Below are positions 1-64,000 of a DNA stretch of 64,000 bases, one piece after another. The position numbers and the translations under genes are program-made. The notes below the pieces were generated by a model. It was given only the letters and a program-made list of their open reading frames with translations. It was not told the origin of the DNA and did not search any database. Numbering within the stretch: position 1 is the first letter of the stretch; the number at the start of each line of letters is the position of its first letter. Origin of the DNA: Candidatus Kuenenia stuttgartensis (GTDB lineage: Bacteria; Planctomycetota; Phycisphaerae; Phycisphaerales; SM1A02); assembly GCA_945902075.1 (NCBI GenBank), contig CAMDMA010000017.1:1-64000 (forward strand), read 5' to 3'.

Positions 1-400
1 CGGGAACCAGAAAGAGCAGCACGAGGAAAACTGCACTGAATTGTCGCAAAACCGTCACCCCTGCAAGGGTGACAAAGCACGCAATCAGTCCGATGATTGC
101 GGAGAGATACGTTGCAGCCCTTGTATCGGTCTCTGAACCAAACCATCCCAGTCCAACGGCGATCAAGACGAGCGCAACGCCAAAAAAGCTCGGCCGACGA
201 CGTACATACCGAAATCGGGAACGCCTGATCCAGGCTAGATAAGCCGCGACGATCGGCACGATCATGATGTAGCCGTTGTCTTCCCTGCGAACGATCTCGT
301 TGCCGAGCTCCGCCCACGCGGGCGCAAATGCAAGTCCGCTCGCGCCCACGAGTGCAAGCAGCATCCAGAGGTCTTTCGCAGACCAATGTCGTGCGGCCAT
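1..400 (-). CDS. Exosortase-like membrane protein, N-terminal part (gene runs off the left edge)
   Basis: Reading leftward from an ATG at 400 there are 133 open codons up to the window edge. The ATG shares one base with the stop of the preceding gene (TGATG), so the two are coupled. The translation is strongly hydrophobic, with about four membrane segments. It carries features typical of the exosortase/EpsH family N-terminal half: a GYIMIVPIVAAYLAWIRR-type segment after the first loop, and a LVLLFLVP segment at the cut edge where exosortases have their 'FLLFMIPLP' stretch. Exosortases are membrane cysteine proteases that cut PEP-CTERM tails during export. The catalytic Cys, Arg and His lie beyond the window, so the call rests on the N-terminal pattern and on context: polysaccharide-type genes and a PEP-CTERM protein at 4212-4925. 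Confidence 0.68.
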   Translation of the reverse strand, partial: MAARHWSAKDLWMLLALVGASGLAFAPAWAELGNEIVRREDNGYIMIVPIVAAYLAWIRRSRFRYVRRRPSFFGVALVLIAVGLGWFGSETDTRAATYLSAIIGLIACFVTLAGVTVLRQFSAVFLVLLFLVP

Positions 401-1368
401 CATGTCTGCAACCTTTCGTTGGACTCCAGAGATGCGAAGACACGGTCAACCACCAACGCCCCGGGTGGCACGTAGGCACCAGGTGGCACCACGCTTCGCG
501 CCACGACCGCACCCTCACCGACCACCGCGCCGGGAAGAATCGCAGAGTTTGCGACGAGCGCCCCACTTCGAATGTCAGCACCGCGGGCAACGAGCGCCCA
601 TCCGGTTACATCGCTTGTGGGATCGATGCGCGCATCGTCGGCGATCATCAACACGCCACTCCGTGCGCGCCGCTCAAGCAACGATAGATACGAGGTCAAA
701 TCACCAAGTCGTGACGGCTCTGAAGAGACAAAAAATGGCCGAACCCTTCCGCCTCCTCGAACGATGGCTGGCACAAGCTGTTCCTTGAGGTCGTAGTAGC
801 CGATCGGGGGGATACGTTGAATCGCCGTGTTCGAAAGATGCATGACGCCGCACGGCCTCCCGTCCGCAGCGGCAAGGACCGTCGCTTCAGCGGAAGCGTC
901 AATCCCCGCAAGAAGTGCTTGGCAATCAAAGTCCACGTGTGCAGAACACTCAATGACTAGTAGCCCGCCAACGCTGCCGCCTCGCCCTGACCAACGATCG
1001 TCCGTATAGTCGCGGACGATGCCGCCCGCGCCCCGGTGATTATTGCGATCGATCCAAATGTCGATCGGTGATGCGTGATCCAATTCCTCGGCAATACGTT
1101 GGTAAAACGAGTATTCGTCCGCATCCGCAATCGCGATACCGACCCGCGGCGCTCGTGGACCAAGGGATACTGTGCGAATCCAACCGCCTAGCTGACTCCG
1201 CTGAGCGTCGATCGGCAGCGCCGCCAAGGGCAATCCAAGTGCCTGCGAAAGTGGGGCTGAGCGCCCCAGCCTCATGGAGCCACAAAGAACAAGGACTTCG
1301 GTTGTTTCCCCTGCGTTCTTAGCGTTCGTCGTGTTGTGATGCAGCGCTTGCATACTGGTCGTTCTCAA
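400..1368 (-). CDS. Nucleotidyltransferase-like protein with C-terminal hexapeptide repeat
   Basis: A 322-residue protein. The first ~210 residues have the layout of a sugar-1-phosphate nucleotidyltransferase: an N-terminal Gly-rich loop, an 'ADADEYSFYQRIAEEL' region and a helix near 'YYDLKEQLVPAIV' of the kind seen in NDP-sugar pyrophosphorylases. The last ~70 residues are a short left-handed beta helix (SGALVANSAILPGAVVGEGA). The normal signature loop (GGxGTRLxP) reads CGSMRLGRSAPLS here, so catalytic activity is doubtful. The protein may be a scaffold, or a nucleotidyltransferase reduced to a sensor or acyltransferase-like role. It lies directly upstream of, and overlaps, the exosortase-like gene. 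An internal Met at residue 7 could also be the start. The fold is an inference from sequence pattern only. Confidence 0.6.
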   Translation of the reverse strand: MRTTSMQALHHNTTNAKNAGETTEVLVLCGSMRLGRSAPLSQALGLPLAALPIDAQRSQLGGWIRTVSLGPRAPRVGIAIADADEYSFYQRIAEELDHASPIDIWIDRNNHRGAGGIVRDYTDDRWSGRGGSVGGLLVIECSAHVDFDCQALLAGIDASAEATVLAAADGRPCGVMHLSNTAIQRIPPIGYYDLKEQLVPAIVRGGGRVRPFFVSSEPSRLGDLTSYLSLLERRARSGVLMIADDARIDPTSDVTGWALVARGADIRSGALVANSAILPGAVVGEGAVVARSVVPPGAYVPPGALVVDRVFASLESNERLQT

Positions 1369-1890
1369 GCTTGTCGGTGCGCTGCGTAGGTCACAGGCAA
1401 GTCCCTGTTTCGATGCTCAGCGTCACGAATGGCATGTTCTCCAGACTCCACCCCTTCGCCTCGTTTCTAGATTTCGTGTCGCGTGGATAGCCGGTCATTT
1501 GAATCGACAAATCACGAAGGCCATGGGCAGAATCCAAAGTGGAATCCCCTGCACGACTCAATCGCTTTTGATTCACACCTTCCAGCAGGAACACCCTAAC
1601 TATCGGTCCGGGCGTTCCTTTCCCTTCCCCTTTCATTCGTTTGATTTCACGATTCACAAACCCCGACCCGCGGCGCCTCGGCTTTGATGCTTGCTTCACT
1701 TTCGGAAACAAGAACGACCGCAATTTAGACCGTCTCAACGACGCGACCGAGACCCATCCAACTGGATCGCAGCATGGAGGGGGTGCGACTACGTCTTTGC
1801 ACTGGTCGGGTTCGACGACAACCCCTGAAAAAAAGATTTTCCTTTCACCCAAGAAGTCATTCGTCCTGCTTCAAATCATTGCAATTCTCT
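1369..1890. other. Non-coding gap of about 520 bp
   Basis: No reading frame here has convincing coding character. The longest frame (1391-1852, minus strand) is Lys/Arg/Pro-rich with no recognisable motif. The stretch is less GC-rich than its surroundings and has pyrimidine tracts (around 1615-1640) and an A/T run near 1830. It separates the acyltransferase gene from the nucleotidyltransferase-like gene on the minus strand and probably holds the promoter for 1368-400. No hairpin with a T-run was seen. Confidence 0.4.
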
Positions 1891-2547
1891 TCAGCCGCTC
1901 TTGCTGAGCGCGCCGTCAGCAGGATGAATCCACTTCCCTAAAGCCAAATCGAATCGACGGATGATGCGGGCAGGACAACCTACGACTACCGACAGCGGCG
2001 GAACATCACGCGTGACAACGCTGTTGGTCCCCACGACACTTCCCGCTCCGATTCGAACCCCACGCAGAATTGCGACACGTTCCCCGATATAGACACCGTC
2101 TTCAAGAACCGTCGGTGCAACAACAACTCGTCGGTTCGTCACTACGCAATTCACAGGATCATTGGTGTCATGATCATGATCGGTAATCCAACTGTAAGAG
2201 CCGATTCCGCAGTTTGCCCCGATTTCAACAGAGTGTGCCGCCCCAATATGGACGTAAGGAGCAATTCGCGTGTTGTCACCAATTCGGAGTCGACAAGTTC
2301 CCTCGCCCACGAAGTGAGCCTCGAGTCGAGCATGTCGGCCGATGAGGACGCCCGCGCCTATCTCGATGCCTGCTCCACCAACCACGTAACTGGGGTAGTC
2401 GATCCGAGCTCGTCGACCAAAGGCGCGAAACCTCAGACGGTTGTAAGGCCACCGGAGTAGCCGCCCTAATCGCCGACTCTGCCGACGGATCCAAGATGGT
2501 TGGTCCGTGTCCGAGATATGTCGTACCGAGTCTTTATGCGAGATCAT
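1891..2547 (-). CDS. Hexapeptide-repeat O-acyltransferase (LbH family)
   Basis: A 218-residue protein dominated by isoleucine-patch hexapeptides such as IEIGAGVLIG, IGDNTRIAPYVHIG, LEDGVYIGERVAILRGVRIG and AGSVVGTNSVVTRDVPPLSVVVG. The last element, followed by CPARIIRRF, is the typical C-terminus of maltose/galactoside/WcaF-type acetyltransferases. A His-rich loop (WITDHDHDTND) sits where these enzymes carry the catalytic His. The probable role is O-acetylation of a surface polysaccharide or its precursor. It is 69 bp downstream of the asparagine-synthase-like gene on the same strand and probably co-transcribed with it. The first ~45 residues are basic and outside the helix, and could associate with a membrane or a partner. 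Confidence 0.85.
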   Translation of the reverse strand: MISHKDSVRHISDTDQPSWIRRQSRRLGRLLRWPYNRLRFRAFGRRARIDYPSYVVGGAGIEIGAGVLIGRHARLEAHFVGEGTCRLRIGDNTRIAPYVHIGAAHSVEIGANCGIGSYSWITDHDHDTNDPVNCVVTNRRVVVAPTVLEDGVYIGERVAILRGVRIGAGSVVGTNSVVTRDVPPLSVVVGCPARIIRRFDLALGKWIHPADGALSKSG

Positions 2548-2616
2548 GCCCGGGCTACTCCGTAGGGCCTATCGGCCAAAAATCGCAAACCGCTGCTGCG
2601 GCATCGCTGAATTTGT

Positions 2617-3957
2617 CTAGAAATTCCTATCGCCGTTGACCACCGTGGCCGCGCGCATACTTGCGATCAAGCCGAGGGCGGACCGTTGGAACGTCCAACG
2701 AACACCACCGTTGGACGCCAGTGAACCCGCAAGCGCTTGGAGGTTCGTCGGTAATTCACGGGAAAACTTCGACCACTCCAACCTTCCGCGCAACCGCTCA
2801 TACAGCCCTGCCCTCGCCTTCCGGACAAGCCAGTGATTGCCCGCGGCATCGGAGAAAGGAATGCTTAAGTCATCAAACCGATTGAGAATTCGTTCGCGCC
2901 AGTCGGACTTGACCGCCTCGTCGAGTTCGATTGCCAAGGTTGCCGCCGCAAGTTGTGCATCGCATAACGGAGCGAAGGTCTGCCTGGGATTGAGTAACCC
3001 ATACGGACTTGCCGAAATTCCGCGCCGGGTCCAGTGGAAGAGACTGAAGGCACCAAGCGGATTTGGAAGGTGATCAAGCCCGCGCAGCGTTCGCACGAGT
3101 TCGTGCCGCACTTCGTCAGCCGACGCAAGCGGAACCCCGGCCATCGCCAACTTGCTGAGGAACTCATCTCCGATTCCCGCCGCATGTTCGATGGTCCAAT
3201 CCGCAAGTTCATCCGTTGCGCCGGCTCGCCAGAGTGCGATGGCCTCGGGTTTCATGAGTGAGCCTGTCGCAAGGACACCAAGACCCAATCCATCGGTCAC
3301 CGGCCCGCCAAGTGCTCGGGCTCGCAGCGCGACGCCTAGGAACCAACCATGCTCAAGCGATTCGAAGTTCTGAGCCTGGTGTCGCCAAATCTCGCGCCCC
3401 ATATCGAACGCCAGAGGTTGGACTCCCTCGATTGTCTCGTCAAGCCGAGCGGCAAGCCGCGCCGCGACAATCGCATCCGAACTTGCCCGAAGTCCACCAC
3501 CAGTGAGAATCACCCGTGGCCGAAGCCCCATGGAGCGTAACCCAAGCAGGATGAGTCTGGAATCACGCCCTCCACTCAGGGGAACGATCGGCATCTGTCG
3601 TGAGGGATAGCGCTCAAGTGCATTTCGAAACAGTTCCAACAACTGAGAATCCGACGGACTTGACTCATTCGGACGCACAGGTCGTGCTCTGCCACTTTGG
3701 CCGCTATCCGCATGCGAGATGATCTCACCAGGTTCGAGCCGCCGAATGTCTCGAAAGACCGTGCGATCCCCAAGCGAGAATCCCAGCGTCAACAGAAGCG
3801 CAAGCCCAAGAGCATCCACCTCCTCCCCAGGAAGGACCAACGGCATGATGCCCGCGTCAGATGCGGCGACATCCCGACCAGGAACACCCCGACGAGCGTA
3901 ACGCGGCATGATTCCGAGCGGGTCCGCCCGGACAACGTTGGCTGGGCTCGCAGTCAT
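2617..3957 (-). CDS. Asparagine-synthase-like protein without a glutaminase nucleophile
   Basis: A 446-residue protein from the ATG at 3957; the frame is open further up to 4068 but that extension looks non-coding. The C-terminal part is an asparagine synthetase B-type ATP pyrophosphatase domain with the PPi loop PLSGGRDSRLI. The N-terminal part keeps only the second half of a class II glutamine amidotransferase domain (ADPLGIMPRYARRG and LGDRTVFRDIRRLEPGEII match the 'DPLGxxPLYY' and 'xGDxTxFxxIxxLxPGE' stretches). The N-terminal Cys and the first half of the domain are absent. Such truncated proteins are common in exopolysaccharide and exosortase loci, where they may amidate sugar carboxyls or peptides. 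The substrate cannot be told from sequence. Confidence 0.8.
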   Translation of the reverse strand: MTASPANVVRADPLGIMPRYARRGVPGRDVAASDAGIMPLVLPGEEVDALGLALLLTLGFSLGDRTVFRDIRRLEPGEIISHADSGQSGRARPVRPNESSPSDSQLLELFRNALERYPSRQMPIVPLSGGRDSRLILLGLRSMGLRPRVILTGGGLRASSDAIVAARLAARLDETIEGVQPLAFDMGREIWRHQAQNFESLEHGWFLGVALRARALGGPVTDGLGLGVLATGSLMKPEAIALWRAGATDELADWTIEHAAGIGDEFLSKLAMAGVPLASADEVRHELVRTLRGLDHLPNPLGAFSLFHWTRRGISASPYGLLNPRQTFAPLCDAQLAAATLAIELDEAVKSDWRERILNRFDDLSIPFSDAAGNHWLVRKARAGLYERLRGRLEWSKFSRELPTNLQALAGSLASNGGVRWTFQRSALGLIASMRAATVVNGDRNF

Positions 3958-4103
3958 GGTGCGGACCGTTCGAAGTGCAATTTGTGGGAAGGGCTCATAT
4001 TGAGTGAGTCTCCCTATCGTGCAAGACAGGTGATTTCGTGCACGAATACTGAGACCGCTGGCAATCACCCCCCCGATATCAATCGCGAACCGATCAGCTG
4101 CCC

Positions 4104-4141
4104 CAAAAAGGCGAGCGCGCGCATTTGACTGCGCGCGCTCG
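4104..4141 (-). terminator. Rho-independent terminator for the PEP-CTERM gene
   Basis: A perfect 12-bp inverted repeat (4112-4123 with 4130-4141, loop of 6 nt) is followed on the minus strand by GCC and then TTTTT. It lies 70 bp after the stop of the PEP-CTERM gene and isolates that gene from the polysaccharide genes downstream. Confidence 0.8.
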
Positions 4142-4211
4142 ATTCTTTTCCAAGGTGCTTACTCAGTACGTCCACAGCCGATGAGACTCATCGACGCACA
4201 GAAGTGACCGT

Positions 4212-4925
4212 TTACTTACGACGACGGATCAGTCCAACGCCGAGCAGACCAAGGCCAGCGAGGATCGCCGGAGCGCCAATTGGAACCACGACGAGCTGGT
4301 CCTGCGCGGTTGGGTTGGTCAAGCCGACGAGATTGTTGCCCATCGATCCGAAGCCACCAATGCCGAGGCTGGCAAGCATCGCGGATGCGTCCGCGAAGGC
4401 GGCCGACAGTTCCGTAGCCTGAAATGCACCCTTGGTGAGGTTGAGCTGCGCGACAGCGGCCTCAGCCGTTGCGCCAGTCAGGTTCTCATGGGAGATCTCG
4501 TAGATCGCGAGCTGGAAGGCCGAAGCCTCCGCCGCAGTGTCGAGCTGACGGTAGTACCGCTTGTAGAGATCCTGGATGATGGTCGCCTTGATCTCACCCA
4601 TGTTGCCTGGGCTACCCGGCTCGTCCGGCACGTTCGAAGGCGCAACGACCGCGAAGTTGTAGGTGTTGCCGGCGGTCACGCTCTCGAAGAGTTGAGCGCA
4701 GAAAGTGTCGCGCGAAACGCTGTTTGAGTTCACGAAGCTGTGGACGCCACAGTACAGGTTGTAGAACGTCGCCGGTCCACGGCTGTCCCACGAACGCTGA
4801 TGGTTGTAGGAAACGCGGTTTGTTCCACCAAGACCGTAGCCGGTGAAAGTAAGCGTCATATTTGTCGCCGAAGCGACGCTGGCAACGCTCAAGCCAGCGA
4901 GAATGGCAAAACCGATCTTCTTCAT
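4212..4925 (-). CDS. PEP-CTERM-type exported protein
   Basis: A 237-residue secreted protein. The start is placed at 4925 because an AGAGG ribosome-binding site lies 8-9 nt upstream and the translation then opens with a clean signal peptide (MKKIGFAILAGLSVASVASA). The body has no recognised domain. It has paired Cys residues (YCGVH and FCAQL) and a Thr/Asn-rich beta-type composition. The C-terminus is VVPIGAPAILAGLGLLGVGLIRRRK-like: a short VP-x-P motif, one membrane helix and a basic end, which is the tripartite sorting signal read by exosortases. The partner is probably the exosortase-like gene at 1-400. The gene has its own terminator and is divergent from dacB, so the 247-bp gap to 5172 should hold both promoters. 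Confidence 0.8.
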   Translation of the reverse strand: MKKIGFAILAGLSVASVASATNMTLTFTGYGLGGTNRVSYNHQRSWDSRGPATFYNLYCGVHSFVNSNSVSRDTFCAQLFESVTAGNTYNFAVVAPSNVPDEPGSPGNMGEIKATIIQDLYKRYYRQLDTAAEASAFQLAIYEISHENLTGATAEAAVAQLNLTKGAFQATELSAAFADASAMLASLGIGGFGSMGNNLVGLTNPTAQDQLVVVPIGAPAILAGLGLLGVGLIRRRK

Positions 4926-5172
4926 CTTTCTAACCTCTATGTAGGAAACACACCTGCCACGCGACCTCCACCACGGAAGCCCCGAGAGTGGAGACACTAC
5001 AAGAAGTTACGATCTTGTCAACCCTTTCGATGGCTTGTTGGTCAAATTTACGCGTACGAAATATCGAAACCCGGAAGTGTCCTCAGGCCGATATCTCCTA
5101 TTCGCGGGATATACGAGCCACCAATGTCGCGAATGCCATCCAAATGGATTCTAAGTGAGAAATTACTGCCCA

Positions 5173-6711
5173 ATGACGCACGCTTCGTTGCTGAAGAAAC
5201 GCAGACTCATTCCGATCTTTGCGGCCCTACTCTGGAACAGCATTGGGGCTGCGGCAGAGCTAGGCTCCGATATCCGACGGTCCGTCTCTACTTCTGGACT
5301 TGGCGAACTCGTTTCCTACTCGGTTGTCGATGTTGGGACCGGCCAAACCATCGCTTCCGGAGGCGACTTCACGCTCAGAAAGCCGGCGAGCAACATGAAG
5401 TTGCTCACGACTGGTGCGGCGCTCGAATCCCTTGGCCCCGAGTTCAAGTTTCGCACGCAGCTCAAAGTTGATTCCAACTTGGGCCTCGCTCGAATGGTGG
5501 TTGCAGGAGGCGGGGATCCGGGGTTTGCGGACCCTGAGTTGCTCGCCCGTATGTCTTTCATCGACGACGCCGGGAAAGCCCGACCGGGGCTCGGTACGCA
5601 GGATCTGCTGCAATGGTGGATCGACGCCGCGGTCAAAGCTGGCATCACCCGTGTCGCGGAACTCGTCGTAGACGATCGCGTGTTCGACCGCGTCTGCTAC
5701 AACCCGGCATGGCCGACCGACCAGCGAACCCGCCCCTACTGCGCTGAGATTTGGGGATTTAATTTCCACGCCAACATGATGTTCGTGCGTGCGCGCACGA
5801 GCGACACGAAGGTGGTCATTGATGGACTCGAGCCTTCATTTGACTGGACCATCGCGCGTAACGGGGCCACGGTCGGCCCGGCCAAATCCAAATCAAGTTT
5901 CGTTGTCACGCGAAACGCGGAGAGTCATGACCTCGTGGTGAGCGGTCGATTGCCGGCAGGAGCACGCGTCGAACTTGACCTGTCGATTCACAATCCGCCG
6001 GCGCTTTTTGGTGAACTGCTTTCGCGTGGCCTCAGAGCCCGCGGTATCACCGTCGATTCGGTTCGGCTCGCAACCGGGGCTGACCCGGCCGCCACGGGCA
6101 CGGTCCTCGGCGTCATCGAAACCCCTCTCGCTGTGGTACTCGCTCGCGCGAACACCGACAGCAACAACCTTCATGCCGAAGCGCTGCTGAAGCGCCTCGG
6201 TGCCGCGCACGCGAATGCTCCGACGGCAATCCCGGGGCCCGGATACATCGGAGGGTCGTGGGAGAATGGAGCATCAGCGCTGCGTGAGAGCCTTGAGCGA
6301 CGAGTCGGCGCAGATTCCGCGGCGTTTGTCCTTTCCGATGGCTGCGGACTGTCGCACGCCAATCGGGTGACCGCTGCCGGGATGACTGCTTGGTTGCGCT
6401 CCTTTGCAGCCGACGACCGACTTGGGTCAGCGTTTCTTGCGAGTCTCGCGATCGCTGGCGAAAACGGCACCGTTCAAAAACGTTTCGCCGAACTCGCCGG
6501 GAGTCCGGTCTCCGTGCGATGCAAGACAGGCTACATCAATGGCGTCAGTTGCTTGAGCGGCGTCGTCATCGCTCCAAGTGGCAGAAAAATTGCCTTTAGT
6601 GTGCTCACAAACGGCATCGAGAAGATCGGCACTGATCGTCCCAAGAAGCTTCAAGAGGCACTTGTCATGGACATTGTGCGCGCGCTCAGCATTCCAAATG
6701 GTCGTCCGTGA
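5173..6711 (+). CDS. dacB: D-alanyl-D-alanine carboxypeptidase/endopeptidase, PBP4 (S13) family
   Basis: A 512-residue periplasmic enzyme that trims or cuts peptidoglycan stem peptides. From the ATG at 5173 it opens with a basic n-region (LLKKRRLIP) and a hydrophobic signal segment ending near AAAELG; a GTG at 5155 would add six residues. All three serine-acylase motifs are present: S73-N-M-K76, S330-N-N332 and K451-T-G453. Between the first two lies the extra domain typical of class C low-molecular-weight PBPs (GGGDPGFADPEL). The length is close to E. coli DacB. The SLC13 gene follows after 18 bp, so they may share a transcript. Confidence 0.93.
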   Translation: MTHASLLKKRRLIPIFAALLWNSIGAAAELGSDIRRSVSTSGLGELVSYSVVDVGTGQTIASGGDFTLRKPASNMKLLTTGAALESLGPEFKFRTQLKVDSNLGLARMVVAGGGDPGFADPELLARMSFIDDAGKARPGLGTQDLLQWWIDAAVKAGITRVAELVVDDRVFDRVCYNPAWPTDQRTRPYCAEIWGFNFHANMMFVRARTSDTKVVIDGLEPSFDWTIARNGATVGPAKSKSSFVVTRNAESHDLVVSGRLPAGARVELDLSIHNPPALFGELLSRGLRARGITVDSVRLATGADPAATGTVLGVIETPLAVVLARANTDSNNLHAEALLKRLGAAHANAPTAIPGPGYIGGSWENGASALRESLERRVGADSAAFVLSDGCGLSHANRVTAAGMTAWLRSFAADDRLGSAFLASLAIAGENGTVQKRFAELAGSPVSVRCKTGYINGVSCLSGVVIAPSGRKIAFSVLTNGIEKIGTDRPKKLQEALVMDIVRALSIPNGRP

Positions 6712-6729
6712 TATCCGTGCGCGGTACGG

Positions 6730-8604
6730 GTGTGGCCGCTTTTCAATACGCTGCGCCGTTGGGCTGCTGCCGATGCGCCCATTGATGCTGTAAGCAACCG
6801 ACGAAAGGAACCGCCCATCGACTCGCAAGCCGTCATCGCGCTCACCTGCGTCTCTGTGACCCTTGCGCTGCTTGTCCGCGGAAAGATCGCAAGCGACATC
6901 GTCATGGCTGGCGGGATCGGGCTCCTCGTCCTTAGTGGTGTGCTCGAGCCAAAAGAAGCCTTCTCCGGGCTGGCGAGCTCGTCCATCATCACCATTGCGC
7001 TTCTGCTTATTGTGTCTCAGGGTGTCATTGAGACGGGGCTGATTCAGTGGGTTGGGCCCGCGATCTTCGGAAAAACGAAGTCGGTGTTTGTTGGTCAGTT
7101 GCGACTCATGATTCCGGTCGCTGCGATCTCCGCATTTATCAATAACACGCCATTGGTCGCGATGTGCATCCCGGTCGTGCACGACTTTGCCAGGCGCACA
7201 CGGATCGCCCCGGGCAAACTCTTCATTCCACTCGCATATGCCGCGACGCTTGGCGGCGTCTGCTCGCTCATCGGAACCAGCACAAACCTCGTCGTCAACG
7301 ATATGTGGACGAAATCCGGGCACCCTTCGTTTGGGTTATTCGACGTCGCGCCGGTGGGTATTCCTGTCGCTCTCACGGGAATTGCTTACATCCTGCTCGC
7401 GGGACGTTGGCTGCTCCCTGAGAGTGGTCGTACCGAACTCGCGTCGACCGATCCGCGGAGTTACACCGTCGAGATGGTTGTCGCTGGCGCGCCGATCGCC
7501 GGAAAGTCGGTGGAGGCCGCAAACCTTCGCGGACTTGAAGGGCTGTATCTCGCGGAGCTCGCGCGTGGCGATGAGATTCTCACTCCCGTCGAACCGGAGA
7601 CCACACTCCTCACCGGCGATCGCCTCTTCTTCGTGGGCGATGTGAATTCTGTTGTCCAGCTCCAGAGACTGCGCGGGCTCGAACCCGCGACCGACCAGGT
7701 GGCCAAGCTCGGGCGCGATCGCTATCGAAGATTTCTTGTTGAGGCGGTCGTATCGGACACTAGCCCTCTTCTCGGGAAGACGATTCGTGAATCGCGATTT
7801 CGTAATGTCTACGGCGCGGTCGTCATCGCGATTTCGCGCAACGGAGCGCGGATCAGTAACGTCAAACTCGGCACCGTCGTACTGCGAGAAGGTGACGTGT
7901 TACTCCTCGAAACAAAAGAGGCCTTCCTCGCCGGGTTCGGTGAGTCGCGTGATTTTCTCCTCGTACGACGTCTCGAGGACTCCGCACCAGTGCAGCATGA
8001 ACGTGCGCCGATTGCGGGTGCAATTCTTGTTGGCGTGATTGCAATTGCGACGATCCGTCCGTTCGGGTTCGACATGTTTCACGCCGCATTCGCGGGTGCG
8101 GCGCTGATGATTGCGACCCGCTGCTGTACCGGCGCCCAGGCGAGACGCGCGCTCAACGCGCGCATGATCTTCGTGATCGCAGGATCCATCGCGCTAGGTC
8201 TAGCTCTCGATAAAACGGGGGTTGCATCCTTCTTCGCAGAACAGCTGATCGGCTTGAGTGGCGGCCACTTACTTGCGACGATCGCAGCGCTCTACTTCGC
8301 AACCTTTGTGCTCACGGAACTTCTCTCGAATGCGACTGCTGCGGCGTTGATGTTCCCGATCGCAATCGGCGCAGCGCAATCCGCGGGTTTCGATCCGCGT
8401 TACGCCGCCATCATCACCATGATCGGAGCAAGTGCAAGTTTCTCAACGCCGATCGGGTACCAGACGAACCTGATGGTTCAAGCTCCGGGGGGCTACAAGT
8501 TCACAGACTTTATGCGGATCGGAATTCCACTCGGCATTCTCTCCGGCATCGTCGCAGTCCTGGCAATTTGGATTTTGGCTGCCGGAACTTCGCCGACCGG
8601 CTGA
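6730..8604 (+). CDS. SLC13/DASS-family permease with two TrkA-C domains, probable sulfate transporter
   Basis: A 624-residue inner-membrane transporter. Two repeated membrane halves carry the family's Asn-Thr/Asn-Ala hairpins (AFINNTPLVAM with GTSTNLVVND, and LLSNATAAALMFP with SFSTPIGYQTN). Between the halves are two RCK_C/TrkA-C regulatory domains (about residues 240-320 and 330-410; for example GDRLFFVGDV and EGDVLLLETKE). This layout is that of SAC1-like and bacterial SLC13 carriers for sulfate or dicarboxylates. The next four genes are all for sulfate activation, so sulfate is the likely substrate (inference from neighbours). The start is a GTG at 6730 with no clear ribosome-binding site; the first ~30 residues are hydrophilic and the true start is uncertain. 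Confidence 0.85.
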   Translation: MWPLFNTLRRWAAADAPIDAVSNRRKEPPIDSQAVIALTCVSVTLALLVRGKIASDIVMAGGIGLLVLSGVLEPKEAFSGLASSSIITIALLLIVSQGVIETGLIQWVGPAIFGKTKSVFVGQLRLMIPVAAISAFINNTPLVAMCIPVVHDFARRTRIAPGKLFIPLAYAATLGGVCSLIGTSTNLVVNDMWTKSGHPSFGLFDVAPVGIPVALTGIAYILLAGRWLLPESGRTELASTDPRSYTVEMVVAGAPIAGKSVEAANLRGLEGLYLAELARGDEILTPVEPETTLLTGDRLFFVGDVNSVVQLQRLRGLEPATDQVAKLGRDRYRRFLVEAVVSDTSPLLGKTIRESRFRNVYGAVVIAISRNGARISNVKLGTVVLREGDVLLLETKEAFLAGFGESRDFLLVRRLEDSAPVQHERAPIAGAILVGVIAIATIRPFGFDMFHAAFAGAALMIATRCCTGAQARRALNARMIFVIAGSIALGLALDKTGVASFFAEQLIGLSGGHLLATIAALYFATFVLTELLSNATAAALMFPIAIGAAQSAGFDPRYAAIITMIGASASFSTPIGYQTNLMVQAPGGYKFTDFMRIGIPLGILSGIVAVLAIWILAAGTSPTG

Positions 8605-8620
8605 TCACGCGAGACATTTC

Positions 8621-9607
8621 ATGCAACAAGAATTCCTCCCCGTCATGATCCACGCAGTCGAGCACGCCGCACAGGCGACTCGCTTCGTTCACACATCGTT
8701 TGTGGTCGACGGTGTGTCGAAAGACGACAAGAGTCCCGTGACCATCGCGGACTGGGCCAGTCAAGCTGTTGTGTCGCTGCTACTCGGGCGTCATACAACG
8801 ACAGCGGCATTCCCACTCGTCGGCGAAGAAGAAGCTGCCGCGCTCCGCGCTCCTGAAAACGCGGAGTTGCGCTGTGATGTGGTTGCTGCGGTTTCGCATG
8901 CGATTGGAGCGACGAGCGAGCACGAGTGCCTTGATGCGATCGACCGCGGCCGCGGAATTGCGACTGGAAGATTCTTCACGCTTGATCCCGTGGACGGAAC
9001 CAAAGGCTTTTTACGAAGACAGCAGTACGCGATTTCGCTGGCGCTCATTGAGGATGGCCGTGTGACCTCCGGGGTGGTGGGATGCCCAAATCTTCCGGAG
9101 CAGAATGCGAACTACGACTCTGCTGATCCAATCGGCTGCATCGGTTTTGCCGCGAAGCATGGAGGCGCGTTCCTCCTCAGCGCGGATGGCGCGCATCGTC
9201 GCATCACCATCGCGCCTTGGTCGGCGGGGCAGCCGGTTCGTGCCTGCGAGTCGGTCGAAAGCGCGCACTCAAAGCAGGATCTCTCCGCTGAACTTCTCGC
9301 TGAACTCGGAAGCCCCGGAGTACCTGCACGTCTTGATAGCCAAGCCAAATACCTCGTTGTCGCTCGAGGTGGCGCTGACGCGTATCTGCGCCTACCGACG
9401 AAGAAAGACTACCGCGAGAAAATCTGGGATCACGCCGCGGGGGCATTGATTGCGATGGAGGCTGGTGCGCGCGTCTGCGATGTGGACGGAAAAGATCTCG
9501 ACTTTCGCCATGGTCGAGAACTCCGCGAAAATCGCGGTGTTTTCGCCGGTCACCCCGATGCGGTCGCGCTGTTGGTTGAGGCGTTTGCACGCCGCTCGGA
9601 TGGGTGA
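8621..9607 (+). CDS. cysQ: 3'(2'),5'-bisphosphate nucleotidase (PAP phosphatase), HAL2/SAL1-like
   Basis: A 328-residue enzyme of the Li+-sensitive inositol-monophosphatase superfamily. It hydrolyses PAP, the by-product of PAPS use, to AMP and phosphate and so relieves inhibition of sulfate reduction. Motifs seen are DKSPVTIADWASQ (first metal site), VGEEE, the central LDPVDGTKGFLR that marks the HAL2/SAL1 subgroup, and a C-terminal KIWDHAAGALI metal site. It begins 16 bp after the SLC13 permease and ends 11 bp before the convergent cysC. Its role here fits the surrounding sulfate-assimilation genes. Confidence 0.93.
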   Translation: MQQEFLPVMIHAVEHAAQATRFVHTSFVVDGVSKDDKSPVTIADWASQAVVSLLLGRHTTTAAFPLVGEEEAAALRAPENAELRCDVVAAVSHAIGATSEHECLDAIDRGRGIATGRFFTLDPVDGTKGFLRRQQYAISLALIEDGRVTSGVVGCPNLPEQNANYDSADPIGCIGFAAKHGGAFLLSADGAHRRITIAPWSAGQPVRACESVESAHSKQDLSAELLAELGSPGVPARLDSQAKYLVVARGGADAYLRLPTKKDYREKIWDHAAGALIAMEAGARVCDVDGKDLDFRHGRELRENRGVFAGHPDAVALLVEAFARRSDG

Positions 9608-9617
9608 GCTCCAACCG

Positions 9618-10244
9618 TCAGCCTTGCGTGTGCACCACACTCCGGTCGCGGAGTAGTGTGACGACCGCTGCGGCGGATGCATCGGGATTCGAGAGGTGCG
9701 ACTGAATCACAAGTTCCGGTGAAGTCGGTCGTTCATACGCCTGATGGATGCCTGTGAAGTCCTTGATCTCGCCCGCTCGTGCCCGGCGGTAGAGCCCCTT
9801 CGGATCGCGCGACTCAGCAACCTCCAGCGGAACATCCACCAACACTTCGAGAAATGGAATCCCCCACTCATCGTGGAGTGCTCTGACCGCGTCGCGATCA
9901 GCGCGAAACGGGCTCACAAGGCTTGCGAGGACGATCACGCCGGCATCGGCAAGAATTCGGCAGACTTCCCCGGTACGACGCACGTTCTCTGTGCGATCCT
10001 CCGCGGAGAAACCGAGATTGCGATTGAGCCCATGCCGAAGATTGTCGCCATCGACCCGATAGCAGAGCCGCCCGATACCGAGCAGGCTCGCTTCGACACC
10101 GACTGCGATCGTGCTCTTGCCAGAGCCCGAGAGGCCAGTGAACCAAACCGTCGCACCGGACTGTCCAAGGAGCCGCTCGCGGTCCGCGCGTCCGACCGTT
10201 CCACCGTGCCAAACGACATTTGAAGATTTTTTATCCATGGTCAT
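9618..10244 (-). CDS. cysC: Adenylylsulfate (APS) kinase, stand-alone
   Basis: A 208-residue enzyme that phosphorylates APS to PAPS with ATP. It has a P-loop [13 protein letters not shown], a [16 protein letters not shown] motif that binds [16 protein letters not shown], a [11 protein letters not shown] loop, and the lid element [19 protein letters not shown]. All of these are intact, so it should be active. The start is taken at 10244; ATGs at 10238 and 10274 are also in frame. It is divergent from cysD, with only about 60 bp between the starts, which implies a shared two-way promoter. The window also encodes a second, altered APS-kinase domain at the end of CysN. Confidence 0.94.
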
Positions 10245-10306
10245 GCTCGCCGCGCGGGGACAACGCACCGTCAACCGATACCCTATCGACCCTTGGAATG
10301 CCGCGC

Positions 10307-11233
10307 ATGGAAGAAACCAGACTTACACACCTGAAGGAACTTGAGGCGGAAAGCATCCAGATTTTCCGTGAGGTCGTCGCGAGTTTCGATCGTCCGGTGA
10401 TGCTTTATTCAATCGGCAAGGACTCCGCAGTCTTGCTGCACCTCGCGCGGAAGGCGTTCTACCCGGCGAATCCGCCCTTTCCGTTGCTCCATGTTGACAC
10501 TGGATGGAAGTTCCGAGAGATGTATCGGTTGCGCGACGAGTATGTTGCGAAGGAACTCGGGCTCGAACTCCTTGTCCACATCAATCCTGAGGGTCTTGCC
10601 GCAGGAATTGGGCCAATTTCGCATGGATCGCGAAAGCACACCGATGTGATGAAGACGCAGGGGCTCAAGCAAGCACTTGATAAATATGGTTTTGATGCGG
10701 CCTTCGGCGGTGCGCGCCGAGACGAAGAAAAGTCGCGCGCGAAAGAGCGGATCTTTAGTTTCCGCGACCGCCAGCATCGGTGGGATCCGCGGAGCCAGCG
10801 ACCTGAGCTTTGGAACATCTTCAACACTGAGGTCAACCGCGTTCCCGGCCAGTTAGGCGAGTCGATCCGCGTGTTCCCGCTGTCGAACTGGACTGAACTC
10901 GACGTTTGGCAATACATCTGGCTTGAAAACATCCGCATTGTGCCGCTCTACTTTGCTGCGCCGCGGCCGGTGGTGTATCGCCACGGCGTACCGATCATGG
11001 TCGACGACGATCGCCTCCCGCTCGAGCCGGGCGAGACGCCGGAGATGAAAGTCATTCGCTTCCGCACGCTCGGCTGCTATCCGCTCTCGGGCGCGATTGA
11101 GTCGAGTGCCGCGACGCTCCCCGAAATCATCAAGGAAATGCTGCAGGCCCGCCAGAGCGAACGTCAAGGTCGCGTCATCGACCACGACGCCAGTGGCAGC
11201 ATGGAAGAGAAGAAGAAGGAAGGCTACTTCTGA
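10307..11233 (+). CDS. cysD: Sulfate adenylyltransferase subunit 2
   Basis: A 308-residue catalytic subunit of ATP sulfurylase (sulfate + ATP to APS + PPi). The start at 10307 gives [17 protein letters not shown], which lines up with the start of E. coli CysD; an ATG at 10298 would add three residues. The PP-loop [30 protein letters not shown] and the C-terminal [14 protein letters not shown] region match the family closely. The stop overlaps the cysN start by one base (TGATG), as expected for subunits made in equal amounts. Confidence 0.97.
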
Positions 11234-13200
11234 TGCGTGCGGATTCAAACGCTGCCGAGCAGGAGATGATCGAGCGAGACATCGAGGCGTACCTCGGTCG
11301 TCACGAAACGAAGGAGCTCCTCCGCTTTTTGACCTGTGGCTCCGTCGATGATGGCAAGAGCACACTCATCGGCCGGCTGCTGCACGACACGCACATGATC
11401 CACGAGGACACCCTCGCGGCGGCAGAACGTGACTCAAAATCAATGGGCACGCAGGCCGGCGAACTTGACCTCGCATTGCTGGTTGATGGACTCAAGAGTG
11501 AGCGCGAGCAGGGAATCACGATTGACGTTGCCTACCGCTATTTCACGACCGCGGCGCGCAAGTACATCATCGCTGACACCCCGGGCCACGAGCAATTCAC
11601 GCGCAACATGGCCACTGGTGCTAGCACCTGTGACCTCGCGATTCTTCTCGTTGACGCGCGTCACGGAGTTGCGGTGCAAACGCGTCGGCACTCATTTATC
11701 ACCAGTCTTCTCGGTATTCGCGAGATTGTGGTCGCCATCAATAAGATGGATCTCGTCGGTCACGCGCAGGAGCGCTTCGAAGAGATCATGCACGACTACT
11801 CGGCGTTTGCGTCGAAGTTGCCAGCGCGCAACATGCGCTTCATTCCGATGTCGGCACTCAATGGCGACAACGTCGTTCACCGCAGCACTGCGATGCCCTG
11901 GTATGACGGGCCAACGCTCCTCGAACACCTCGACACCGTGCCGCTTGCAGGTCGCCGCAACATGGTCGACTTTCGATTTCCCGTGCAATGGGTGAATCGA
12001 CCAAACCTTGATTTCCGCGGATTCACTGGAACAATCGCGGGTGGATGCGTGAAGCCGGGTGATCGCGTGATGGTGCTGCCGTCGCGAAAAACTTCGTCTA
12101 TCTCGCGCATCGTGACCTTCGACGGTGACCTCGCGCAAGCGACGCCGCCTCTCTCTGTCACGCTCACACTTGCGGACGAAATCGACTGCTCGCGCGGCGA
12201 CATGCTCGTACACCCCGGGAATGAACCGCATGTCTCGCAAGATGTGCACGCAATGATCGTCTGGATGGACGACGTTGCTCCGCTGGTTCCCGGCAAGGAG
12301 TATCTGCTCAAGCATGGGACGAACAAGACTCCTGCATCCATCACATCGATTGCCCATCGCATCGATGTGAATACGCTTGAACGCTCGACGAGCCCTGCCC
12401 TCGCGCTCAATGACATCGGCCAGGTCGCGATCCGAACGAGCCGACCATTGGTGTACGACGCGTACACCCGAAATCGGCAGACCGGCGCGTTTGTACTCAT
12501 TGATCGCCTTACCAACGCAACGGCCGGCGCTGGAATGCTGCTCGATCCGTCGGATGTTGGCGAAGGACATTGGAAGGACGCTCCGCAGGGCGGCCACCTC
12601 GCGCCTTCAGGCCGCGTCATCACCACAGAGGAACGCGAAAAACGGCTTGGACAGCGGCCGTTCACGCTGCTCTTCACCGGTCTCTCCGGTTGCGGAAAGA
12701 CTGAGATTGCCCGTGCGGTTGAGCGCCGACTCTTTGATCTCGGGCGCTTTGCGGCGGTGATCGATGGACCAGCTCTCCGGTCAGGGATGAGTCGCGACCT
12801 TGGTTTCTCGAAGGTCGACCGTTCGGAGAATCTCCGACGAGGCATGGAGCTCGCAAAGACACTTAATGAACTCGGCCTCGTCGTACTCGCCAGTTTTACC
12901 GCGCCAGATTCGAGCGTACGAATTCGCGCAAGGGAACTTGTTGGCTCCGATCGTTTTGCGGTTGTGCATGTTTCGACCCCGCTCGAGGCGTGTCGACGCC
13001 GCGACCCAGTCGGCCTCTATCGCGACGCCGCAAGCGGAGCGGTCAAAGACGTCCCCGGCGTGGACTTTGAGTACGAAGCCCCGACGGATGCGGAGATCAC
13101 AATTCCGTTTCATGAGCTCGGAACTCCGGACGCTGCAATCCGAACTGCGGTCGAGCGCGTGCTGACCTTCATCGAGTCGCGCGGCGTGATGGTGAAGTGA
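11233..13200 (+). CDS. cysN: Sulfate adenylyltransferase subunit 1 fused to an APS-kinase-like domain
   Basis: A 655-residue fusion. Residues ~25-440 form the CysN GTPase that drives ATP sulfurylase, with GSVDDGKSTLIGRLL (G1), a GITIDVAYR switch, ADTPGHEQF (G3) and NKMDLVG (G4). Residues ~455-655 are an APS-kinase-like domain with FTGLSGCGKTEIA, then D511-G-P-A-L-R516, DRSENLRRGMEL and DPVGLYRDAASGAVKD. In active APS kinases the second motif reads DGDNxR; here the second Asp and the Asn are replaced by Pro and Ala. The kinase half may be weak, altered or regulatory, while the neighbouring CysC keeps the normal motif. The gene ends 4 bp before the convergent kdsD stop. Confidence 0.95.
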   Translation: MRADSNAAEQEMIERDIEAYLGRHETKELLRFLTCGSVDDGKSTLIGRLLHDTHMIHEDTLAAAERDSKSMGTQAGELDLALLVDGLKSEREQGITIDVAYRYFTTAARKYIIADTPGHEQFTRNMATGASTCDLAILLVDARHGVAVQTRRHSFITSLLGIREIVVAINKMDLVGHAQERFEEIMHDYSAFASKLPARNMRFIPMSALNGDNVVHRSTAMPWYDGPTLLEHLDTVPLAGRRNMVDFRFPVQWVNRPNLDFRGFTGTIAGGCVKPGDRVMVLPSRKTSSISRIVTFDGDLAQATPPLSVTLTLADEIDCSRGDMLVHPGNEPHVSQDVHAMIVWMDDVAPLVPGKEYLLKHGTNKTPASITSIAHRIDVNTLERSTSPALALNDIGQVAIRTSRPLVYDAYTRNRQTGAFVLIDRLTNATAGAGMLLDPSDVGEGHWKDAPQGGHLAPSGRVITTEEREKRLGQRPFTLLFTGLSGCGKTEIARAVERRLFDLGRFAAVIDGPALRSGMSRDLGFSKVDRSENLRRGMELAKTLNELGLVVLASFTAPDSSVRIRARELVGSDRFAVVHVSTPLEACRRRDPVGLYRDAASGAVKDVPGVDFEYEAPTDAEITIPFHELGTPDAAIRTAVERVLTFIESRGVMVK

Positions 13201-13204
13201 GCCT

Positions 13205-14242
13205 CTACTCTTTCACCACCCGCATCGCGATGAGATCTTGAACATCGACGAGACCAACGGGCTTGCCTTCTCGGTCAACGACAGGAATCTCGTCGAGACG
13301 CTTCTCTTGCACGAGTTGAACAGCGTCGCGTACCAGCGAGTCGACGGTGAGTGTTGTTGGATGGCGCGTCATGACGCCCGCGATTGGGGCGTCGAGGACG
13401 GAGAGAGTTCCACCGTTCACATGACGCCTGAGATCGCCGTCTGTGAAGATGCCGCTGAGCCGACCGCCGCGATCAACAAGCACTATCGCGCCAGCGCGGC
13501 GACCTTCGCCGCCAGCTCGCAAAGCTTCGCGCACCGTGCTTGTATCCGGCACCGCTGCGAGGTTGTGGCCCACACGAAACCGCAGCACCTCTGTCACCGG
13601 CCGAAGTCCAGCACCAAGCATGCCACCTGGGTGATGCTTATGAAAGTCATCCTTGCCGAAATCACGCCGCTGCGCGAGTGCGAGCGCAATCGCGTCGCCG
13701 ACGGCGAGGGTCAGCGTCGTCGATGCCGTCGGCGCGAGTTGGAGCGGACATGCCTCGGTGATGTCACCCAGATCGATATGCACGCTGCACGCACGCGCGA
13801 GACTTGATTTGACTTTGCCCGACATTCCAACAGTCGGAATGCCGTCCATCTTGAGAATGGACGCGAGTGCAACGACCTCCTGCGTCTCGCCGGACCAACT
13901 GAGGAGGAGCACGATGTCGTCGCTGCGAATCGAACCGAGATCGCCGTGAACCGCCTCCGCCGGGTGCACGAAATGGGAAGGCTGACCGAGGCTCGAAAGA
14001 CTCGCTGAGATCTTGGCACCGATGAGCCCAGACTTTCCCATACCACTGACAACGACGTGTCCCTTGCAAGACTCCAGCAGGTCAAGCGCGGCGTGGAGTC
14101 CGAGGTCTTCGCCTCCCGCGACGCGTGAACCAAACTTCGAGACTGCAGCGGCCTCTGTCTCGAGCACTTCCCTCAGAAAATCCCGCTCGTTCGTACGAAT
14201 GTGTGGGTCGCGAGACGCGGTTGCCGGCGCGGAGTCAGCCAT
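13205..14242 (-). CDS. kdsD: Arabinose-5-phosphate isomerase (KpsF/GutQ/KdsD)
   Basis: A 345-residue enzyme that interconverts ribulose-5-P and arabinose-5-P, the first step to KDO. An N-terminal SIS domain (VVVSGMGKSGLIGAKISASL, FVHPAEAVHGDLG, LLSWSGETQEV) is followed by two CBS domains in the C-terminal ~120 residues (VREALRAGGEGRRAGAIVLVD and VMTRHPTTLTVDSL). His residues in DDFHKHHPGG match the metal/active-site loop of KdsD. It suggests that the organism makes KDO, and hence an LPS-type or capsule glycan. Its ATG (14242) is within 55 bp of the divergent scpA start. Confidence 0.95.
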   Translation of the reverse strand: MADSAPATASRDPHIRTNERDFLREVLETEAAAVSKFGSRVAGGEDLGLHAALDLLESCKGHVVVSGMGKSGLIGAKISASLSSLGQPSHFVHPAEAVHGDLGSIRSDDIVLLLSWSGETQEVVALASILKMDGIPTVGMSGKVKSSLARACSVHIDLGDITEACPLQLAPTASTTLTLAVGDAIALALAQRRDFGKDDFHKHHPGGMLGAGLRPVTEVLRFRVGHNLAAVPDTSTVREALRAGGEGRRAGAIVLVDRGGRLSGIFTDGDLRRHVNGGTLSVLDAPIAGVMTRHPTTLTVDSLVRDAVQLVQEKRLDEIPVVDREGKPVGLVDVQDLIAMRVVKE

Positions 14243-14294
14243 GGGGCAAGTGTACGTTCGATACGAAACCGTCGCGCGTGGTAGATTGCATCCG

Positions 14295-15116
14295 ATGTCG
14301 CAGAACGACTGGCTCGTGCGTCTGCCCGTTTTTCAGGGCCCCCTCGACCTCCTGCTCTTCCTTGTGAGGCGCGCGGAGGTTGATATCCACGATATTCCGA
14401 TTCATACGCTCACCGATCACTACCTTGAGTATGTGCGTCGGCTTTCAACGGTCGATATTGATCTTGCGGGCGAGTTTCTCGTGATGGCTGCCACGCTTGT
14501 CGAGATCAAGTCCCGCTCGCTCGCGCCCGTTCAGGTGACGGATGATGGTGATCCCAATGCACCTTCCACGCCAGGTGAAGATCCGCGCGCTGAGCTCATC
14601 CGACAGTTGCTGGCCTATCAGAAGTTCCGCACTGCTGCGGAGGTACTCGATGCGCGGCGTCGCGATTTTGCAGAGCGTGCACCAGCGCGTGTGCGGCCAG
14701 GTTCAATAGAAACGGCTGAGATCGACGGAGACACAGAGACCGAGTTTTTAGAACCTGAGGATTTCGAGCTTGAAGATCTCCACCTCGGCGATCTCTACGC
14801 TGCATTTGAGCGTATCGCGGCGTCCATTGATCTCACCCGCGTTGGCGACCACATGGTTGAGTACGACGATACGCCGATCTCATTGCATCAGGAGGATCTG
14901 GTCGATCGACTCGGACGCACAAGCGAGCATCGGTTGACCCTCGGAAGCGTCTTCGATGGACGAACGCACAGCGAGCGAATCGGCCTGTTTCTCGCGTTAC
15001 TTGAACTTGTTCGACAAGGACGCGTGCACGTGAAGCAAGATGACCTCGATGATCAGATCGAAATCACGCTCTCCGTCGAGCGCGGCCCGGATGCGCCGTT
15101 TGCTGCAGCAGACTGA
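14295..15116 (+). CDS. scpA: Segregation and condensation protein A (kleisin)
   Basis: A 273-residue kleisin that bridges SMC heads in the condensin complex. The N-terminus has the ScpA hallmark FQGPLDLLLFLVRRAEVDI, then LAGEFLVMAATLVEIKSRSL; the middle is acidic (EFLEPEDFELEDL) and the C-terminus has the winged-helix part FLALLELVRQGRVHVKQ. The frame is open upstream to 14013, but that part lies antisense to kdsD and is not conserved. ATGs at 14241 and 14295 are possible, and 14295 gives the normal family start. No scpB is next to it; the stretch after it is convergent. Confidence 0.93.
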   Translation: MSQNDWLVRLPVFQGPLDLLLFLVRRAEVDIHDIPIHTLTDHYLEYVRRLSTVDIDLAGEFLVMAATLVEIKSRSLAPVQVTDDGDPNAPSTPGEDPRAELIRQLLAYQKFRTAAEVLDARRRDFAERAPARVRPGSIETAEIDGDTETEFLEPEDFELEDLHLGDLYAAFERIAASIDLTRVGDHMVEYDDTPISLHQEDLVDRLGRTSEHRLTLGSVFDGRTHSERIGLFLALLELVRQGRVHVKQDDLDDQIEITLSVERGPDAPFAAAD

Positions 15117-15143
15117 GCAATGTGCATGCAACGTTCCGAAGAA

Positions 15144-15341
15144 TCATGCACATTCGCGCATGGTGACCGGCGCCAAATCACTGCGACGAATCCATCTCGC
15201 ACTTGACGCTGGTTCAAGCGTGATCCGTAAGTGTTCGCGGTAATGCTCGAGCTCTTGAATCGAAAACGACTCGAGCCATTGGTGCTCGGCGGACGGATTG
15301 AGTTCACGAATTTCGTCGATGATCCGGTTCTTCTGCGGCAC
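15144..15341 (-). CDS. Small protein of unknown function (65 aa)
   Basis: A 65-codon frame that opens with GTG at 15341 and has an AGGAG ribosome-binding site 9 nt upstream. The peptide has a helical pattern (IIDEIRELNPSAEHQWLESF, then IQELEHYREHL) that resembles short planctomycete proteins built around a 'DEIRxLNPxAxxxFLxxF...YxxHL' motif; this likeness is from memory, not from a search. The C-terminal 20 residues are less ordered. It lies 83 bp downstream of the receiver-domain gene on the same strand and may be co-transcribed with it. No function can be assigned. Confidence 0.55.
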   Translation of the reverse strand: MPQKNRIIDEIRELNPSAEHQWLESFSIQELEHYREHLRITLEPASSARWIRRSDLAPVTMRECA

Positions 15342-15424
15342 GGCAATAGTCTCCTGAAGAAGGAGAATCGGCCGTCACCCCGGAGTCGCTTGAAATGTGG
15401 ATGCGCTGCGGACTTTCCGTCCGC

Positions 15425-15886
15425 TTAGCGTCCGGAAAGTAGTTCCGTAAGTTTGCGCTTGAGAAGTGCCACTCGGAGCAGGCTTCGAACACGCGTGAGC
15501 AGTTCAAGTTTGTTTACCGGCTTCGTGAGAAAGTCGTCGGTCCCGCTTTCAACCGCGCGCTCGTGATCGCCAACTTCGTGAAGGGCAGTCACCATGATGA
15601 CCACCATGTCGCGCGTCGCTGGATCACTCTTCACCTTTCGGCAGACTTCAAATCCAGACATTCGCGGCATCATCACATCGAGCAACACGAGATCGGGGCG
15701 ATCTTTCTGAATCGACTCTATGGCCTCAAGCCCGTCACGGGCCGTGGAGAGTTTGCAGGGAAGCGACTCGAGGTAGGCGAGCATGAGTTCAAGATTCTGC
15801 TGATTGTCGTCTACAAGCAGAATCTTGGCGTTTGAGAGGTCCGTGAGCGCGGCTTCATCAATCGTGGGCTGGGTCGCACCGGTCAT
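15425..15886 (-). CDS. Single-domain response regulator (CheY-like receiver)
   Basis: A 153-residue protein consisting of a receiver domain only. It has an acidic pair (LLVDDNQQN), the phospho-acceptor Asp in LVLLDVMMPRMSG, the switch Thr in IMVTALHE, and the conserved Lys in FLTKPVNK. There is a ~20-residue N-terminal extension and a short basic helix (LLRVALLKRKLTELL) after the domain, with no output domain. No histidine kinase gene is nearby, so the partner is encoded elsewhere. The wording of the receiver (DDNQQNLELMLAYLES) is like those found in hybrid kinases and PleD-type proteins. Confidence 0.93.
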   Translation of the reverse strand: MTGATQPTIDEAALTDLSNAKILLVDDNQQNLELMLAYLESLPCKLSTARDGLEAIESIQKDRPDLVLLDVMMPRMSGFEVCRKVKSDPATRDMVVIMVTALHEVGDHERAVESGTDDFLTKPVNKLELLTRVRSLLRVALLKRKLTELLSGR

Positions 15887-16030
15887 TCCCGCAGTCTAGC
15901 AGACGACGCAAAATGCTTGCGGCGCGAAGCCCCGGCCAAAAGACGTTGGTCCAAAAGTGTTGGTCAAAAGAGCGTCGGCGGAAAAGCGCTGGATAAAAGT
16001 ACTGCATAAAAGCTGCGGCCGCAGACCTCC

Positions 16031-19021
16031 CTACAGTCCGAGCGCGCGCACAGCGAGGTCGACTGGATGCAGGGCCTCACGGGCCGTCCCGTCGTGAATC
16101 TGATGCCGACAACTGGTCCCCGGCGCGCACACGACGGCCTCAGGGGCTGCCCGAACTGCCGGAAACAACCGCTCCTCACCGATCGCCATCGAGAGGTCGT
16201 AACGGCGATCGATGTAACCAAAACTCCCTGCCATTCCGCAACAGCCAGTATCGATCACGGAAAGGTCCTTGCCAAAGATTCGGCGGAGGAATCGCGCGGA
16301 TGTCTCGCTCCCCCACAATGCTTTCTGATGGCAGTGCCCATGGAGGAGCACTGCATCGGCTTGTGGCGGAATTGCTGGTCGCGCAGGATGCTCGTCCCAC
16401 GCACGATCAAGGAATTCCTCAACGAGTGCTGTTCGTTTGGCAAGCGCCTCGCGACGGACGCGTATCTCAGGCCCCGCACCCAGCGGAAGAAGTTCAAGCC
16501 AATCGTCGCGCAAGGCGCTCGCGCAACTTGGCTCGAGCACGAGCACCGCCTCCGCCTTCGTCGACTCAAGCAGCATGTCGAGCGCCGTCGCGGCACGGGC
16601 GATCTCGTCACGAGCCTCCGCAAGGAGACCGGTTGAAATGAGACTGCGTCCGCAACAACCAACATCGGCGAGTACGACGCGATAGCCAAAGGCTTCAAGC
16701 AGCGTTACTGCAGCGCGACCTATTGCAGGTTCGTTGTACGCGGAGAAGCAGTCACCGAAGAGGATCACCGTACGCGTGGCGGTATGTGGATCGCGACGAC
16801 GGAACCAATTGAAGAGCGATGCGCCGAAGGCAGGGATTGAGCGGCGTGGATCAACGCCGAGAACTGCGTGAGCCAGTTTCTTCGCCAACGGCGTTTGATT
16901 CACCAGATTCGCAATCACAGCGAACCGCGATCCAATCGCATTGAGGCGCCGGACGTGTCCAAACACACGCGCTGAGATCGGAGCTCCCTCGCGTGCGTAT
17001 CGCTGCGCGGTGTATTCGGCCTTCAATTTCGAAATGTCGACGTTTGATGGACACTCAGTCTTACACGCCTTACAGGAGAGGCACAAATCAAGCGTCTCCA
17101 TTGTGTCCGGATCGTTCCAGCGATCTTTAGACAGCTGGCCGCTGACGGCGAGTCGAAGCGCGTTCCCGCGACCGCGCGTCGAATGTCGCTCGTCGCGAAG
17201 CGCACGGTAGGAAGGACACATTGATGTCCCACCGGAGATGCGGCGACAGAGCCCCGCACCATTACATGACTCAACCGCGTGCTCAAAGCCCTCTTCGCGC
17301 GTGTACGTGAAGTAGCTCGTGACTGCGGGCGGATGATCCTCATGGCCGTGCGCAGTCACACGAAGATTCTCAATGATGCGCTCAGCCGGACCAGTCTCGA
17401 CGATATTGCCAGGATTGAGGAGGTTGCGTGGATCAAATGCGCGCTTGACCGCTCGCAACGCGTCGCAAATCGTTTCACCGAAATATCGACCAAGGAGCGG
17501 CGATCGCACGCGACCGTCGCCATGCTCACCGGAGAGTGCGCCACCATAGCGCGCCACGAGATCAGCGATGTCGGAAGCGATTGCGACCATCAATGCACGG
17601 TCACTTGGATCATGAATGGCTACGAGCGGCCGAATATGCAGGCAGCCCACAGACGCATGCGCGTAGTACGCAGCCGTGGTGCCGTGGCGCGTCACAATCG
17701 CGCGGAAATCCTCGACGAAATCCGGAAGCTTCGCGGGATCAACCGCGGTGTCTTCGACGAAGGTAAACGGCTTGCGTATCCCAGGAACGCCATGAAGGAG
17801 CGGCTCACCAGCTTTGCGGAGTTTCCATGCCTTGAGCCTCTCCGATGCACCAATGTAGGTCGAGATCGAGCCACTGGGCACTGCGGCGCGAAGTGCGTCG
17901 AATCGCGCAGGCAACGCATCCACGTCATCGGCGAAGTACTCAACGTACAGCACTGCGCCAAGGAGGCCGGATGTTGGCTTGGGCATCAGTTCAACATACT
18001 GCCGGTACTCCGTATTCCGCCGCGCGACATCGATCACGACATCGTCGACGAGTTCGACTGCAGCAGGTTTCGTCGCGAGAATCGCCGCAAGATTTGCAAG
18101 TGAGTCGCGCACACTTGCGAAGCCAAGGATCGCAAGCCCACGCTCACGCGGCTTCGGAACAAGCGAAAGTTCCGCGCGAAGCGTCGTTGCAAGCGTTCCT
18201 TCGCTCCCGCAGACGAGATGCGCGAGGTTGACACGATCAAACGTACCGGGAGTTGAACGCTCGATTTGCTCGAGCAAAATGTCGAGCGAGTACCCATCGA
18301 CGTGGCGCAAAATCCGGGGAAAGCGGGCGCGAATCTCCGTTGCAATCGGGAGGACGATCTGCGCCAACCGCTCGACGAGTTCACGCTGCACGGGATCGCG
18401 ATCGCAACTCCCCTCTTCGAGCCGATGCACCGAACCATCCGCGAACGCGACCTCGAGTGCTACAAGATTTTCGACCGTCCGTCCGTAGAGAATCGAGTGC
18501 GCGCCTGCCGAGTTGTTACCCACCATTCCACCGATCGTGGCGTGCGAACTGGTCGCCACATCGGGACCAAACAGAAGCCCGTGCGGCGCCAATGCTTCGT
18601 TGAGTTGGTCGAGCGTGACACCGGGCTCGACCACCGCGCGCCGCGCGTCCACGTCTATGGAGACAATTGCCCGGCAATACTGGGAAAAGTCGACGACAAC
18701 AGCCTCGTTCACGCTCTGCCCTGCAAGCGCCGTTCCTGAACCGCGCGGCAGTGTGGGCACGCCTTCTTGGGCTAGGAACGCGACGACGCGGGCACCGTCC
18801 GAAACAGAGTGCGGTACCACAACGCCAATCGGCTCGACCTGATAGATGCTCGCATCAGTTGCATACAACAAACGGTCATGACGACCAAAGCGAATGTCGG
18901 CTGCCGCCACTCCTCGCATCGCAGTTGAGATGCGTAGCCTCAACGCGTCAAGCGCATCGCCATGCGCAACGAGCGGAAGACTTGCGGACTGCGTGCGGAC
19001 TCCGACAGCAACATCAGACAT
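16031..19021 (-). CDS. FAD-binding and Fe-S-binding 2-hydroxyacid dehydrogenase (YdiJ/GlcD-GlcF-like)
   Basis: A 996-residue fusion. Residues ~45-270 form a PCMH/FAD-binding_4 domain (PRGSGTALAGQSV, VGNNSAGAHSILYGRT), ~280-540 an FAD-oxidase C domain ending in GEHGDGRVRSPLL, and ~590-690 a ferredoxin-like domain with CSGxxxC-type clusters (CNGAGLCRRISGGTSMCPSY and CLSCKACKTECPSNVD). The C-terminal part has two CCG domains (VGCCGRSLIS and TGCCGMAGSFGY) as in GlcF and heterodisulfide reductases. The order and length match E. coli YdiJ, which oxidises D-2-hydroxyacids and passes electrons through Fe-S centres. It lies 21 bp after the thioredoxin-domain gene on the same strand. Confidence 0.93.
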   Translation of the reverse strand: MSDVAVGVRTQSASLPLVAHGDALDALRLRISTAMRGVAAADIRFGRHDRLLYATDASIYQVEPIGVVVPHSVSDGARVVAFLAQEGVPTLPRGSGTALAGQSVNEAVVVDFSQYCRAIVSIDVDARRAVVEPGVTLDQLNEALAPHGLLFGPDVATSSHATIGGMVGNNSAGAHSILYGRTVENLVALEVAFADGSVHRLEEGSCDRDPVQRELVERLAQIVLPIATEIRARFPRILRHVDGYSLDILLEQIERSTPGTFDRVNLAHLVCGSEGTLATTLRAELSLVPKPRERGLAILGFASVRDSLANLAAILATKPAAVELVDDVVIDVARRNTEYRQYVELMPKPTSGLLGAVLYVEYFADDVDALPARFDALRAAVPSGSISTYIGASERLKAWKLRKAGEPLLHGVPGIRKPFTFVEDTAVDPAKLPDFVEDFRAIVTRHGTTAAYYAHASVGCLHIRPLVAIHDPSDRALMVAIASDIADLVARYGGALSGEHGDGRVRSPLLGRYFGETICDALRAVKRAFDPRNLLNPGNIVETGPAERIIENLRVTAHGHEDHPPAVTSYFTYTREEGFEHAVESCNGAGLCRRISGGTSMCPSYRALRDERHSTRGRGNALRLAVSGQLSKDRWNDPDTMETLDLCLSCKACKTECPSNVDISKLKAEYTAQRYAREGAPISARVFGHVRRLNAIGSRFAVIANLVNQTPLAKKLAHAVLGVDPRRSIPAFGASLFNWFRRRDPHTATRTVILFGDCFSAYNEPAIGRAAVTLLEAFGYRVVLADVGCCGRSLISTGLLAEARDEIARAATALDMLLESTKAEAVLVLEPSCASALRDDWLELLPLGAGPEIRVRREALAKRTALVEEFLDRAWDEHPARPAIPPQADAVLLHGHCHQKALWGSETSARFLRRIFGKDLSVIDTGCCGMAGSFGYIDRRYDLSMAIGEERLFPAVRAAPEAVVCAPGTSCRHQIHDGTAREALHPVDLAVRALGL

Positions 19022-19042
19022 GGAGGAAGGATAGTGCGCAGC

Positions 19043-20365
19043 CTACTTCGATGCAGCCGGGGCAGCGGGCGCATCGCGCTTTGGGCAGAGTTGCTCGAGC
19101 TTCTCGCGCAGCTCCTGTTGCGACCGCGGCGAACTACCAACCCATACTCCGGCGATCTTGCCGTCCGGGCCGACAAGAAAGGTCGTTGGAAATGCGCGAA
19201 CGAGCCAACGCCGCGAGGCCATGGAATCAAGGTCAAGCACTCCCGGCAAAGAGGACACACCTCGCTTCTTCAAGACTTCGGCGATGCGCAACTCACGCTC
19301 TTCTCGCGATCCCTGCTCGCCCGTGTTAACGAGCATCACATCGGCGCGACCTTCGAACTCCGTCGCGAGTTTGGCCAACTCAGGCAATGCACCGATACAC
19401 GGCCCGCACCACGTGGCCCAGAAGTCGACAACAACGGGCCGGGGCCGTGCCGCCGCAAGCGACCAGTCCCCACCCCCTCCAACGCGCGGGAGCACAAGTT
19501 CGGGTGCGGGATCACCGGCTTTCAAGGCCTCAACGCTCTTATCTTCGATGGCTTCTTTCCGACGATCTATCAGCGCTGCAAGACCATCGACTTTCTGCCG
19601 ACTCGATACATCCAACGCAAAATCAGCGTCCGTTGGTTCAACCTTCGGAATCGACGACTTCGAGGCGACCTTCCAAATGAGTTCGGACCCGGGCTCAACA
19701 TTCGGCCCGCTTCTGAGTACGCCGCGCGCGAATTCAACGACGTTGGTATCGGGATCAAAGGAGAGCCGCAATTCCTCCGATCCATCGTCACTCGCGAGCA
19801 CGAGCACGTCGTAGACCTGACCGTCGGTCTCTTCTGTGTCAACGCGAATCGGAACCACGTTTGGAATCTGTGGCATGAGTTGCATACAGACCTCAAGTGG
19901 GTCGTCCTCACCGAGGGCCAGCGCCAACTCTGGAAAAGGCAACGCCTGGAACGCGTTGAACAGTTGGTAATACGGTGAACCGTTGTCCGAAATCTCAAGG
20001 TAAGTCAGCGCGTTGCTCTCGTGGGTGGCGACGATCTTGCCACCAGCAATCAGCAGCGCGTAGTCGCGAAGTTTGATCTGCGCCCGTCGGTCGGAGGCAA
20101 AGCGGAACGAGGCACTGACGGTGGCACCATCCGCCTCTTGGTCACCCTTACGCGCCGCGGGTGTCGCCTTCGTCGCGACGTCGACACCACGCGCAGATCG
20201 ATAGGTCGCGATGATCGCTTTCAGCGAGGCCTCCGCGCGTTCACGATCTGCCTGCACATCCGCGATGGCGAGGACGACTGCAGGTTCAGTCGCCCCCTGT
20301 TGTTCCTGAGCGTGAAGCGTTCGAGGTGCGACGAAGACAAGCGCGGCAATCAGGATTCGATACAT
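19043..20365 (-). CDS. Exported TlpA-like thioredoxin-fold protein with N-terminal carrier-like domain
   Basis: A 440-residue protein. The start at 20365 has a GGAGG site 6 nt upstream and gives a signal peptide (MYRILIAALVFVAPRTLHAQ). Residues ~30-280 look like the LolA/DUF2092-type half-barrel found in front of redoxin domains (ASFRFASDRRAQIKLRDYAL, YYQLFNAFQALPFPE). Residues ~290-430 form a TlpA/redoxin domain with the active site FWATWCGPCIGALPEL and a cis-Pro loop RAFPTTFLVGPDG. It should act outside the cytoplasmic membrane as a thiol-disulfide reductant. It is a diverged paralogue of the next gene upstream (20471-21790); a strong hairpin between them suggests separate transcripts. Confidence 0.88.
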   Translation of the reverse strand: MYRILIAALVFVAPRTLHAQEQQGATEPAVVLAIADVQADRERAEASLKAIIATYRSARGVDVATKATPAARKGDQEADGATVSASFRFASDRRAQIKLRDYALLIAGGKIVATHESNALTYLEISDNGSPYYQLFNAFQALPFPELALALGEDDPLEVCMQLMPQIPNVVPIRVDTEETDGQVYDVLVLASDDGSEELRLSFDPDTNVVEFARGVLRSGPNVEPGSELIWKVASKSSIPKVEPTDADFALDVSSRQKVDGLAALIDRRKEAIEDKSVEALKAGDPAPELVLPRVGGGGDWSLAAARPRPVVVDFWATWCGPCIGALPELAKLATEFEGRADVMLVNTGEQGSREERELRIAEVLKKRGVSSLPGVLDLDSMASRRWLVRAFPTTFLVGPDGKIAGVWVGSSPRSQQELREKLEQLCPKRDAPAAPAASK

Positions 20366-20406
20366 GTCAACCTCCAGCCCCACTGTACGCGCAGCACCAA
20401 CACTTC

Positions 20407-20446
20407 AAAAGCACGATCGCGCGCGGAAGTCCACGCGCGATCGTGC
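20407..20446 (-). terminator. Rho-independent terminator between two paralogous thioredoxin-domain genes
   Basis: A perfect 13-bp inverted repeat (20411-20423 with 20434-20446, 10-nt loop) is followed on the minus strand by TTTTGAAG. It lies 25 bp past the stop of the gene at 20471-21790. The T-run is short (4), so termination may be partial, leaving some read-through into the second paralogue. Confidence 0.7.
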
Positions 20447-20470
20447 GATTATTGAGAAAGTTCCCGCGAT

Positions 20471-21790
20471 TCAGCCGGCCTTCGGTGCGAGCGCCTTCTC
20501 GCACTCCGCCTTCAGGTCGTCGATGATCTTGGCTGGGTTCTGCGGATCGATGCCCTGATGCACAGCTGCAATCTTGCCGTCCGGCCCGATGACGACGGTC
20601 GCAGGAATACCCTGGAAACCGTACGCCTTGATCGTCGCGTCGTCCATGTCGACAAGGCAACCCATCACAAAGCCTTGCTTGGTCCAGTACTCAGTGACTG
20701 CCTTCACGCGCTCTTCGCCCTTCTTCTGCTCAAGCGTGTTGATGCCGTAGACCTCAATCGCCTTGCCAGATTCCTTCGCCCACTTGGCGAACTCGCTGAC
20801 GTGCGGGAGGCCACGCTTGCACGGACCACACCACTCAGCCCAGAAATCAACAACAACGACCTTGCCCTTGAGATCAGCCAGGCTCACGGTCTTGCCCTCA
20901 AGGTTGGCGAGCGCGAAGGCAGGCGCATCGGTACCAACTTCGAGCGCCTGCGGAGCGAGATCCTCAAGCGACTTCACGCTCTTCTTGCCAGTCTCGTCAA
21001 AAGTAATCGGTGCGGCAAGCGCATCAGCAACCGCTGGGGTCATCGTGATGGTGAGCGGGATGAGGAATCCTTCCGGAGCTCCCGGAGGAGCCATGTTGAG
21101 CTTCGCGCCGCTGAGCAGATTCGTCTTTGGATCGATGGTGAAGACCGCGATGCTTGCGCCTTCGCCGGTGAGCAGCACGCTGCCAGTGTCCGCGTCGAAA
21201 CCAGCGAGCTTTGCCGCTGGCATCATCGCGCCGGCGAGCTCCACGGCAACATCTTTCGCCTCGCCTGGCTCAAGAACCCAGCGCGGAAGCGGCAGGTTGA
21301 AACCACCGAGTTCCTTCTCGAGCGTCTTCAACATCGTGCCGTCGATCGGATAGGAGACGAACTTTTCTGGAGCGTCTGCGCTGAGGATGTAGACCTTGCC
21401 GTTGGCGGCAACGATGGAGTTCGAACCCATATCGATGCGCGCACCCGCAGCATCGCGGGTGATCGTCATCGCCTGCTCCTGCTTCTGCCCCATCATGTCA
21501 ACGATGATGGTCACGGTATCTGAGTATGTCTTCGCATCGCGATACGCGAGCGCTGTCTTCTTCAGCATCTCTTCCGCAGACTTGATCATCTCCGGGGTCT
21601 TCTTATCATCGGTGAATGCGCCTGCGATATCGGGTGCCTTTGGCATCTCGAACTGTGGCATTTCCTGACCGCCTGCAGCCGGCGTTGGGATCGCACCCTC
21701 TTGGGCGAGCGCAGTTCCGCTGACAGTAAGACTGGAAGCGACGAGGCCGGAAACGACGATCGCGCGCGCGAGCGAAACGGACATGGTCAT
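20471..21790 (-). CDS. Exported TlpA-like thioredoxin-fold protein with N-terminal carrier-like domain (paralogue)
   Basis: A 439-residue protein with a signal peptide ending TALAQ. The start at 21790 has a GGAG six nt upstream. Residues ~70-290 are the same LolA/DUF2092-type region as in its neighbour (YSDTVTIIVDMMGQKQ, AMTITRDAAGARIDMG, YILSADAPEKFVSYPIDG). Residues ~300-430 are a TlpA-like domain with FWAEWCGPCKRGLPHV and the cis-Pro loop GIPATVVIGPDG. Unlike its neighbour it has a long Met/Pro/Ala-rich linker after the signal. An exported reductase or heme/lipid-linked redox protein is likely; the partner is unknown. It follows folK by 78 bp. Confidence 0.88.
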   Translation of the reverse strand: MTMSVSLARAIVVSGLVASSLTVSGTALAQEGAIPTPAAGGQEMPQFEMPKAPDIAGAFTDDKKTPEMIKSAEEMLKKTALAYRDAKTYSDTVTIIVDMMGQKQEQAMTITRDAAGARIDMGSNSIVAANGKVYILSADAPEKFVSYPIDGTMLKTLEKELGGFNLPLPRWVLEPGEAKDVAVELAGAMMPAAKLAGFDADTGSVLLTGEGASIAVFTIDPKTNLLSGAKLNMAPPGAPEGFLIPLTITMTPAVADALAAPITFDETGKKSVKSLEDLAPQALEVGTDAPAFALANLEGKTVSLADLKGKVVVVDFWAEWCGPCKRGLPHVSEFAKWAKESGKAIEVYGINTLEQKKGEERVKAVTEYWTKQGFVMGCLVDMDDATIKAYGFQGIPATVVIGPDGKIAAVHQGIDPQNPAKIIDDLKAECEKALAPKAG

Positions 21791-21868
21791 GGGGATCTCC
21801 AGATTTGGCGTCGGGACGCCGGCCGTGAAGGGCGGCCAGCGAAGCCATCCCCCGCACGCGAACGACGC

Positions 21869-22399
21869 TCACTCAGGATGCGTCGACTCGTCGAGCGGCC
21901 CTACCCTCACCGCATCCGAGCGGCCGGGGCAGGCACGAAGGAGCGATTCTACCCTCTCCCCCGTGACAGGATCGCGTGCGAGCGGCGCGATTTCTGCGAG
22001 AGGAAGAAGGACGAACGCCCGCTCCCGAAACCGCGGGTGCGGCAGTTCAAGGTCGGCCTCAAGCACCGTGTATTCCCCGAAAATCACGAGGTCAAGGTCG
22101 ATTGTCCGTGCGGTCCAACGAGTTGCTCCACGCTCGCGGCCGAGATCGCGCTCGATCACCAGCAGTACTGCAAGGAGTTCCCGCGGTCCGAGTCGCGTCG
22201 CGACTGCAATCACCGCGTTGAGGTACCGGGGCTGGTCAGGTGGACCGACGGGCGCGGTGTCGTACACACCTGATTGCGCGACAACCTGAATCTCCGGATG
22301 ACGCGCGAGTTGGGCGACCGCCGCACGCAGCGTCAAGAGCCGCTCCCCGAGATTCGCGCCAAGCGCGATATACGCCGTCTCATGGACAGGGTTGGACAC
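21869..22399 (-). CDS. folK: 6-hydroxymethyl-7,8-dihydropterin pyrophosphokinase
   Basis: A 176-residue folate-pathway enzyme that transfers pyrophosphate from ATP to hydroxymethyl-dihydropterin. The pattern is clear: YIALGANLGERLLTLRAAV at the start, YDTAPVGPPDQPRYLNAVI, the Arg-rich loop RERGATRWTARTIDLDLVIFG, and LPHPRFRERAFVLLPLAEIAP. The start is a GTG at 22399, which overlaps the end of cinA by 20 bp. The frame is open far upstream, but that part lies antisense or out of frame within cinA and is not conserved. Confidence 0.95.
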   Translation of the reverse strand: MSNPVHETAYIALGANLGERLLTLRAAVAQLARHPEIQVVAQSGVYDTAPVGPPDQPRYLNAVIAVATRLGPRELLAVLLVIERDLGRERGATRWTARTIDLDLVIFGEYTVLEADLELPHPRFRERAFVLLPLAEIAPLARDPVTGERVESLLRACPGRSDAVRVGPLDESTHPE

Positions 22400-23687
22400 G
22401 GACTGCCTCCGCCTCACTCCAAAGGAGCGCCTTTGTGGGAACCCCAAGAAGTGTAAATCGCGCACAGGCAAGCGCGAGCCGCGCAGTGCGACTCCGGATC
22501 GTTGCACGATCACCAGGGAAATGAAAGCGACGCGAAAAAATGCCAGTGCCACGCTGGGCGAGTGCGACGTACACCGTGCCCACAGGTTTGTCCTGGCTAC
22601 CGCCGCCCGGGCCAGCGATACCCGTCGTCGCCAGCGCAAGGTCAGAACCCGCACGACGGAGCGCACCGTGCGCCATCGCCATCGCCGCTTCGTGACTCAC
22701 TGCACCGAATGCAGCAATCAAGCCAGGGTCAACGCCGAGATCCTCCACTTTCCGCCGATTCTCGTAAGCAATAAATCCGCCGCGATACCAAGCACTCGCT
22801 CCGGCCACCTCAGTCATCATCGCGCCGAGGAGTCCTCCAGTACAGCTTTCCGCTGTCGCGAGCGTGTGACCACGCGTTTGAAGCATTTCGCCAACGACAG
22901 ACGCAAGCGTTTCACCGTCCCGTGCGAAAACAATGTCGCCAACGCGCGCGCGACAGAGTTCGACGGTCGCGTCGAGTTGGCGGCGCGCCTCCGCGGGAGT
23001 ACCCGTCGCGCGAATACGGATCGAAACCACACCATCACTCGCGGTGGTTCCCACCGAAGGCTCGCGATCGCGCGCCATGAGTTCGCCGAGTTGCTCACCG
23101 ATTGCGCTCTCACCGAGTCCAATCGTGTGCAGGGCAGTCGTCAGCACAACGCGCGACGCATCACGAAGCTCAGGCGCAACGCAGCCGTCAAACATCGGCC
23201 GCATCTCGTTTGGCGGCCCCGGTAAGCAGAAAATGGTGCAACCATTTGCAAGTTGTGCAGCGAGTCCGGGTGCAGTGCCATTCGGGTTCGGGAGCAACCT
23301 CGCCGACCGCGGGCGCATCGCTTGCCGAAGGTTCGACTCGGGCATCGGTCTCCCGCGCCGCTCAAACCAACTGCGCAAATGCTCGATTCCAATGGGGTCC
23401 TCTTCGAGCATCGTGCCCGGATCGATCAGATCACGCAGCGCATCACGCGTGAGATCGTCGCGAGTCGGCCCGAGCCCGCCAGTCACAACCACGGCATCAT
23501 GCGTAGAACTCAGTTCACCGAGTGCCGCTGCAAGCCGAGCGCAATCGTCTGCGATGGTCCGGCGCTCGCCAGGCATGCGGCCGATCGCCTGAAGCGCGCG
23601 CGCGATCCACGAGGCGTTTGTGTCCTCGATCTGTCCGAGCACGAGTTCATCACCAACCGACAAGACCGCAACGCGCGCGAGTGTCAA
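22380..23687 (-). CDS. cinA: CinA: MoCF-like domain plus NMN deamidase (PncC)
   Basis: A 435-residue protein. The N-terminal ~170 residues are a molybdopterin-binding (MoCF/COG1058) domain (VLSVGDELVLGQIEDTNASW, VVVTGGLGPTRDDLTRDAL, FCLPGPPNEMRPMF) that in CinA proteins has pyrophosphatase activity. The C-terminal ~160 residues are the PncC amidohydrolase domain (TLATAESCTGGLLGAMMTEV, YRGGFIAYENRRKVEDLGV, TGIAGPGGGSQDKPVGTVY). Together they recycle pyridine nucleotides. The start is a TTG overlapping the preceding stop (TTGA), which points to coupling with the solute-binding protein gene; folK overlaps its end. Confidence 0.94.
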   Translation of the reverse strand: MTLARVAVLSVGDELVLGQIEDTNASWIARALQAIGRMPGERRTIADDCARLAAALGELSSTHDAVVVTGGLGPTRDDLTRDALRDLIDPGTMLEEDPIGIEHLRSWFERRGRPMPESNLRQAMRPRSARLLPNPNGTAPGLAAQLANGCTIFCLPGPPNEMRPMFDGCVAPELRDASRVVLTTALHTIGLGESAIGEQLGELMARDREPSVGTTASDGVVSIRIRATGTPAEARRQLDATVELCRARVGDIVFARDGETLASVVGEMLQTRGHTLATAESCTGGLLGAMMTEVAGASAWYRGGFIAYENRRKVEDLGVDPGLIAAFGAVSHEAAMAMAHGALRRAGSDLALATTGIAGPGGGSQDKPVGTVYVALAQRGTGIFSRRFHFPGDRATIRSRTARLALACARFTLLGVPTKALLWSEAEAVRVQPCP

Positions 23688-25237
23688 CGCGTACTCCTCA
23701 TGGCGGCGATTTTCTCAAACTGCTCGGTGTAGAACTCGCCGAATCTGCGTCGAAGTTCATCCGTCGGCGACGCACCCTCAGGCCACAGTGCAGCGTCCTT
23801 CCACTTCGCTTTGAGAAATCCATCCTTCACTGCAGCACGCCCCTCTCGGCTCGCGATGTCATGCGTTGATCCCTGAGGACCTTCGATGATGGGCATCGCA
23901 TCGAACTCCAACAACATCGACTTCAGTTGAGGATCGGTCACGTCATCTGCTGTCACCAACGCCCGATCGACCGGGTAAGAGGGGTGGGTTCGAATCGCAC
24001 GCCACGCTGCGACAAGTTCGTCACGACGATCGGCGCACATTGCGCTGAAGAGCGGCGCGATGAAGTTTCGCGCGTTTTTGTCGGGATTTTCGACTGCACT
24101 TGCGAGCGTAAATGGATCAATGTCGTCGATAAACTCGCTGCGGTGAGTGGCGATGAATGAGCGCCGAACCGGCATACGACGAAGTTCGAATTCAACTGGT
24201 CCAAGTTCACCAACTGCGCGCTCTTTCGCTCGAAACTGCCAGAGCGCCTGACCTTCGTCTGACAGCGCGAATCGAATGAATCGCTCCGCTGTCTCGCGAT
24301 TGGGAGCGTTCGCGAGGAGCGCGATCGGATCTGGATCGATCACTGTCTGACCCTTCGGATCGATGTAGCCAAGCCGATCAGGGTCGCCAGCATCGCTGAT
24401 GGCCTGCGCTTGGTACCGACCGTAAAAATCGATACAGGGTCCTGCTGCGCTGTCGCCAGAGGAAACATCGAGCGGCACCTTGGGCGCACTCGACGCAACA
24501 CTGCGGGAGTTCGCCGCCATACGCAAGATAATCTGCCAACCACGCTGCCAGCCGAGGCGCTGGATGATCGCCTCAAGCGCGGTTGTCACGGACCCAGACT
24601 GCGCCGGGTTGACCAGTGTGACCGCACCCGCGAGCCGCGCGTCGGCGAGATCGGCCCACTCGCGCGGCTCTGCAAGCCCAAGTCGAAGAAGTTCATCGCG
24701 GTTGTAGACAATGCCAAATCCGGAGAGCGCGACACCAAACCAGTAACCATCCGGGTCGTACAGCGTGTTGTCGCCAATGACATTCAATCCGTAGGTCTCG
24801 GCCAGCCAAGTCGGATCGAACGATGCCTTTTCGAGAATGCGGCCCACGCGCTTCGTCGGACCCTCGTCCACCGCGATCTCACGCTTCAATTGCCCATATT
24901 CGTAGCTGCCGCCGCCGAAGACGAGATCAGCATTTCCGCCGATCGATCGCCCCTCACGAAGTGCAGCCTCAGCGTTCGCCTCGAGAATCCTGCGAATCTC
25001 GCTCGTCCCACCCGGCGTGTTCCAAATGACTTGCGCCGGTTCGCCAAAGGTGCGTTGGTGCCAAACTGCGAAACCGCGGCCAAACTCCGAGCGGATTTGC
25101 TCATTGTGTGGGGTGTAGATGATGGCACGTCGATCGGCCGCAGCCCCACCGTCACCCCCGCGCGCAAGCAGCACAGGAAGCGCAGCGAGGACGACCAAGA
25201 TCATCGGGAAGACAAGGCTGTTGCTTTTAAGCTTCAT
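23684..25237 (-). CDS. Orphan ABC-type solute-binding protein, iron/AfuA-like
   Basis: A 517-residue exported protein. The start at 25237 gives MKLKSNSLVFPMILVVLAALPVLLARGG, a signal-anchor or signal peptide without a lipobox Cys. The body has the family 1/6 solute-binding pattern seen in Fe3+ and thiamine-type binding proteins (IIYTPHNEQIRSEFGRGFAVW, GGSYEYGQLKREIAVDEG, YWFGVALSGFGIVYNRDEL, PIALLANAPNRETAERFIRF). It is ~170 residues longer than typical family members because of an acidic/basic C-terminal extension. No permease or ATPase gene is adjacent; the flanks are pyrF and cinA. The solute is unknown. Confidence 0.85.
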   Translation of the reverse strand: MKLKSNSLVFPMILVVLAALPVLLARGGDGGAAADRRAIIYTPHNEQIRSEFGRGFAVWHQRTFGEPAQVIWNTPGGTSEIRRILEANAEAALREGRSIGGNADLVFGGGSYEYGQLKREIAVDEGPTKRVGRILEKASFDPTWLAETYGLNVIGDNTLYDPDGYWFGVALSGFGIVYNRDELLRLGLAEPREWADLADARLAGAVTLVNPAQSGSVTTALEAIIQRLGWQRGWQIILRMAANSRSVASSAPKVPLDVSSGDSAAGPCIDFYGRYQAQAISDAGDPDRLGYIDPKGQTVIDPDPIALLANAPNRETAERFIRFALSDEGQALWQFRAKERAVGELGPVEFELRRMPVRRSFIATHRSEFIDDIDPFTLASAVENPDKNARNFIAPLFSAMCADRRDELVAAWRAIRTHPSYPVDRALVTADDVTDPQLKSMLLEFDAMPIIEGPQGSTHDIASREGRAAVKDGFLKAKWKDAALWPEGASPTDELRRRFGEFYTEQFEKIAAMRSTR

Positions 25238-25257
25238 GCAAATCTCGACCTCACGCT

Positions 25258-26202
25258 TCAATCTGTTGCCTCGGGGTGTCCGCGCGAAATCGAACGGATT
25301 TCGTCGGCAAATACGCGTGCAGCATCACGGATCGCGACTTGCCAAGCGCCGCCAGAAGTCGACTTGGGATAAAGAACCGAACGACTTGCGGTGATCAGCG
25401 CTCCGCAATTTTCAGCAGTGAAGCACGCACGCACGTCGTCGGCAGTTCCACCCTGCGCTCCGTAGCCGGGCACAAGAAAGATCGTGTGGGGCATGCGCGC
25501 TCGCAGAGCTGAGATTTCCGAACGCTTTGTCGCACCGACGACTGCGCCCAGTTGCGAGAATCCACGCGCACCAACCGACGCGCGACCGAGTTGGTCGACA
25601 AGTTCAGCGACACACTCTGCGACCGACTCGCCGCGCGCGAGAACCTGAGCCTGCAGCGCATCACCGGACGGGTTACTCGTGCGGACAAGAGCGAATGCGC
25701 CGTGGCCCTCGCTGAGGAACGGAAGAACACCATCCGCACCCAGGTACGCGCTTATCGTCGTCCAGTGTGCGCCGGCTGCACGCGCGCTTGCTGCGTAATG
25801 CTCGGCAGAGATTCCAATATCACCACGTTTGAAATCGAGAACGACTACAAGTCCACTCGCGCGCGCGCGCGCAAGCACGCGCCACATTGCGGCATAGCCC
25901 TCCGGACCATAGCGCTCGAAGCAAGCCGCCTGGACTTTCACAGCTGCAGTTTCGAGCCGCACCGCATCGATGACTTCGCACGAGAATAGTTCAATTGCGC
26001 GCGCGCACGCGGCAACATCGCGCGTGTCGCTCGGGAGGAGTTCCTGAGGCAATCGATCGACAACCGGATCTAGCCCGACGCATGTTGCGGAACCGATCGA
26101 TGCGATGCGCTCGACGAGAAGGTCCCCGGCGTGTGCAACCGAGAGAGAGCGACCCGTCGACGACGATTGATCCGAAACTCTGGTTGTGGACGATGCGCTC
26201 AT
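25258..26202 (-). CDS. pyrF: Orotidine 5'-phosphate decarboxylase (type 2)
   Basis: A 314-residue enzyme that converts OMP to UMP. The signature is LDFKRGDIGISAEHYA, with the substrate-phosphate loop near GYGAQGGTADDV and an N-terminal TCVGLDPVVDRLPQE. This longer form is the mycobacterial/planctomycete type (PyrF group 2). The start at 26202 leaves an N-terminal Ser/Thr-rich tail of ~20 residues; a later start is possible. It lies 24 bp after DUF971 and 20 bp before the solute-binding protein gene, so DUF971-pyrF-SBP-cinA-folK look like one minus-strand unit. Confidence 0.96.
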   Translation of the reverse strand: MSASSTTRVSDQSSSTGRSLSVAHAGDLLVERIASIGSATCVGLDPVVDRLPQELLPSDTRDVAACARAIELFSCEVIDAVRLETAAVKVQAACFERYGPEGYAAMWRVLARARASGLVVVLDFKRGDIGISAEHYAASARAAGAHWTTISAYLGADGVLPFLSEGHGAFALVRTSNPSGDALQAQVLARGESVAECVAELVDQLGRASVGARGFSQLGAVVGATKRSEISALRARMPHTIFLVPGYGAQGGTADDVRACFTAENCGALITASRSVLYPKSTSGGAWQVAIRDAARVFADEIRSISRGHPEATD

Positions 26203-26226
26203 GGGGGCGCGATTGTACGGGCGACA

Positions 26227-26577
26227 CTACGCAGTCTGCGGCGGCTTTCCAAGCGTTTCACAGAGTCCGCGAAGGTACGGCCATGTGTAAATGCCGGTGT
26301 CATGACCATCGCTGAACCGAATGCGGATTGCGTAATGACCGATGGGCTCGACCGCCTCGACTCTGAGTGGCCCGGACCCACCCGAGGCTGGCAACACCGT
26401 GAAGGGATTGCGCGCCATCTCAGCGCGCAGTTCGCGCGCATCCGCTGAGGGTGAGTTACGTCGTAAAACGGGCACCTCAAGAAAGTATGTCGCTCCATCA
26501 GTCCACGCGATGGTCAGTCCTCGGTCGCGGTCAAGGTCGAGATGCGTGGGGCGCGGATCAAGCTGCGGAGGCTGCAT
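26227..26577 (-). CDS. DUF971 domain protein
   Basis: A 116-residue single-domain protein. It has the DUF971 pattern: LTIAWTDGATYFLEVPVLRRNSPSADARE, then VEAVEPIGHYAIRIRFSDGHDTGIYTWPYLRGL in shorter pieces. The SDGHDTGIYTW motif is the family mark. DUF971 also forms the N-terminal domain of gamma-butyrobetaine hydroxylases and is found in Fe-S cluster-related (ApbC/Mrp-linked) contexts; a stand-alone role is not known. It opens the minus-strand run leading to pyrF and is divergent from the thioesterase gene, with 24 bp between the starts. Confidence 0.92.
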   Translation of the reverse strand: MQPPQLDPRPTHLDLDRDRGLTIAWTDGATYFLEVPVLRRNSPSADARELRAEMARNPFTVLPASGGSGPLRVEAVEPIGHYAIRIRFSDGHDTGIYTWPYLRGLCETLGKPPQTA

Positions 26578-26601
26578 GCGGCCATGCTACGCTCGACGGT
26601 G

Positions 26602-27075
26602 ATGCCTGTGGCCGACTTCCGCCGTCTCACCCTCGATGAGCTGCTTCCAAATCCCTGGAGCACGGAGCGATCTCTCTTCGCGATCGCGCATCGCGTCCGC
26701 GTCGATGAAACGAGCCTACTTGTTCCCCATGCGAACAACGTGGTCATTCTCTCGTGGATCGACCTTGTCGCAGAGCAGCACGGAGATGCTGCGGGCGCAT
26801 CGCGAAGCGAGCTCTTCGCCGCGGGAAAGATGTGGTTTGTCGCGCGCCACGAAATCGACTACCTCGGTGAGAGTTTCGCAGGCGACGAGGTCATCATTGC
26901 AACGTGGATCGAAACACTCGGGCGTACGAGCCTCCGACGCGCAACCCGGATCGCATCCGCGCGTGACGGCCACGAGCTTGTCCGCGCAACAAGTCGGTGG
27001 GCGCTTGTCGACCTCACGACGCGAAGGCCGACCGCCATCCCGGATGCGGTGCGCGCGGCGCTCGCCGGAGAGTGA
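26602..27075 (+). CDS. Acyl-CoA/acyl-ACP thioesterase, hotdog fold
   Basis: A 157-residue protein (173 or fewer if an upstream ATG at 26584 is used). It looks like a single hotdog domain of the 4-hydroxybenzoyl-CoA thioesterase class: FAIAHRVRVDETSLLVPHANN, WIDLVAEQHG, FVARHEIDYLGESFAGDEVIIATWIE (in parts) and a final RATSRWALVDLTTRRPTAIP. The Asp and His in the first strands and helix are where family members bind the thioester. The substrate is not evident. It is divergent from DUF971 and is followed by a 370-bp gap. Confidence 0.78.
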   Translation: MPVADFRRLTLDELLPNPWSTERSLFAIAHRVRVDETSLLVPHANNVVILSWIDLVAEQHGDAAGASRSELFAAGKMWFVARHEIDYLGESFAGDEVIIATWIETLGRTSLRRATRIASARDGHELVRATSRWALVDLTTRRPTAIPDAVRAALAGE

Positions 27076-27100
27076 TCATCACCCGTGCCGAAGGCATGAG

Positions 27101-27143
27101 CCAAAGAAAAACCCCGTTCGATCAGTGTTCTGAGCGGACGGGG
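27101..27143 (-). terminator. Rho-independent terminator on the minus strand
   Basis: Arms 27112-27125 and 27130-27143 pair over 14 positions with a single mismatch and one G-T pair (loop TGTT), followed on the minus strand by TTTTTCTTT. Its orientation serves a transcript coming from the right on the minus strand. The only thing upstream on that strand before the metallophosphoesterase start is the 42-codon frame. Confidence 0.75.
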
Positions 27144-27214
27144 CGGAGGGGAGAAAGATGACTGTGTAGATGGCCGAAGATCGGCGCCTTGCCATCGCGA
27201 ACTCGGTAACCCGA

Positions 27215-27343
27215 CTACTGCGCGGAGGCTTCTCTCGAAATGATTCCCAACCTTTGCACGCAGGAGGAGTCGTAAACAACTTGACTCAACTTGCCGCTTT
27301 TGAAGGAGAACTCCTTCCGTGAAAATGTTGTTCGGCCAAGCAT
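27215..27343 (-). CDS. Possible 42-residue small protein or part of a small RNA
   Basis: An ATG at 27343 opens a 42-codon frame starting MLGRTTFSRKEFSFKSGKL and ending ISREASAQ. It has a basic first half, one Cys, no membrane segment and no clear ribosome-binding site, which weakens the coding case. The reason to list it is the good minus-strand terminator 72 bp further on, which shows that something is transcribed here. A non-coding RNA of roughly 200-270 nt is an equally good reading. No family is recognised. Confidence 0.3.
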   Translation of the reverse strand: MLGRTTFSRKEFSFKSGKLSQVVYDSSCVQRLGIISREASAQ

Positions 27344-27449
27344 GCGGTTGATCCGTAGTTTTTTTAAAAATCATCAGCTTCGCGCCTCGCCGACCACGTA
27401 GAGCGCCGCCTTCCTACCCGCCAGCTCCGGCCTCCGCTACCCTCATTTC

Positions 27450-29348
27450 ATGTTGCTCACCGCCCTTTCTGCTCTTCTTTTTGCAACCGTCCCCCCGCCC
27501 TTTGAGCGCGGCCAGGATGGGGCCGCTGCAGACGGACAAATCGTTTCGCAGGCAACCACGAGAAAAAAACAAATCGTCGCGATCGTTCCCGATCGCACCA
27601 CCGGTCGCGACTGGGGCCTTCGGTACTTGCGAGAGGCGGTTGACGACTTCAACCGCGCCGAGCCGGATGCCGTCTTTTGTGTTGGCGATCTCGTTCAGGG
27701 CTACACCCGAGATCACGCGCGCATGGAGCGCGAACGGAAAGACTTTCTCGATATCGTCGGAAATCTCACCATGCCGTTTTACCCGACCCCGGGAAACCAT
27801 GATGTCGTGAGTGGCGAGCGCAGTACGAGTGATCGTCGCTTTGCCGACGAGTACCGAACGCTGTTTGGCCCGCTTTACTACGCGGTCGAGCTTGAGTTCG
27901 CGAGTTTCGTCATCCTCAACACAGAGGATGGTGAAGGACGCATCGCGCCAGGTTTCTCTGACGCGCAACTCAGCTGGCTCGACGACACGCTCGAGCGACT
28001 TGCGCTGCGAAATCGGCCGATGATTTTGCTTTTCCATCGTCCACTTTGGGATCACGCGGCGACCCGTTGGTCAGAGCGCGTGCAACCCATTCTTGTCAAG
28101 CATGGCGTCGACTACGTGATTGCTGGCCACTATCACGCGTTACAGTCGCTGCCTCCGCGCGATGGCATTCCGTATCTGCTCCTTGGAACGTGCGGCGGAG
28201 CCAATGATCAACATCCGCTCGCAGGTCACCTCCAACACATCACCTTTGTTGTGATCGACGAAAACGGCACGATCGAGCCTTACCACCAGATCGCGGGTTG
28301 CACACTGCCCGTTGACTGGATCACCAAGGAGGACCAAGATCGCGCCTACAAGTTGAAAGGCTCGCGCGATGCGGTAACGCTCCGCGGCGCAGTAGTTGAT
28401 CCACTTGGGAAGCCCAGCGCGTCGACCATCGATGTTGTGTTGAAGAACCCGCTCGACCGCGATGTGGAGTTTCGGATGTATCCCACCGCCGCGCCAGAAC
28501 CCTTGCGCGTTGTCGATCGCGTGGACGGCAGCGAAATTGAGCGTGTGTGGACGAGTCGGACTCCAATCGACATCGCCAACGCATGGACCACTGACTTCGC
28601 CTCACCGTTTCGGCTTGAGTTTCCGCTTGAACCGATCACGCTCGCAGCGGGAGAGTCTCGAACGGTGAAAATCTCGGTCACATGTCCCGCACAAGTCGCG
28701 CCTCCACTTCCCGCCCCGTTTGACGTGGTTGCGACCTACTCCGACTCAAAAGGAAGACGGGTGCCAATCGTGTTGCGTCAGCGAGTGCCGCTCGCGCGCA
28801 CCGTACTGCTCGCACCAAGCATCGCATCTGCCACGGAGTTCCCAGTCGCGGTATGGACATGGTCGGAGTACGACACATCCGAAGCAAATGCTTCCGTCCG
28901 TGTCGCCCATGTTGCAGCACCGGAGTTGTTCGAGATTGATATCGCGGTTCCCGATCTCACTTTTTCTGGGGACGCCAAATCGGAAAACAGTCGTCAAACA
29001 CTCGACGATCCCCTCGGCGATGCTGTTCGTGTCGTGCTCGGCGAGGGGCCGGAAGCACGGGAATACCTCGTGACTTTTGACGAGCAATCGATGTCGCCTT
29101 TGGTTCGCACGCTTTCGCCGGATCGCAAGTCGCTCGTCCCGGCAGAGGCCGTTCGCGCGACACTCGTGCGTGCCGAGCGCATGTGGCACCTCAGTCTCAT
29201 CGTGGGAGCCGGTGCCCTTCCGGAGGGCGCGCGGCTTGACGGGCTCCCAATCAATATCGGGGTCGCCGACAATGACGAGACCTACCACACCCAGTGGCGA
29301 TGGGTCGCACCTCGCTCGCTGCCCGCGCGCCTCAAGCCGACAAAGTGA
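27450..29348 (+). CDS. Exported calcineurin-like metallophosphoesterase
   Basis: A 632-residue protein with a short signal peptide (MLLTALSALLFATVPPP). Residues ~40-280 form a metallophosphatase domain with the metal-ligand motifs DRTTGRD, CVGDLVQG, TPGNHDVVSG, LFHRPLW and AGHYHALQ. The remaining ~350 residues look like beta-sandwich domains, including a carbohydrate-binding-like 'DOMON' type stretch in the last ~150 residues (SPLVRTLSPDRKSL, MWHLSLIVGAGAL). The substrate is unknown; the exported setting suggests phosphoesters or nucleotides outside the cytoplasm. The gene stands alone, with gaps of more than 100 bp on both sides. Confidence 0.88.
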   Translation: MLLTALSALLFATVPPPFERGQDGAAADGQIVSQATTRKKQIVAIVPDRTTGRDWGLRYLREAVDDFNRAEPDAVFCVGDLVQGYTRDHARMERERKDFLDIVGNLTMPFYPTPGNHDVVSGERSTSDRRFADEYRTLFGPLYYAVELEFASFVILNTEDGEGRIAPGFSDAQLSWLDDTLERLALRNRPMILLFHRPLWDHAATRWSERVQPILVKHGVDYVIAGHYHALQSLPPRDGIPYLLLGTCGGANDQHPLAGHLQHITFVVIDENGTIEPYHQIAGCTLPVDWITKEDQDRAYKLKGSRDAVTLRGAVVDPLGKPSASTIDVVLKNPLDRDVEFRMYPTAAPEPLRVVDRVDGSEIERVWTSRTPIDIANAWTTDFASPFRLEFPLEPITLAAGESRTVKISVTCPAQVAPPLPAPFDVVATYSDSKGRRVPIVLRQRVPLARTVLLAPSIASATEFPVAVWTWSEYDTSEANASVRVAHVAAPELFEIDIAVPDLTFSGDAKSENSRQTLDDPLGDAVRVVLGEGPEAREYLVTFDEQSMSPLVRTLSPDRKSLVPAEAVRATLVRAERMWHLSLIVGAGALPEGARLDGLPINIGVADNDETYHTQWRWVAPRSLPARLKPTK

Positions 29349-29598
29349 GCGGAAGACACGACCCAGCCCTTCAACCCCGCCCGTCAACCCAGCCCGTTAA
29401 CCCGGCGAGGCCAACCCCACATCCATCGGCGCACAGTCACTTGACCCGCGCGGTGTTCTATCGTTCAATAACAGAGGCGTCTAATCTGAGACTTTGAAGT
29501 TCACCACGCCATTCTCCCGATTACCCGTTACGCGACGAGACCGGTTGCCGTGACAACCGACCAACTCCCGCTGAATCATGTCAGAAAGGACCAAACTC

Positions 29599-29790
29599 AT
29601 GAAGACTTTTATCGCACTCGGATTCGTGTGCTCCTGCGCACTTCTCGGCGGTTGCGGCGACGACGGCCCGGTGGTTGAGGCCGACCAGATCCGTCCCCCA
29701 GCTGCAGAAACCGTTGCGCCCCCCGGATCCACCGTCAAGATCGGTTCAAACGAAGTCGGCAACGCCCCTGCGAAGCCGAAAGCGGAGTAA
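29599..29790 (+). CDS. Small lipoprotein (63 aa)
   Basis: The ATG at 29599 has an AAGGA site 8-9 nt upstream and is preferred over one at 29578. The peptide begins MKTFIALGFVCSCALLGGCGDD, a clear lipoprotein signal with lipobox LGG-C. The mature part is only ~42 residues, acidic then Pro/Ala-rich, ending in Lys/Pro/Glu, with no known domain. It is followed by a strong terminator at 29843-29874, so it forms its own transcript. Such short, unstructured lipoproteins are common in planctomycetes; its role is unknown. Confidence 0.82.
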   Translation: MKTFIALGFVCSCALLGGCGDDGPVVEADQIRPPAAETVAPPGSTVKIGSNEVGNAPAKPKAE

Positions 29791-29842
29791 ACCGCGGCCG
29801 CAGAAGCTGAACACTTGACCAACAAGCAACTCGCGAGAGTTT

Positions 29843-29874
29843 CGACACGCCGCACTGCGGCGTGTCGTTTTTTT
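29843..29874 (+). terminator. Rho-independent terminator of the small lipoprotein gene
   Basis: Perfect 12-bp arms (29843-29854 and 29856-29867) around one base, followed by seven T. It lies 52 bp after the lipoprotein stop. Confidence 0.9.
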
Positions 29875-29879
29875 GTCCC

Positions 29880-30090
29880 TTTGGCATAGACGGAGAACCC
29901 ATCCGGCTTTTCACCACGAAATACATCCGAAAACTGAACTCGCGGTTGGATCGGACGGATGAACGTGGTGTGAAGGGCAACGTGTCTCGGAACGCGCAAC
30001 CGCGTACACCCGGACGAGCCCAACACCCCTAAATGCAGGCCATCCACCCGCCGCTGCTCTGGATTTCTGATCCAGACAGCGGTTTTTTTG
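29880..30090 (+). ncRNA. Candidate structured small RNA ending in a terminator
   Basis: This ~210-bp stretch lies between the terminator of the lipoprotein gene and the convergent aminotransferase, with no reading frame of note. It can fold into a nested hairpin: CACCACG (29912-29918) with CGTGGTG (29964-29970), then CATCCG (29924-29929) with CGGATG (29956-29961), then AAC with GTT inside. It ends in a second plus-strand terminator at 30051-30089. A terminator with no gene before it implies a separate short transcript. It does not match the tmRNA, SRP RNA or RNase P RNA features I know; 6S RNA cannot be excluded. Confidence 0.42.
30051..30089 (+). terminator. Rho-independent terminator with no upstream protein gene
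   Basis: The arms CCGCTG-CTCTGGAT (from 30051) and ATCCAGA-CAGCGG (to 30082) pair almost fully around a short loop, followed by seven T (30083-30089). The previous plus-strand gene already has its own terminator, so this one seems to serve the candidate RNA before it. Confidence 0.85.
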
Positions 30091-30139
30091 GCGATTGCCC
30101 TCGCAGACGACTCTCACTTCACAGGGCTCCCGTGATGGG

Positions 30140-31324
30140 TCAGCGCCCCTCCATGATGTCCCGAAGGATTCCAAGCCCCTTTGCGAGCACTTCCTCTTTC
30201 GCGGCAAACGACAGTCGGAAATGTGTGTCGCGGGTGGAAAACACTTTGCCAGGAATCACAAGCACGCTGCGCTCGATCGCCTTCTCGACGAACTGGGTAC
30301 CGGTCATGCCGAGTGCCTTCGGAACTTCAACGAACGAGTAAAAGGCGCCACCCGGTCGCGTGACCGTAGCGACTCCATCGAACGCTTCCAAGACCGAGTC
30401 ACGCCGCTTTTCAAAGCGGTCAACCCATGGCTGCATATCGACTTCGTATGCGTGCGCGGCGGCATACTGCGCCATGCTCGGCGCACAGACGTAGGTGTAC
30501 TGCTGGAGCTTCGCGATCGACTGCACAATATCGTGCGGTCCCGCGACGTAGCCAAGACGCCAACCGGTGCAGCCGTAGGTCTTGCCGAATCCACGGATGA
30601 GCAAGCAGTCCTTTGAGAACTGTGCAGGCGTTGGAAACCGACCACCTTCGCGGAATTCGCTAAAGGTGAACTCGTCGTAAATCTCATCTGAGATGAGGAG
30701 AATGTTTCGCGCGCGGCACAGGTCGACGATGTCCGCGAGTTCGCGCGAGGTCAGCACTACACCCGTCGGGTTCCCTGGACTATTCAACAGCACGGTCTTC
30801 GTCCGAGGAGTGATGAGCGGCTCAATGCGCTCTGCGGTCATACGAAAATCTGGGTAGGTATCGCAGAGCACAATCTTTCCGCCGGTGAGTGCCGAGAGCT
30901 GCGGGTACATGACAAAGTATGGATCGGGAACGATCGCCTCGTCGCCAGCATCGAGAAGGCACATCATGCCGAGCACAAGCGCGCCGCTCGTACCGCTGGT
31001 GACGATTGCCGAAAGCCCGTCCTTCGGATCGTGTGTCCAACCCACTTCGCTCTCGAGACGCTGCCAAATCGCGTGCAGGAGTTCGGGACAGCCCTGTGTC
31101 TGCGTGTACCCGTTTCGGTTTTCCTCGATTGCCTTGATCGCCGCACGCTTGAGCACATCGGGGACTGGAAAATCCGGCTGGCCAATGGAGAGGTTGATCG
31201 GATCCTTCAGATGCGCGGCGAGGTCAAAGACTCTTCGGATACCGCTCGCGTCGATCGACTGGGCGCGCCGGGAGAGGATCTTGGAGACATCAAGGCGTGT
31301 GGCGGCGGGCAAGGCGTGGGTCAT
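30140..31324 (-). CDS. Class I/II PLP-dependent aminotransferase
   Basis: A 394-residue fold-type I aminotransferase, of the aspartate/aromatic aminotransferase kind. Visible are INLSIGQPDFPVPD (substrate arm), YTQTQGCPELL, VTSGTSGALVLGMM (PLP phosphate loop), NSPGNPTGVV, SDEIYDEFTF (Asp and Tyr at PLP) and the Schiff-base Lys in FGKTYGCTGWRLGY, then FRLSFAA with the carboxylate-binding Arg. The ATG at 31324 is taken as the start; the frame is open to 31468 but the extension has no family match. The substrate cannot be fixed from sequence. Confidence 0.93.
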   Translation of the reverse strand: MTHALPAATRLDVSKILSRRAQSIDASGIRRVFDLAAHLKDPINLSIGQPDFPVPDVLKRAAIKAIEENRNGYTQTQGCPELLHAIWQRLESEVGWTHDPKDGLSAIVTSGTSGALVLGMMCLLDAGDEAIVPDPYFVMYPQLSALTGGKIVLCDTYPDFRMTAERIEPLITPRTKTVLLNSPGNPTGVVLTSRELADIVDLCRARNILLISDEIYDEFTFSEFREGGRFPTPAQFSKDCLLIRGFGKTYGCTGWRLGYVAGPHDIVQSIAKLQQYTYVCAPSMAQYAAAHAYEVDMQPWVDRFEKRRDSVLEAFDGVATVTRPGGAFYSFVEVPKALGMTGTQFVEKAIERSVLVIPGKVFSTRDTHFRLSFAAKEEVLAKGLGILRDIMEGR

Positions 31325-31360
31325 TGGCTGCTTGGGTTTAGAGCGATATGCGATGAAAGA

Positions 31361-31389
31361 CAACGCCCCCGAAATTTTCAGGGGCGTTG
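31361..31389 (-). terminator. Hairpin between the small basic protein gene and the aminotransferase gene
   Basis: CAACGCCCC-type arms (31361-31369 and 31381-31389), extended by GAAA/TTTC, form a strong hairpin with a short loop. On the minus strand it is followed by GTCTTTC, so the T-run is poor. It lies 142 bp after the small basic protein gene and 36 bp before the aminotransferase ATG. It may be a weak terminator or a leader structure. Confidence 0.5.
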
Positions 31390-31530
31390 CAGTATGCCAT
31401 ATCGGGGAGATTTGGGTTCGGGTCTGCGGCCCAGCGATGGCCTCACACACCAATTGATTCGTGATCAATCAAGGCCCAATGGGCACTGGCGAGGAGACCC
31501 GCCGAGCGCTTCCCAGATCCGAGATATCGT

Positions 31531-31791
31531 TTACTTCTTACCGGCAGGCTTCTTCTCGCCCTTCTTGTCACCCTTGGCTGGAGTTGCGGCAGCCGCGGCC
31601 GGATCCTTCTTGGGCTTCTTGCCGGTGGTCACTTTGATGCTCAGAACCTTCGGAAGTCCGAGCGGCGAAGTCTTGCCGCCGACAAAGGCCTCTGACTCGG
31701 TCAACTTCGAGACGCGCTCGTCGCGGGTGAGCACGTTGCGATGCTGATTGAGTGCGCCGGACTTGGTCTTGAGACTGTTGTGGATGCCCAT
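31531..31791 (-). CDS. PVC-type small basic protein with a Lys/Ala-rich tail
   Basis: An 86-residue protein. The first ~60 residues (MGIHNSLKTKSGALNQHRN, VLTRDERVSKL, PLGLPKVLSIKV) match what I know of the 'small basic protein' family TIGR04137, whose members read MSxHxSLxxKxxLxxxRNVLTRxERIxKL...FGLPKVxxxK. The family is conserved in Chlamydiae, Verrucomicrobia and Planctomycetes, and its function is not established; the charge suggests RNA binding. The last ~25 residues are a low-complexity Lys/Ala/Pro tail (KKPKKDPAAAAATPAKGDKK), which the shorter members lack. The frame is open up to 32055, but the extension lies antisense to its neighbour and is not real. Confidence 0.82.
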   Translation of the reverse strand: MGIHNSLKTKSGALNQHRNVLTRDERVSKLTESEAFVGGKTSPLGLPKVLSIKVTTGKKPKKDPAAAAATPAKGDKKGEKKPAGKK

Positions 31792-31915
31792 GGGAGTTCG
31801 TTCGTTGAAAGTTCGTTTGCTTGAAACGGTGATTGACTCGATGCCAGATTTGGTCACGCAGAGAAAGGGAACTGACCCTTTGCATGCTTGAGCATGCTTC
31901 GCCCATCTTGATGAG

Positions 31916-32590
31916 TTAGCCCTTTTTGAAGAGCTTGTGATACCTGTCGCCGAAGTCGCTGTTTCCGGGACCAGACGCCTTCCAAAGGACGCCGACCTGG
32001 CGAATGCGCTCTTCGAGCTGCTTGATGACCGGGCCGCTGCGTTCGGACAACTCAAAACCAGGCAGCACGGTCACTTCGCGAAGCCGACCATTGTGATCGG
32101 GAACCACGTACGCGTCAAGGCCTCGCTCGCGGCAGAAGGCGACCAAACGCACCGCATTGGGCTCGAGCGTGGAGGCAAGGACGAAATAATGGAGGCCCTG
32201 CTGCCTTGGATCGACACCATCGGCAGCTTTTGGAAGGGCCAAGGTGGTGCTTGTCGAGGCCGTGACTGAAGGAACCAACTCGGCGGTGGTGGGTGCTGCG
32301 ACGGGAGAGTTCTCAGACACGCGCGCCGCATCAGACCCGGCGTTGAGCGGGAGATTTTGCCCGGAAGGTGATTCGAGAGTTTCATCGCGTCCCCCGCGAC
32401 GAGCTCCCAGCACATACGCAGCCGAGAGCGCAGCGATGACGGCGGCGATGACAACCACCCACACCAACAATGTACGCAGGTGCGCAGTCTCGAACAGCGC
32501 ATTGCGCCGCGGCGCGGTCCGCGCACGGCCTTCGCCCTCGCGCGCGCTTCCGAGTAATTCATAAAGGGCAGGTCCGCCTCGTCGCGCCAT
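31916..32590 (-). CDS. Membrane-anchored protein with a SPOR-like C-terminus
   Basis: A 224-residue protein that starts MARRGGPALYELLGSAREG, a cytoplasmic segment I associate with planctomycete proteins. It is followed by a basic stretch, one membrane helix (LLVWVVVIAAVIAALSAAYV), a Ser/Thr/Ala/Pro-rich linker of ~70 residues, and a C-terminal domain of ~80 residues (GLHYFVLASTLEPNAVRLVAF, CRERGLDAYVV, EVTVLPGF). That domain looks like a SPOR domain, which binds denuded glycan strands of peptidoglycan; this is inference from layout. The next upstream Met (32644) adds residues with no family likeness. Confidence 0.65.
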   Translation of the reverse strand: MARRGGPALYELLGSAREGEGRARTAPRRNALFETAHLRTLLVWVVVIAAVIAALSAAYVLGARRGGRDETLESPSGQNLPLNAGSDAARVSENSPVAAPTTAELVPSVTASTSTTLALPKAADGVDPRQQGLHYFVLASTLEPNAVRLVAFCRERGLDAYVVPDHNGRLREVTVLPGFELSERSGPVIKQLEERIRQVGVLWKASGPGNSDFGDRYHKLFKKG

Positions 32591-32667
32591 CTTGGTTCTC
32601 GTTGGGTCCTTCCCACGGTTGAGACTGCGACTGTAGCAGGGCACGGCGGTGGATCAGGCCGTCGCGG

Positions 32668-33501
32668 TCATATCCCCGCGGAAATCCAACGAGCAAGCGA
32701 GCGCTCCAGACCTTCGCGAGGGTTTGCCCACTGTCGCGCGTCGAAGATTGGAACCCCAGAAAAACGGCCTGAATGACGAGCAATCTCCAATGAAACCTTG
32801 AGGGCCATCACATCGAGACGAGATTCATGGGGCTCGAGAATCGGACCGCGCATTCCGCTTCGGAGGAGGTCGACGACGCGAACGCCACCGAGAATGCCAC
32901 TCGACCCGGATGCAAGTCGAGACACCACATCCTCTGGGCGCGCTCCCTCGGCAAGCACTGCGGCACAGTCGATGCACGGGAAAAATGGGCGCTCGAGTGG
33001 GTACTCAGATTGTTTGTCGGCAGCCGTCTCCGGAAGTGCACTGCCGATCGGCACAAGGATGGCCACGCCGAGCTTGCTCGCCTCTGCCGCCAACGCACCG
33101 CGCACATCGCTCGCGGTCGCCGCTGGGAAAGGCACAACGATCGGAGCGAGTCCGAGGTCGGCCGCAAATCGGAGCGTTGCGAGCACTGCCTCGACCGCGC
33201 GCCCGACGAGGGCTGGATCGGTGAAGTGGCCTGGTGGAATGAAGAGATCGATTCCGGAACAGCAAAGCTCAAGTCGTGCGAGTGTCGCCCGGAGGTCGCG
33301 ACGCGCGGAGTCCGATTGGTCGCGCGGCCGCATCGCCGGATCGGTCGCTGAGAGTTGCACAGCGGCGAAGCCCGCAGCAGAGGCCCACGCCAGCGCCTCT
33401 CGTAACGGCAGCGGCTCCGCGGCGGTTGCCAGCGGTCCGACAGTCGCTGACATTCGGGGGCGCGGGTCATCGGATCGAAGCTCGTGCACAGATCGCGCCA
33501 T
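32668..33501 (-). CDS. Sugar-phosphate isomerase/epimerase-like TIM-barrel protein
   Basis: A 277-residue protein with the xylose isomerase-like TIM-barrel pattern (AP endonuclease family 2): LREALAWASAAGFAAVQLSA at the N-terminus, LCCSGIDLFIPPGHFTD, a strand-helix LGLAPIVVPFPA, and DVVSRLASGSSGILGGVRVVDLL near the end. The usual Glu/His metal ligands are not obvious, so catalysis is uncertain. A Met at residue 17 is an alternative start. It is the last gene of a short minus-strand group and is divergent from the membrane protein gene at 33569. Confidence 0.7.
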   Translation of the reverse strand: MARSVHELRSDDPRPRMSATVGPLATAAEPLPLREALAWASAAGFAAVQLSATDPAMRPRDQSDSARRDLRATLARLELCCSGIDLFIPPGHFTDPALVGRAVEAVLATLRFAADLGLAPIVVPFPAATASDVRGALAAEASKLGVAILVPIGSALPETAADKQSEYPLERPFFPCIDCAAVLAEGARPEDVVSRLASGSSGILGGVRVVDLLRSGMRGPILEPHESRLDVMALKVSLEIARHSGRFSGVPIFDARQWANPREGLERSLARWISAGI

Positions 33502-33568
33502 GGAAGATGAGTGTATCGGGATTGCTGATCGTCGATCCGCGTTGGTGCGCAGTCCTTACCATGGACCG

Positions 33569-34174
33569 ATGCCGCGGATTTTCGCTCTCGTCTTTCTCGT
33601 CTTGATTGCGTGCTGGTTCGCACTTGCGCTCGCTGGTGGTGTGGCCGCCGCTGCGATCTTTCCCGCAGCGCGCGAGCTCGAGCTGTCGCTTGCTGGCTAT
33701 GAAGAGTTCATTGCACTTCGACCAACGGAGGGTCGAATGCTCGTCGCAGGATTTCTCGCGGAGAGCGTCTTCAGTTTCTCAAACGGCATTCGGTTGGTCG
33801 TCGCGCCACTCTCAGTCGTTGCCTTTCTTGCTCTTGGCTCGATGGGCGGACGAACCGGACTCTTGAGCCTCCGTGGTCTCGCGATCGCAGTCGCCTCTCT
33901 CACACTCATGGGTGGTGTGCTGTGGGTCCAACCAGAATTCAGCGCGCGCGATCGGGAGTATCGCGCTGCCGCGAGGGCGGGTGACGTCGATGCAGCCGAG
34001 GCACTCAAGTCGGGCGTTGATCTAGCGCATGGGCGCGCGTCGACCTTCGCATCGATCGAAGCAATCGCGCTTCTCGTAGCCATCGCCGCGAGTGCTGGTT
34101 CCGGCCGTCGCATCGGGCGAGGCGATTCGGGCACGACCTCGGTCCCGGTTGGCTGGGGTTCGCGCCGTGGCTAA
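33569..34174 (+). CDS. Integral membrane protein, DUF4149-like
   Basis: A 201-residue protein starting at ATG 33569; the open frame further upstream is antisense to the TIM-barrel gene and is rejected. It has about four membrane segments (FALVFLVLIACWFALALAGG, LVVAPLSVVAFLALG, GLAIAVASLTLMGGVLW, IEAIALLVAIAASAG), with a polar loop after the first. A conserved-looking patch FPAARELELSLAGYEEF follows the first helix. The likeness to DUF4149/TMEM205-type proteins is loose. Its end overlaps the start of nth by 8 bp, so the two are co-transcribed. Confidence 0.7.
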   Translation: MPRIFALVFLVLIACWFALALAGGVAAAAIFPAARELELSLAGYEEFIALRPTEGRMLVAGFLAESVFSFSNGIRLVVAPLSVVAFLALGSMGGRTGLLSLRGLAIAVASLTLMGGVLWVQPEFSARDREYRAAARAGDVDAAEALKSGVDLAHGRASTFASIEAIALLVAIAASAGSGRRIGRGDSGTTSVPVGWGSRRG

Positions 34175-34925
34175 CCCAAAGCGCAAACCGCTTGGACGAA
34201 AATCCGCCGCGCAGCGTGCGCGTGCAAGCGAACTTCTTGCCGCACTCAAGTCGCGCTTTCCAGATGCGCATTGCGAACTCAACTGGAACACGCCGTTTGA
34301 GTTACTCATCGCAACAATTCTCTCCGCCCAGTGCACGGATGTTGCTGTCAATCGCGCGACGCCCGGACTTTTCGCTCGATTTCCCACCGTCGCGGATCTC
34401 GCGCGCGCGACCCCAGCCGAAATCGAACCACACATTCGCTCGATTGGCCTGTTTCGTAGTAAGGCCCGCGCCATCAATGAGACAGCAAAGCTCCTCCTCG
34501 AACGGTTCGGCGGCGAAGTTCCCCGGACGATGAATGAACTTCTCCTCCTGCGCGGCGTCGCCCGAAAGACAGCGAATGTGGTGCTCGGAAACTGCTTTGG
34601 CATCAATGAGGGCGTCGTGGTTGACACTCATGTTGCCCGGCTTTCCCGCCGCTTTGGGCTCAGCCGCGCCTCGAGCGCTGAAGCGATTGAGCGCGACCTC
34701 ATGGGGCTCTTTCCTCGCGAGGATTGGTGCATCCTCTCGCACCTCCTGATTTTCCAAGGGCGTCGCGCATGCAAAGCGCGCGGAGGAGGCTGCGCGACTG
34801 ATGCAATCTGTCAGCGCTTTTGTAGCGAGGCCAAGGTCGCCGCGACGGCTGCCAACAAGCGCACCAAAAAGTCGTCAGATTCCCGAGGAAAGAAAGTGGC
34901 GCAATCGAGTGCGGCATGCCGATAA
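34167..34925 (+). CDS. nth: Endonuclease III (DNA glycosylase/AP lyase)
   Basis: A 252-residue base-excision repair enzyme that removes oxidised pyrimidines. The GTG at 34167 overlaps the previous gene. Visible are LIATILSAQCTDVAVNRATP, the helix-hairpin-helix LLRGVARKTANVVLG with the catalytic Lys, and the catalytic Asp in VVDTHVARLSRRFGL. The C-terminal cysteine cluster reads C-X6-C-X5-C-X3-C (CKARGGGCATDAICQRFC), not the usual C-X6-C-X2-C-X5-C that holds the [4Fe-4S] cluster. A Lys/Ser/Ala-rich tail of ~35 residues follows. It is therefore a normal Nth catalytic core with an unusual Fe-S loop. Confidence 0.92.
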   Translation: MANPKRKPLGRKSAAQRARASELLAALKSRFPDAHCELNWNTPFELLIATILSAQCTDVAVNRATPGLFARFPTVADLARATPAEIEPHIRSIGLFRSKARAINETAKLLLERFGGEVPRTMNELLLLRGVARKTANVVLGNCFGINEGVVVDTHVARLSRRFGLSRASSAEAIERDLMGLFPREDWCILSHLLIFQGRRACKARGGGCATDAICQRFCSEAKVAATAANKRTKKSSDSRGKKVAQSSAACR

Positions 34926-35076
34926 TTGCGAGTCGCCCGGCGCCGCCGCGCGACCGACATTCCGCTTCAACATCGCATGGAGAGCGATCAGCGTGAGCAC
35001 ACCATCCTTCGGCATCGACGCAGCCCGCTCGCCTCTTTCCCCACACGCGCAACGCGAGAGCAGGAAACGAGAGAGC

Positions 35077-36567
35077 ATGAACTTTGAAGGCCTTCGCGTG
35101 CACTTCATTGGAATCGGCGGTTGCGGAATGAGCGGCCTCGCGCTCCTCCTTAAGAACCGCGGTGCAGTCATCACAGGGTCCGACCAGTCGGATGGAGATG
35201 CAATCGCGCGACTTGATCAAGCCGGGATTCCCGTGCGCGTCGGTCCGTCCATGCAGTCGCTCCCAGACGGCACGCAACTTGTGGTTTCGTCCGCAGCGAT
35301 TCGAGGCGATCATCCTGAGATTCGAGCGGCAAACGCCAAGGCCATCGAGTCGATGAGTTACGCGGAAGCGCTTGGGCTTGCACAACTCGGGAGTTGCGCT
35401 GTCTCAATCGCGGGAACGCACGGGAAAAGTACAACGACTGCAATGACCTCGTGGGTGGGGATCCGCTGCGGGCTTGATCCCAGCGTCATCGTCGGTGCGA
35501 CCTGTGATCAGATTGGCGGAGGATCGCGCACAGGTGCTGCGACAATTCCCGTAGGCTCGCGTGCGGGGCAGCCGGGCGTTCTCGTCTGCGAGGCCTGCGA
35601 GTTCAATCGATCGTTCCATCACCATCGCCCAACGATTGGGCTGGTCAACAACATCGAAGAGGACCATCTCGACTACTACGCGTCGCTTGCCGAAATCATC
35701 GAGAGTTTCCGTGACTTCGCCCGCATTCTTCCTTCGGCAGCGCAGGGCGGAAAGCTTCTCATTGCCGAAGATGGCGCACATCGTCGCGAGGTCACAGCTG
35801 GACTCGATTGTGAGGTTGCGACCTTCGGATTTTCGCCAGAGTCTGACTTCCAAGTCATCTATGACGCTGCAGTCAATCGCGTTGGCGTGCTCTGGCGCGG
35901 ACACTGGCTCGCCAGTTGGACCAACCGCATGCCCGGGAGCCACAACGCGCTCAATAGTGCAGCCGCTGCAATCATCAACAACTGGCTTGGCGCAGATTGG
36001 GATGAGATCGCCGTTGCACTTGAAGAGTTTGGGGGGCTGGACCGACGCAGCCAAAAGCTCGGTGAACGTACGCTTGCGCACGGCGCGAACATCGCGGTGT
36101 TCGACGACTACGGGCACCATCCAACCGAGTGCGAGAAGACGCTCAAGGCTCTGCGCGCTGCTGAGCAGCCGCGTCGCCTTATCTGCGTGTTCGAGCCCCA
36201 CCAGCACAGCCGCACACGCTTTCTGCTCGATCAGTTTGCCTCGTGTTTCGCGCAGGCGGACGAAGTGATTGTTCCGCACATTTACTTCGTGCGCGACAGT
36301 GAGGTAGAGAAAACACGGGTTTCCGCGCAGGATCTCGTGGATCGGCTCGAAGCGAAGGGAACGAAGTCTTTGCACCTCGGGTCGTTCGATGACATCGTGG
36401 ACTACCTTGAGTCGAACTGTCGCGACGGCGATCTTGTCGTCACGATGGGCGCGGGGCCGGTGAACAAGATTGCAAAGGATTTCCTCCGACGTGGCGGTAC
36501 GCAGTCGCGTTTGGTGCGCCGCGGCGGCGCGTCGCCGGGCGAGTCTCATTCTGAGGCGGTGGCATGA
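35077..36567 (+). CDS. murC: UDP-N-acetylmuramate--L-alanine ligase
   Basis: A 496-residue Mur ligase that adds the first amino acid to UDP-MurNAc. The start at 35077 gives MNFEGLRVHFIGIGGCGMSG, the family's N-terminal Rossmann motif, with a purine-rich AGGA/GAGAG leader. The ATP loop is AGTHGKSTTTAM; the central domain has CEFNRSFHHHRP and NNIEEDHLDYYASL; the C-terminal domain has FDDYGHHPTECEKTLKALR, EPHQHSRTRFLLD and VTMGAGPV. A GTG at 34993 is a possible earlier start. It opens the cell-wall cluster and overlaps murB (ATGA). Confidence 0.97.
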   Translation: MNFEGLRVHFIGIGGCGMSGLALLLKNRGAVITGSDQSDGDAIARLDQAGIPVRVGPSMQSLPDGTQLVVSSAAIRGDHPEIRAANAKAIESMSYAEALGLAQLGSCAVSIAGTHGKSTTTAMTSWVGIRCGLDPSVIVGATCDQIGGGSRTGAATIPVGSRAGQPGVLVCEACEFNRSFHHHRPTIGLVNNIEEDHLDYYASLAEIIESFRDFARILPSAAQGGKLLIAEDGAHRREVTAGLDCEVATFGFSPESDFQVIYDAAVNRVGVLWRGHWLASWTNRMPGSHNALNSAAAAIINNWLGADWDEIAVALEEFGGLDRRSQKLGERTLAHGANIAVFDDYGHHPTECEKTLKALRAAEQPRRLICVFEPHQHSRTRFLLDQFASCFAQADEVIVPHIYFVRDSEVEKTRVSAQDLVDRLEAKGTKSLHLGSFDDIVDYLESNCRDGDLVVTMGAGPVNKIAKDFLRRGGTQSRLVRRGGASPGESHSEAVA

Positions 36568-37505
36568 TCGTGGCAAGTCCTTCGAGTTTGTACTCCGATC
36601 TCGATGTGCGCGTCGAACTTGATGCACCGCTTGCGGCGCAGACTTGGTTTGGCATTGGAGGTCGCGCAGACATTTTGATTCATCCTCAATCGGTGCAGGC
36701 ACTCGAAACGCTGACGCGCCGATGTCGACGTGATGGCATTCCGTTGCGTGTACTCGGCTCAGGCGCAAATTTGCTTGTCGATGACGACGGGGTCGATGGC
36801 GTTGTGTTGAAACTTGATGCACCCGTCTTTCAAGCCGTCGAGTTCAACGCCAGTGGACGCATCGAAAGGATGCGCGCGTTTGGCGGCGCGTCCATGGAGA
36901 AGCTTGTGCTTGAGTGCTCTCGACGAGGGATCCGCGGTCTTGAGCAAATGGCTGGAATTCCTGCGTCCGTCGGTGGCGCGGTGCGCATGAATGCTGGTGG
37001 AAAATTCGGCGCGATTGGTGATGTCGTAGACGCTGTTGCAGTGGTTGCTGTTGACGGAGAACTCTCCGTCCTGACTCGCGATTCTCTTCACTTTGCTTAC
37101 CGCGAAACTTCCATTCCGAAGGGCTCAATCGTTTGGGCTTCTTTCCGCGTCGAATCTGACGATCCCATCGCATGCCGCGCACGTGTGCTCGAAATCTTCG
37201 CGTACAAGAAATCGACGCAGCCCATGAGCGCGGCGAGTGCTGGATGCATGTTCCGAAATCCAGTCATGCCGAACGGCACGATGGAAAGCGCTGGACGCCT
37301 CATCGATCGCGCCGGCATGAAAGGCGCGCGTGTGGGCGGCGCATTCGTGAGCGATGCACACGGAAACTTTCTCGCTGTCGACCGCGGTGCGCGAACCGAT
37401 GACCTGCGTGCGCTCATCGAAAAGGTGCAAGCAGCGGTCTCGGTGAATTCTGGTGTTGAACTCGCAACTGAGGTTGTCTTCTGGCGACGTGGCGATGCGG
37501 TGTAA
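36564..37505 (+). CDS. murB: UDP-N-acetylenolpyruvoylglucosamine reductase
   Basis: A 313-residue flavoenzyme that makes UDP-MurNAc. It has the FAD-binding motifs AAQTWFGIGGRADILIHP and VLGSGANLLVDDDGVDGVVL, the GIPASVGGAVRMNAGGKFG loop, SAASAGCMFRNP (with Cys at the catalytic proton-donor position) and ELATEVVFWRRGD at the end. The compact form without the extra insert resembles type II MurB. Its ATG overlaps the murC stop by four bases (ATGA). Confidence 0.96.
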   Translation: MIVASPSSLYSDLDVRVELDAPLAAQTWFGIGGRADILIHPQSVQALETLTRRCRRDGIPLRVLGSGANLLVDDDGVDGVVLKLDAPVFQAVEFNASGRIERMRAFGGASMEKLVLECSRRGIRGLEQMAGIPASVGGAVRMNAGGKFGAIGDVVDAVAVVAVDGELSVLTRDSLHFAYRETSIPKGSIVWASFRVESDDPIACRARVLEIFAYKKSTQPMSAASAGCMFRNPVMPNGTMESAGRLIDRAGMKGARVGGAFVSDAHGNFLAVDRGARTDDLRALIEKVQAAVSVNSGVELATEVVFWRRGDAV

Positions 37506-37600
37506 CGATTCACCTTTCGTCGACAATGCATCGATGTTCATCCCTTCAAAGCACGACTCGCCGTTCTGATATTCCTCCGGATAGTTTTTGAGGTGGTCCC

Positions 37601-38575
37601 TTGTCGACAACGGCAGAATCACAACGATCCAGTATCCACCGTCCACGCGTACTCGTGCTGATGGGTGGCCCCGACGCTGAACGCGAGGTCAGTTTGATGT
37701 CGGGCGTGGAAGTCGCGCGTGCACTTGCGAGTAGCGGTGCATTTGATGTCACGCCTCTGACCGTTGACCGCCCGACTGCTGATGCGCTCCTCGCCCAGCG
37801 GCCTGATGTGATCTATCCGATTCTTCACGGCCCGTGGGGAGAAGGCGGGCCACTGCAGGAGATCCTTGAGCAACTCGCGCTGAATCACGGTATCGGCTAC
37901 GTCGGACCTCGGCCGCGGCCTGCGATGATCGCGATGAATAAGCTTGCGACTAAATCGATGGCGGCAGGACTCGGCGTACGAACGCCTCGATCGCGCGAAC
38001 TGCGCATCGGCGAGCCACTTGACCTCGTTGCCCCCCTCGTGCTCAAACCCTCAAACGATGGTTCGAGCGTCGACCTTCGTATCTGCAAGAATGCGGATGA
38101 AATTGTGAGAGGGCGTGCGGAACTCGAGAAAAAACGTGATTTCCTGATGGCAGAGGAGTTTATTCAGGGTCGCGAAATGACCGTCGGCATCATCAATGGC
38201 GAAGTACTTCCGATCATCGAAGTTGTGCCGGCAGTCGAGTATTACGACTACGAAGCGAAGTACATTCGCGACGACACGCGTTACGTCTTAGATCCTGAAC
38301 TACCTGAAGCGATTGCTGCAGAGTTGCGAAACGCAACCAAGTTGGTTTTTGATGCGTTGGGGCTTCGTGATGTTGCCCGCGCGGACTTCATGGTCGACGA
38401 TCGTGGTGCATGGTTTCTCGAGATAAACACTGCACCCGGAATGACCACCCACTCGCTTGTGCCAAAGGCGTCGCGTCATCGTGGTATCGATATGCCTGAA
38501 CTCTGCGCTGGACTCGTCCACGCGGCAATGGCTCGTACGCGGAAGCCGATCGCCACGGCGATCCCTACGCTGTAA
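37601..38575 (+). CDS. ddl: D-alanine--D-alanine ligase
   Basis: A 324-residue ATP-grasp enzyme that makes D-Ala-D-Ala. The start is a TTG at 37601 with a GAGGTGG ribosome-binding site just upstream. Family motifs seen: VLMGGPDAEREVSLMSG, PILHGPWGEGGPLQEILE, YVGPRPRPAMIAMNKLATK, VLKPSNDGSSVDL, EEFIQGREMTVGI and a final DFMVDDRGAWFLEINTAPGMTTHS with the metal ligands. It is 95 bp after murB and 43 bp before the ftsQ-like gene. Confidence 0.96.
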   Translation: MSTTAESQRSSIHRPRVLVLMGGPDAEREVSLMSGVEVARALASSGAFDVTPLTVDRPTADALLAQRPDVIYPILHGPWGEGGPLQEILEQLALNHGIGYVGPRPRPAMIAMNKLATKSMAAGLGVRTPRSRELRIGEPLDLVAPLVLKPSNDGSSVDLRICKNADEIVRGRAELEKKRDFLMAEEFIQGREMTVGIINGEVLPIIEVVPAVEYYDYEAKYIRDDTRYVLDPELPEAIAAELRNATKLVFDALGLRDVARADFMVDDRGAWFLEINTAPGMTTHSLVPKASRHRGIDMPELCAGLVHAAMARTRKPIATAIPTL

Positions 38576-38618
38576 ACTCACCCAACCCCCTCCCGCAACT
38601 ACTCACGAAAGGCCACGG

Positions 38619-39560
38619 ATGGCCCGCTCAAGCCGAAAGAAAACCTCAACCTTCGCCGACCGCTTCGATTCACTTCGCGCCGGGATTCTCGGTGACAACG
38701 GCCGCTTCGCTTCGATCGCGGCGGGCGTCGTCCTCGTAGCACTTGTCGGGCTCGTCTGGTGGGGCATTCCCAAGTTGCGGCATCGATTGCGCGAGCAGAG
38801 CATGTCAACGCCGAGCACTGCTGTCGTGAGTTACACCGCCCTTCCCGCATGGTTCGATGACAAACGACAATCGCAGGTTTCTGCGCGCGTAATCAGCGCG
38901 GTTGGTGATCTCTCATCGATCGATCAGACGCGACTCAGCCGTGCGCGTGATGCCATGATGTCGACGGGCTGGTTCGACGTCATCAGCCAAATCCGACTCG
39001 CCGATGGCGGTGGGTTTCTTGTTGATGCGACATTCCTCCGTCCCTTCGCAATCGTTCGGCACGGTGAGTTTGATTTCCTTGTTACTCCTGAAGGGCGACT
39101 CATGCCGATGGACTGGCCGGCGGGTCACCGCCCAGCGGCGCCACACTACGTCGCGCTTCTTGGCGCATCGCAACCCGCGCCCGCAGCTCAAGGTGACATC
39201 TGGCCAGGTGCAGATGTCGCCGCAGGGCTTGAACTTGTGCGGGCAATTTCCGGGGAAAAGTGGTTCTCGCTCGTTGCTGGCATCGAGCTCTCACATTTCA
39301 CCAGCGAGAAATCGCTCATCCTCATCACGCGTGATGGAGGTCGCCTCATCTGGGGTCGCGCCCCCGATGATCGCTCGGTCGCCGAGGTCCCCACTGAGAC
39401 CAAACTGAGCACGCTCACCTACCTTTTTCACACGAGTGGCCGCATCGATAGCGGCGGTGGTCGGATCCTCGACCTCCGCGGAGACCTCGTGACGGTTCGC
39501 GCCGAAGTAGCCGAAGGATCTGTTGGAAACGAAAGTTCTGCTGTGCTCAACGACCGTTGA
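38619..39560 (+). CDS. ftsQ: FtsQ-like division protein
   Basis: A 313-residue bitopic protein. The start at 38619 has an AAAGG site ~6 nt upstream. There is a basic cytoplasmic tail (MARSSRKKTSTFADRF), one membrane helix (FASIAAGVVLVALVGLVWWG), then a periplasmic part with a POTRA-like beta-alpha pattern (RARDAMMSTGWFDVISQIRL) and an FtsQ-type beta domain (FLRPFAIVRHGEFDFLVTPEGRLMP; LILITRDGGRLIWGRAP; GRIDSGGGRILDLRGDLV). The similarity is distant, but the position just after ddl is the classical place of ftsQ. No ftsA or ftsZ follows. Confidence 0.78.
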   Translation: MARSSRKKTSTFADRFDSLRAGILGDNGRFASIAAGVVLVALVGLVWWGIPKLRHRLREQSMSTPSTAVVSYTALPAWFDDKRQSQVSARVISAVGDLSSIDQTRLSRARDAMMSTGWFDVISQIRLADGGGFLVDATFLRPFAIVRHGEFDFLVTPEGRLMPMDWPAGHRPAAPHYVALLGASQPAPAAQGDIWPGADVAAGLELVRAISGEKWFSLVAGIELSHFTSEKSLILITRDGGRLIWGRAPDDRSVAEVPTETKLSTLTYLFHTSGRIDSGGGRILDLRGDLVTVRAEVAEGSVGNESSAVLNDR

Positions 39561-39616
39561 GACTCGCTGGCCGGCATCGTGTGAGCCGCGATCACTTCGT
39601 ACACTTCGGCTTGCGC

Positions 39617-40345
39617 ATGAACTCTCTCCGCGATGAACAGTCCCTTGCGCCACGGCCGCTCTTTATTCCGCGCGGACTCGTGGTACTCACTGCACTGTGG
39701 ATCTTCCTCTCGTGGGTTTCGCTTTTCGGCTTCCAACCACCCGTACAGGCACAGTCCGCGAGCTACGGACCGTCCATACGGCTGCTCTTTGTTGGTATCG
39801 GCGTCGGTATCAGTATTGCGTGGCCATTGCTTCGGCTTTCGGGTCGCCGCTCCTCCGCACCGATCGCACAGTGCGTGTTTGACGCACTTGCGATCTTTGT
39901 GCTTCTGCAAGTCGTGATTTGGCCGCTCCGTCTTGTCACAAGCTGGTCACTTCCACGCGCACTGGCTCTTGATGCAGCGATTTGCTTCGCGGTTTGCTCA
40001 ACCGGAGCACTGCTCTCGATTGGCGTGTCCGCAAAAAGTGAGCGAACGCGGGCGGTGATGATGTCAGGGTTCGTGCTAGTCACACTCGCTCCCGCAGCGG
40101 TGTTTCTGCTCACCCAGTTGCTTGCCGGTGGGTCGCCGTCGATGATGCCCGCACTTCTTGCCCTGAGCACCCCAGCACTCCTCTCGCAGTTCTCGGCGCC
40201 GGTTCCGCTCGATCCGGGGAGCGAAGAAGTTTGGCTTCTAAAGGTGGCAGCGATTGGCGCAGGAATCAGCCTCGTTGCCGCAATTGGTCGCCACTTCCTC
40301 ACGCGTTTTTTTGGAGTCCCTGCTTCCAACTCGCCCAGGGGCTGA
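39617..40345 (+). CDS. Polytopic membrane protein of unknown function
   Basis: A 242-residue protein with about five to six membrane segments (LVVLTALWIFLSWVSLFGF, LLFVGIGVGISIAWPLL, ALAIFVLLQVVIWPL, LALDAAICFAVCSTGALL, SGFVLVTLAPAAVFLLTQL, AAIGAGISLVAAIGR). The TTG at 39557, which overlaps the ftsQ stop, is an alternative start; the ATG at 39617 gives a more normal N-terminus. I recognise no family. Its place between ftsQ and greA, where ftsA and ftsZ would often be, makes a cell-envelope role possible, but that is only position-based. Confidence 0.75.
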   Translation: MNSLRDEQSLAPRPLFIPRGLVVLTALWIFLSWVSLFGFQPPVQAQSASYGPSIRLLFVGIGVGISIAWPLLRLSGRRSSAPIAQCVFDALAIFVLLQVVIWPLRLVTSWSLPRALALDAAICFAVCSTGALLSIGVSAKSERTRAVMMSGFVLVTLAPAAVFLLTQLLAGGSPSMMPALLALSTPALLSQFSAPVPLDPGSEEVWLLKVAAIGAGISLVAAIGRHFLTRFFGVPASNSPRG

Positions 40346-40404
40346 CCGCTCGGACTCGCGCTCGACTCGACCGAGCCTCCTTGATCCGCTATCTTGCCTC
40401 ACCT

Positions 40405-40438
40405 CGACGCGGGAGCTGCTCCCGCGTCGCACCTTTTG
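40405..40438 (+). terminator. Hairpin in front of greA (terminator or leader structure)
   Basis: A perfect 11-bp stem (40405-40415 with 40419-40429) closed by a CTG loop is followed by CACCTTTT. It lies 60 bp past the membrane-protein stop and 25 bp before the greA ATG. Either it ends the murC-to-membrane-protein transcript, or it acts in the greA leader. Confidence 0.65.
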
Positions 40439-40454
40439 TTGAAGGATCGCGCTT

Positions 40455-40919
40455 ATGGATTTCATCACCGCAGAAGAGAAGATTCAACTCGCTGAAAAGC
40501 TCAGCGAACTTCGCGCCATGGACAAGACGCTGATCCAGCGTATTGCTGAGGCACGCGCGCTAGGTGACCTGCGCGAGAATGCCGAGTACCACGCTTCGCG
40601 CGAGGACAAGGCAATGAATGACGCCAAGATTAAGGAAATCGAAGAGCGGATCGCCCACGCGCAAGTTGCTGATATGAGCGCGCTCCCCGAAGGCATGGTC
40701 TTTGTGGGCGCAACCGTTCGGCTCCGTGATGAAGATCGTGGCGACGACGATCTCTACCGACTTGTTGGTCAAGCAACCGGGCGATTTGATCTCGACTACA
40801 TCGAAGTGACCACTACAAGTCCGATGGGCGTTTCGCTCATGAAGGCTCGCATCGGCGAACTGATCCGCGTAGACCTCCCGCGGGGTGCGAAGCGCTTCAC
40901 GATTCTCGAGATCCTGTAG
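40455..40919 (+). CDS. greA: Transcription elongation factor GreA
   Basis: A 154-residue protein that enters the RNA polymerase secondary channel and triggers cleavage of backtracked RNA. The N-terminal coiled coil carries the tip sequence ARALGDLRENAEYHASREDK with the two acidic residues that hold Mg2+. The C-terminal FKBP-like domain is present (VGATVRLRDEDRGDDDLYRL, TSPMGVSLMKARIGELIRVDL). The length is right for GreA. A strong hairpin lies in its leader region. The gene ends 47 bp before the convergent CRTAC1 gene. Confidence 0.96.
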   Translation: MDFITAEEKIQLAEKLSELRAMDKTLIQRIAEARALGDLRENAEYHASREDKAMNDAKIKEIEERIAHAQVADMSALPEGMVFVGATVRLRDEDRGDDDLYRLVGQATGRFDLDYIEVTTTSPMGVSLMKARIGELIRVDLPRGAKRFTILEIL

Positions 40920-40965
40920 CGCTTGCGATTGATGCTTGCGCGCAGCCGAATGCTCGCAATTCACA

Positions 40966-42681
40966 CTACGGATGCTTGATCTCGATACGCGTGCCGCGCG
41001 CGACGGCTGTACGCGAGACTCGCGTCCCGTCGGGAAACAAGACTTCGACATCGACACTTGCGGCCGCGGCTGATGCGTCACTCTCGTCAATCGATTCGCC
41101 GAGGCCGAAATGTACTTCGGGCGCGAGATTCGACTGAAAAGGACCGCCACCAACCATCCAACGCCGCTGCACAACACCGCCGCATGTCACCCGAATTTCC
41201 GCGCCGATTGCATGGCGATTGCCTACTCCTGGCCGATCGTCGCGAGGTGCCACGATGATCCAGTCATCACTCGCATCATGATCATTGCGAATGACCCGCA
41301 ACGGCTCGTTTAGTCCGGCAATGATGATGTCGACATCACCATCACGATCGAAGTCAGCGAATACCGCGCTGCGGTCGACATGAGGATCAAGCTTCCAATG
41401 GCCGGCTTCCGTAAGTGGCGCAAATCGCGCACCGCGGCGCTCCATGAGTAGCGGACGCTGGGCATACTCAGAGTCCATCGTGGACTTCGTGGCTTGCGGA
41501 TACACATGACCGTTCACGACAAGAAGATCCTCGTCTGCGTCATGATCGAAATCAAAAAACCCAGCGGCCCATCCAACAAGTTGTCGACTTGGTGCGCCGA
41601 GTCCAAACTGATTGGTCCGATCATCAAAACTCCGGCCGTCGAGATTGAGATGAAGCGTGTTGGTATCGCTCGAAAAATTTGTTGTGAAGACGTCGGGACG
41701 ACCGTTGCCATCGATGTCCGCAACCGCAACGCCCATGGTTGCTTGCTCTGAACCTTCGCCATTCACGGCGATTCCCGACCGCAGTCCATCGTCCACGAAT
41801 TGGAGCGCGCCCGGTGTCGATGCGTTGCGAAAGAGATTGTTGGCCTGCGAATCGTTACCAACGAAGATGTCCGGCCGACCATCGCCGTTGAAATCGAGAA
41901 TCGCAAGGTTGAGTCCAAACCCCGGTGCGACCGACGTGATACCTCCATCGACGCTGCGATCAACGAATGTCCCATTACCGCGATTCTCGAAGAGTGCATC
42001 AACCCCGCCGCGATATCCCTTTGGACCACCGATCACCTCAATACCCTTAAAACGAGCAGGAGGAAGTGGTTTGGCCGGGTCGAACTCGACATAGTTGCAG
42101 GTGTAGAGATCAAGGTCGCCGTCGGCATCGAGATCTGCAAAGGCCGCACTTGTTGCCCATCGAGGATCGCCAAGACCAGCGCGCGTGGTGATGTCCTCGA
42201 AGGTGCCATCGCCGCGATTTCGGAGGAGGACATCCGGGCCGAAGCACGCGATGAAGATGTCGTCATGTCCGTCTGCATCGACATCGCCGACGGTTGCACC
42301 GAAACTCCAACGCCGATGATCGATTCCACTCGCAGCAGTCACGTCGGTGAACCGCATCGCTCCGTCGTTGCGATAAAGCCGCGCACCCGGTCCATGCTCT
42401 GGATCTGCGAGCGTCGCGCCGTTTGGAACGAACAGATCGAGGTCGGCATCGCCATCGAAATCGATGAGAGCGAGTCCACCGCCCTTCACCTCAAGAATCT
42501 GCGACGAAGGAGTTGCTCCACTCGTGGGTGTACAGCTGATTCCTGATTGCGCCGTGACATCCGTGAATCGGATCGTTGTCGCGGCCGGCATGTTGGTGGA
42601 TTGCGCGATCAAACCTTCCCCGCACAGCATCGCGGCGGAGAGCGTGACGGGCATTGTGGAAACAATCATGACAACAATCAT
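40966..42681 (-). CDS. Exported CRTAC1/ASPIC-UnbV protein with VCBS/FG-GAP repeats
   Basis: A 571-residue protein with a signal peptide at the N-terminus. It contains at least seven FG-GAP/VCBS calcium-loop repeats (LIDFDGDADLDLFVPNG, VGDVDADGHDDIFIACFG, FADLDADGDLDLYTCNY, ILDFNGDGRPDIFVGND, VADIDGNGRPDVFTTNF and others), forming a beta propeller, and ends in an ASPIC/UnbV domain (WIIVAPRDDRPGVGNRHAIGAEI...). Such proteins are secreted or surface-attached in planctomycetes; their ligand is unknown. Its start overlaps the stop of the TPR gene by four bases (ATGA), so the two are coupled. Confidence 0.9.
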   Translation of the reverse strand: MIVVMIVSTMPVTLSAAMLCGEGLIAQSTNMPAATTIRFTDVTAQSGISCTPTSGATPSSQILEVKGGGLALIDFDGDADLDLFVPNGATLADPEHGPGARLYRNDGAMRFTDVTAASGIDHRRWSFGATVGDVDADGHDDIFIACFGPDVLLRNRGDGTFEDITTRAGLGDPRWATSAAFADLDADGDLDLYTCNYVEFDPAKPLPPARFKGIEVIGGPKGYRGGVDALFENRGNGTFVDRSVDGGITSVAPGFGLNLAILDFNGDGRPDIFVGNDSQANNLFRNASTPGALQFVDDGLRSGIAVNGEGSEQATMGVAVADIDGNGRPDVFTTNFSSDTNTLHLNLDGRSFDDRTNQFGLGAPSRQLVGWAAGFFDFDHDADEDLLVVNGHVYPQATKSTMDSEYAQRPLLMERRGARFAPLTEAGHWKLDPHVDRSAVFADFDRDGDVDIIIAGLNEPLRVIRNDHDASDDWIIVAPRDDRPGVGNRHAIGAEIRVTCGGVVQRRWMVGGGPFQSNLAPEVHFGLGESIDESDASAAAASVDVEVLFPDGTRVSRTAVARGTRIEIKHP

Positions 42682-43631
42682 GGCTGCGAATCTTTCGGCA
42701 CCTGCGGTGCTGCTGGCGACCGAGGCTCTGACGCGTTTGGTGTCGGTGATGTTGGCGCCGACGGTTTCGGCTCAGCCCCCGACTCAAGCCCCGACTCAAG
42801 CCCCGACTCAGGCCCCGGCTCAGGCGCCGCCGCCGCGCTGACACTCCCCTTTCGTCCGAGCGCCTCCAGGATGCGCTGCTCATTCGCGCGCGCCGCATCT
42901 GCTTCTCTCGACTTCCCCTGTCGGTCGTACACCCGTGCCAACTTCGCCCATGTTTCGTGCTGAACAGCACTCGCCTTCACTGCACGATTCAGAATGCTCT
43001 CCGCGAGCGCGATGTTGTCACGGCGTAACGCCACGTCCGCCATTCGGACCAACACCCGCGACTGGTCGGTGGCACGCGGCGTTGGCTTGGTAAACCCCTC
43101 AAGCGCTTGCGCGAAGAGCTCATCTGCCGCGTCGAGCCGGTCCTGCGAATAGGCGATCAGTCCAAGTGCGAATGTCGAGTCGGGTTCGCCGGGTACCGCC
43201 AGGAGGTGCTGCTCGAAGGCGATCTTCGAGTCGTCGAGGTCACCGAGGTGATACAAGCACCAACCGAGAAAATGTGGGATGTGCTTGCGCTCTGGGAAAG
43301 GTTGCTTCGAGTCGCGGATGCGAGTCAGTGCAGCCTTCGCCTCTTCGTAACGCTTCTGCTTTGCGAGCGTGATTCCGACAATCGCGACAGCGCGATCGCA
43401 ATCCGGCCTTTCTGCGAGGACCGTCGTCGCAGTGGTGAAGCACGCATCAGCACCGCCCTGCTTGAGCATGCGGAGCGCGACATCGAGTCGCGGGTCATCG
43501 GGATAGGAAGCACCTTTGACCGCCGAGGGCGGCGCGGAGGCGGGCACCACTTGCGCGGACGCAGGAGCGGTGCTTGCCGCGAGCGAAAGCACGGTCGAGG
43601 CGGCGAATGAAACGGCCGGAAGTTTCCGCAT
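42678..43631 (-). CDS. Exported TPR protein with a repeat-rich tail
   Basis: A 317-residue protein; ATG 43631 gives a signal peptide (MRKLPAVSFAASTVLSLAA, ending PASAQ). The middle has about five TPR-like helix pairs (CDRAVAIVGITLAKQKRYEEA, HFLGWCLYHLGDLDDSKIAF, TFALGLIAYSQDRLDAADEL, WAKLARVYDRQGKSREADAA). The C-terminal ~55 residues are a Gly/Glu/Ser/Pro-rich tail with GLESGLESGPESG-type repeats encoded by a 12-bp tandem repeat. A TPR protein next to a CRTAC1/ASPIC protein is a pattern I know from other bacteria; the pairing probably reflects a joint surface function. The first 31 codons of the open frame upstream of 43631 are rejected. Confidence 0.85.
   Translation of the reverse strand: MRKLPAVSFAASTVLSLAASTAPASAQVVPASAPPSAVKGASYPDDPRLDVALRMLKQGGADACFTTATTVLAERPDCDRAVAIVGITLAKQKRYEEAKAALTRIRDSKQPFPERKHIPHFLGWCLYHLGDLDDSKIAFEQHLLAVPGEPDSTFALGLIAYSQDRLDAADELFAQALEGFTKPTPRATDQSRVLVRMADVALRRDNIALAESILNRAVKASAVQHETWAKLARVYDRQGKSREADAARANEQRILEALGRKGSVSAAAAPEPGPESGLESGLESGAEPKPSAPTSPTPNASEPRSPAAPQVPKDSQP
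42775..42825. repeat. 12-bp tandem repeat inside the TPR gene
   Basis: About four copies of a 12-bp unit (CCGACTCAAGCC on the plus strand, the last two with single changes), in frame, encoding a repeating ESG-L/P tetrapeptide in the tail. The period is a multiple of three, so copy-number change would not shift the frame. Confidence 0.85.
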
Positions 43632-44070
43632 AGCGGCCACTATAGGACGAGCGATGCACTCGTTTTTCCCTTTGGGGAACTGAAGTTTGTGGCGCGACGC
43701 CCGATACATTTTCGCAAGCGCCACAATCGGATCAATTCACAGTGAAGTCGTCGATTCGGCTTCCCTTTGCCCCGTCGGCGGATAACTTGCTTTGATGTCG
43801 CAAGGGCCGATGCGACTGTGTGTTGTTGGCTTTGTTTCTCGAAATCGCGGGTTGCCTGCGACCTCTCGAACCCACTCTCGCGAAGGGTGCTTTGAATGGG
43901 TCTCAGTCAGACGCGAGCTTGATCCTCTCGCGCGCATCAAACTTGATGCGCAGTCATCTCGATAAGTTTGTGACCGATACCGACTACTCGCAGATTCGCC
44001 CTCCACTTCGCCGCCTATTTGTCTTGTCCGCACAATCGACTTCGCTGCACAAACGAAAGCGACGACATCT
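43632..44070. other. 439-bp divergent intergenic region
   Basis: Lies between the TPR gene (minus) and the dihaem protein gene (plus), so both promoters are expected here. There is no good reading frame; the longest (43820-44074, plus) lacks coding character. No strong hairpin, tRNA or known riboswitch was seen. Confidence 0.4.
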
Positions 44071-45819
44071 ATGACCTCCCGCATGACCTCCAGAGCCCTC
44101 ACCGTTCCCCATGATCATGACCATGACCATGACCGTCAGGCGCAACGCACCCGCAGCACTTTCCATGTGAGCGTGCTCGTCAATGCTCTCGCGCTTGCTG
44201 TTGCCGGGGCCTCATACGCGGGTGGCGTGACCCTTCAGCCTAAAGCGGGTGATCCTTTGCAAGGACTCACCAAAGTACAGCTTGCGCAGTGGACCGCCGG
44301 GCGCGTTTCCTATGCGATGCCTTTCGGCCAAGCCACCGGACTTGGGCCGATCATGAATAAATCCAACTGTCAGAGCTGCCACTCCAATCCTGTCGGCGGA
44401 TGGGGCTCGATCTCCGTCACGCGCTTCGGCAGTGAAGACAAGGGCGAGTACTACCCACTCGAGGAGTTGGGTGGATCGCTCTTCCAGAGCCTCGCGATCA
44501 GCGACTCTTGCCGCGAGTTCATCCCGGCTGGGGCCACTGTCACCTCGACGCGTGTGACCAACTCATCCATGGCATTCGGACTGATCGAGGCGATCGCGGA
44601 TGTAGACATCGCATCGCACGAAGATCCCCTCGACACGAATGTCGATGGCATCTCTGGGCGCGTTCACTGGGTGCTCCCGCTTGAGTCGAGCCCCACGAGT
44701 CCGCTGCGGGCGGGTCGCTTTGGTTGGAAGTCGCAGGTAGCGACGGTGCTCTCGTTCTCCGGCGACGCCACTCGCAACGAGATGGGTGTTACGAATGCGC
44801 TGATCTCGACCGAAACCGCGCCGAATGGCGATATGGCTTTACTCGCTGCATGCGACACGGTCGCGGATCCTGAGGATGTCGCCGACGCCTCTGGCTTCAC
44901 CTTTATCGAGCGTGTGACGCACTTTCAACGCTACCTCGCCCAGCCGCCGCAGACGCCGAAGAGCGGCATGTCTGGAGAGGCGACTTTCAATGCAATCGGC
45001 TGTTCTCAGTGCCATGTGGCTCAGTGGACGACTTCGCGGAGCCCGACTCTCGAGGCTGCGATTCGGAACAAGACGATTCGACCGTACTCCGATTTTCTGT
45101 TGCACGACATGGGTTTTCTTGGCGACGGCGTTCAAGATGGTGACGCGAGCGAACTCGAGATGCGGACGCCGACTCTTTGGAATCTTCGCACACGCGACCC
45201 GATGCTCCACGACGGCTCGGCCGCCGGTGGAACTTTCGCTGACCGCGTCAGCCTGGCGATCGCTGCCCACGGACCGCTTGGCGAGGGCGCTGCGTCAGCC
45301 GCTGCGTTTGCGGGCCTCTCAGTGGGCGAGCGTGCGAATTTGATCGCCTTCCTTGATTCGCTTGGCCGTGACGAGTTCGATATGAATGGCGATCGGATGA
45401 TCACCCTTGAAGACTTCGCGACGCTCGTTGCCTGTCAAGGCGCATCAGGCATCACTGCAGACGACAATTGCGCGATCGGCGACATCGATCAAAATGGCGT
45501 GATCAACGCGACTGACCTCAGCGGGTTCCTGCTCGCGGGAGCGCGCGATGGACTTGATGTCAGCCTCGACTGCGATAACGACGGCACACTCGATCTTGTC
45601 GCCATCTTCAACGGCGTCCCTGATCGCAATGGCGACGGCGTGCCGGACAACTGTGTGGCTTGCGCAGCAGATCTCGACAACGACGGAAACGTTGCGGCAA
45701 GCGACCTCTCAAACCTCCTCGGCGCGTGGGGTTCGGCTGCTGCCGACCTCGACGGCGACGGAACAACGGCGGCAAGCGATCTGGCGCTGCTTCTTGGTTC
45801 GTGGGGTGCCTGTGATTGA
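44071..45819 (+). CDS. Exported dihaem peroxidase-like protein with C-terminal dockerin-like tail
   Basis: A 582-residue protein of the di-haem oxidoreductase/DUF1111 family. Two c-type haem sites are present: C100-Q-S-C103-H and C311-S-Q-C314-H. The N-terminus has a His/Asp run (HDHDHDHD) before a signal-like segment (VLVNALALAVAGASYAGG), giving an unusually long n-region; the true start may lie nearer (GTG around 44167). Residues ~445-500 hold EF-hand-like loops (DMNGDRMITLEDF, DIDQNGVINATDL). The C-terminus carries two more (DLDNDGNVAASDLSNLLGAW and DLDGDGTTAASDLALLLGSW) and ends GACD. This tail recurs at the end of the next gene. It is probably periplasmic or surface-bound. Confidence 0.85.
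   Translation: MTSRMTSRALTVPHDHDHDHDRQAQRTRSTFHVSVLVNALALAVAGASYAGGVTLQPKAGDPLQGLTKVQLAQWTAGRVSYAMPFGQATGLGPIMNKSNCQSCHSNPVGGWGSISVTRFGSEDKGEYYPLEELGGSLFQSLAISDSCREFIPAGATVTSTRVTNSSMAFGLIEAIADVDIASHEDPLDTNVDGISGRVHWVLPLESSPTSPLRAGRFGWKSQVATVLSFSGDATRNEMGVTNALISTETAPNGDMALLAACDTVADPEDVADASGFTFIERVTHFQRYLAQPPQTPKSGMSGEATFNAIGCSQCHVAQWTTSRSPTLEAAIRNKTIRPYSDFLLHDMGFLGDGVQDGDASELEMRTPTLWNLRTRDPMLHDGSAAGGTFADRVSLAIAAHGPLGEGAASAAAFAGLSVGERANLIAFLDSLGRDEFDMNGDRMITLEDFATLVACQGASGITADDNCAIGDIDQNGVINATDLSGFLLAGARDGLDVSLDCDNDGTLDLVAIFNGVPDRNGDGVPDNCVACAADLDNDGNVAASDLSNLLGAWGSAAADLDGDGTTAASDLALLLGSWGACD
44109..44134. repeat. 6-bp tandem repeat encoding a His-Asp run
   Basis: Four copies of CATGAY (6-bp unit) in frame at the N-terminus of the dihaem protein gene, coding for HDHDHDHD. 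Confidence 0.8.
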
Positions 45820-46027
45820 TGGGTGCTGTGCTGAAGGGGTCCGCAGCCAAGGACCAGAGGTCCATCGCGCACCAAATCTTGACAGAAGCGCGCCGCAGAG
45901 ACCAAAGTTGTCAGAACAAACCGTGACCTGCAACAGTTGACGCGCTGATTCGAAAAGAACTTTCCCAAACCGTCACCATCTCCGATCAGCCGATCGGTCT
46001 AGACCTAGCCACCGGAGCTCCTCTCGT

Positions 46028-48541
46028 ATGCGCACAAGTACACTTTCAAACTTCTGTCGAAGCATTTCTGCGACGTTACTTCTGACGTCTGCCGCTTCCG
46101 CGCAGTGGGTGAACTATGTGAACGAAACGTCGACACGCCTCGTCGCCATGTCGGGGTTGATCGTGAACGACAATCTTGAAAAGGACTTCGCCTGGGGCGA
46201 CTTCGATCAGGACGGCGACACGGACGTTGTGTGTATGCGAAAATTCCCAGGGTCGATTCAGGGTGGTTTTCGAGACATTTTGTTGATGAACGAGAACGGA
46301 GTCCTGGTCGACCGCACTGCCGAGTACGGAACCGCCGCGGACGTGCCCGGATCTATTGGCATGCTCGATTCCGCGAATGATCGCGATGTGAAGGCCGTCG
46401 ATGTCGACAACGACGGATGGCTTGACCTGGTCACTGCAACCACGATGAGCGACCATGTCTCGACGATGCTTGGTCAGCCACGCGTCTATCGAAACCTCGG
46501 CGACAACGCGTCCGGTCAGTGGCAGGGCTTTCGCTTCGAAGATGGACGCATCCCCGCGCTGTTTGCAGCGAGCGGCGCCGCGGCAAATCCGCGCTTCTGT
46601 GATGCGGCCATCGGTGATTTCACGGGCGATGGCTATGTCGACATCTTCTACACCGACTACGACACGCCGGAGACAAGCGGCACCATCTGCATTGATCTCA
46701 ACGCCGATGGTGACACCGCCGACGGTGGAGAGTGCCAACAAAGCCCCGGCGAAACGGCATCGTTCGATTTCAACAATAAGTTTCTCGTGAACCTCGGCGC
46801 GGCGAACCCCGGCTACTTCGCAGACACCGGCACGTCGCGCATGACCAGCACGCAGCTTGCGTCGGCATTCGGAAATTCAGCTCTGGCCGCTGACATGAAT
46901 GGTGACGGCAAGCTTGACATCGTGCGCGTGAATACGCTCACCGGCGGACAGGATGTCGCGACGATCTACTCGCGACCCGATGGCCTGGGCACCTCGTTCA
47001 ATGGACCCGATCAGGCGGTTGCTGGCGCACCGTACTTCATTGACCATGCAGATCTCAACGGCGACGGTCGACTCGACCTCGTCGTCGTGGACGATGGTCA
47101 AGACAAGGTGCTCATCAACGCCGGGAACGGCGCGGACGGCTTCGCGAACTTCACCTCGTACACCATCTCAGATAGTCTCGGCGAGTTCGGCAACACCACC
47201 CGCGTGGCGGACCTCGACAATGACGGTCGACTGGATGTCATCATCACCGATGTTGACGCGGACCTTGGGCCGTTCTGCCCCGTGACCGGCCGTCGAACGC
47301 ACATCTATCGCAACACGGGCGTCATTGGTGGTCTGCTCCTTGATGAGCAGGGTCTCTTGCTGCCGGCCGCGAGCCAGGACTCACTCTTCGACGTCGCGGT
47401 CGTCGACATCGATGGCAACGGATGGCTGGACCTTGTCATCGGTCGCTGCGGCGGTATCGAGGTCTTCATGAACCGTCCACCGATCAACCTGACCTTCAGC
47501 TACCCATCGGGTCGACCGTCGGCCTTCTCGCCGGACACGCAGGCTTCTTTCCCGGTCAACGTGTCGATCCTCGGCGGGGGCTCTGTGGTCGCTGGAAGCG
47601 CGAAACTCTACGTCTCGACGGACGCAGGTGGCACCTATGCCGCCTACGACCTCTCGGCGACCGGAGTCAATACCTACACGGCAACCTTCCCGGCGGTGAA
47701 CTGTGGTGATTCGCTTCGCTACTACCTCGGCGCGACGCTTTCAAACGGTGGTCCAACATTTGATCCCAGCACTGCACCCACCGCGTTCTTTGCGGGCACC
47801 GTGCAAACGGGCTCTTCAACCATTGTTACGGAGAGCTTTGAGGGTGACGTCTCGGCCTGGACGGTTGCGAGCACCGCTGTGACCGCTGGTGCGTGGACAA
47901 CGGGTGTGCCGATCGGCACTGCGAACGCGGGTGTTGCTGCATCGCCATCAGCGGATGCCACCGCGGGTTCTGGAATCAAGTGCTTCATAACAGGTCTTGG
48001 CACCGCGGGTGGAATCGCCGCGAGCCAGGATCTCGACGGTGGTCCAACGATCCTGACTTCTCCGGCATATGACCTGTCGTCTGCTGCCGGAGCCACTGCC
48101 TCGATGGCACTCTGGTTCTACTGCGACGACATCACCACCACTCCGACGCAGGCAGATGTGCTCCGTGTTGAAGTTTCAAACGGTGGCGCCTGGGTACTCA
48201 TGGAGGAACTCACCGCGAACGCGCAGTGGGTAACAAAGTCGTACACGCTCGGAAACTATGTCACGCTCAACTCGACCGTGCAGGTGCGGGTCGTTGCGAA
48301 TGACAACCCGAACAACTCGATCACGGAAGCTGGGCTCGACGAATTCACGATCTCCGTGACTGAGTGCATCGCGGCCCCTGGGTGCCCGCTTGACCTTGAT
48401 GCAAATGGCGAAGTCAGTGCATCGGATCTCGCGGTCATTCTGAGCAACTGGGGATCTCCGAAGAACGATCTCGACGGCGATGGCGTGGTCGGCGGGTCCG
48501 ACCTCGCGGCCATCCTTGGATCGTGGGGAGCTTGCCCGTAA
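46028..48541 (+). CDS. Exported VCBS/FG-GAP repeat protein with C-terminal dockerin-like tail
   Basis: An 837-residue secreted protein. The signal peptide (ISATLLLTSAASAQ) is followed by a propeller of FG-GAP/VCBS repeats with calcium loops (WGDFDQDGDTDVVCM, AVDVDNDGWLDLVTA, IGDFTGDGYVDIFYTDYD, AADMNGDGKLDIVRVN, HADLNGDGRLDLVVVDDG, VVDIDGNGWLDLVIGRCG). A beta-sandwich region follows (SYPSGRPSAFSPDTQASFPV), then a ~170-residue lectin/MAM-like domain (AWTVASTAVTAGAWTTGVP). The last ~50 residues are two dockerin-like loops (DLDANGEVSASDLAVILSNW, DLDGDGVVGGSDLAAILGSW) ending GACP, as in the preceding gene. It has a strong terminator of its own. Confidence 0.88.
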   Translation: MRTSTLSNFCRSISATLLLTSAASAQWVNYVNETSTRLVAMSGLIVNDNLEKDFAWGDFDQDGDTDVVCMRKFPGSIQGGFRDILLMNENGVLVDRTAEYGTAADVPGSIGMLDSANDRDVKAVDVDNDGWLDLVTATTMSDHVSTMLGQPRVYRNLGDNASGQWQGFRFEDGRIPALFAASGAAANPRFCDAAIGDFTGDGYVDIFYTDYDTPETSGTICIDLNADGDTADGGECQQSPGETASFDFNNKFLVNLGAANPGYFADTGTSRMTSTQLASAFGNSALAADMNGDGKLDIVRVNTLTGGQDVATIYSRPDGLGTSFNGPDQAVAGAPYFIDHADLNGDGRLDLVVVDDGQDKVLINAGNGADGFANFTSYTISDSLGEFGNTTRVADLDNDGRLDVIITDVDADLGPFCPVTGRRTHIYRNTGVIGGLLLDEQGLLLPAASQDSLFDVAVVDIDGNGWLDLVIGRCGGIEVFMNRPPINLTFSYPSGRPSAFSPDTQASFPVNVSILGGGSVVAGSAKLYVSTDAGGTYAAYDLSATGVNTYTATFPAVNCGDSLRYYLGATLSNGGPTFDPSTAPTAFFAGTVQTGSSTIVTESFEGDVSAWTVASTAVTAGAWTTGVPIGTANAGVAASPSADATAGSGIKCFITGLGTAGGIAASQDLDGGPTILTSPAYDLSSAAGATASMALWFYCDDITTTPTQADVLRVEVSNGGAWVLMEELTANAQWVTKSYTLGNYVTLNSTVQVRVVANDNPNNSITEAGLDEFTISVTECIAAPGCPLDLDANGEVSASDLAVILSNWGSPKNDLDGDGVVGGSDLAAILGSWGACP

Positions 48542-48577
48542 GCGAATGCTGCGGCTTGCGCTTTAGAATCATCATCG

Positions 48578-48613
48578 CACGGGCCGCGTTTCGACGCGGC
48601 CCGTGTTTTTTTT
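48578..48613 (+). terminator. Rho-independent terminator of the VCBS-protein gene
   Basis: Perfect 11-bp arms (48578-48588 with 48595-48605, 6-nt loop) followed by eight T. It lies 37 bp after the stop and 22 bp before the pyrD ATG. Confidence 0.92.
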
Positions 48614-48634
48614 GCTTCGCTACCATCCCGTCTC

Positions 48635-49558
48635 ATGTCCGAACTCCGCACGTCGCTTGCCGGGATCGAACTCGCGAACCCCATCGTGCTCGCTGCGGGA
48701 ACGTGCGGGTATGTTCGCGAGATCAGTGACGCGATTCGACTTGACCAGATCGGCGCCATCACAACGAAGTCCATCACAGTCGAACCGCGTGAGGGCAACG
48801 CGCCATGGCGAATCATCGATAGTCCCGCAGGCATGCTGAACGCCATCGGATTAGCGAATGTTGGTCTCGATCGATTTCTTCGCGAGAAGCTTCCGGATGC
48901 GCGCGGTCTCCCCTGCCGACTGTTTGGTTCGGTCGCTGGGCACTGTGTGAGCGAGTATCTCAGCGTCGCGGCCGCTTTCGACGCTGCAACTGAGATTGCC
49001 GCTGTTGAACTCAATGTCTCATGTCCGAACACTTCGGATGGGCTTCAATTTGGTGAACATCCCGGGGCACTTCGCGCGCTTCTCGCCGAAGTGAAGCCGT
49101 GCGTGCGCTCGAAGCCGCTGATCGTCAAACTTTCTCCAAACGTCGGCGACATTGTCGCGATGGCTGCGGCCGCGATCGATGGAGGGGCGCAGGCGCTCGT
49201 TGTGGCGAATACCTTCAGTGCGATGGCCATTGATGTCGAGTCCCGATCGCTGCGACTCTCTCGCGGGCGTGGCGGACTTTCCGGGCCGGGGATTCATCCG
49301 ATCGTCGTACGCATGGTGTACGACATCCACAATTCCGTCGCCCGTGACGCGCGCGTGCCGATCATTGCTCTCGGTGGAGTGTGTAACTGGCGCGATGCCG
49401 CGGAGTTCATCCTTGCTGGCGCGACGGCAGTTTCGATGGGGACAGCGCTCTTCATCGATCCCCGGTCACCAACGCGCGTGGCAGATGGCCTTGCCCGTTG
49501 GGTCGGTCGGCAGGGTTGCCGATCGGTTGCTGAACTCGTTGGTGCGGCAAGGGCCTGA
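48635..49558 (+). CDS. pyrD: Dihydroorotate dehydrogenase, class 1
   Basis: A 307-residue flavoprotein that oxidises dihydroorotate to orotate. The class 1 mark is the catalytic Cys in ELNVSCPNTSDG. FMN and substrate motifs are ELANPIVLAAGTCGY, TTKSITVEPREGN, PLIVKLSPNVGDI, VVANTFSAMAID and IIALGGVCNWRDAAEFILAGATAVSMGTA (in parts). The length fits class 1B. No pyrK is adjacent, so the electron acceptor partner is not visible here. The zincin gene follows after 3 bp. Confidence 0.94.
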   Translation: MSELRTSLAGIELANPIVLAAGTCGYVREISDAIRLDQIGAITTKSITVEPREGNAPWRIIDSPAGMLNAIGLANVGLDRFLREKLPDARGLPCRLFGSVAGHCVSEYLSVAAAFDAATEIAAVELNVSCPNTSDGLQFGEHPGALRALLAEVKPCVRSKPLIVKLSPNVGDIVAMAAAAIDGGAQALVVANTFSAMAIDVESRSLRLSRGRGGLSGPGIHPIVVRMVYDIHNSVARDARVPIIALGGVCNWRDAAEFILAGATAVSMGTALFIDPRSPTRVADGLARWVGRQGCRSVAELVGAARA

Positions 49559-49561
49559 CGC

Positions 49562-49978
49562 ATGCGCCGAGGTGAACGTGAGCGATTTGATGTGCTGTTT
49601 GACAGTGTGCTCGACACGCTGCCGGAGGCGGTGCACAAGCTCCTCGAAGAGTGCCCACTGATCCTTGAGGATCGCCCCTCGCCGAGGCTTAGGGATGAGC
49701 TTGGCATTGATGACGAGGACGAAATCCTCTGTGGGCTTCATACCGGCATTCCCCTGACGGAGCGCTCGGTCGATCGCGCGGATGCGTCTGATGTCATCCA
49801 TGTCTTTCGCGAGGGGGTGGTGGATATGGCGGGCGGTTGGGACGAAGGTGAAGACGAAGAGGGTCCATTCGGCGGTGAAGCCCGAATTCGCGAAGAGATC
49901 CGTATCACCGTCCTCCACGAGATCGGGCATCACTTCGGTCTCGATGAAGATGAGCTCGACAAACTCGGCTACGCCTGA
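49562..49978 (+). CDS. Zincin-like metallopeptidase (DUF1025/MpV17-type 'minimal zincin')
   Basis: A 138-residue protein with a single zinc-protease motif, VLHEIGHHFGLDEDELDKLGY, in which HExxH and the following D/E residues bind zinc and act in catalysis. The N-terminal part (FDVLFDSVLDTLPEAVHKLLEE) and the acidic middle match the small metallopeptidase family (PF06262, formerly DUF1025). Its substrate is unknown. It starts 3 bp after pyrD and is followed 32 bp later by the TPR-YggX gene, so the three form one short operon. Confidence 0.9.
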   Translation: MRRGERERFDVLFDSVLDTLPEAVHKLLEECPLILEDRPSPRLRDELGIDDEDEILCGLHTGIPLTERSVDRADASDVIHVFREGVVDMAGGWDEGEDEEGPFGGEARIREEIRITVLHEIGHHFGLDEDELDKLGYA

Positions 49979-50010
49979 ATCGTCTACGATGGCGAACCCT
50001 CGGAGCTCCA

Positions 50011-50673
50011 ATGAACCCAGAACGCATCGCGCAATTTGAGAAGATGGCATCGGCCGACCCGACCAACGAAATGGCTCACTTCAGCCTCGGGAACGCCTAC
50101 CTGCAGACAGGCCGATTCGCGGAGGCGGCGACAAGCCTTGAGCGCTGCGTCGAATTGAACCCGGAGATGAGCAAGGCCTACCAACTCGGCGGCGAGGCGA
50201 TGATCAAAGCTGGCTGGGAAGACAAAGCTGTGGTGATGCTCGAGAAGGGCTTCGTAATCGCCGCGGCAAAGGGCGATCGCTTGCCGCAGCAAGGGATGGC
50301 GAAACTCCTCGAGTCCATCGGCCGTCATGCGCCCGTACTTGCTGAAGAGGCGGAGACCGCGGATCGACTTCGCGAGGCTGGCGCGTTTGTCTGCCGTCGC
50401 ACTGGTCGACCAGGAACTCAACTTGCTTCGCCGCCACTGCGTGGACCGGTCGGCGCGTGGATCTGCGAGAACATCTCAGCAGAGACATGGCGGCAGTGGA
50501 TTGGCCAGGGCACCAAGGTCATCAACGAGCTGCGACTCGACTTCACCCGCGATCGCGATCAAGAGCTCTACGACCAGCACATGCGGGAGTACCTCGGTAT
50601 CGACGAAGAAGTCCTCCGGTCGATCGGTGTCATCCGCGCGGCGACTGCTGGCGAGGCAACGACGGGGGCGTGA
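50011..50673 (+). CDS. TPR - Fe(2+)-trafficking protein (YggX-like) fusion
   Basis: A 220-residue fusion. Residues ~1-115 are TPR helices (EMAHFSLGNAYLQTGRFAEA, SKAYQLGGEAMIKAGWEDKA, KAVVMLEKGF). Residues ~125-200 match YggX: FVCRRTGRPGTQLASPPLRG, GAWICENISAETWRQWIGQG, TKVINELRLDF, LYDQHMREYLGI. YggX proteins are small, about 90 residues, and protect Fe-S clusters from oxidation; the single Cys (VCRR) is their conserved Cys. Here the domain is joined to a TPR scaffold. Similar fusions occur in planctomycetes (recollection, not searched). The start has a GGAG upstream. Confidence 0.88.
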   Translation: MNPERIAQFEKMASADPTNEMAHFSLGNAYLQTGRFAEAATSLERCVELNPEMSKAYQLGGEAMIKAGWEDKAVVMLEKGFVIAAAKGDRLPQQGMAKLLESIGRHAPVLAEEAETADRLREAGAFVCRRTGRPGTQLASPPLRGPVGAWICENISAETWRQWIGQGTKVINELRLDFTRDRDQELYDQHMREYLGIDEEVLRSIGVIRAATAGEATTGA

Positions 50674-50748
50674 TGCTTGCCATGCGGCGTGTCCCGAGGC
50701 GGGAAGATCGATCGGCTTCCGCGCATCCACAACGCCGACGAGCGTCCG

Positions 50749-52887
50749 TCAAACTCTGATTTGACGCTGGTACGACCACCACTCAATCAACACAAGCAAG
50801 AGGCCCGCGAACAGCACCCACGGCCAGAGCGCGCCACGGCGGCTCTCGGCGACGCTGATCCCCTGCACCTGCGTTGTGCCGATGTCGAGCGACTCAAGCG
50901 GATCGATGCGCGCTTCGTCCGCATCGCCGATGTTGACGCCGACCAGGCGTGATTCGCGCGCGCCGCCACCCGGAGGGGTAAAGCCGATGCGATGAAGCCC
51001 GGCAAGTTGCACTGGGCCCCACGTGAGATTTCCATCTGCGTCGATCGCGCATGCGGTTTTGCTGCCGTCCGGCAACTCGATCTCGCCATCACGACTTCCG
51101 GCTGGGAGCCGAAACGCAATCGCCTCACCTGGAACGAGCGAGCGGCCGATGACCGAGTCCCCCGCGCGGCCGAGATGGTCGATTGCATTGGCGATGAAAT
51201 TGACAAAGGAACGCTGAAACGGCCAATTCGAATCGAGTGGATCAAACGCGACGTAGACAAGATGAAGGTCAGAGCGATCGAGGGCGACGATCATCGGCCC
51301 CTCCGCACTCTCGGCAAGGATTTCAAATCGCTTGTCCGGCTGGATCGCGACGAGCTTCGAAACGAAAAGTTCGTCGATGCTCGCGGAGCGGAACAGAGGA
51401 TGTTCATCCCGAGCAACGCGCGGATAAACCCCCTCATGCCCACCGAATACAGTGAGACCCTCAACCGGCGGAGCAGCCCCCAACGCGAGGTAACAACCGG
51501 AAGGAAGCACTTTCGGTGCAACGCCGTCGAGGACAACCACGTCGTAACCTGCGGTACCACCAGCGGCCGCCAACGCATCAAACTCTGCAAGACTCATCGA
51601 GACGAAACGCTCTACTGGAAGCCCTTCAAGGAGCGTCCGCACGAGAAAACCGTCCGAGCCAACATGGAGGAGCGAAAGTCGCTTGGCTGGTGGCACGATG
51701 ATGAGCGCCGAGTCGTCATCACGGAGCGCGTCGTCTTCCACGATCGCAACTTCGATGGCAGCATCTGTGGGCTGTTCGATGGGACGAAACACCACTTGCG
51801 CGCGTCCTGGCACAAACTGACCATCAATGTTGCTTGCCGCCGGAATCGCGATTGGCTCAGGAGTGACCGAACGAACTGTGCCGTTGATCGCAAGCTGAAG
51901 TGTGACCTTCGCCGGTTCCGATCGCGGATTGAGCACTGCGGCGAATACTTGAACGCGATCAGCCGAATCCGGCGGCCGCTCAGCGCTGACCGCAACCACA
52001 GCGAGATTGCGCTCAGCGTTTCCAACGCGGTGGTAGAGCACTCCCTCACCCTCGCGGAGCGCAAGGCTCGCGAGATCAGCGATTCGCCCATCCGAATAGA
52101 GTTCAATCGTTGGCGGCCGCTCAGCGGGAATATCCGCAATCTCGCCGCGCGCGTCATTGCGATTGAGTTCGCTGGTAAATGCGCGTGAGAGTTGCATCGC
52201 CTCCGCGAGCTGCGTCGACTCATCGGTTGGATTGATCGAATCGATCGCGGCCTCAAGCGCGGAGACAGAGTCGGTGAAGGGCGCACGAATCTCTGCGCGC
52301 GAACCGAACGCGACGACCATCACCTCCGATGCGCGTGCGCTAAACCAACCACCACCAAGAAGCTCACTGACGCGTTCCTTCGCAGCGAGTTTCGCCAATG
52401 CAAGGCGCGTGGTCGGTTCGCTGAGCTCCTCGCCCGAATCGGATGTGGACTCGACCGTGTTCATACTCGCAGAGCGATCGACGAGAATCACGTGACGCCC
52501 ACCACTGCTTCCGAAGCCCTCCGCTTCGGGCTGCGCGAGCGCGAGGGCAATGGCAATCACCGCGAGAATCTGCAGAACAAGCAGCCAACTGAATCGGATG
52601 CGCTGAAATGGCGTGTTGGCGCGGAGATCAGCGAGCGAACGGGTCCACAACAGCGTGCTCGAGACAATACGACGCCGTCGCCGGAGCTTGAGGAACCACA
52701 GTGCAACGAGCGGCGCGAGAATCGACGCCCCAAGCACCGCGCCCGCGACGGGCGTAACCCAGGTGACGGCGAGGAGAACTGGAAGATCAAGAATTGCAGA
52801 GCTTATTGGTGTGGATTGACGCACCGCCTCAAGAGGCATGCTCACCGAGGCAATCGTTCCTGCAGAAATGAGTACTGAGGCCATCAT
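50749..52887 (-). CDS. BatA-like membrane protein with VWA domain
   Basis: A 712-residue protein. The N-terminus has a BatA-type double membrane segment (VAGAVLGASILAPLVALWFL then LRRRRRIVSSTLLW, and SWLLVLQILAVIAIALALAQP). A VWA domain follows with the metal-ion site ILVDRSASMNT. The middle has a second, beta-rich region, and the end has one more membrane helix (WPWVLFAGLLLVLIEWW). It is the last gene of the minus-strand operon and overlaps the DUF58 stop (ATGA). In Bat/MoxR operons such proteins form a membrane complex with the ATPase; the target of the complex is not known. Confidence 0.87.
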   Translation of the reverse strand: MMASVLISAGTIASVSMPLEAVRQSTPISSAILDLPVLLAVTWVTPVAGAVLGASILAPLVALWFLKLRRRRRIVSSTLLWTRSLADLRANTPFQRIRFSWLLVLQILAVIAIALALAQPEAEGFGSSGGRHVILVDRSASMNTVESTSDSGEELSEPTTRLALAKLAAKERVSELLGGGWFSARASEVMVVAFGSRAEIRAPFTDSVSALEAAIDSINPTDESTQLAEAMQLSRAFTSELNRNDARGEIADIPAERPPTIELYSDGRIADLASLALREGEGVLYHRVGNAERNLAVVAVSAERPPDSADRVQVFAAVLNPRSEPAKVTLQLAINGTVRSVTPEPIAIPAASNIDGQFVPGRAQVVFRPIEQPTDAAIEVAIVEDDALRDDDSALIIVPPAKRLSLLHVGSDGFLVRTLLEGLPVERFVSMSLAEFDALAAAGGTAGYDVVVLDGVAPKVLPSGCYLALGAAPPVEGLTVFGGHEGVYPRVARDEHPLFRSASIDELFVSKLVAIQPDKRFEILAESAEGPMIVALDRSDLHLVYVAFDPLDSNWPFQRSFVNFIANAIDHLGRAGDSVIGRSLVPGEAIAFRLPAGSRDGEIELPDGSKTACAIDADGNLTWGPVQLAGLHRIGFTPPGGGARESRLVGVNIGDADEARIDPLESLDIGTTQVQGISVAESRRGALWPWVLFAGLLLVLIEWWSYQRQIRV

Positions 52888-53801
52888 CGCAGCAGCCCTC
52901 GCCGCCGCAGGTACTCAAGCATGAGCGTCTCAACTGGCGTTGAGCTCTCAACGACCATATGCACAATGTCGCGTCGCGTGCAGTAGCCGCGCAGCGCGCC
53001 GCACAAGCGATCAAGGCGATCGCGATACAAGCGCAGGAGTTCTGGTGTGACGGTGATCTCCGTCTCAACGCCAGTTTCGCTGTCCACGAGAAGGAGGTCA
53101 CCGGTGACGCCACCCTCACGCGTGGGATCAACCACCTGCGGCGCGAGTACCTGCAGGGCAAAGAGATCAAATCCGCGGCCCGCGACCATAGACAGCCCCT
53201 TCTCGAAGCCCTCCGGAAAGAGAAAGTCAGAAAGAACAATCATGACACCGCGGCCGCTTCGCGAGGTTCCGACGAGCCGCATCGCCTCTTCGAATCCCGA
53301 CGCGCCTTCGGGTTCAAGCGTCAGTAACCACTGCGCGATATCCGCAGCCTTGCGACGGCCACGAAGGTTGCTCGCGCGCTCCACGCGTCCCTGGGAGAAA
53401 CCAACGAGCGAGACGCGGTGTTGGTTCACAAGACCGACATAGCCGAGCGCCATCGCCACGCGGCGCGCGTAATCAAACGCGTCGGGGTTCCCAACACGCA
53501 TGGACGCGCTGGTGTCGACCGCGATGACGAGCGAAAGATCCTCCTCTTCGAGGAACATCTTGAGAAAGAGCTTGTCGAGGCGGCCGAAGATATTCCAATC
53601 GACAAATCTCAAGTCATCGCCGTGGACATACGGGCGAAAGTCGGCGAACTCGACGCTTTGTCCGCGTCGGCGCGAGCGACGCTCGCCTTGAAGCTTGCCG
53701 GAAAAAATCTTCCGACTCATCACGTCGATCGCGTCGAGCTTTGACATGAGTCGCGAGTCAAGTAAATCGTCGAGCTTTCGCAGCGGCTTCACCTGTGTCA
53801 T
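52884..53801 (-). CDS. DUF58 protein (VWA-related)
   Basis: A 305-residue cytoplasmic protein with the family's core RRSRRRGQSVEFADFRPYVHGDDLRFVDWN region (seen in pieces as SVEFADFRPYVHGDDLRFVD) and a degenerate VWA domain with VIAVDTSASMRVGN. It usually sits next to a MoxR AAA+ ATPase and is thought to act as its adaptor. The C-terminus (DRLCGALRGYCTRRDIVHMV) is typical. Its ATG overlaps the MoxR stop by four bases and its own stop overlaps the BatA-like start. Confidence 0.93.
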   Translation of the reverse strand: MTQVKPLRKLDDLLDSRLMSKLDAIDVMSRKIFSGKLQGERRSRRRGQSVEFADFRPYVHGDDLRFVDWNIFGRLDKLFLKMFLEEEDLSLVIAVDTSASMRVGNPDAFDYARRVAMALGYVGLVNQHRVSLVGFSQGRVERASNLRGRRKAADIAQWLLTLEPEGASGFEEAMRLVGTSRSGRGVMIVLSDFLFPEGFEKGLSMVAGRGFDLFALQVLAPQVVDPTREGGVTGDLLLVDSETGVETEITVTPELLRLYRDRLDRLCGALRGYCTRRDIVHMVVESSTPVETLMLEYLRRRGLLR

Positions 53802-54922
53802 CTTGCGCCACCCTTCGTGGTGGCACCCGGGGTCACCGCCGTCGGCAGCTCCGTTGGCGTGGTGCGCACGATGCGGCGGGCAATCTCATCGCAGCTGATA
53901 CCTTCCGACTCTGCTTCGAATGAACGATGAATACGATGACGGAGCGCTGCGCGCGCAACCTTGCGGACGTCGTCGAAACTGACCGCGTACCGACCGGCCA
54001 TGAGCGCAACAACACGCGCACATGATGCGATCGACTGCGCCGCGCGTGGACTCGCGCCGATCCGAATGAGGCGCGTCGACTCGGCGGTCGCAAACTCGCC
54101 ATCTGGATGCGTGGCGAGCACGAGCCGCACAATCCAATCTTGCACTTCCGGTGCCATCGGAATCCGACGCGCGAGTTTCTGGGCAGCGACAATCGTCTTC
54201 GCGTCAAGCACCTGTGAAGGCATCGCGACTTCAGCCTTGGTGGTGCGCTCAAGAATCTCGCGCAAAGTCTCGCGATCCGGTGCAGGAACCTCGATCTTCA
54301 AGAGGAACCGATCAAGCTGCGCCTCGGGCAACGGAAAGGTGCCCTCCTGCTCGATCGGATTCTGCGTCGCCATGACGAAGAACGGCCGACCGAGGGTGCG
54401 CGTCTCGCCACCAACAGTCACGCTTCGCTCTTGCATCGCCTCAAGGAGCGCAGACTGGGTCTTCGGGCTCGCACGGTTGATCTCGTCGGCGAGGACGAGT
54501 TGCGCAAAAAGTGGTCCGGGTCGAAATCGAATCTCGCGACGCGAGCTGGCCGGATTCTCCATCAGTATCGAGGTGCCAGTGATATCCGCCGGCATCACAT
54601 CGGGAGTGAATTGAATGCGGCTGAATCCGAGTCCGGTCGCTGCTGCGAGCGACCGAACCAGGAGCGTCTTACCGAGTCCGGGCACACCCTCAAGAAGCAA
54701 GTGGCCATCGGCGAAGAGCGTGACGAGGGCAAGGTCGACGACCTCGCGCTGGCCGACAAGCGACTTACCGACTTCACTGCGGAGGCGAGCGAAGATCGAG
54801 CGAAACGCATCACATCGGCGACGTGCTTCGGCAATATCGTCGAGCCCCGCGCCGTCAAGTTCGCGGACATCGCCCGCGAAGCCCGCGCTTGTCGGAGTAT
54901 TGATCGGTCGATCAACGGCCAC
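53798..54922 (-). CDS. MoxR-family AAA+ ATPase
   Basis: A 374-residue ATPase. Walker A is EGVPGLGKTLLVRSLA, Walker B is LVLADEINRASPKTQSALLEAM, sensor 1 is FFVMATQNPIEQEGTFPLPE, and sensor 2 lies in GASPRAAQSI. The GTG at 54922 is chosen because GGAGG lies 5 nt upstream and the start overlaps the previous stop by 11 bp; ATGs at 54940 and 54952 would also fit. MoxR proteins work with VWA proteins to remodel or mature client complexes. The ~50-residue N-terminus is longer than usual and acidic. Confidence 0.94.
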   Translation of the reverse strand: MAVDRPINTPTSAGFAGDVRELDGAGLDDIAEARRRCDAFRSIFARLRSEVGKSLVGQREVVDLALVTLFADGHLLLEGVPGLGKTLLVRSLAAATGLGFSRIQFTPDVMPADITGTSILMENPASSRREIRFRPGPLFAQLVLADEINRASPKTQSALLEAMQERSVTVGGETRTLGRPFFVMATQNPIEQEGTFPLPEAQLDRFLLKIEVPAPDRETLREILERTTKAEVAMPSQVLDAKTIVAAQKLARRIPMAPEVQDWIVRLVLATHPDGEFATAESTRLIRIGASPRAAQSIASCARVVALMAGRYAVSFDDVRKVARAALRHRIHRSFEAESEGISCDEIARRIVRTTPTELPTAVTPGATTKGGAR

Positions 54923-57900
54923 GCGGGCCTCCGCCAACATTGGAGGGCGCATCGCCGCCCGGTGCCTCGTCACCATCACCACCACCGGTTGCCCGCTTCT
55001 TTGCACGCAGCAGTCTTGATGTCGTGTTCTCATCACCAGCAGCCGTCGGGCCGCCGGGTGTTCCGGCAGAACCTTCGGGCGCCAATCGGTCTGCTGAACC
55101 GCGGGAAACTCCTGAAACACCACCAGCCTTCGCTTCTGCTCGAACATCAAGCGACGGCCCTGATGCGAGCGTGTCGCGCATTGCCTCGCTTGTCGCCGCG
55201 GTGGATGCGGTCGACGCTTCACCGCGCCCGCCCGATTTCGCCCGCGCTTTTTTCCAAGCCTCGACGGTTCCGTCACCGATCGTACGAGTCGCGACTGCGC
55301 CAGCAACGGACTGCCGCGCGCCCGCCCAGTCAAAGGCGATGCGACGAACCGCAACATCGATCAGAAACAAGACCGCAGCCAGAATTGCCATCAGGTCCCA
55401 CATGCGCCGCGCACTCTCCGGAATCGGAAGCCCCTCACGGAGAAACGCGTCGATTCCCGCGGGATTCGCCATTTGCAAGACCCGACCACCCGTCTTGTCG
55501 GCGATCTGCTCGAGCAGCGCGCGATTGTCGCGAACGGTGCGAAACTCCTTCGGATACGGCACGCTCACCGACGCCTGCACACTGGATCGCCTGCCATCCT
55601 CCCCCTTGCCGAGGCCGAAGTTGACGAGATAGGACCCTGCCTCGGTGACGGGAAACTCGACGCGCCAACGACCAGGTCCCGTCTGAACGGCCGTGAGTCC
55701 GCGGGAGATTCCGGTCGGCGTCACCACCATCGCGGTGGGATCAAGGTTGGATGCGAAGCCGCCACCTGGATCAGTCGCCTCAAGGTCGACGATTGCAACG
55801 TCACCTTCGACACGTGTCCGTACTTGCGCGTTCGTCGGTACCGCTGGCCGCAGTAACCAACGCATGCTCTGCTCCCAAAACGCGCGATACTCGCCCCAAC
55901 TCGTCCACGCTTTCGTCCAGCGCGTACCGGCGTCGGAGGTGAACGCAATCGAGCGACCAAGTCCATGATTCCAGTACGCGTAGATCGGATCAACGCCCTC
56001 CTCGGTTTTGTTTGCAATCTCAACCTGTGAGAGTCCGTCGCGCGGAATCGTCAGCACGTATCCCGAGATGCCGGGTACGCCGGTCACGCCGCGAATTGGG
56101 CCGGAAGTTGATGGGGCGACACCCGGCGAAAATTCGCCCTCGACGAGAAGGCTGCGGGATACCACAGCCGCTTCTTTGGTGAAGATCTTGGGGAGGTTCT
56201 TCGGATTCGTCACCTCGTAAAAGCGCCCGCTCGTTGACTCGGCGGTGTACTTCATGTTGACGTAATCCTGCTGCGTACCGTGGCCGGACACCATCACTGT
56301 TGTGATCGTGACCTTCGATGCGACGGCTCGTGCAATCGTTGCTGCGGTGGGCGGCGCGGGATCGCCATCGGAGATAATGATGATGTGACGCTGACCAGCT
56401 TTTGAATCTTCGAGGGACTTTAGTGCCATCGAAACCGAGCTATCAAAGTCGAACATGTCGCCCACGATCATCGAGCGCGCGGCCGCGATCGCGGAGGATT
56501 TGTCTCCCGCCTCTTGCAGCGCATGCGACCATGTTGGTCCATTGACCAGAGTGATGATGCCGATGAGATCGAGTCGAGACAGTGCCTCAATCGCAGCGAT
56601 AGAAACCTGTTGCGCCCAATAGTTTCCTTGCGGCATCTCGCACGAGTGCACGATGAGCACCAGACCACCGCGCACCATTTGGCGGGTTGCGGGCGGATCG
56701 AGTTTGACAGGAAGCACCGACGCCACATCAGAGTCGATCCAGCCTCCGGCACCGAAACTCTGATCACCACCGAGCATCAGGAGTCCACCACCAAGGTCAT
56801 GCACATAAGCTCGGAGAAGCCGATCGGTTTCACCGTCGATCGACCACTTCGGGACGTTGGCAAGCACCACCGCGTCGTAGCCGGAGAAGAAGTCAGCGCC
56901 TGTCGTGAGGGCGCTTGGATCAGCGACGCGCACTTCGAGGCTCCCCTTCCGGAGCGCGTCGACGAACGGTGCCGAGGCGACGCCATCGGTAGGATCGACC
57001 ACAAGAATCGTGCCGCTTCCGTCGACGAACGTCACCGCGGTGCTGCGGTTGTTTTCAAGCATCGAATCCTGCAAGTCGTCGGCTGGCTCGAAGACAGCCT
57101 CGAAACGGCGCGTGCCCGCGCCTTCAAGAGGAAACGGAATCGAGATCGTTCGCGGGCCTGGCTCGAGTTCGACTGCCAGCCCATCACCGGGCGCATCGGG
57201 ATCAAGGTCGACCGGCCGCCCGCCGTCACGAAGGAACAGTGTTCCCCGCGCCGGGCGCTGGCTCCGCAACAAGAGTCGAAGGTCTGCAGTTTGACCGGGG
57301 CGTGCGCGCGTCGGTGCCTTGAGACTCTCAAAGACAACCTCGTTCGGCGACTCATACTCGAGCGGGACGACATCAATCGGAATGCCGTTGGCTTTGGCGA
57401 CATCCGCTTCTGCGAGCACATTTCCAATGTTCTCATTCCCGTCCGAGATCAACACGATCCGCTTCGCTGTGTCGCTTGGAAGAATGGACAGTGCCTGTCG
57501 GACTCCTGCCGCGAGGTTGCTCGCGTCGCGATCACCGGAGTGCTCCTCAGACGGGATGATTGAACGCGCGTCGGGTTGCGAGGCGATCTCGGCGTCACGG
57601 CCGACCGTCACTGCAGCCACGCGATCAGCGGGTTCGCGTTTCCCGGCGACCAGTTCCTGCGAAAACTCGCGCGCATCCTTGAGTATGCCTGGCGGAATGG
57701 AGCGACTTCGATCGAGTACGAACGCTGTCGTGAGCGCTTCACCGCGTCGGACGAAGGACGGTTGCGCAATGGCGCCCACAAGTCCAAGGACAACAAGCGT
57801 GCGGAGGAGGAGGCTCGTCCACCACTTCCAAGTCTCCTCGTTGCGGCGGCTACGCCACGCCAGCAACACGACAGGCACCAGCAGCGCAAGGAGCAGGAGA

Positions 57901-57929
57901 AAGATGGGTCGCTCAAACTGCATGTTCAT
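54912..57929 (-). CDS. Large membrane protein with VWA and GATase-like domains
   Basis: A 1005-residue protein. ATG 57929 overlaps the previous stop (ATGA). It begins with two membrane helices (PIFLLLLALLVPVVLLAW and LLLRTLVVLGLVGAIAQ). A first VWA-like domain follows (TAFVLDRSRSIPPGILK, IVLISDGNENIG), then a glutamine-amidotransferase-like fold without catalytic Cys (ILVVDPTDGVASAPFVDAL, LLMLGGDQSFGAGGW), a second VWA-like part (GGLVLIVHSCEMPQGNYW, HIIIISDGDPAPPTAATIA) and a C-terminal helix (LMAILAAVLFLIDVAVRRI). The last ~110 residues are Ala/Gly/Ser-rich and probably cytoplasmic. It is the standard large partner in planctomycete MoxR operons, here directly after a transporter gene. Confidence 0.85.
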   Translation of the reverse strand: MNMQFERPIFLLLLALLVPVVLLAWRSRRNEETWKWWTSLLLRTLVVLGLVGAIAQPSFVRRGEALTTAFVLDRSRSIPPGILKDAREFSQELVAGKREPADRVAAVTVGRDAEIASQPDARSIIPSEEHSGDRDASNLAAGVRQALSILPSDTAKRIVLISDGNENIGNVLAEADVAKANGIPIDVVPLEYESPNEVVFESLKAPTRARPGQTADLRLLLRSQRPARGTLFLRDGGRPVDLDPDAPGDGLAVELEPGPRTISIPFPLEGAGTRRFEAVFEPADDLQDSMLENNRSTAVTFVDGSGTILVVDPTDGVASAPFVDALRKGSLEVRVADPSALTTGADFFSGYDAVVLANVPKWSIDGETDRLLRAYVHDLGGGLLMLGGDQSFGAGGWIDSDVASVLPVKLDPPATRQMVRGGLVLIVHSCEMPQGNYWAQQVSIAAIEALSRLDLIGIITLVNGPTWSHALQEAGDKSSAIAAARSMIVGDMFDFDSSVSMALKSLEDSKAGQRHIIIISDGDPAPPTAATIARAVASKVTITTVMVSGHGTQQDYVNMKYTAESTSGRFYEVTNPKNLPKIFTKEAAVVSRSLLVEGEFSPGVAPSTSGPIRGVTGVPGISGYVLTIPRDGLSQVEIANKTEEGVDPIYAYWNHGLGRSIAFTSDAGTRWTKAWTSWGEYRAFWEQSMRWLLRPAVPTNAQVRTRVEGDVAIVDLEATDPGGGFASNLDPTAMVVTPTGISRGLTAVQTGPGRWRVEFPVTEAGSYLVNFGLGKGEDGRRSSVQASVSVPYPKEFRTVRDNRALLEQIADKTGGRVLQMANPAGIDAFLREGLPIPESARRMWDLMAILAAVLFLIDVAVRRIAFDWAGARQSVAGAVATRTIGDGTVEAWKKARAKSGGRGEASTASTAATSEAMRDTLASGPSLDVRAEAKAGGVSGVSRGSADRLAPEGSAGTPGGPTAAGDENTTSRLLRAKKRATGGGDGDEAPGGDAPSNVGGGPRGR

Positions 57930-60790
57930 TCCGACGTGCGGGACTGAGGCTCGGGGAGAGTCGCGGGTAAAAGCATGGAGAAGAACTGAATACGGGAGTT
58001 GCCGTGGTCGCAGAGCGCAAAGCGGTATTGGCCGTCTGAACCAATCCCCGTCGGCTCGAGAGCCCAAGGATACTTGACTCGACCGACATCGCGGCCGATG
58101 CCACCCGCGACCGCAAGCACTTCGCCAGACACTGCGTCAAGTCGCTGCACGCGGTGATTGCTGTGCTCCGCGACCAGTATCGTGCGTCGTCGGGTGTCCG
58201 GCGTCGGCGCGTTCCCATCGGAGAGGGATGTCACGGGAATTCCATCAATCTCGAGGACCAGCCCAAAGGGATAGGCAAACTGCCCCGGCGACCGCCCGGT
58301 CGTACCGATCGCACGACGAAACTCGCCGTCACCCGTGAACACTTGGATCCGGTGGTTGCCGGAATCTGCCACGTAGAGTTCATCGCGCGCAGCGTCGTAG
58401 GCAAGCACTTGGGCGCGAAGAAACTCGCCAGGCTCAGTTCCGCAAGAACCAAACTCGTAGAGAAACGTGCGCTCCGCGGAGAACACCTGCACGCGATCGT
58501 TGCCACCGTACTCGGCGATGAACATCCTGCCGTCAGGCGCGAACGCAACATCAGTCGGATAAATGAACTGCCCCGCGTCGCGGCCGTAACTCCCGAGCGT
58601 CCACTTCTCAACGCCCTCTGGAGTGAAGGCGACGATGCGATGCTCATGCGTATCGGCGACGACGAGGGTGCCGTCAGGCGCAACCGATGCACCTACTGGC
58701 TTTCCCCGATCCTTTTTTGACATCGCCCATTCGGCACGTACGGTTCCGTCCGGATCGAAGCGTTGCACGCGCGCGTCTTTATCGATGACGTAAACCTCTC
58801 CGTTGCGCGGATCGCATGCGACAACCCGCGGCCCGTTGAACTGCCCCCGCCCGCGGCCGACGCCCGTGAATGTGCGATCGACCAAGAGCGTGTTCGTCAC
58901 CTTGGGTGCGTCGCGATCAAAACCTGGGGGCTCGTCGGAAGGCGCGGCAACAGCCGGCGTGTCACGCCGAGCGCACGCGGGCAACGTGATCAAAACCGGG
59001 ATACCGAGGCACGAAGCAAGTGCGACCAACGGGACCCCACGACGCAGCTGGCGAAACCCACGAGGCAGTTGGCGAAACCCACGAGGCAGTTGGCGAAACC
59101 CACGAGGCAGCTGGCGAACAAACGAGGAAAGCGAAACAGCACCGACCACCCCCACGATCAACAGTGCGAGGGTGCCGAGAAGAACGGTTTCTGGGCGTTG
59201 ATAGTGGATCGCGTTGAGAATGTCGGTTGCGAGCCAGTCCATGCCGGGCGGTGCCATTCGTCCGCTCGCCGCCAGTTCACCCAGCGACCAGGCGAAAGCG
59301 ACTGGAAACGTGACGAGCGCTGCACGAACGATTTCGTGACGCATGCCGCGCCAACGCGCAAGCGCACTATCACCGTCGAGCGCGCGAAGTCGAGTTGCGG
59401 AGGGTGGTTCACATGCAGCAAGCGCAAAGACAACGACCGCCGCAACGATCATCGTTCGGACGACCAGCGTGACCAAGACGATGACCGGTGTGTCATACAC
59501 GAACCCAAACGCGTCACTATTGAATGCACTCTCGAGCGCGATCGCTGTCGTCGTACCGGGTACGAGACCGACGAATGCCGCGAGCACCAACATCGAAAGG
59601 CTCAACGCGCGCAGCGGTCGACGCGAGGCATGAACCCCGACCCGAAGCGCGATTGCGAACAGGGTCACGACGATCGCGGCAAGCGATGATGTCAAAACGG
59701 TCGTCGACAATGCCGTGCCATGCAACAAAAAGAAATCACTCGCCCGCGGTGTCTCCCAGAGCGCACAGAGAAAGAGACTAAGGAGAATCGCCGGGAGAAT
59801 CGCCGGGAGAATCGCCGGGAGAATGACTGGAAAAGCCGCACAAACAAGGAGCGCTGAACCGCCACGACGTGCACGACGGGGATCGAGCGCAGACGCCGTT
59901 GTATCACGCGCGCCCAGCCGTCCACCGCCGGAACTCCGCACGAGGAGTGGCGTCAAGAGAACCCCGCAGGCTGCGAGAGCAAGCGCTGGCCATGCTGCGC
60001 CCAGGATTTCTGATGGCGACGCGCCCAGCGACTCCAGTGCACGAAGCTCAAATCCGTAGGTCTGTACTTGAGCAAGGTCAAAGACCGTCGTTTCACTGAA
60101 CAGAAAAATGCCGACCGTCGCAATCGCGATCGTGAGCGCCCTGCCATCTCCAGCGAGCGCAGCTCGAACGCGTGCGGTCATGCGCGCACCATCGAGGTAG
60201 AGCAATCGATCGACACTGGAGAGCGAGCGGCCACCAGCGACAACAAGTACCGCAAACGCTGGCGCCGCTGCCCACACAATGAGTGACAGCGCAAGCGCGA
60301 GTGAGCGAACAACGCCGACGGCATTCGCGCGTTCGACAAGATCGCCAATCCACGTGCCGGGGCCAACGCAAAGCCAAACCGAGGCGTAGAGCAACCAGGG
60401 CGGAAGCGCGAGCGGTGCGAGAATCAAGGTGATCGCGATGTTCCCCGCCAGCGAGCCTGCTCTCTGACGGAATACCCGCGATGCGGGCCATGCAAGCAAC
60501 GCGCCGACGATGGCGACCGAGAGCGCGAGCGCGGTACTTCGCAGGAAAAGCGCCAGCGCACCGGACGGCGCGAGTGTGATACCGAGCGTGGATGTGGACG
60601 CGCGACTCGTGGCGGGGAGTTCGCTCCCAATCCCCGTAGTGGCAGCCTGCGGAAGAGCACCATCCGTGAAAGAGGACCCCGCGATCGAGACACTCAGTGT
60701 CGCAATCGGCCACACCACACAGAAAGACACTGCGAGTGCTGCGCACACGACGCAGAAGTAATCAACGAACCATCCGCGCGATCGCGTCAC
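57926..60790 (-). CDS. ABC permease (two-domain, iron-type) fused to an NHL-repeat propeller
   Basis: A 954-residue fusion with a GTG start overlapping the previous stop (GTGA). Residues 1-~560 hold about 12 membrane helices and look like an FbpB/AfuB-type double permease (SLALALSLIVWAAAPAFAVLV, DRLLYLDGARMTARVRAALAG, GLVPGTTTAIALESAF, SLGELAASGRMAPPG). The EAA-like loops LDGARMTARVR and FAWSLGELAASGRM are weak. Residues 561-581 are a FRQLPRG tandem repeat. Residues ~585-606 look like a lipoprotein signal ending LITLPAC606. Residues ~620-950 are NHL repeats (GQFNGPRVVACDPRNGEVYVID, IYPTDVAFAPDGRMFIAEYG, NHRIQVFTGDGEFRRAIG). The NHL part should face the periplasm. Confidence 0.85.
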   Translation of the reverse strand: MTRSRGWFVDYFCVVCAALAVSFCVVWPIATLSVSIAGSSFTDGALPQAATTGIGSELPATSRASTSTLGITLAPSGALALFLRSTALALSVAIVGALLAWPASRVFRQRAGSLAGNIAITLILAPLALPPWLLYASVWLCVGPGTWIGDLVERANAVGVVRSLALALSLIVWAAAPAFAVLVVAGGRSLSSVDRLLYLDGARMTARVRAALAGDGRALTIAIATVGIFLFSETTVFDLAQVQTYGFELRALESLGASPSEILGAAWPALALAACGVLLTPLLVRSSGGGRLGARDTTASALDPRRARRGGSALLVCAAFPVILPAILPAILPAILLSLFLCALWETPRASDFFLLHGTALSTTVLTSSLAAIVVTLFAIALRVGVHASRRPLRALSLSMLVLAAFVGLVPGTTTAIALESAFNSDAFGFVYDTPVIVLVTLVVRTMIVAAVVVFALAACEPPSATRLRALDGDSALARWRGMRHEIVRAALVTFPVAFAWSLGELAASGRMAPPGMDWLATDILNAIHYQRPETVLLGTLALLIVGVVGAVSLSSFVRQLPRGFRQLPRGFRQLPRGFRQLRRGVPLVALASCLGIPVLITLPACARRDTPAVAAPSDEPPGFDRDAPKVTNTLLVDRTFTGVGRGRGQFNGPRVVACDPRNGEVYVIDKDARVQRFDPDGTVRAEWAMSKKDRGKPVGASVAPDGTLVVADTHEHRIVAFTPEGVEKWTLGSYGRDAGQFIYPTDVAFAPDGRMFIAEYGGNDRVQVFSAERTFLYEFGSCGTEPGEFLRAQVLAYDAARDELYVADSGNHRIQVFTGDGEFRRAIGTTGRSPGQFAYPFGLVLEIDGIPVTSLSDGNAPTPDTRRRTILVAEHSNHRVQRLDAVSGEVLAVAGGIGRDVGRVKYPWALEPTGIGSDGQYRFALCDHGNSRIQFFSMLLPATLPEPQSRTSE
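59048..59118. repeat. 21-bp tandem repeat at the permease-NHL joint
   Basis: Three copies (59048-59068, 59069-59089, 59090-59110), two identical and one with a single change, plus a partial fourth, of the unit TTGGCGAAACCCACGAGGCAG. In frame it encodes repeated FRQLPRG. Confidence 0.9.
59782..59829. repeat. 12-bp tandem repeat in a permease membrane segment
   Basis: Three perfect copies (59782-59817) of GGAGAATCGCCG and a degenerate fourth. Encodes repeated ILPA inside a hydrophobic segment. Confidence 0.88.
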
Positions 60791-61953
60791 GCCGCGCCGC
60801 CTGCGGGAATCCCGCCCCGCGTAAGAATCGCGTGCGCTCTCGACGCAATCTCAGCAGCCCGCCCAGCAACGATCGCGAGATCAAATTGCAACGGATCGGG
60901 TTCATCGAAGGCCGCGGTACACCCGAGGGCATTGGCCTCGGGGCCAAGCGCACGATTCCGTGAAGGAGACTCGCACAGCATCTGCTCGCATGTTGGGGAT
61001 ACCAGCCAACGCGCGACACGAAGCGTGGAGTTAGACACGTCACGACCGGCCACCAGTCCGAGCGTATTCGGAACGATCATCGTGCCGTAGCCCGGTGCCG
61101 AGTCGGTCATCGTCCGAGGAACCACCATCGATAGAGAGAATCCACGCGCCTGTGCCGCAAGCGCGTCGTCAGTATCGGTCATTCCATACGCGCACTCGCC
61201 CGTCGCGACTGCTTCGACGGTTGCGCCATTCCCACCCGGAAGCACACGCACCCCGTTCGACCGCAGTCCGTCAAGCCACGCTTCGAGTGTCGGCGCATTC
61301 CGTCCCTCGGAACGTGCGCGAGACCACGCGTCATCGAGCGCGGCGAGATGACCGCGCGTGGTTCCGAAACGTGGATCGGCGATCGCAATGCCAGGTACGC
61401 CGGCATCACGAAGCGATGGATCGGCGAGCTGCGACCACGAAGTCACGGCAACTGTGGTGCGCCGCGGGTTGGTCACAATCACTCGGGCGCGCGCGGCGAA
61501 CGCAATCCAACGACCGTGGATATCCCGATACGCCGACGGCCAAGAAGCGAGCAACTCGGGAGGAAGCGGGACGAGAAGTCCATCCGCTGCGAGCCGCGCG
61601 GTGGCGAAGGCTTCGGAGGACCAAAAGAGATCCGCGCGGGATCGGCCGCGCTCAGCGCGGATGCGATTCTCAAGGCCCGTTGTCTTGGTCGCCTCTGTGT
61701 CGAATACCGCGTCGATCTCAATACCCGTCTCCAAGGTGCAACGCTTGAGCACCGAACGCGCGAGCACGTCATCGACGGAGACGTACATGACCACCCGAGG
61801 CGGCGCCTCATCGGGAGCGTGTTGTTTGCGACACCCAGAAAATGCAGCGAAAGGCGTGACCGCGGCACAAACAATAGAGTTGCGGACGAAGGTGCGTCTG
61901 CTCCATCGCATCGGTCCCGTCTGATCAGGGCCGGTGTTTGGGGTGCGGATCAC
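60787..61953 (-). CDS. Tat-type lipoprotein solute-binding protein, iron-transport-like
   Basis: A 388-residue binding protein. Its GTG overlaps the previous stop (GTGA); an ATG at 61911 is an alternative. The N-terminal signal is MRWSRRTFVRNSIVCAAVTP...FSGC: twin Arg (SRRTFV) for Tat export and a lipobox Cys. The body follows the Fe3+/FutA-like class D-type binding protein pattern (VVMYVSVDDVLARSVLKRC, DLFWSSEAFATARLAADGLL, RRTTVAVTSWSQLADPSLRD, ATGECAYGMTDTDDALAAQ, VVPRTMTDSAPGYGTMIVPN). It is directly upstream of the permease-NHL gene and so is its likely partner. No ATPase gene is seen in the operon. Confidence 0.88.
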   Translation of the reverse strand: MIRTPNTGPDQTGPMRWSRRTFVRNSIVCAAVTPFAAFSGCRKQHAPDEAPPRVVMYVSVDDVLARSVLKRCTLETGIEIDAVFDTEATKTTGLENRIRAERGRSRADLFWSSEAFATARLAADGLLVPLPPELLASWPSAYRDIHGRWIAFAARARVIVTNPRRTTVAVTSWSQLADPSLRDAGVPGIAIADPRFGTTRGHLAALDDAWSRARSEGRNAPTLEAWLDGLRSNGVRVLPGGNGATVEAVATGECAYGMTDTDDALAAQARGFSLSMVVPRTMTDSAPGYGTMIVPNTLGLVAGRDVSNSTLRVARWLVSPTCEQMLCESPSRNRALGPEANALGCTAAFDEPDPLQFDLAIVAGRAAEIASRAHAILTRGGIPAGGAA

Positions 61954-64000
61954 TTCGGGCTCCCACCCGCCGCCGGAACTGGCGCAGCTTGGCCAGCACC
62001 GCTTTTCTCCGTCGTGCCGCCAGACGAAGTTGCCGCTGAAGTTCCAGCGCGCTTGGTGATTTCTTTTTTCAGCGTCCCAAAGTAGTGCTTGTGCGCTTCT
62101 TTCAAATGCGACGGCACTTGCTCCTCGCCGACAGCGACACCCGAACCGCCATCGACCGCTTCTCCGATGCTTTCGCTCGGCATCACGCTTTCGCCGATCT
62201 CTGGATTGGGGTTCTCAATGAGCTGTCGCGCGATGATGTCACCGCCGGCCGTCTTCGTTTTTGCTTTCTGCGCCTTGGTACCGGTGGGTGTCTTTGATTT
62301 GCCGGTGTTGCCACCTTGCGCGCGACCCCCAGCCATTCCACGCTGCTGACCCGTTCCGCCCATGCGTTCACTGGGCGAACCTGCGCTCGAATCATCACCA
62401 CCCCCAGCCTTGCTCATACCCTCGCCGAGCGATTGTGATTCGCTCTCAGCCATATTGGCAAGCGCCTCAGCCTCCGAAAGCATCTGTTCAGTCAGCTCCA
62501 TCTCGGAGAGGGCTTCCGTGAGTTCAGCGATCCCCTGCTGACCCTGCTGACCTTGCTGACCCTGCTGACCTTGCTGACCCTGTTGGCCTTGCTGACCCTG
62601 CTGACCTTGCTGACCTTGCTGACCCTGCTGACCTTGTTGACCTTGTTGACCCTGTTGGCCTTGCTGACCTTGTTGACCCTGTTGGCCTTGCTGACCTTGT
62701 TGGCTCTGCTGACCTTGTTGTTGCTGCTGACCTTGTTGTTGCTGCTGTCCTTGTTGACCCTGCTGACCTTGTTGACCCTGCTGACCTTGTTGTTGCTGTT
62801 GTTGTTGCGGTGCACTCTTCTTCGCGGCGTTCGCCATGCTCTTTAAGGCTTTCTGACTTGCCTTTGCCGCCTGCGCCGCCTTCTGAAGTTCTTCGCGTTG
62901 CTGTTGGTTGAGGTTCTGATTCTCGTTGATCGCGCGCTCGAGGGCTTCTGGGTTGGTCGCAAGTTGCGCGTCGAGACCAGCATCCTCTAACGCATCCTTC
63001 AGCGACTGCTGCTTGTCCGCAAGAGCATCAAGTGATTTCGCCATCTTCGCAAGCGCATCCCTCGCCGCTGCTTTTTCTGCCTCGGACATTTCGCCCGAAT
63101 CCATCTTCTTCGCGAGCTCGCCAAGTTCCTGCTTCGCGCTCGCGAAGTCACCGCGACCGAGGGCTTCCGAAAAGTTTGACAGCGGACCATCCTGCTTTTC
63201 AAGACCAGCGAGGTCGCGCTTCAGCGCTTCATTTTTGCGTGCGTCCTCGCGATCACGAACATCATCAAGTTTCTTCGTGAGCGCCGACATTCGGCGAATC
63301 GCTTCGCGACGCGCGTCGTCATTCGCTGTGTCATCTACCCTCGGGTCATCGATCTTTGGATCCGCATTTTGACCCAACTGACTCATTGCATCACGCAGTT
63401 CGGGAGGTAGCGCCTTGGAACTCTCAAGTTCCTGCTTGACCCGTTCAAGGGCATCGGCACTCGCCTTCTTCTGTGCGAGTTTGACGGGTTCAACAACCGT
63501 CTCATCGGAAGCCTTCCATTCATAAGCCGGGACGAAGACCTGCGCGGCAACGGCTGTCGCCAGTGCCACCGCCGCCCAATAGATACGAATTGGAACGCGA
63601 ATCGGAAACGCACCGCGAACCTTTTTCGGCATCTCTGGGCGCGATGCGACTTCGACCGCGTCCGCGACCGCAGCGCGTGCATAGGCGTCTTGCGACTTTT
63701 CAAGGGCGAGTGCAGTCGTGAGCCGTTCGTCAAGTCGCAGTCGCTCGTCAATACGAAGCGCGACGGTCGCGTCGGCAGGCGCGTGGCGCGATCGAAGAAC
63801 CATGATCAACGCAACAGTCACCAGACACGCCGCGCCCAGAGCAAGACCGAAAGTGGCGAGCGTCACTTCAGCTTGCGGTATCAACTTTGCGTAGAGCGCA
63901 AGAAACACGGCGAGCACAAAGGCGCTGACGAGACCGGTGGCGATGGCATCGACAAATCGACCCAGGGCGAGCCGGCGGCGTGCAAGGGAGATGAGTAGCC
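61950..64000 (-). CDS. Gln-rich coiled-coil membrane protein, DUF4175-like (5' end beyond the window)
   Basis: The frame is open to the right edge (27 more codons beyond the GTG at 63917 that read as good protein, LLISLARRRLALGRFVDA), so the start lies outside the window. It has a membrane helix near the N-terminus and a second (IYWAAVALATAVAAQVFVPAY), then a long Glu/Lys/Ala coiled coil (ADALERVKQELESSKALPPE, KSLDALADKQQSLKDALEDA). A low-complexity stretch of about 90 residues made of GQQ triplets follows, and then a Gly/Ser-rich tail with EALSEMELTEQMLSEAEAL. Similar large coiled-coil proteins open planctomycete MoxR-VWA operons. It probably spans the periplasm or scaffolds the complex. Confidence 0.8.
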   Translation of the reverse strand, partial: LLISLARRRLALGRFVDAIATGLVSAFVLAVFLALYAKLIPQAEVTLATFGLALGAACLVTVALIMVLRSRHAPADATVALRIDERLRLDERLTTALALEKSQDAYARAAVADAVEVASRPEMPKKVRGAFPIRVPIRIYWAAVALATAVAAQVFVPAYEWKASDETVVEPVKLAQKKASADALERVKQELESSKALPPELRDAMSQLGQNADPKIDDPRVDDTANDDARREAIRRMSALTKKLDDVRDREDARKNEALKRDLAGLEKQDGPLSNFSEALGRGDFASAKQELGELAKKMDSGEMSEAEKAAARDALAKMAKSLDALADKQQSLKDALEDAGLDAQLATNPEALERAINENQNLNQQQREELQKAAQAAKASQKALKSMANAAKKSAPQQQQQQQGQQGQQGQQGQQGQQQQQGQQQQQGQQSQQGQQGQQGQQGQQGQQGQQGQQGQQGQQGQQGQQGQQGQQGQQGQQGQQGQQGQQGIAELTEALSEMELTEQMLSEAEALANMAESESQSLGEGMSKAGGGDDSSAGSPSERMGGTGQQRGMAGGRAQGGNTGKSKTPTGTKAQKAKTKTAGGDIIARQLIENPNPEIGESVMPSESIGEAVDGGSGVAVGEEQVPSHLKEAHKHYFGTLKKEITKRAGTSAATSSGGTTEKSGAGQAAPVPAAGGSPK
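62533..62811. repeat. 9-bp tandem repeat tract encoding GQQ triplets
   Basis: About 30 imperfect copies of a 9-bp unit (plus strand CTGACCTTG and third-position variants CTGACCCTG, TTGGCCTTG), broken by short Gln codon runs. All are in frame and encode (GQQ)n. Confidence 0.95.

Follow-up and report, generated by a model that had tools for sequence, protein, structure and literature searches.

A gene for the GTPase subunit of ATP sulfurylase (CysN) that carries an APS-kinase-like domain at its C-terminus, about 1 kb from a separate APS kinase gene (cysC), raises the question of what the fused domain does. The window analyzed here is the whole 64,000-nucleotide stretch of contig CAMDMA010000017.1, from a draft genome assigned to Candidatus Kuenenia stuttgartensis (Planctomycetota). 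The earlier note on this DNA proposed that the domain is either an allosteric sensor of APS/PAPS or a broken copy being lost. Our data suggest that the CysN tail probably persists as a regulator rather than as a decaying gene, since its pocket is retained though the catalytic residues are lost and since it has relatives in three bacterial groups.

The locus begins with an anion symporter with TrkA-C domains (6730..8604, forward strand; CitMHS, TrkA_C and Na_sulph_symp matches), perhaps for sulfate uptake, followed by a 3'(2'),5'-bisphosphate nucleotidase of the HAL2/CysQ type (8621..9607, forward strand; TIGR01330, 270 bits, cut-off 267), which is expected to remove PAP. The separate cysC (about 9618..10244, reverse strand; PF01583, 211 bits) has its start codon, placed by eye, at 10244 or 10238 and is divergent from cysD (10298..11233, forward strand; TIGR02039; start also placed by eye), which encodes the partner subunit of the GTP-dependent ATP sulfurylase. 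The stop of cysD overlaps the start of cysN (11233..13200, forward strand), a 655-residue open reading frame whose C-terminal APS-kinase-like domain appears to be non-catalytic. Promoter and terminator scans gave scores no higher than those of shuffles, an Rfam scan of 5000-20000 was empty, and a plasmid search gave no match of at least 60% identity (all were below 60%). The host genome is a 3.3 Mb draft, 97% complete, with two APS_kinase matches, the CysN tail and the separate CysC. Its only PAPS_reduct match is CysD, and it contains nine Sulfotransfer_3 matches, eight of them above the cut-off (one of the eight passes only with its neighbors in the frame), so the PAPS product looks meant for sulfation.

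CysN has the architecture of the bifunctional CysN/CysC proteins (NodQ, M. tuberculosis CysNC), with a GTPase and then an APS kinase domain in one chain, the same domain order and homologous domains. Pfam places GTP_EFTU at residues 28-234, GTP-eEF1A_C at 338-436 and APS_kinase at 475-624, and the whole protein matches NCBIfam NF004035 (bifunctional sulfurylase/kinase) with 905 bits (cut-off 715). The GTPase part (residues 1-440; 11233..12552, forward strand) matches TIGR02034 at 30-436 with 630 bits. It is joined by a probably flexible linker (residues 443-463; 12559..12621, forward strand; pLDDT below 50 in the full-length model) to the APS-kinase-like domain (residues 464-655; 12622..13197, forward strand), which covers positions 1-151 of the 152 in the PF01583 profile with 153.8 bits (cut-off 21.1). 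A structure model of residues 459-655 (pLDDT 92.3, pTM 0.89) has the APS kinases 4fxp and 3uie as its best fold matches (Z 29.1), followed by the fungal allosteric domain (Z 26). Since the linker is disordered and pTM is 0.53 in the full-length model, no packing of the tail on CysN is predicted. A fixed packing, absent from that model, was rejected.

We found that the tail departs from a working kinase at more positions than first reported. In M. tuberculosis (Mtb) CysC, PMC4373884 describes Asp480 as the proposed catalytic base, the lid residue Lys562 as the second catalytic side chain, and the lid residue Phe576 as stacking on the APS adenine. PMC13213808 (2026) names three lid residues, an Arg, a Lys and a Phe, as important; by position, we take these to be Mtb Arg559, Lys562 and Phe576. 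The earlier note read DGPALR (residues 511-516; 12763..12780, forward strand) in place of DGDNxR, with an unchanged P-loop, GLSGCGKTEIA (residues 483-493; 12679..12711, forward strand), and both are present in the open reading frame, with Pro513 at the position of the catalytic Asp and the P-loop Lys489 kept. Its statement that mutation of DGDN impairs APS kinases agrees with mouse mutagenesis cited in PMC4373884, where the counterpart of Mtb Asp480 is essential, and the CysC it described 1 kb away indeed reads DGDNLR, DPKGLY and FTG, all intact. It also held that the lid is kept, and here it was wrong where it matters: the lid reads DPVGLY (residues 591-596; 13003..13020, forward strand) where DPKGLY is canonical, with Val593 for the catalytic Lys and Val607 for the adenine-stacking Phe. 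Thus two catalytic side chains are missing where one had been noted, and the observation is real and larger than first noted. The tail retains the equivalents of Mtb Lys456 (Lys489), Asp478 (Asp511), Arg483 (Arg516), Phe492 (Phe525), Arg497 (Arg530) and Arg559 (Arg590) and lacks those of Asp480, Lys562 and Phe576. Arg516, Phe525 and Arg530 (12778..12822, forward strand) align with APS-pocket residues whose roles are given in PMC4373884. Unlike the bifunctional proteins, CysN here lacks both the DGDN Asp and the lid Lys and is accompanied by a separate CysC, and we infer that its tail would have no APS kinase activity.

We asked whether such domains are found outside the window. A profile built from 22 fused domains was searched against 301 genomes from the window's order, 294 from its phylum, 296 from the phylum to which a Bacteroidales-titled draft belongs and 149 from that of a Neomarinimicrobiota-titled draft. 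The selection of loci was non-random, guided by profile scores and manual choice, and regions were fetched for 80 in the order and 60 others, besides the loci given by the searches. Residues were read for 110 fused domains without Asp480 (109 genomes), referred to here as dead, 49 intact fused domains (47 genomes) and 76 intact separate CysC proteins. Loss of Asp480 defines the dead class, which therefore has 0/110 at that position by construction, while Lys562 serves as an independent check: all 49 intact domains among the 159 have both residues and none has Asp480 without Lys562. Dead and intact genomes number 69 and 5 in the window's order, 19 and 15 in the rest of its phylum (a count that takes in the Phycisphaerae-titled drafts G314 and G315), 2 and 21 in the Bacteroidales-titled phylum and 19 and 6 in the Neomarinimicrobiota-titled phylum. 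In the order draw, CysN reached the cut-off in 103 of 301 genomes, 65 with a dead and 5 with an intact tail; the others had a plain CysN by frame length, a broken one or one not fetched. CysD is present in all 85 dead-domain loci of at least 7 kb. Six rows of separate kinases were set aside before counting (L208, L190 and L278, dead; L161 twice and L129, fragments), as were the intact fusions of the named records L046-L049 and L052, which stand outside the genome-wide kinase count. Tail-less or cut CysN rows of G002, G004, G163, G294 and G279 were dropped before the CysN tree; in G002 and G279, CysN is split over two frames and the tails were counted.

If genomes with a dead domain need a further PAPS-making enzyme, a second APS kinase is to be expected in them. 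One was counted in 102 of 109 dead-domain genomes vs 5 of 47 intact-fusion genomes (102/7 vs 5/42; Fisher 4.6e-25, a value that ignores kinship; only 4 phylogenetically independent pairs lie on supported branches, with a sign-test median p of 0.125). The 102 comprise 65 genomes that encode an intact CysC within the fetched stretch, 30 with one elsewhere whose residues were read (in G809, the second half only) and 7 with a strong match elsewhere, counted by score only (among these, the residues of G312 were read separately and the G916 frame has sulfurylase-kinase length). In 48 of 66 cases the neighboring CysC is upstream on the opposite strand, the arrangement of the window. Seven dead-domain genomes gave no second kinase in the count (G060, G115, G198, G804, G922, G950 and G961). 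In G198 a contig end truncates a partial second match, and G804 has a second, weaker match. G750, outside the count with the CysN part missing from its locus, has a single kinase match. The fetched stretch contains no CysC in any of the 47 intact-fusion genomes. Another kinase occurs elsewhere in five, and in three of the five its frame is as long as that of a sulfurylase-kinase; in the remaining 42 no kinase was counted outside CysN fusions. Two of these genomes, G425 and G1008, carry two fused copies each, and G1008 also a stand-alone dead one. Exactly this DGPALR string is present in 5 dead domains out of 110, all from the window's genus. The earlier note had named relatives with this motif and no separate CysC as evidence against its proposal; none of the five genomes lacks an intact CysC.

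The dead domains share a pattern of kept and lost residues, which we compared over the 36 positions at least 95% conserved in intact kinases. Lys456 is kept in 109/110, Asp478 in 103/110, Arg483 in 109/110 and Arg497 in 107/110; the Phe492 position holds Phe in 100 and Tyr in 9; Arg530, counted apart from Arg497, is kept in 109/109, and the P-loop glycines are kept. Among 203 columns ranked by conservation, Lys456, Arg483, Arg497 and Phe492 come 6th, 7th, 15th and 21st, while Asp480 is 173rd and Lys562 165th. Position 480 varies (Gln 40, Arg 15, Ser 12, Pro 5), and with so many different letters there no new catalytic residue has been fixed. Of the 91 dead rows with a letter at position 562 (19 further rows are gapped), 8 still have the Lys, and these eight could have residual activity. 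Arg559 is kept in 58 of 82 rows with a letter, the Thr just after the P-loop only in 22 of 110, and much of the lid is lost. Most of the pocket's contacts to phosphosulfate and adenine are kept, but not all of them: in the window Phe576 is Val, and many of the dead domains have lost or lack Arg559. Lid columns are absent from 28 dead rows (one, G104, owing to a contig end), and all 28 retain Lys456, Arg483, Arg497 and Asp478, with Phe (27) or Tyr (1) at the Phe492 position. The dead domains also have letters of their own: the Leu of an ENLRR segment has a frequency of 0.88 vs 0.07 in intact kinases, and a Gly 0.98 vs 0.22. This segment is among the best kept, with Arg535 and Arg536 in 110/110. 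Such conservation is unlike the drift of an unused domain. Three genomes (G725, G804 and G878) have lost pocket residues too and may be decaying.

Within the genus (66 pairs each), the median dN/dS values are 0.142 (domain), 0.132 (CysC) and 0.108 (GTPase part), with many pairs near saturation given a median dS of 1.1-1.4 (2 domain pairs and 8 CysC pairs with saturated dS were left out of the medians). Median dN is 0.197 for the domain vs 0.150 for CysC, so the domain evolves faster. In ten pairs with core dS below 0.8, the domain's dN/dS is 0.07-0.42 and exceeds that of CysC in 8. These data indicate purifying selection on the domain, somewhat looser than on CysC.

The trees make us lean towards one old loss of catalysis. 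In a kinase-domain tree a single branch (support 98) has all 48 sampled dead domains on the same side, and this split appears when the active-site and lid columns are removed (support 92, not starred). On the CysN core, the dead label has to change 8 times in a FastTree, with 3 changes forced by starred branches, and 4 times in a mixture-model tree of 92 CysN rows, again with 3 forced; a single dead clade is not rejected on the core (p-AU 0.378). This scatter would be accounted for by lateral transfer or by a misplaced CysN tree, and one old loss with later transfer is the simplest reading of the trees. The kinase tree could be misled by shared relaxation of the dead rows. Many recent independent losses were rejected on the single kinase-tree clade and the CysN-core p-AU of 0.378, and local decay of one copy was rejected by dN/dS and the clade.

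A kinase-derived domain on a sulfurylase is already known from fungi; here it is on an unrelated enzyme. The kinase-like domain of fungal ATP sulfurylase is described as an allosteric regulator without APS kinase activity (PMC13213808) that binds the allosteric inhibitor PAPS (PMC3779200). The Penicillium chrysogenum domain (1i2d, 1m8p) is likewise kinase-derived, C-terminal and on an APS-making enzyme. The window's domain is also APS-kinase-like, C-terminal and on an ATP sulfurylase, one of another family: the fungal domain sits on a Sat-type sulfurylase, the window's on the GTP-dependent CysD/CysN. In both, catalysis-related residues are lost and the phosphosulfate pocket is kept. By alignment, 1i2d keeps the equivalents of Lys456, Asp480, Arg483, Phe492, Arg497 and Phe576 and has lost those of Ser457, Asp478, Arg559 and Lys562. 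The loss of Asp is reversed (the fungal domain lacks Asp478 and has Asp480, the window's the opposite), so the parallel is not residue for residue, and Phe576 is kept in the fungal domain but not in the window's. PAPS inhibition is reported for the fungal domain and would be a prediction for the window's. Another fusion, the Entamoeba histolytica APS kinase with a sulfurylase-like domain, is described in PMC13213808 as a case in which one domain influences the activity of its fused partner; there the sulfurylase-like half has lost substrate binding and the kinase is alive, so the dead half differs from the window's.

We therefore give an even chance to the CysN tail being an APS kinase long without catalysis that is kept as an APS/PAPS-binding regulatory domain of CysDN. 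Ligand binding, the identity of the ligand and an effect on CysDN are what the sequence would predict. In this pathway CysDN makes APS, from which the separate CysC produces PAPS by phosphorylation; sulfotransferases use PAPS as their sulfate donor. On our proposal the dead domain would bind PAPS, with its 3'-phosphate towards the P-loop Lys, or APS, and in the bound state would lower CysDN activity at PAPS surplus; a pocket with the P-loop Lys but without the catalytic residues would suit PAPS. Such a brake makes sense in a genome where PAPS is apparently wanted for sulfation. The broader proposal is more tentative, and we hold it at somewhat less than even: an ancient bacterial CysN subfamily in which a dead APS kinase senses PAPS/APS and feeds back on the sulfurylase, a fungal-like solution reached separately with a different Asp lost. 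If a sensor is indeed present, APS kinases fused to ATP sulfurylases would have become regulators twice, on two unrelated enzymes, and sulfate activation in bacteria would have a feedback point that is testable in one purified complex. Against a sensor, the kept residues may serve the fold or a dimer instead, the dead domain evolves faster than CysC, the full-length model gives no packing of the tail on CysN, and the genomes without a counted second kinase are awkward if the domain is dead.

The main rival to a sensor, which we regard as unlikely, is a docking partner: the dead domain would form a mixed dimer with CysC and hand APS from CysDN to it, its own pocket unused or passing APS on. Mtb CysC is a dimer formed through helices alpha2 and alpha3 (PMC4373884), the invariant arginines of the ENLRR segment would fit, and in 65 of 109 genomes the fused gene has an intact CysC nearby, within the fetched region. 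Docking leaves unexplained why lid-less domains retain the phosphosulfate Arg, the stacking Phe and the P-loop Lys, and in 30 genomes the intact CysC is outside the fetched region. That the fold merely stabilizes or oligomerizes CysDN, free of ligand, is quite improbable in our view. The confident fold model (pLDDT 92.3) is in its favor, evolution faster than that of CysC would suit a looser role, and PMC3779200 describes the kinase-like domain of yeast ATP sulfurylase as having no defined function, but ligand residues are among the most conserved columns and plain tail-less CysN occurs in the same order (8 rows), so the tail is unnecessary for CysN as such.

We see a slim chance that the domain is still an enzyme, with another catalytic solution or another nucleotide substrate. 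Conservation of the P-loop Lys and of Asp478, together with Lys562 in eight rows, would be in keeping with this; it is opposed by the missing lid columns of 27 domains (besides the contig-cut one), by the variety of letters at position 480 and by the other kinase in 102 of 109 genomes. The broken copy of the earlier note is hardly credible. In its favor are the missing catalytic residues, the presence of a full CysC, a dN/dS above that of CysC in 8 of 10 little-diverged pairs and the further loss of pocket residues in G725, G804 and G878; yet dN/dS is at most 0.42 in those pairs (median 0.142 overall), the kinase tree gives one clade over three phylum draws, and dead-specific letters are conserved. 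A dying copy is unfit for this lineage given the three phylum draws, purifying selection and retained ligand-contacting residues, while the alternative in that note, a sensor, is in line with which residues are retained and which are gone, and with the fungal comparison.

Among the matches listed in a search of the open-licence PMC literature, none dealt with a CysN that carries an inactive APS kinase domain. The kinase half of the NF004035 name is probably wrong for the whole subfamily. The window's closest relatives by protein are drafts titled mostly Planctomycetaceae or Planctomycetota, some of them pond-derived.

Sulfate activation in the organism's own genome seems to serve sulfation, since the sole match to PAPS_reduct across all contigs is CysD, the partner subunit of CysN, yet Sulfotransfer_3 has nine matches across the same contigs (eight of them over the cut-off). 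The sulfate-activation cluster is adjoined in the window by an anion symporter with TrkA-C domains (6730-8604), and a relative of this symporter lies near 25 of the 85 loci of at least 7 kb that carry the dead domain, the C-terminal APS-kinase-like tail of CysN without the catalytic Asp480.

An intact CysC adjoins a lid-less dead domain in genomes G081, G128, G200 and G221 and their relatives (loci L136, L128, L127 and L121). In this CysC, DGDT replaces DGDN and Asn500 is replaced by Ala (M. tuberculosis CysC numbering, as for Asp480 and Arg497). Dead APS kinases also occur as stand-alone proteins, at L190 (G457) and L278 (G1008), neither of them fused to CysN. The residues of the former read as a DGHN motif, a lid Ser and Val in place of Arg497, and its immediate neighbour gene is an intact CysC.

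Two frames share CysN in the G002 draft (L160), split near residue 345, which reflects either an assembly error or a real break. In G012, the last approximately 95 residues of the dead domain are present as a second copy at the end of another contig (L055), with 73% identity to the window; either this draft mixes strains or the gene is genuinely present twice. CysN residues 1-458 were found with 89% identity to the window at positions 2924-4297 of a contig titled Limnohabitans (L040), which is probably a mixed or mislabelled draft.
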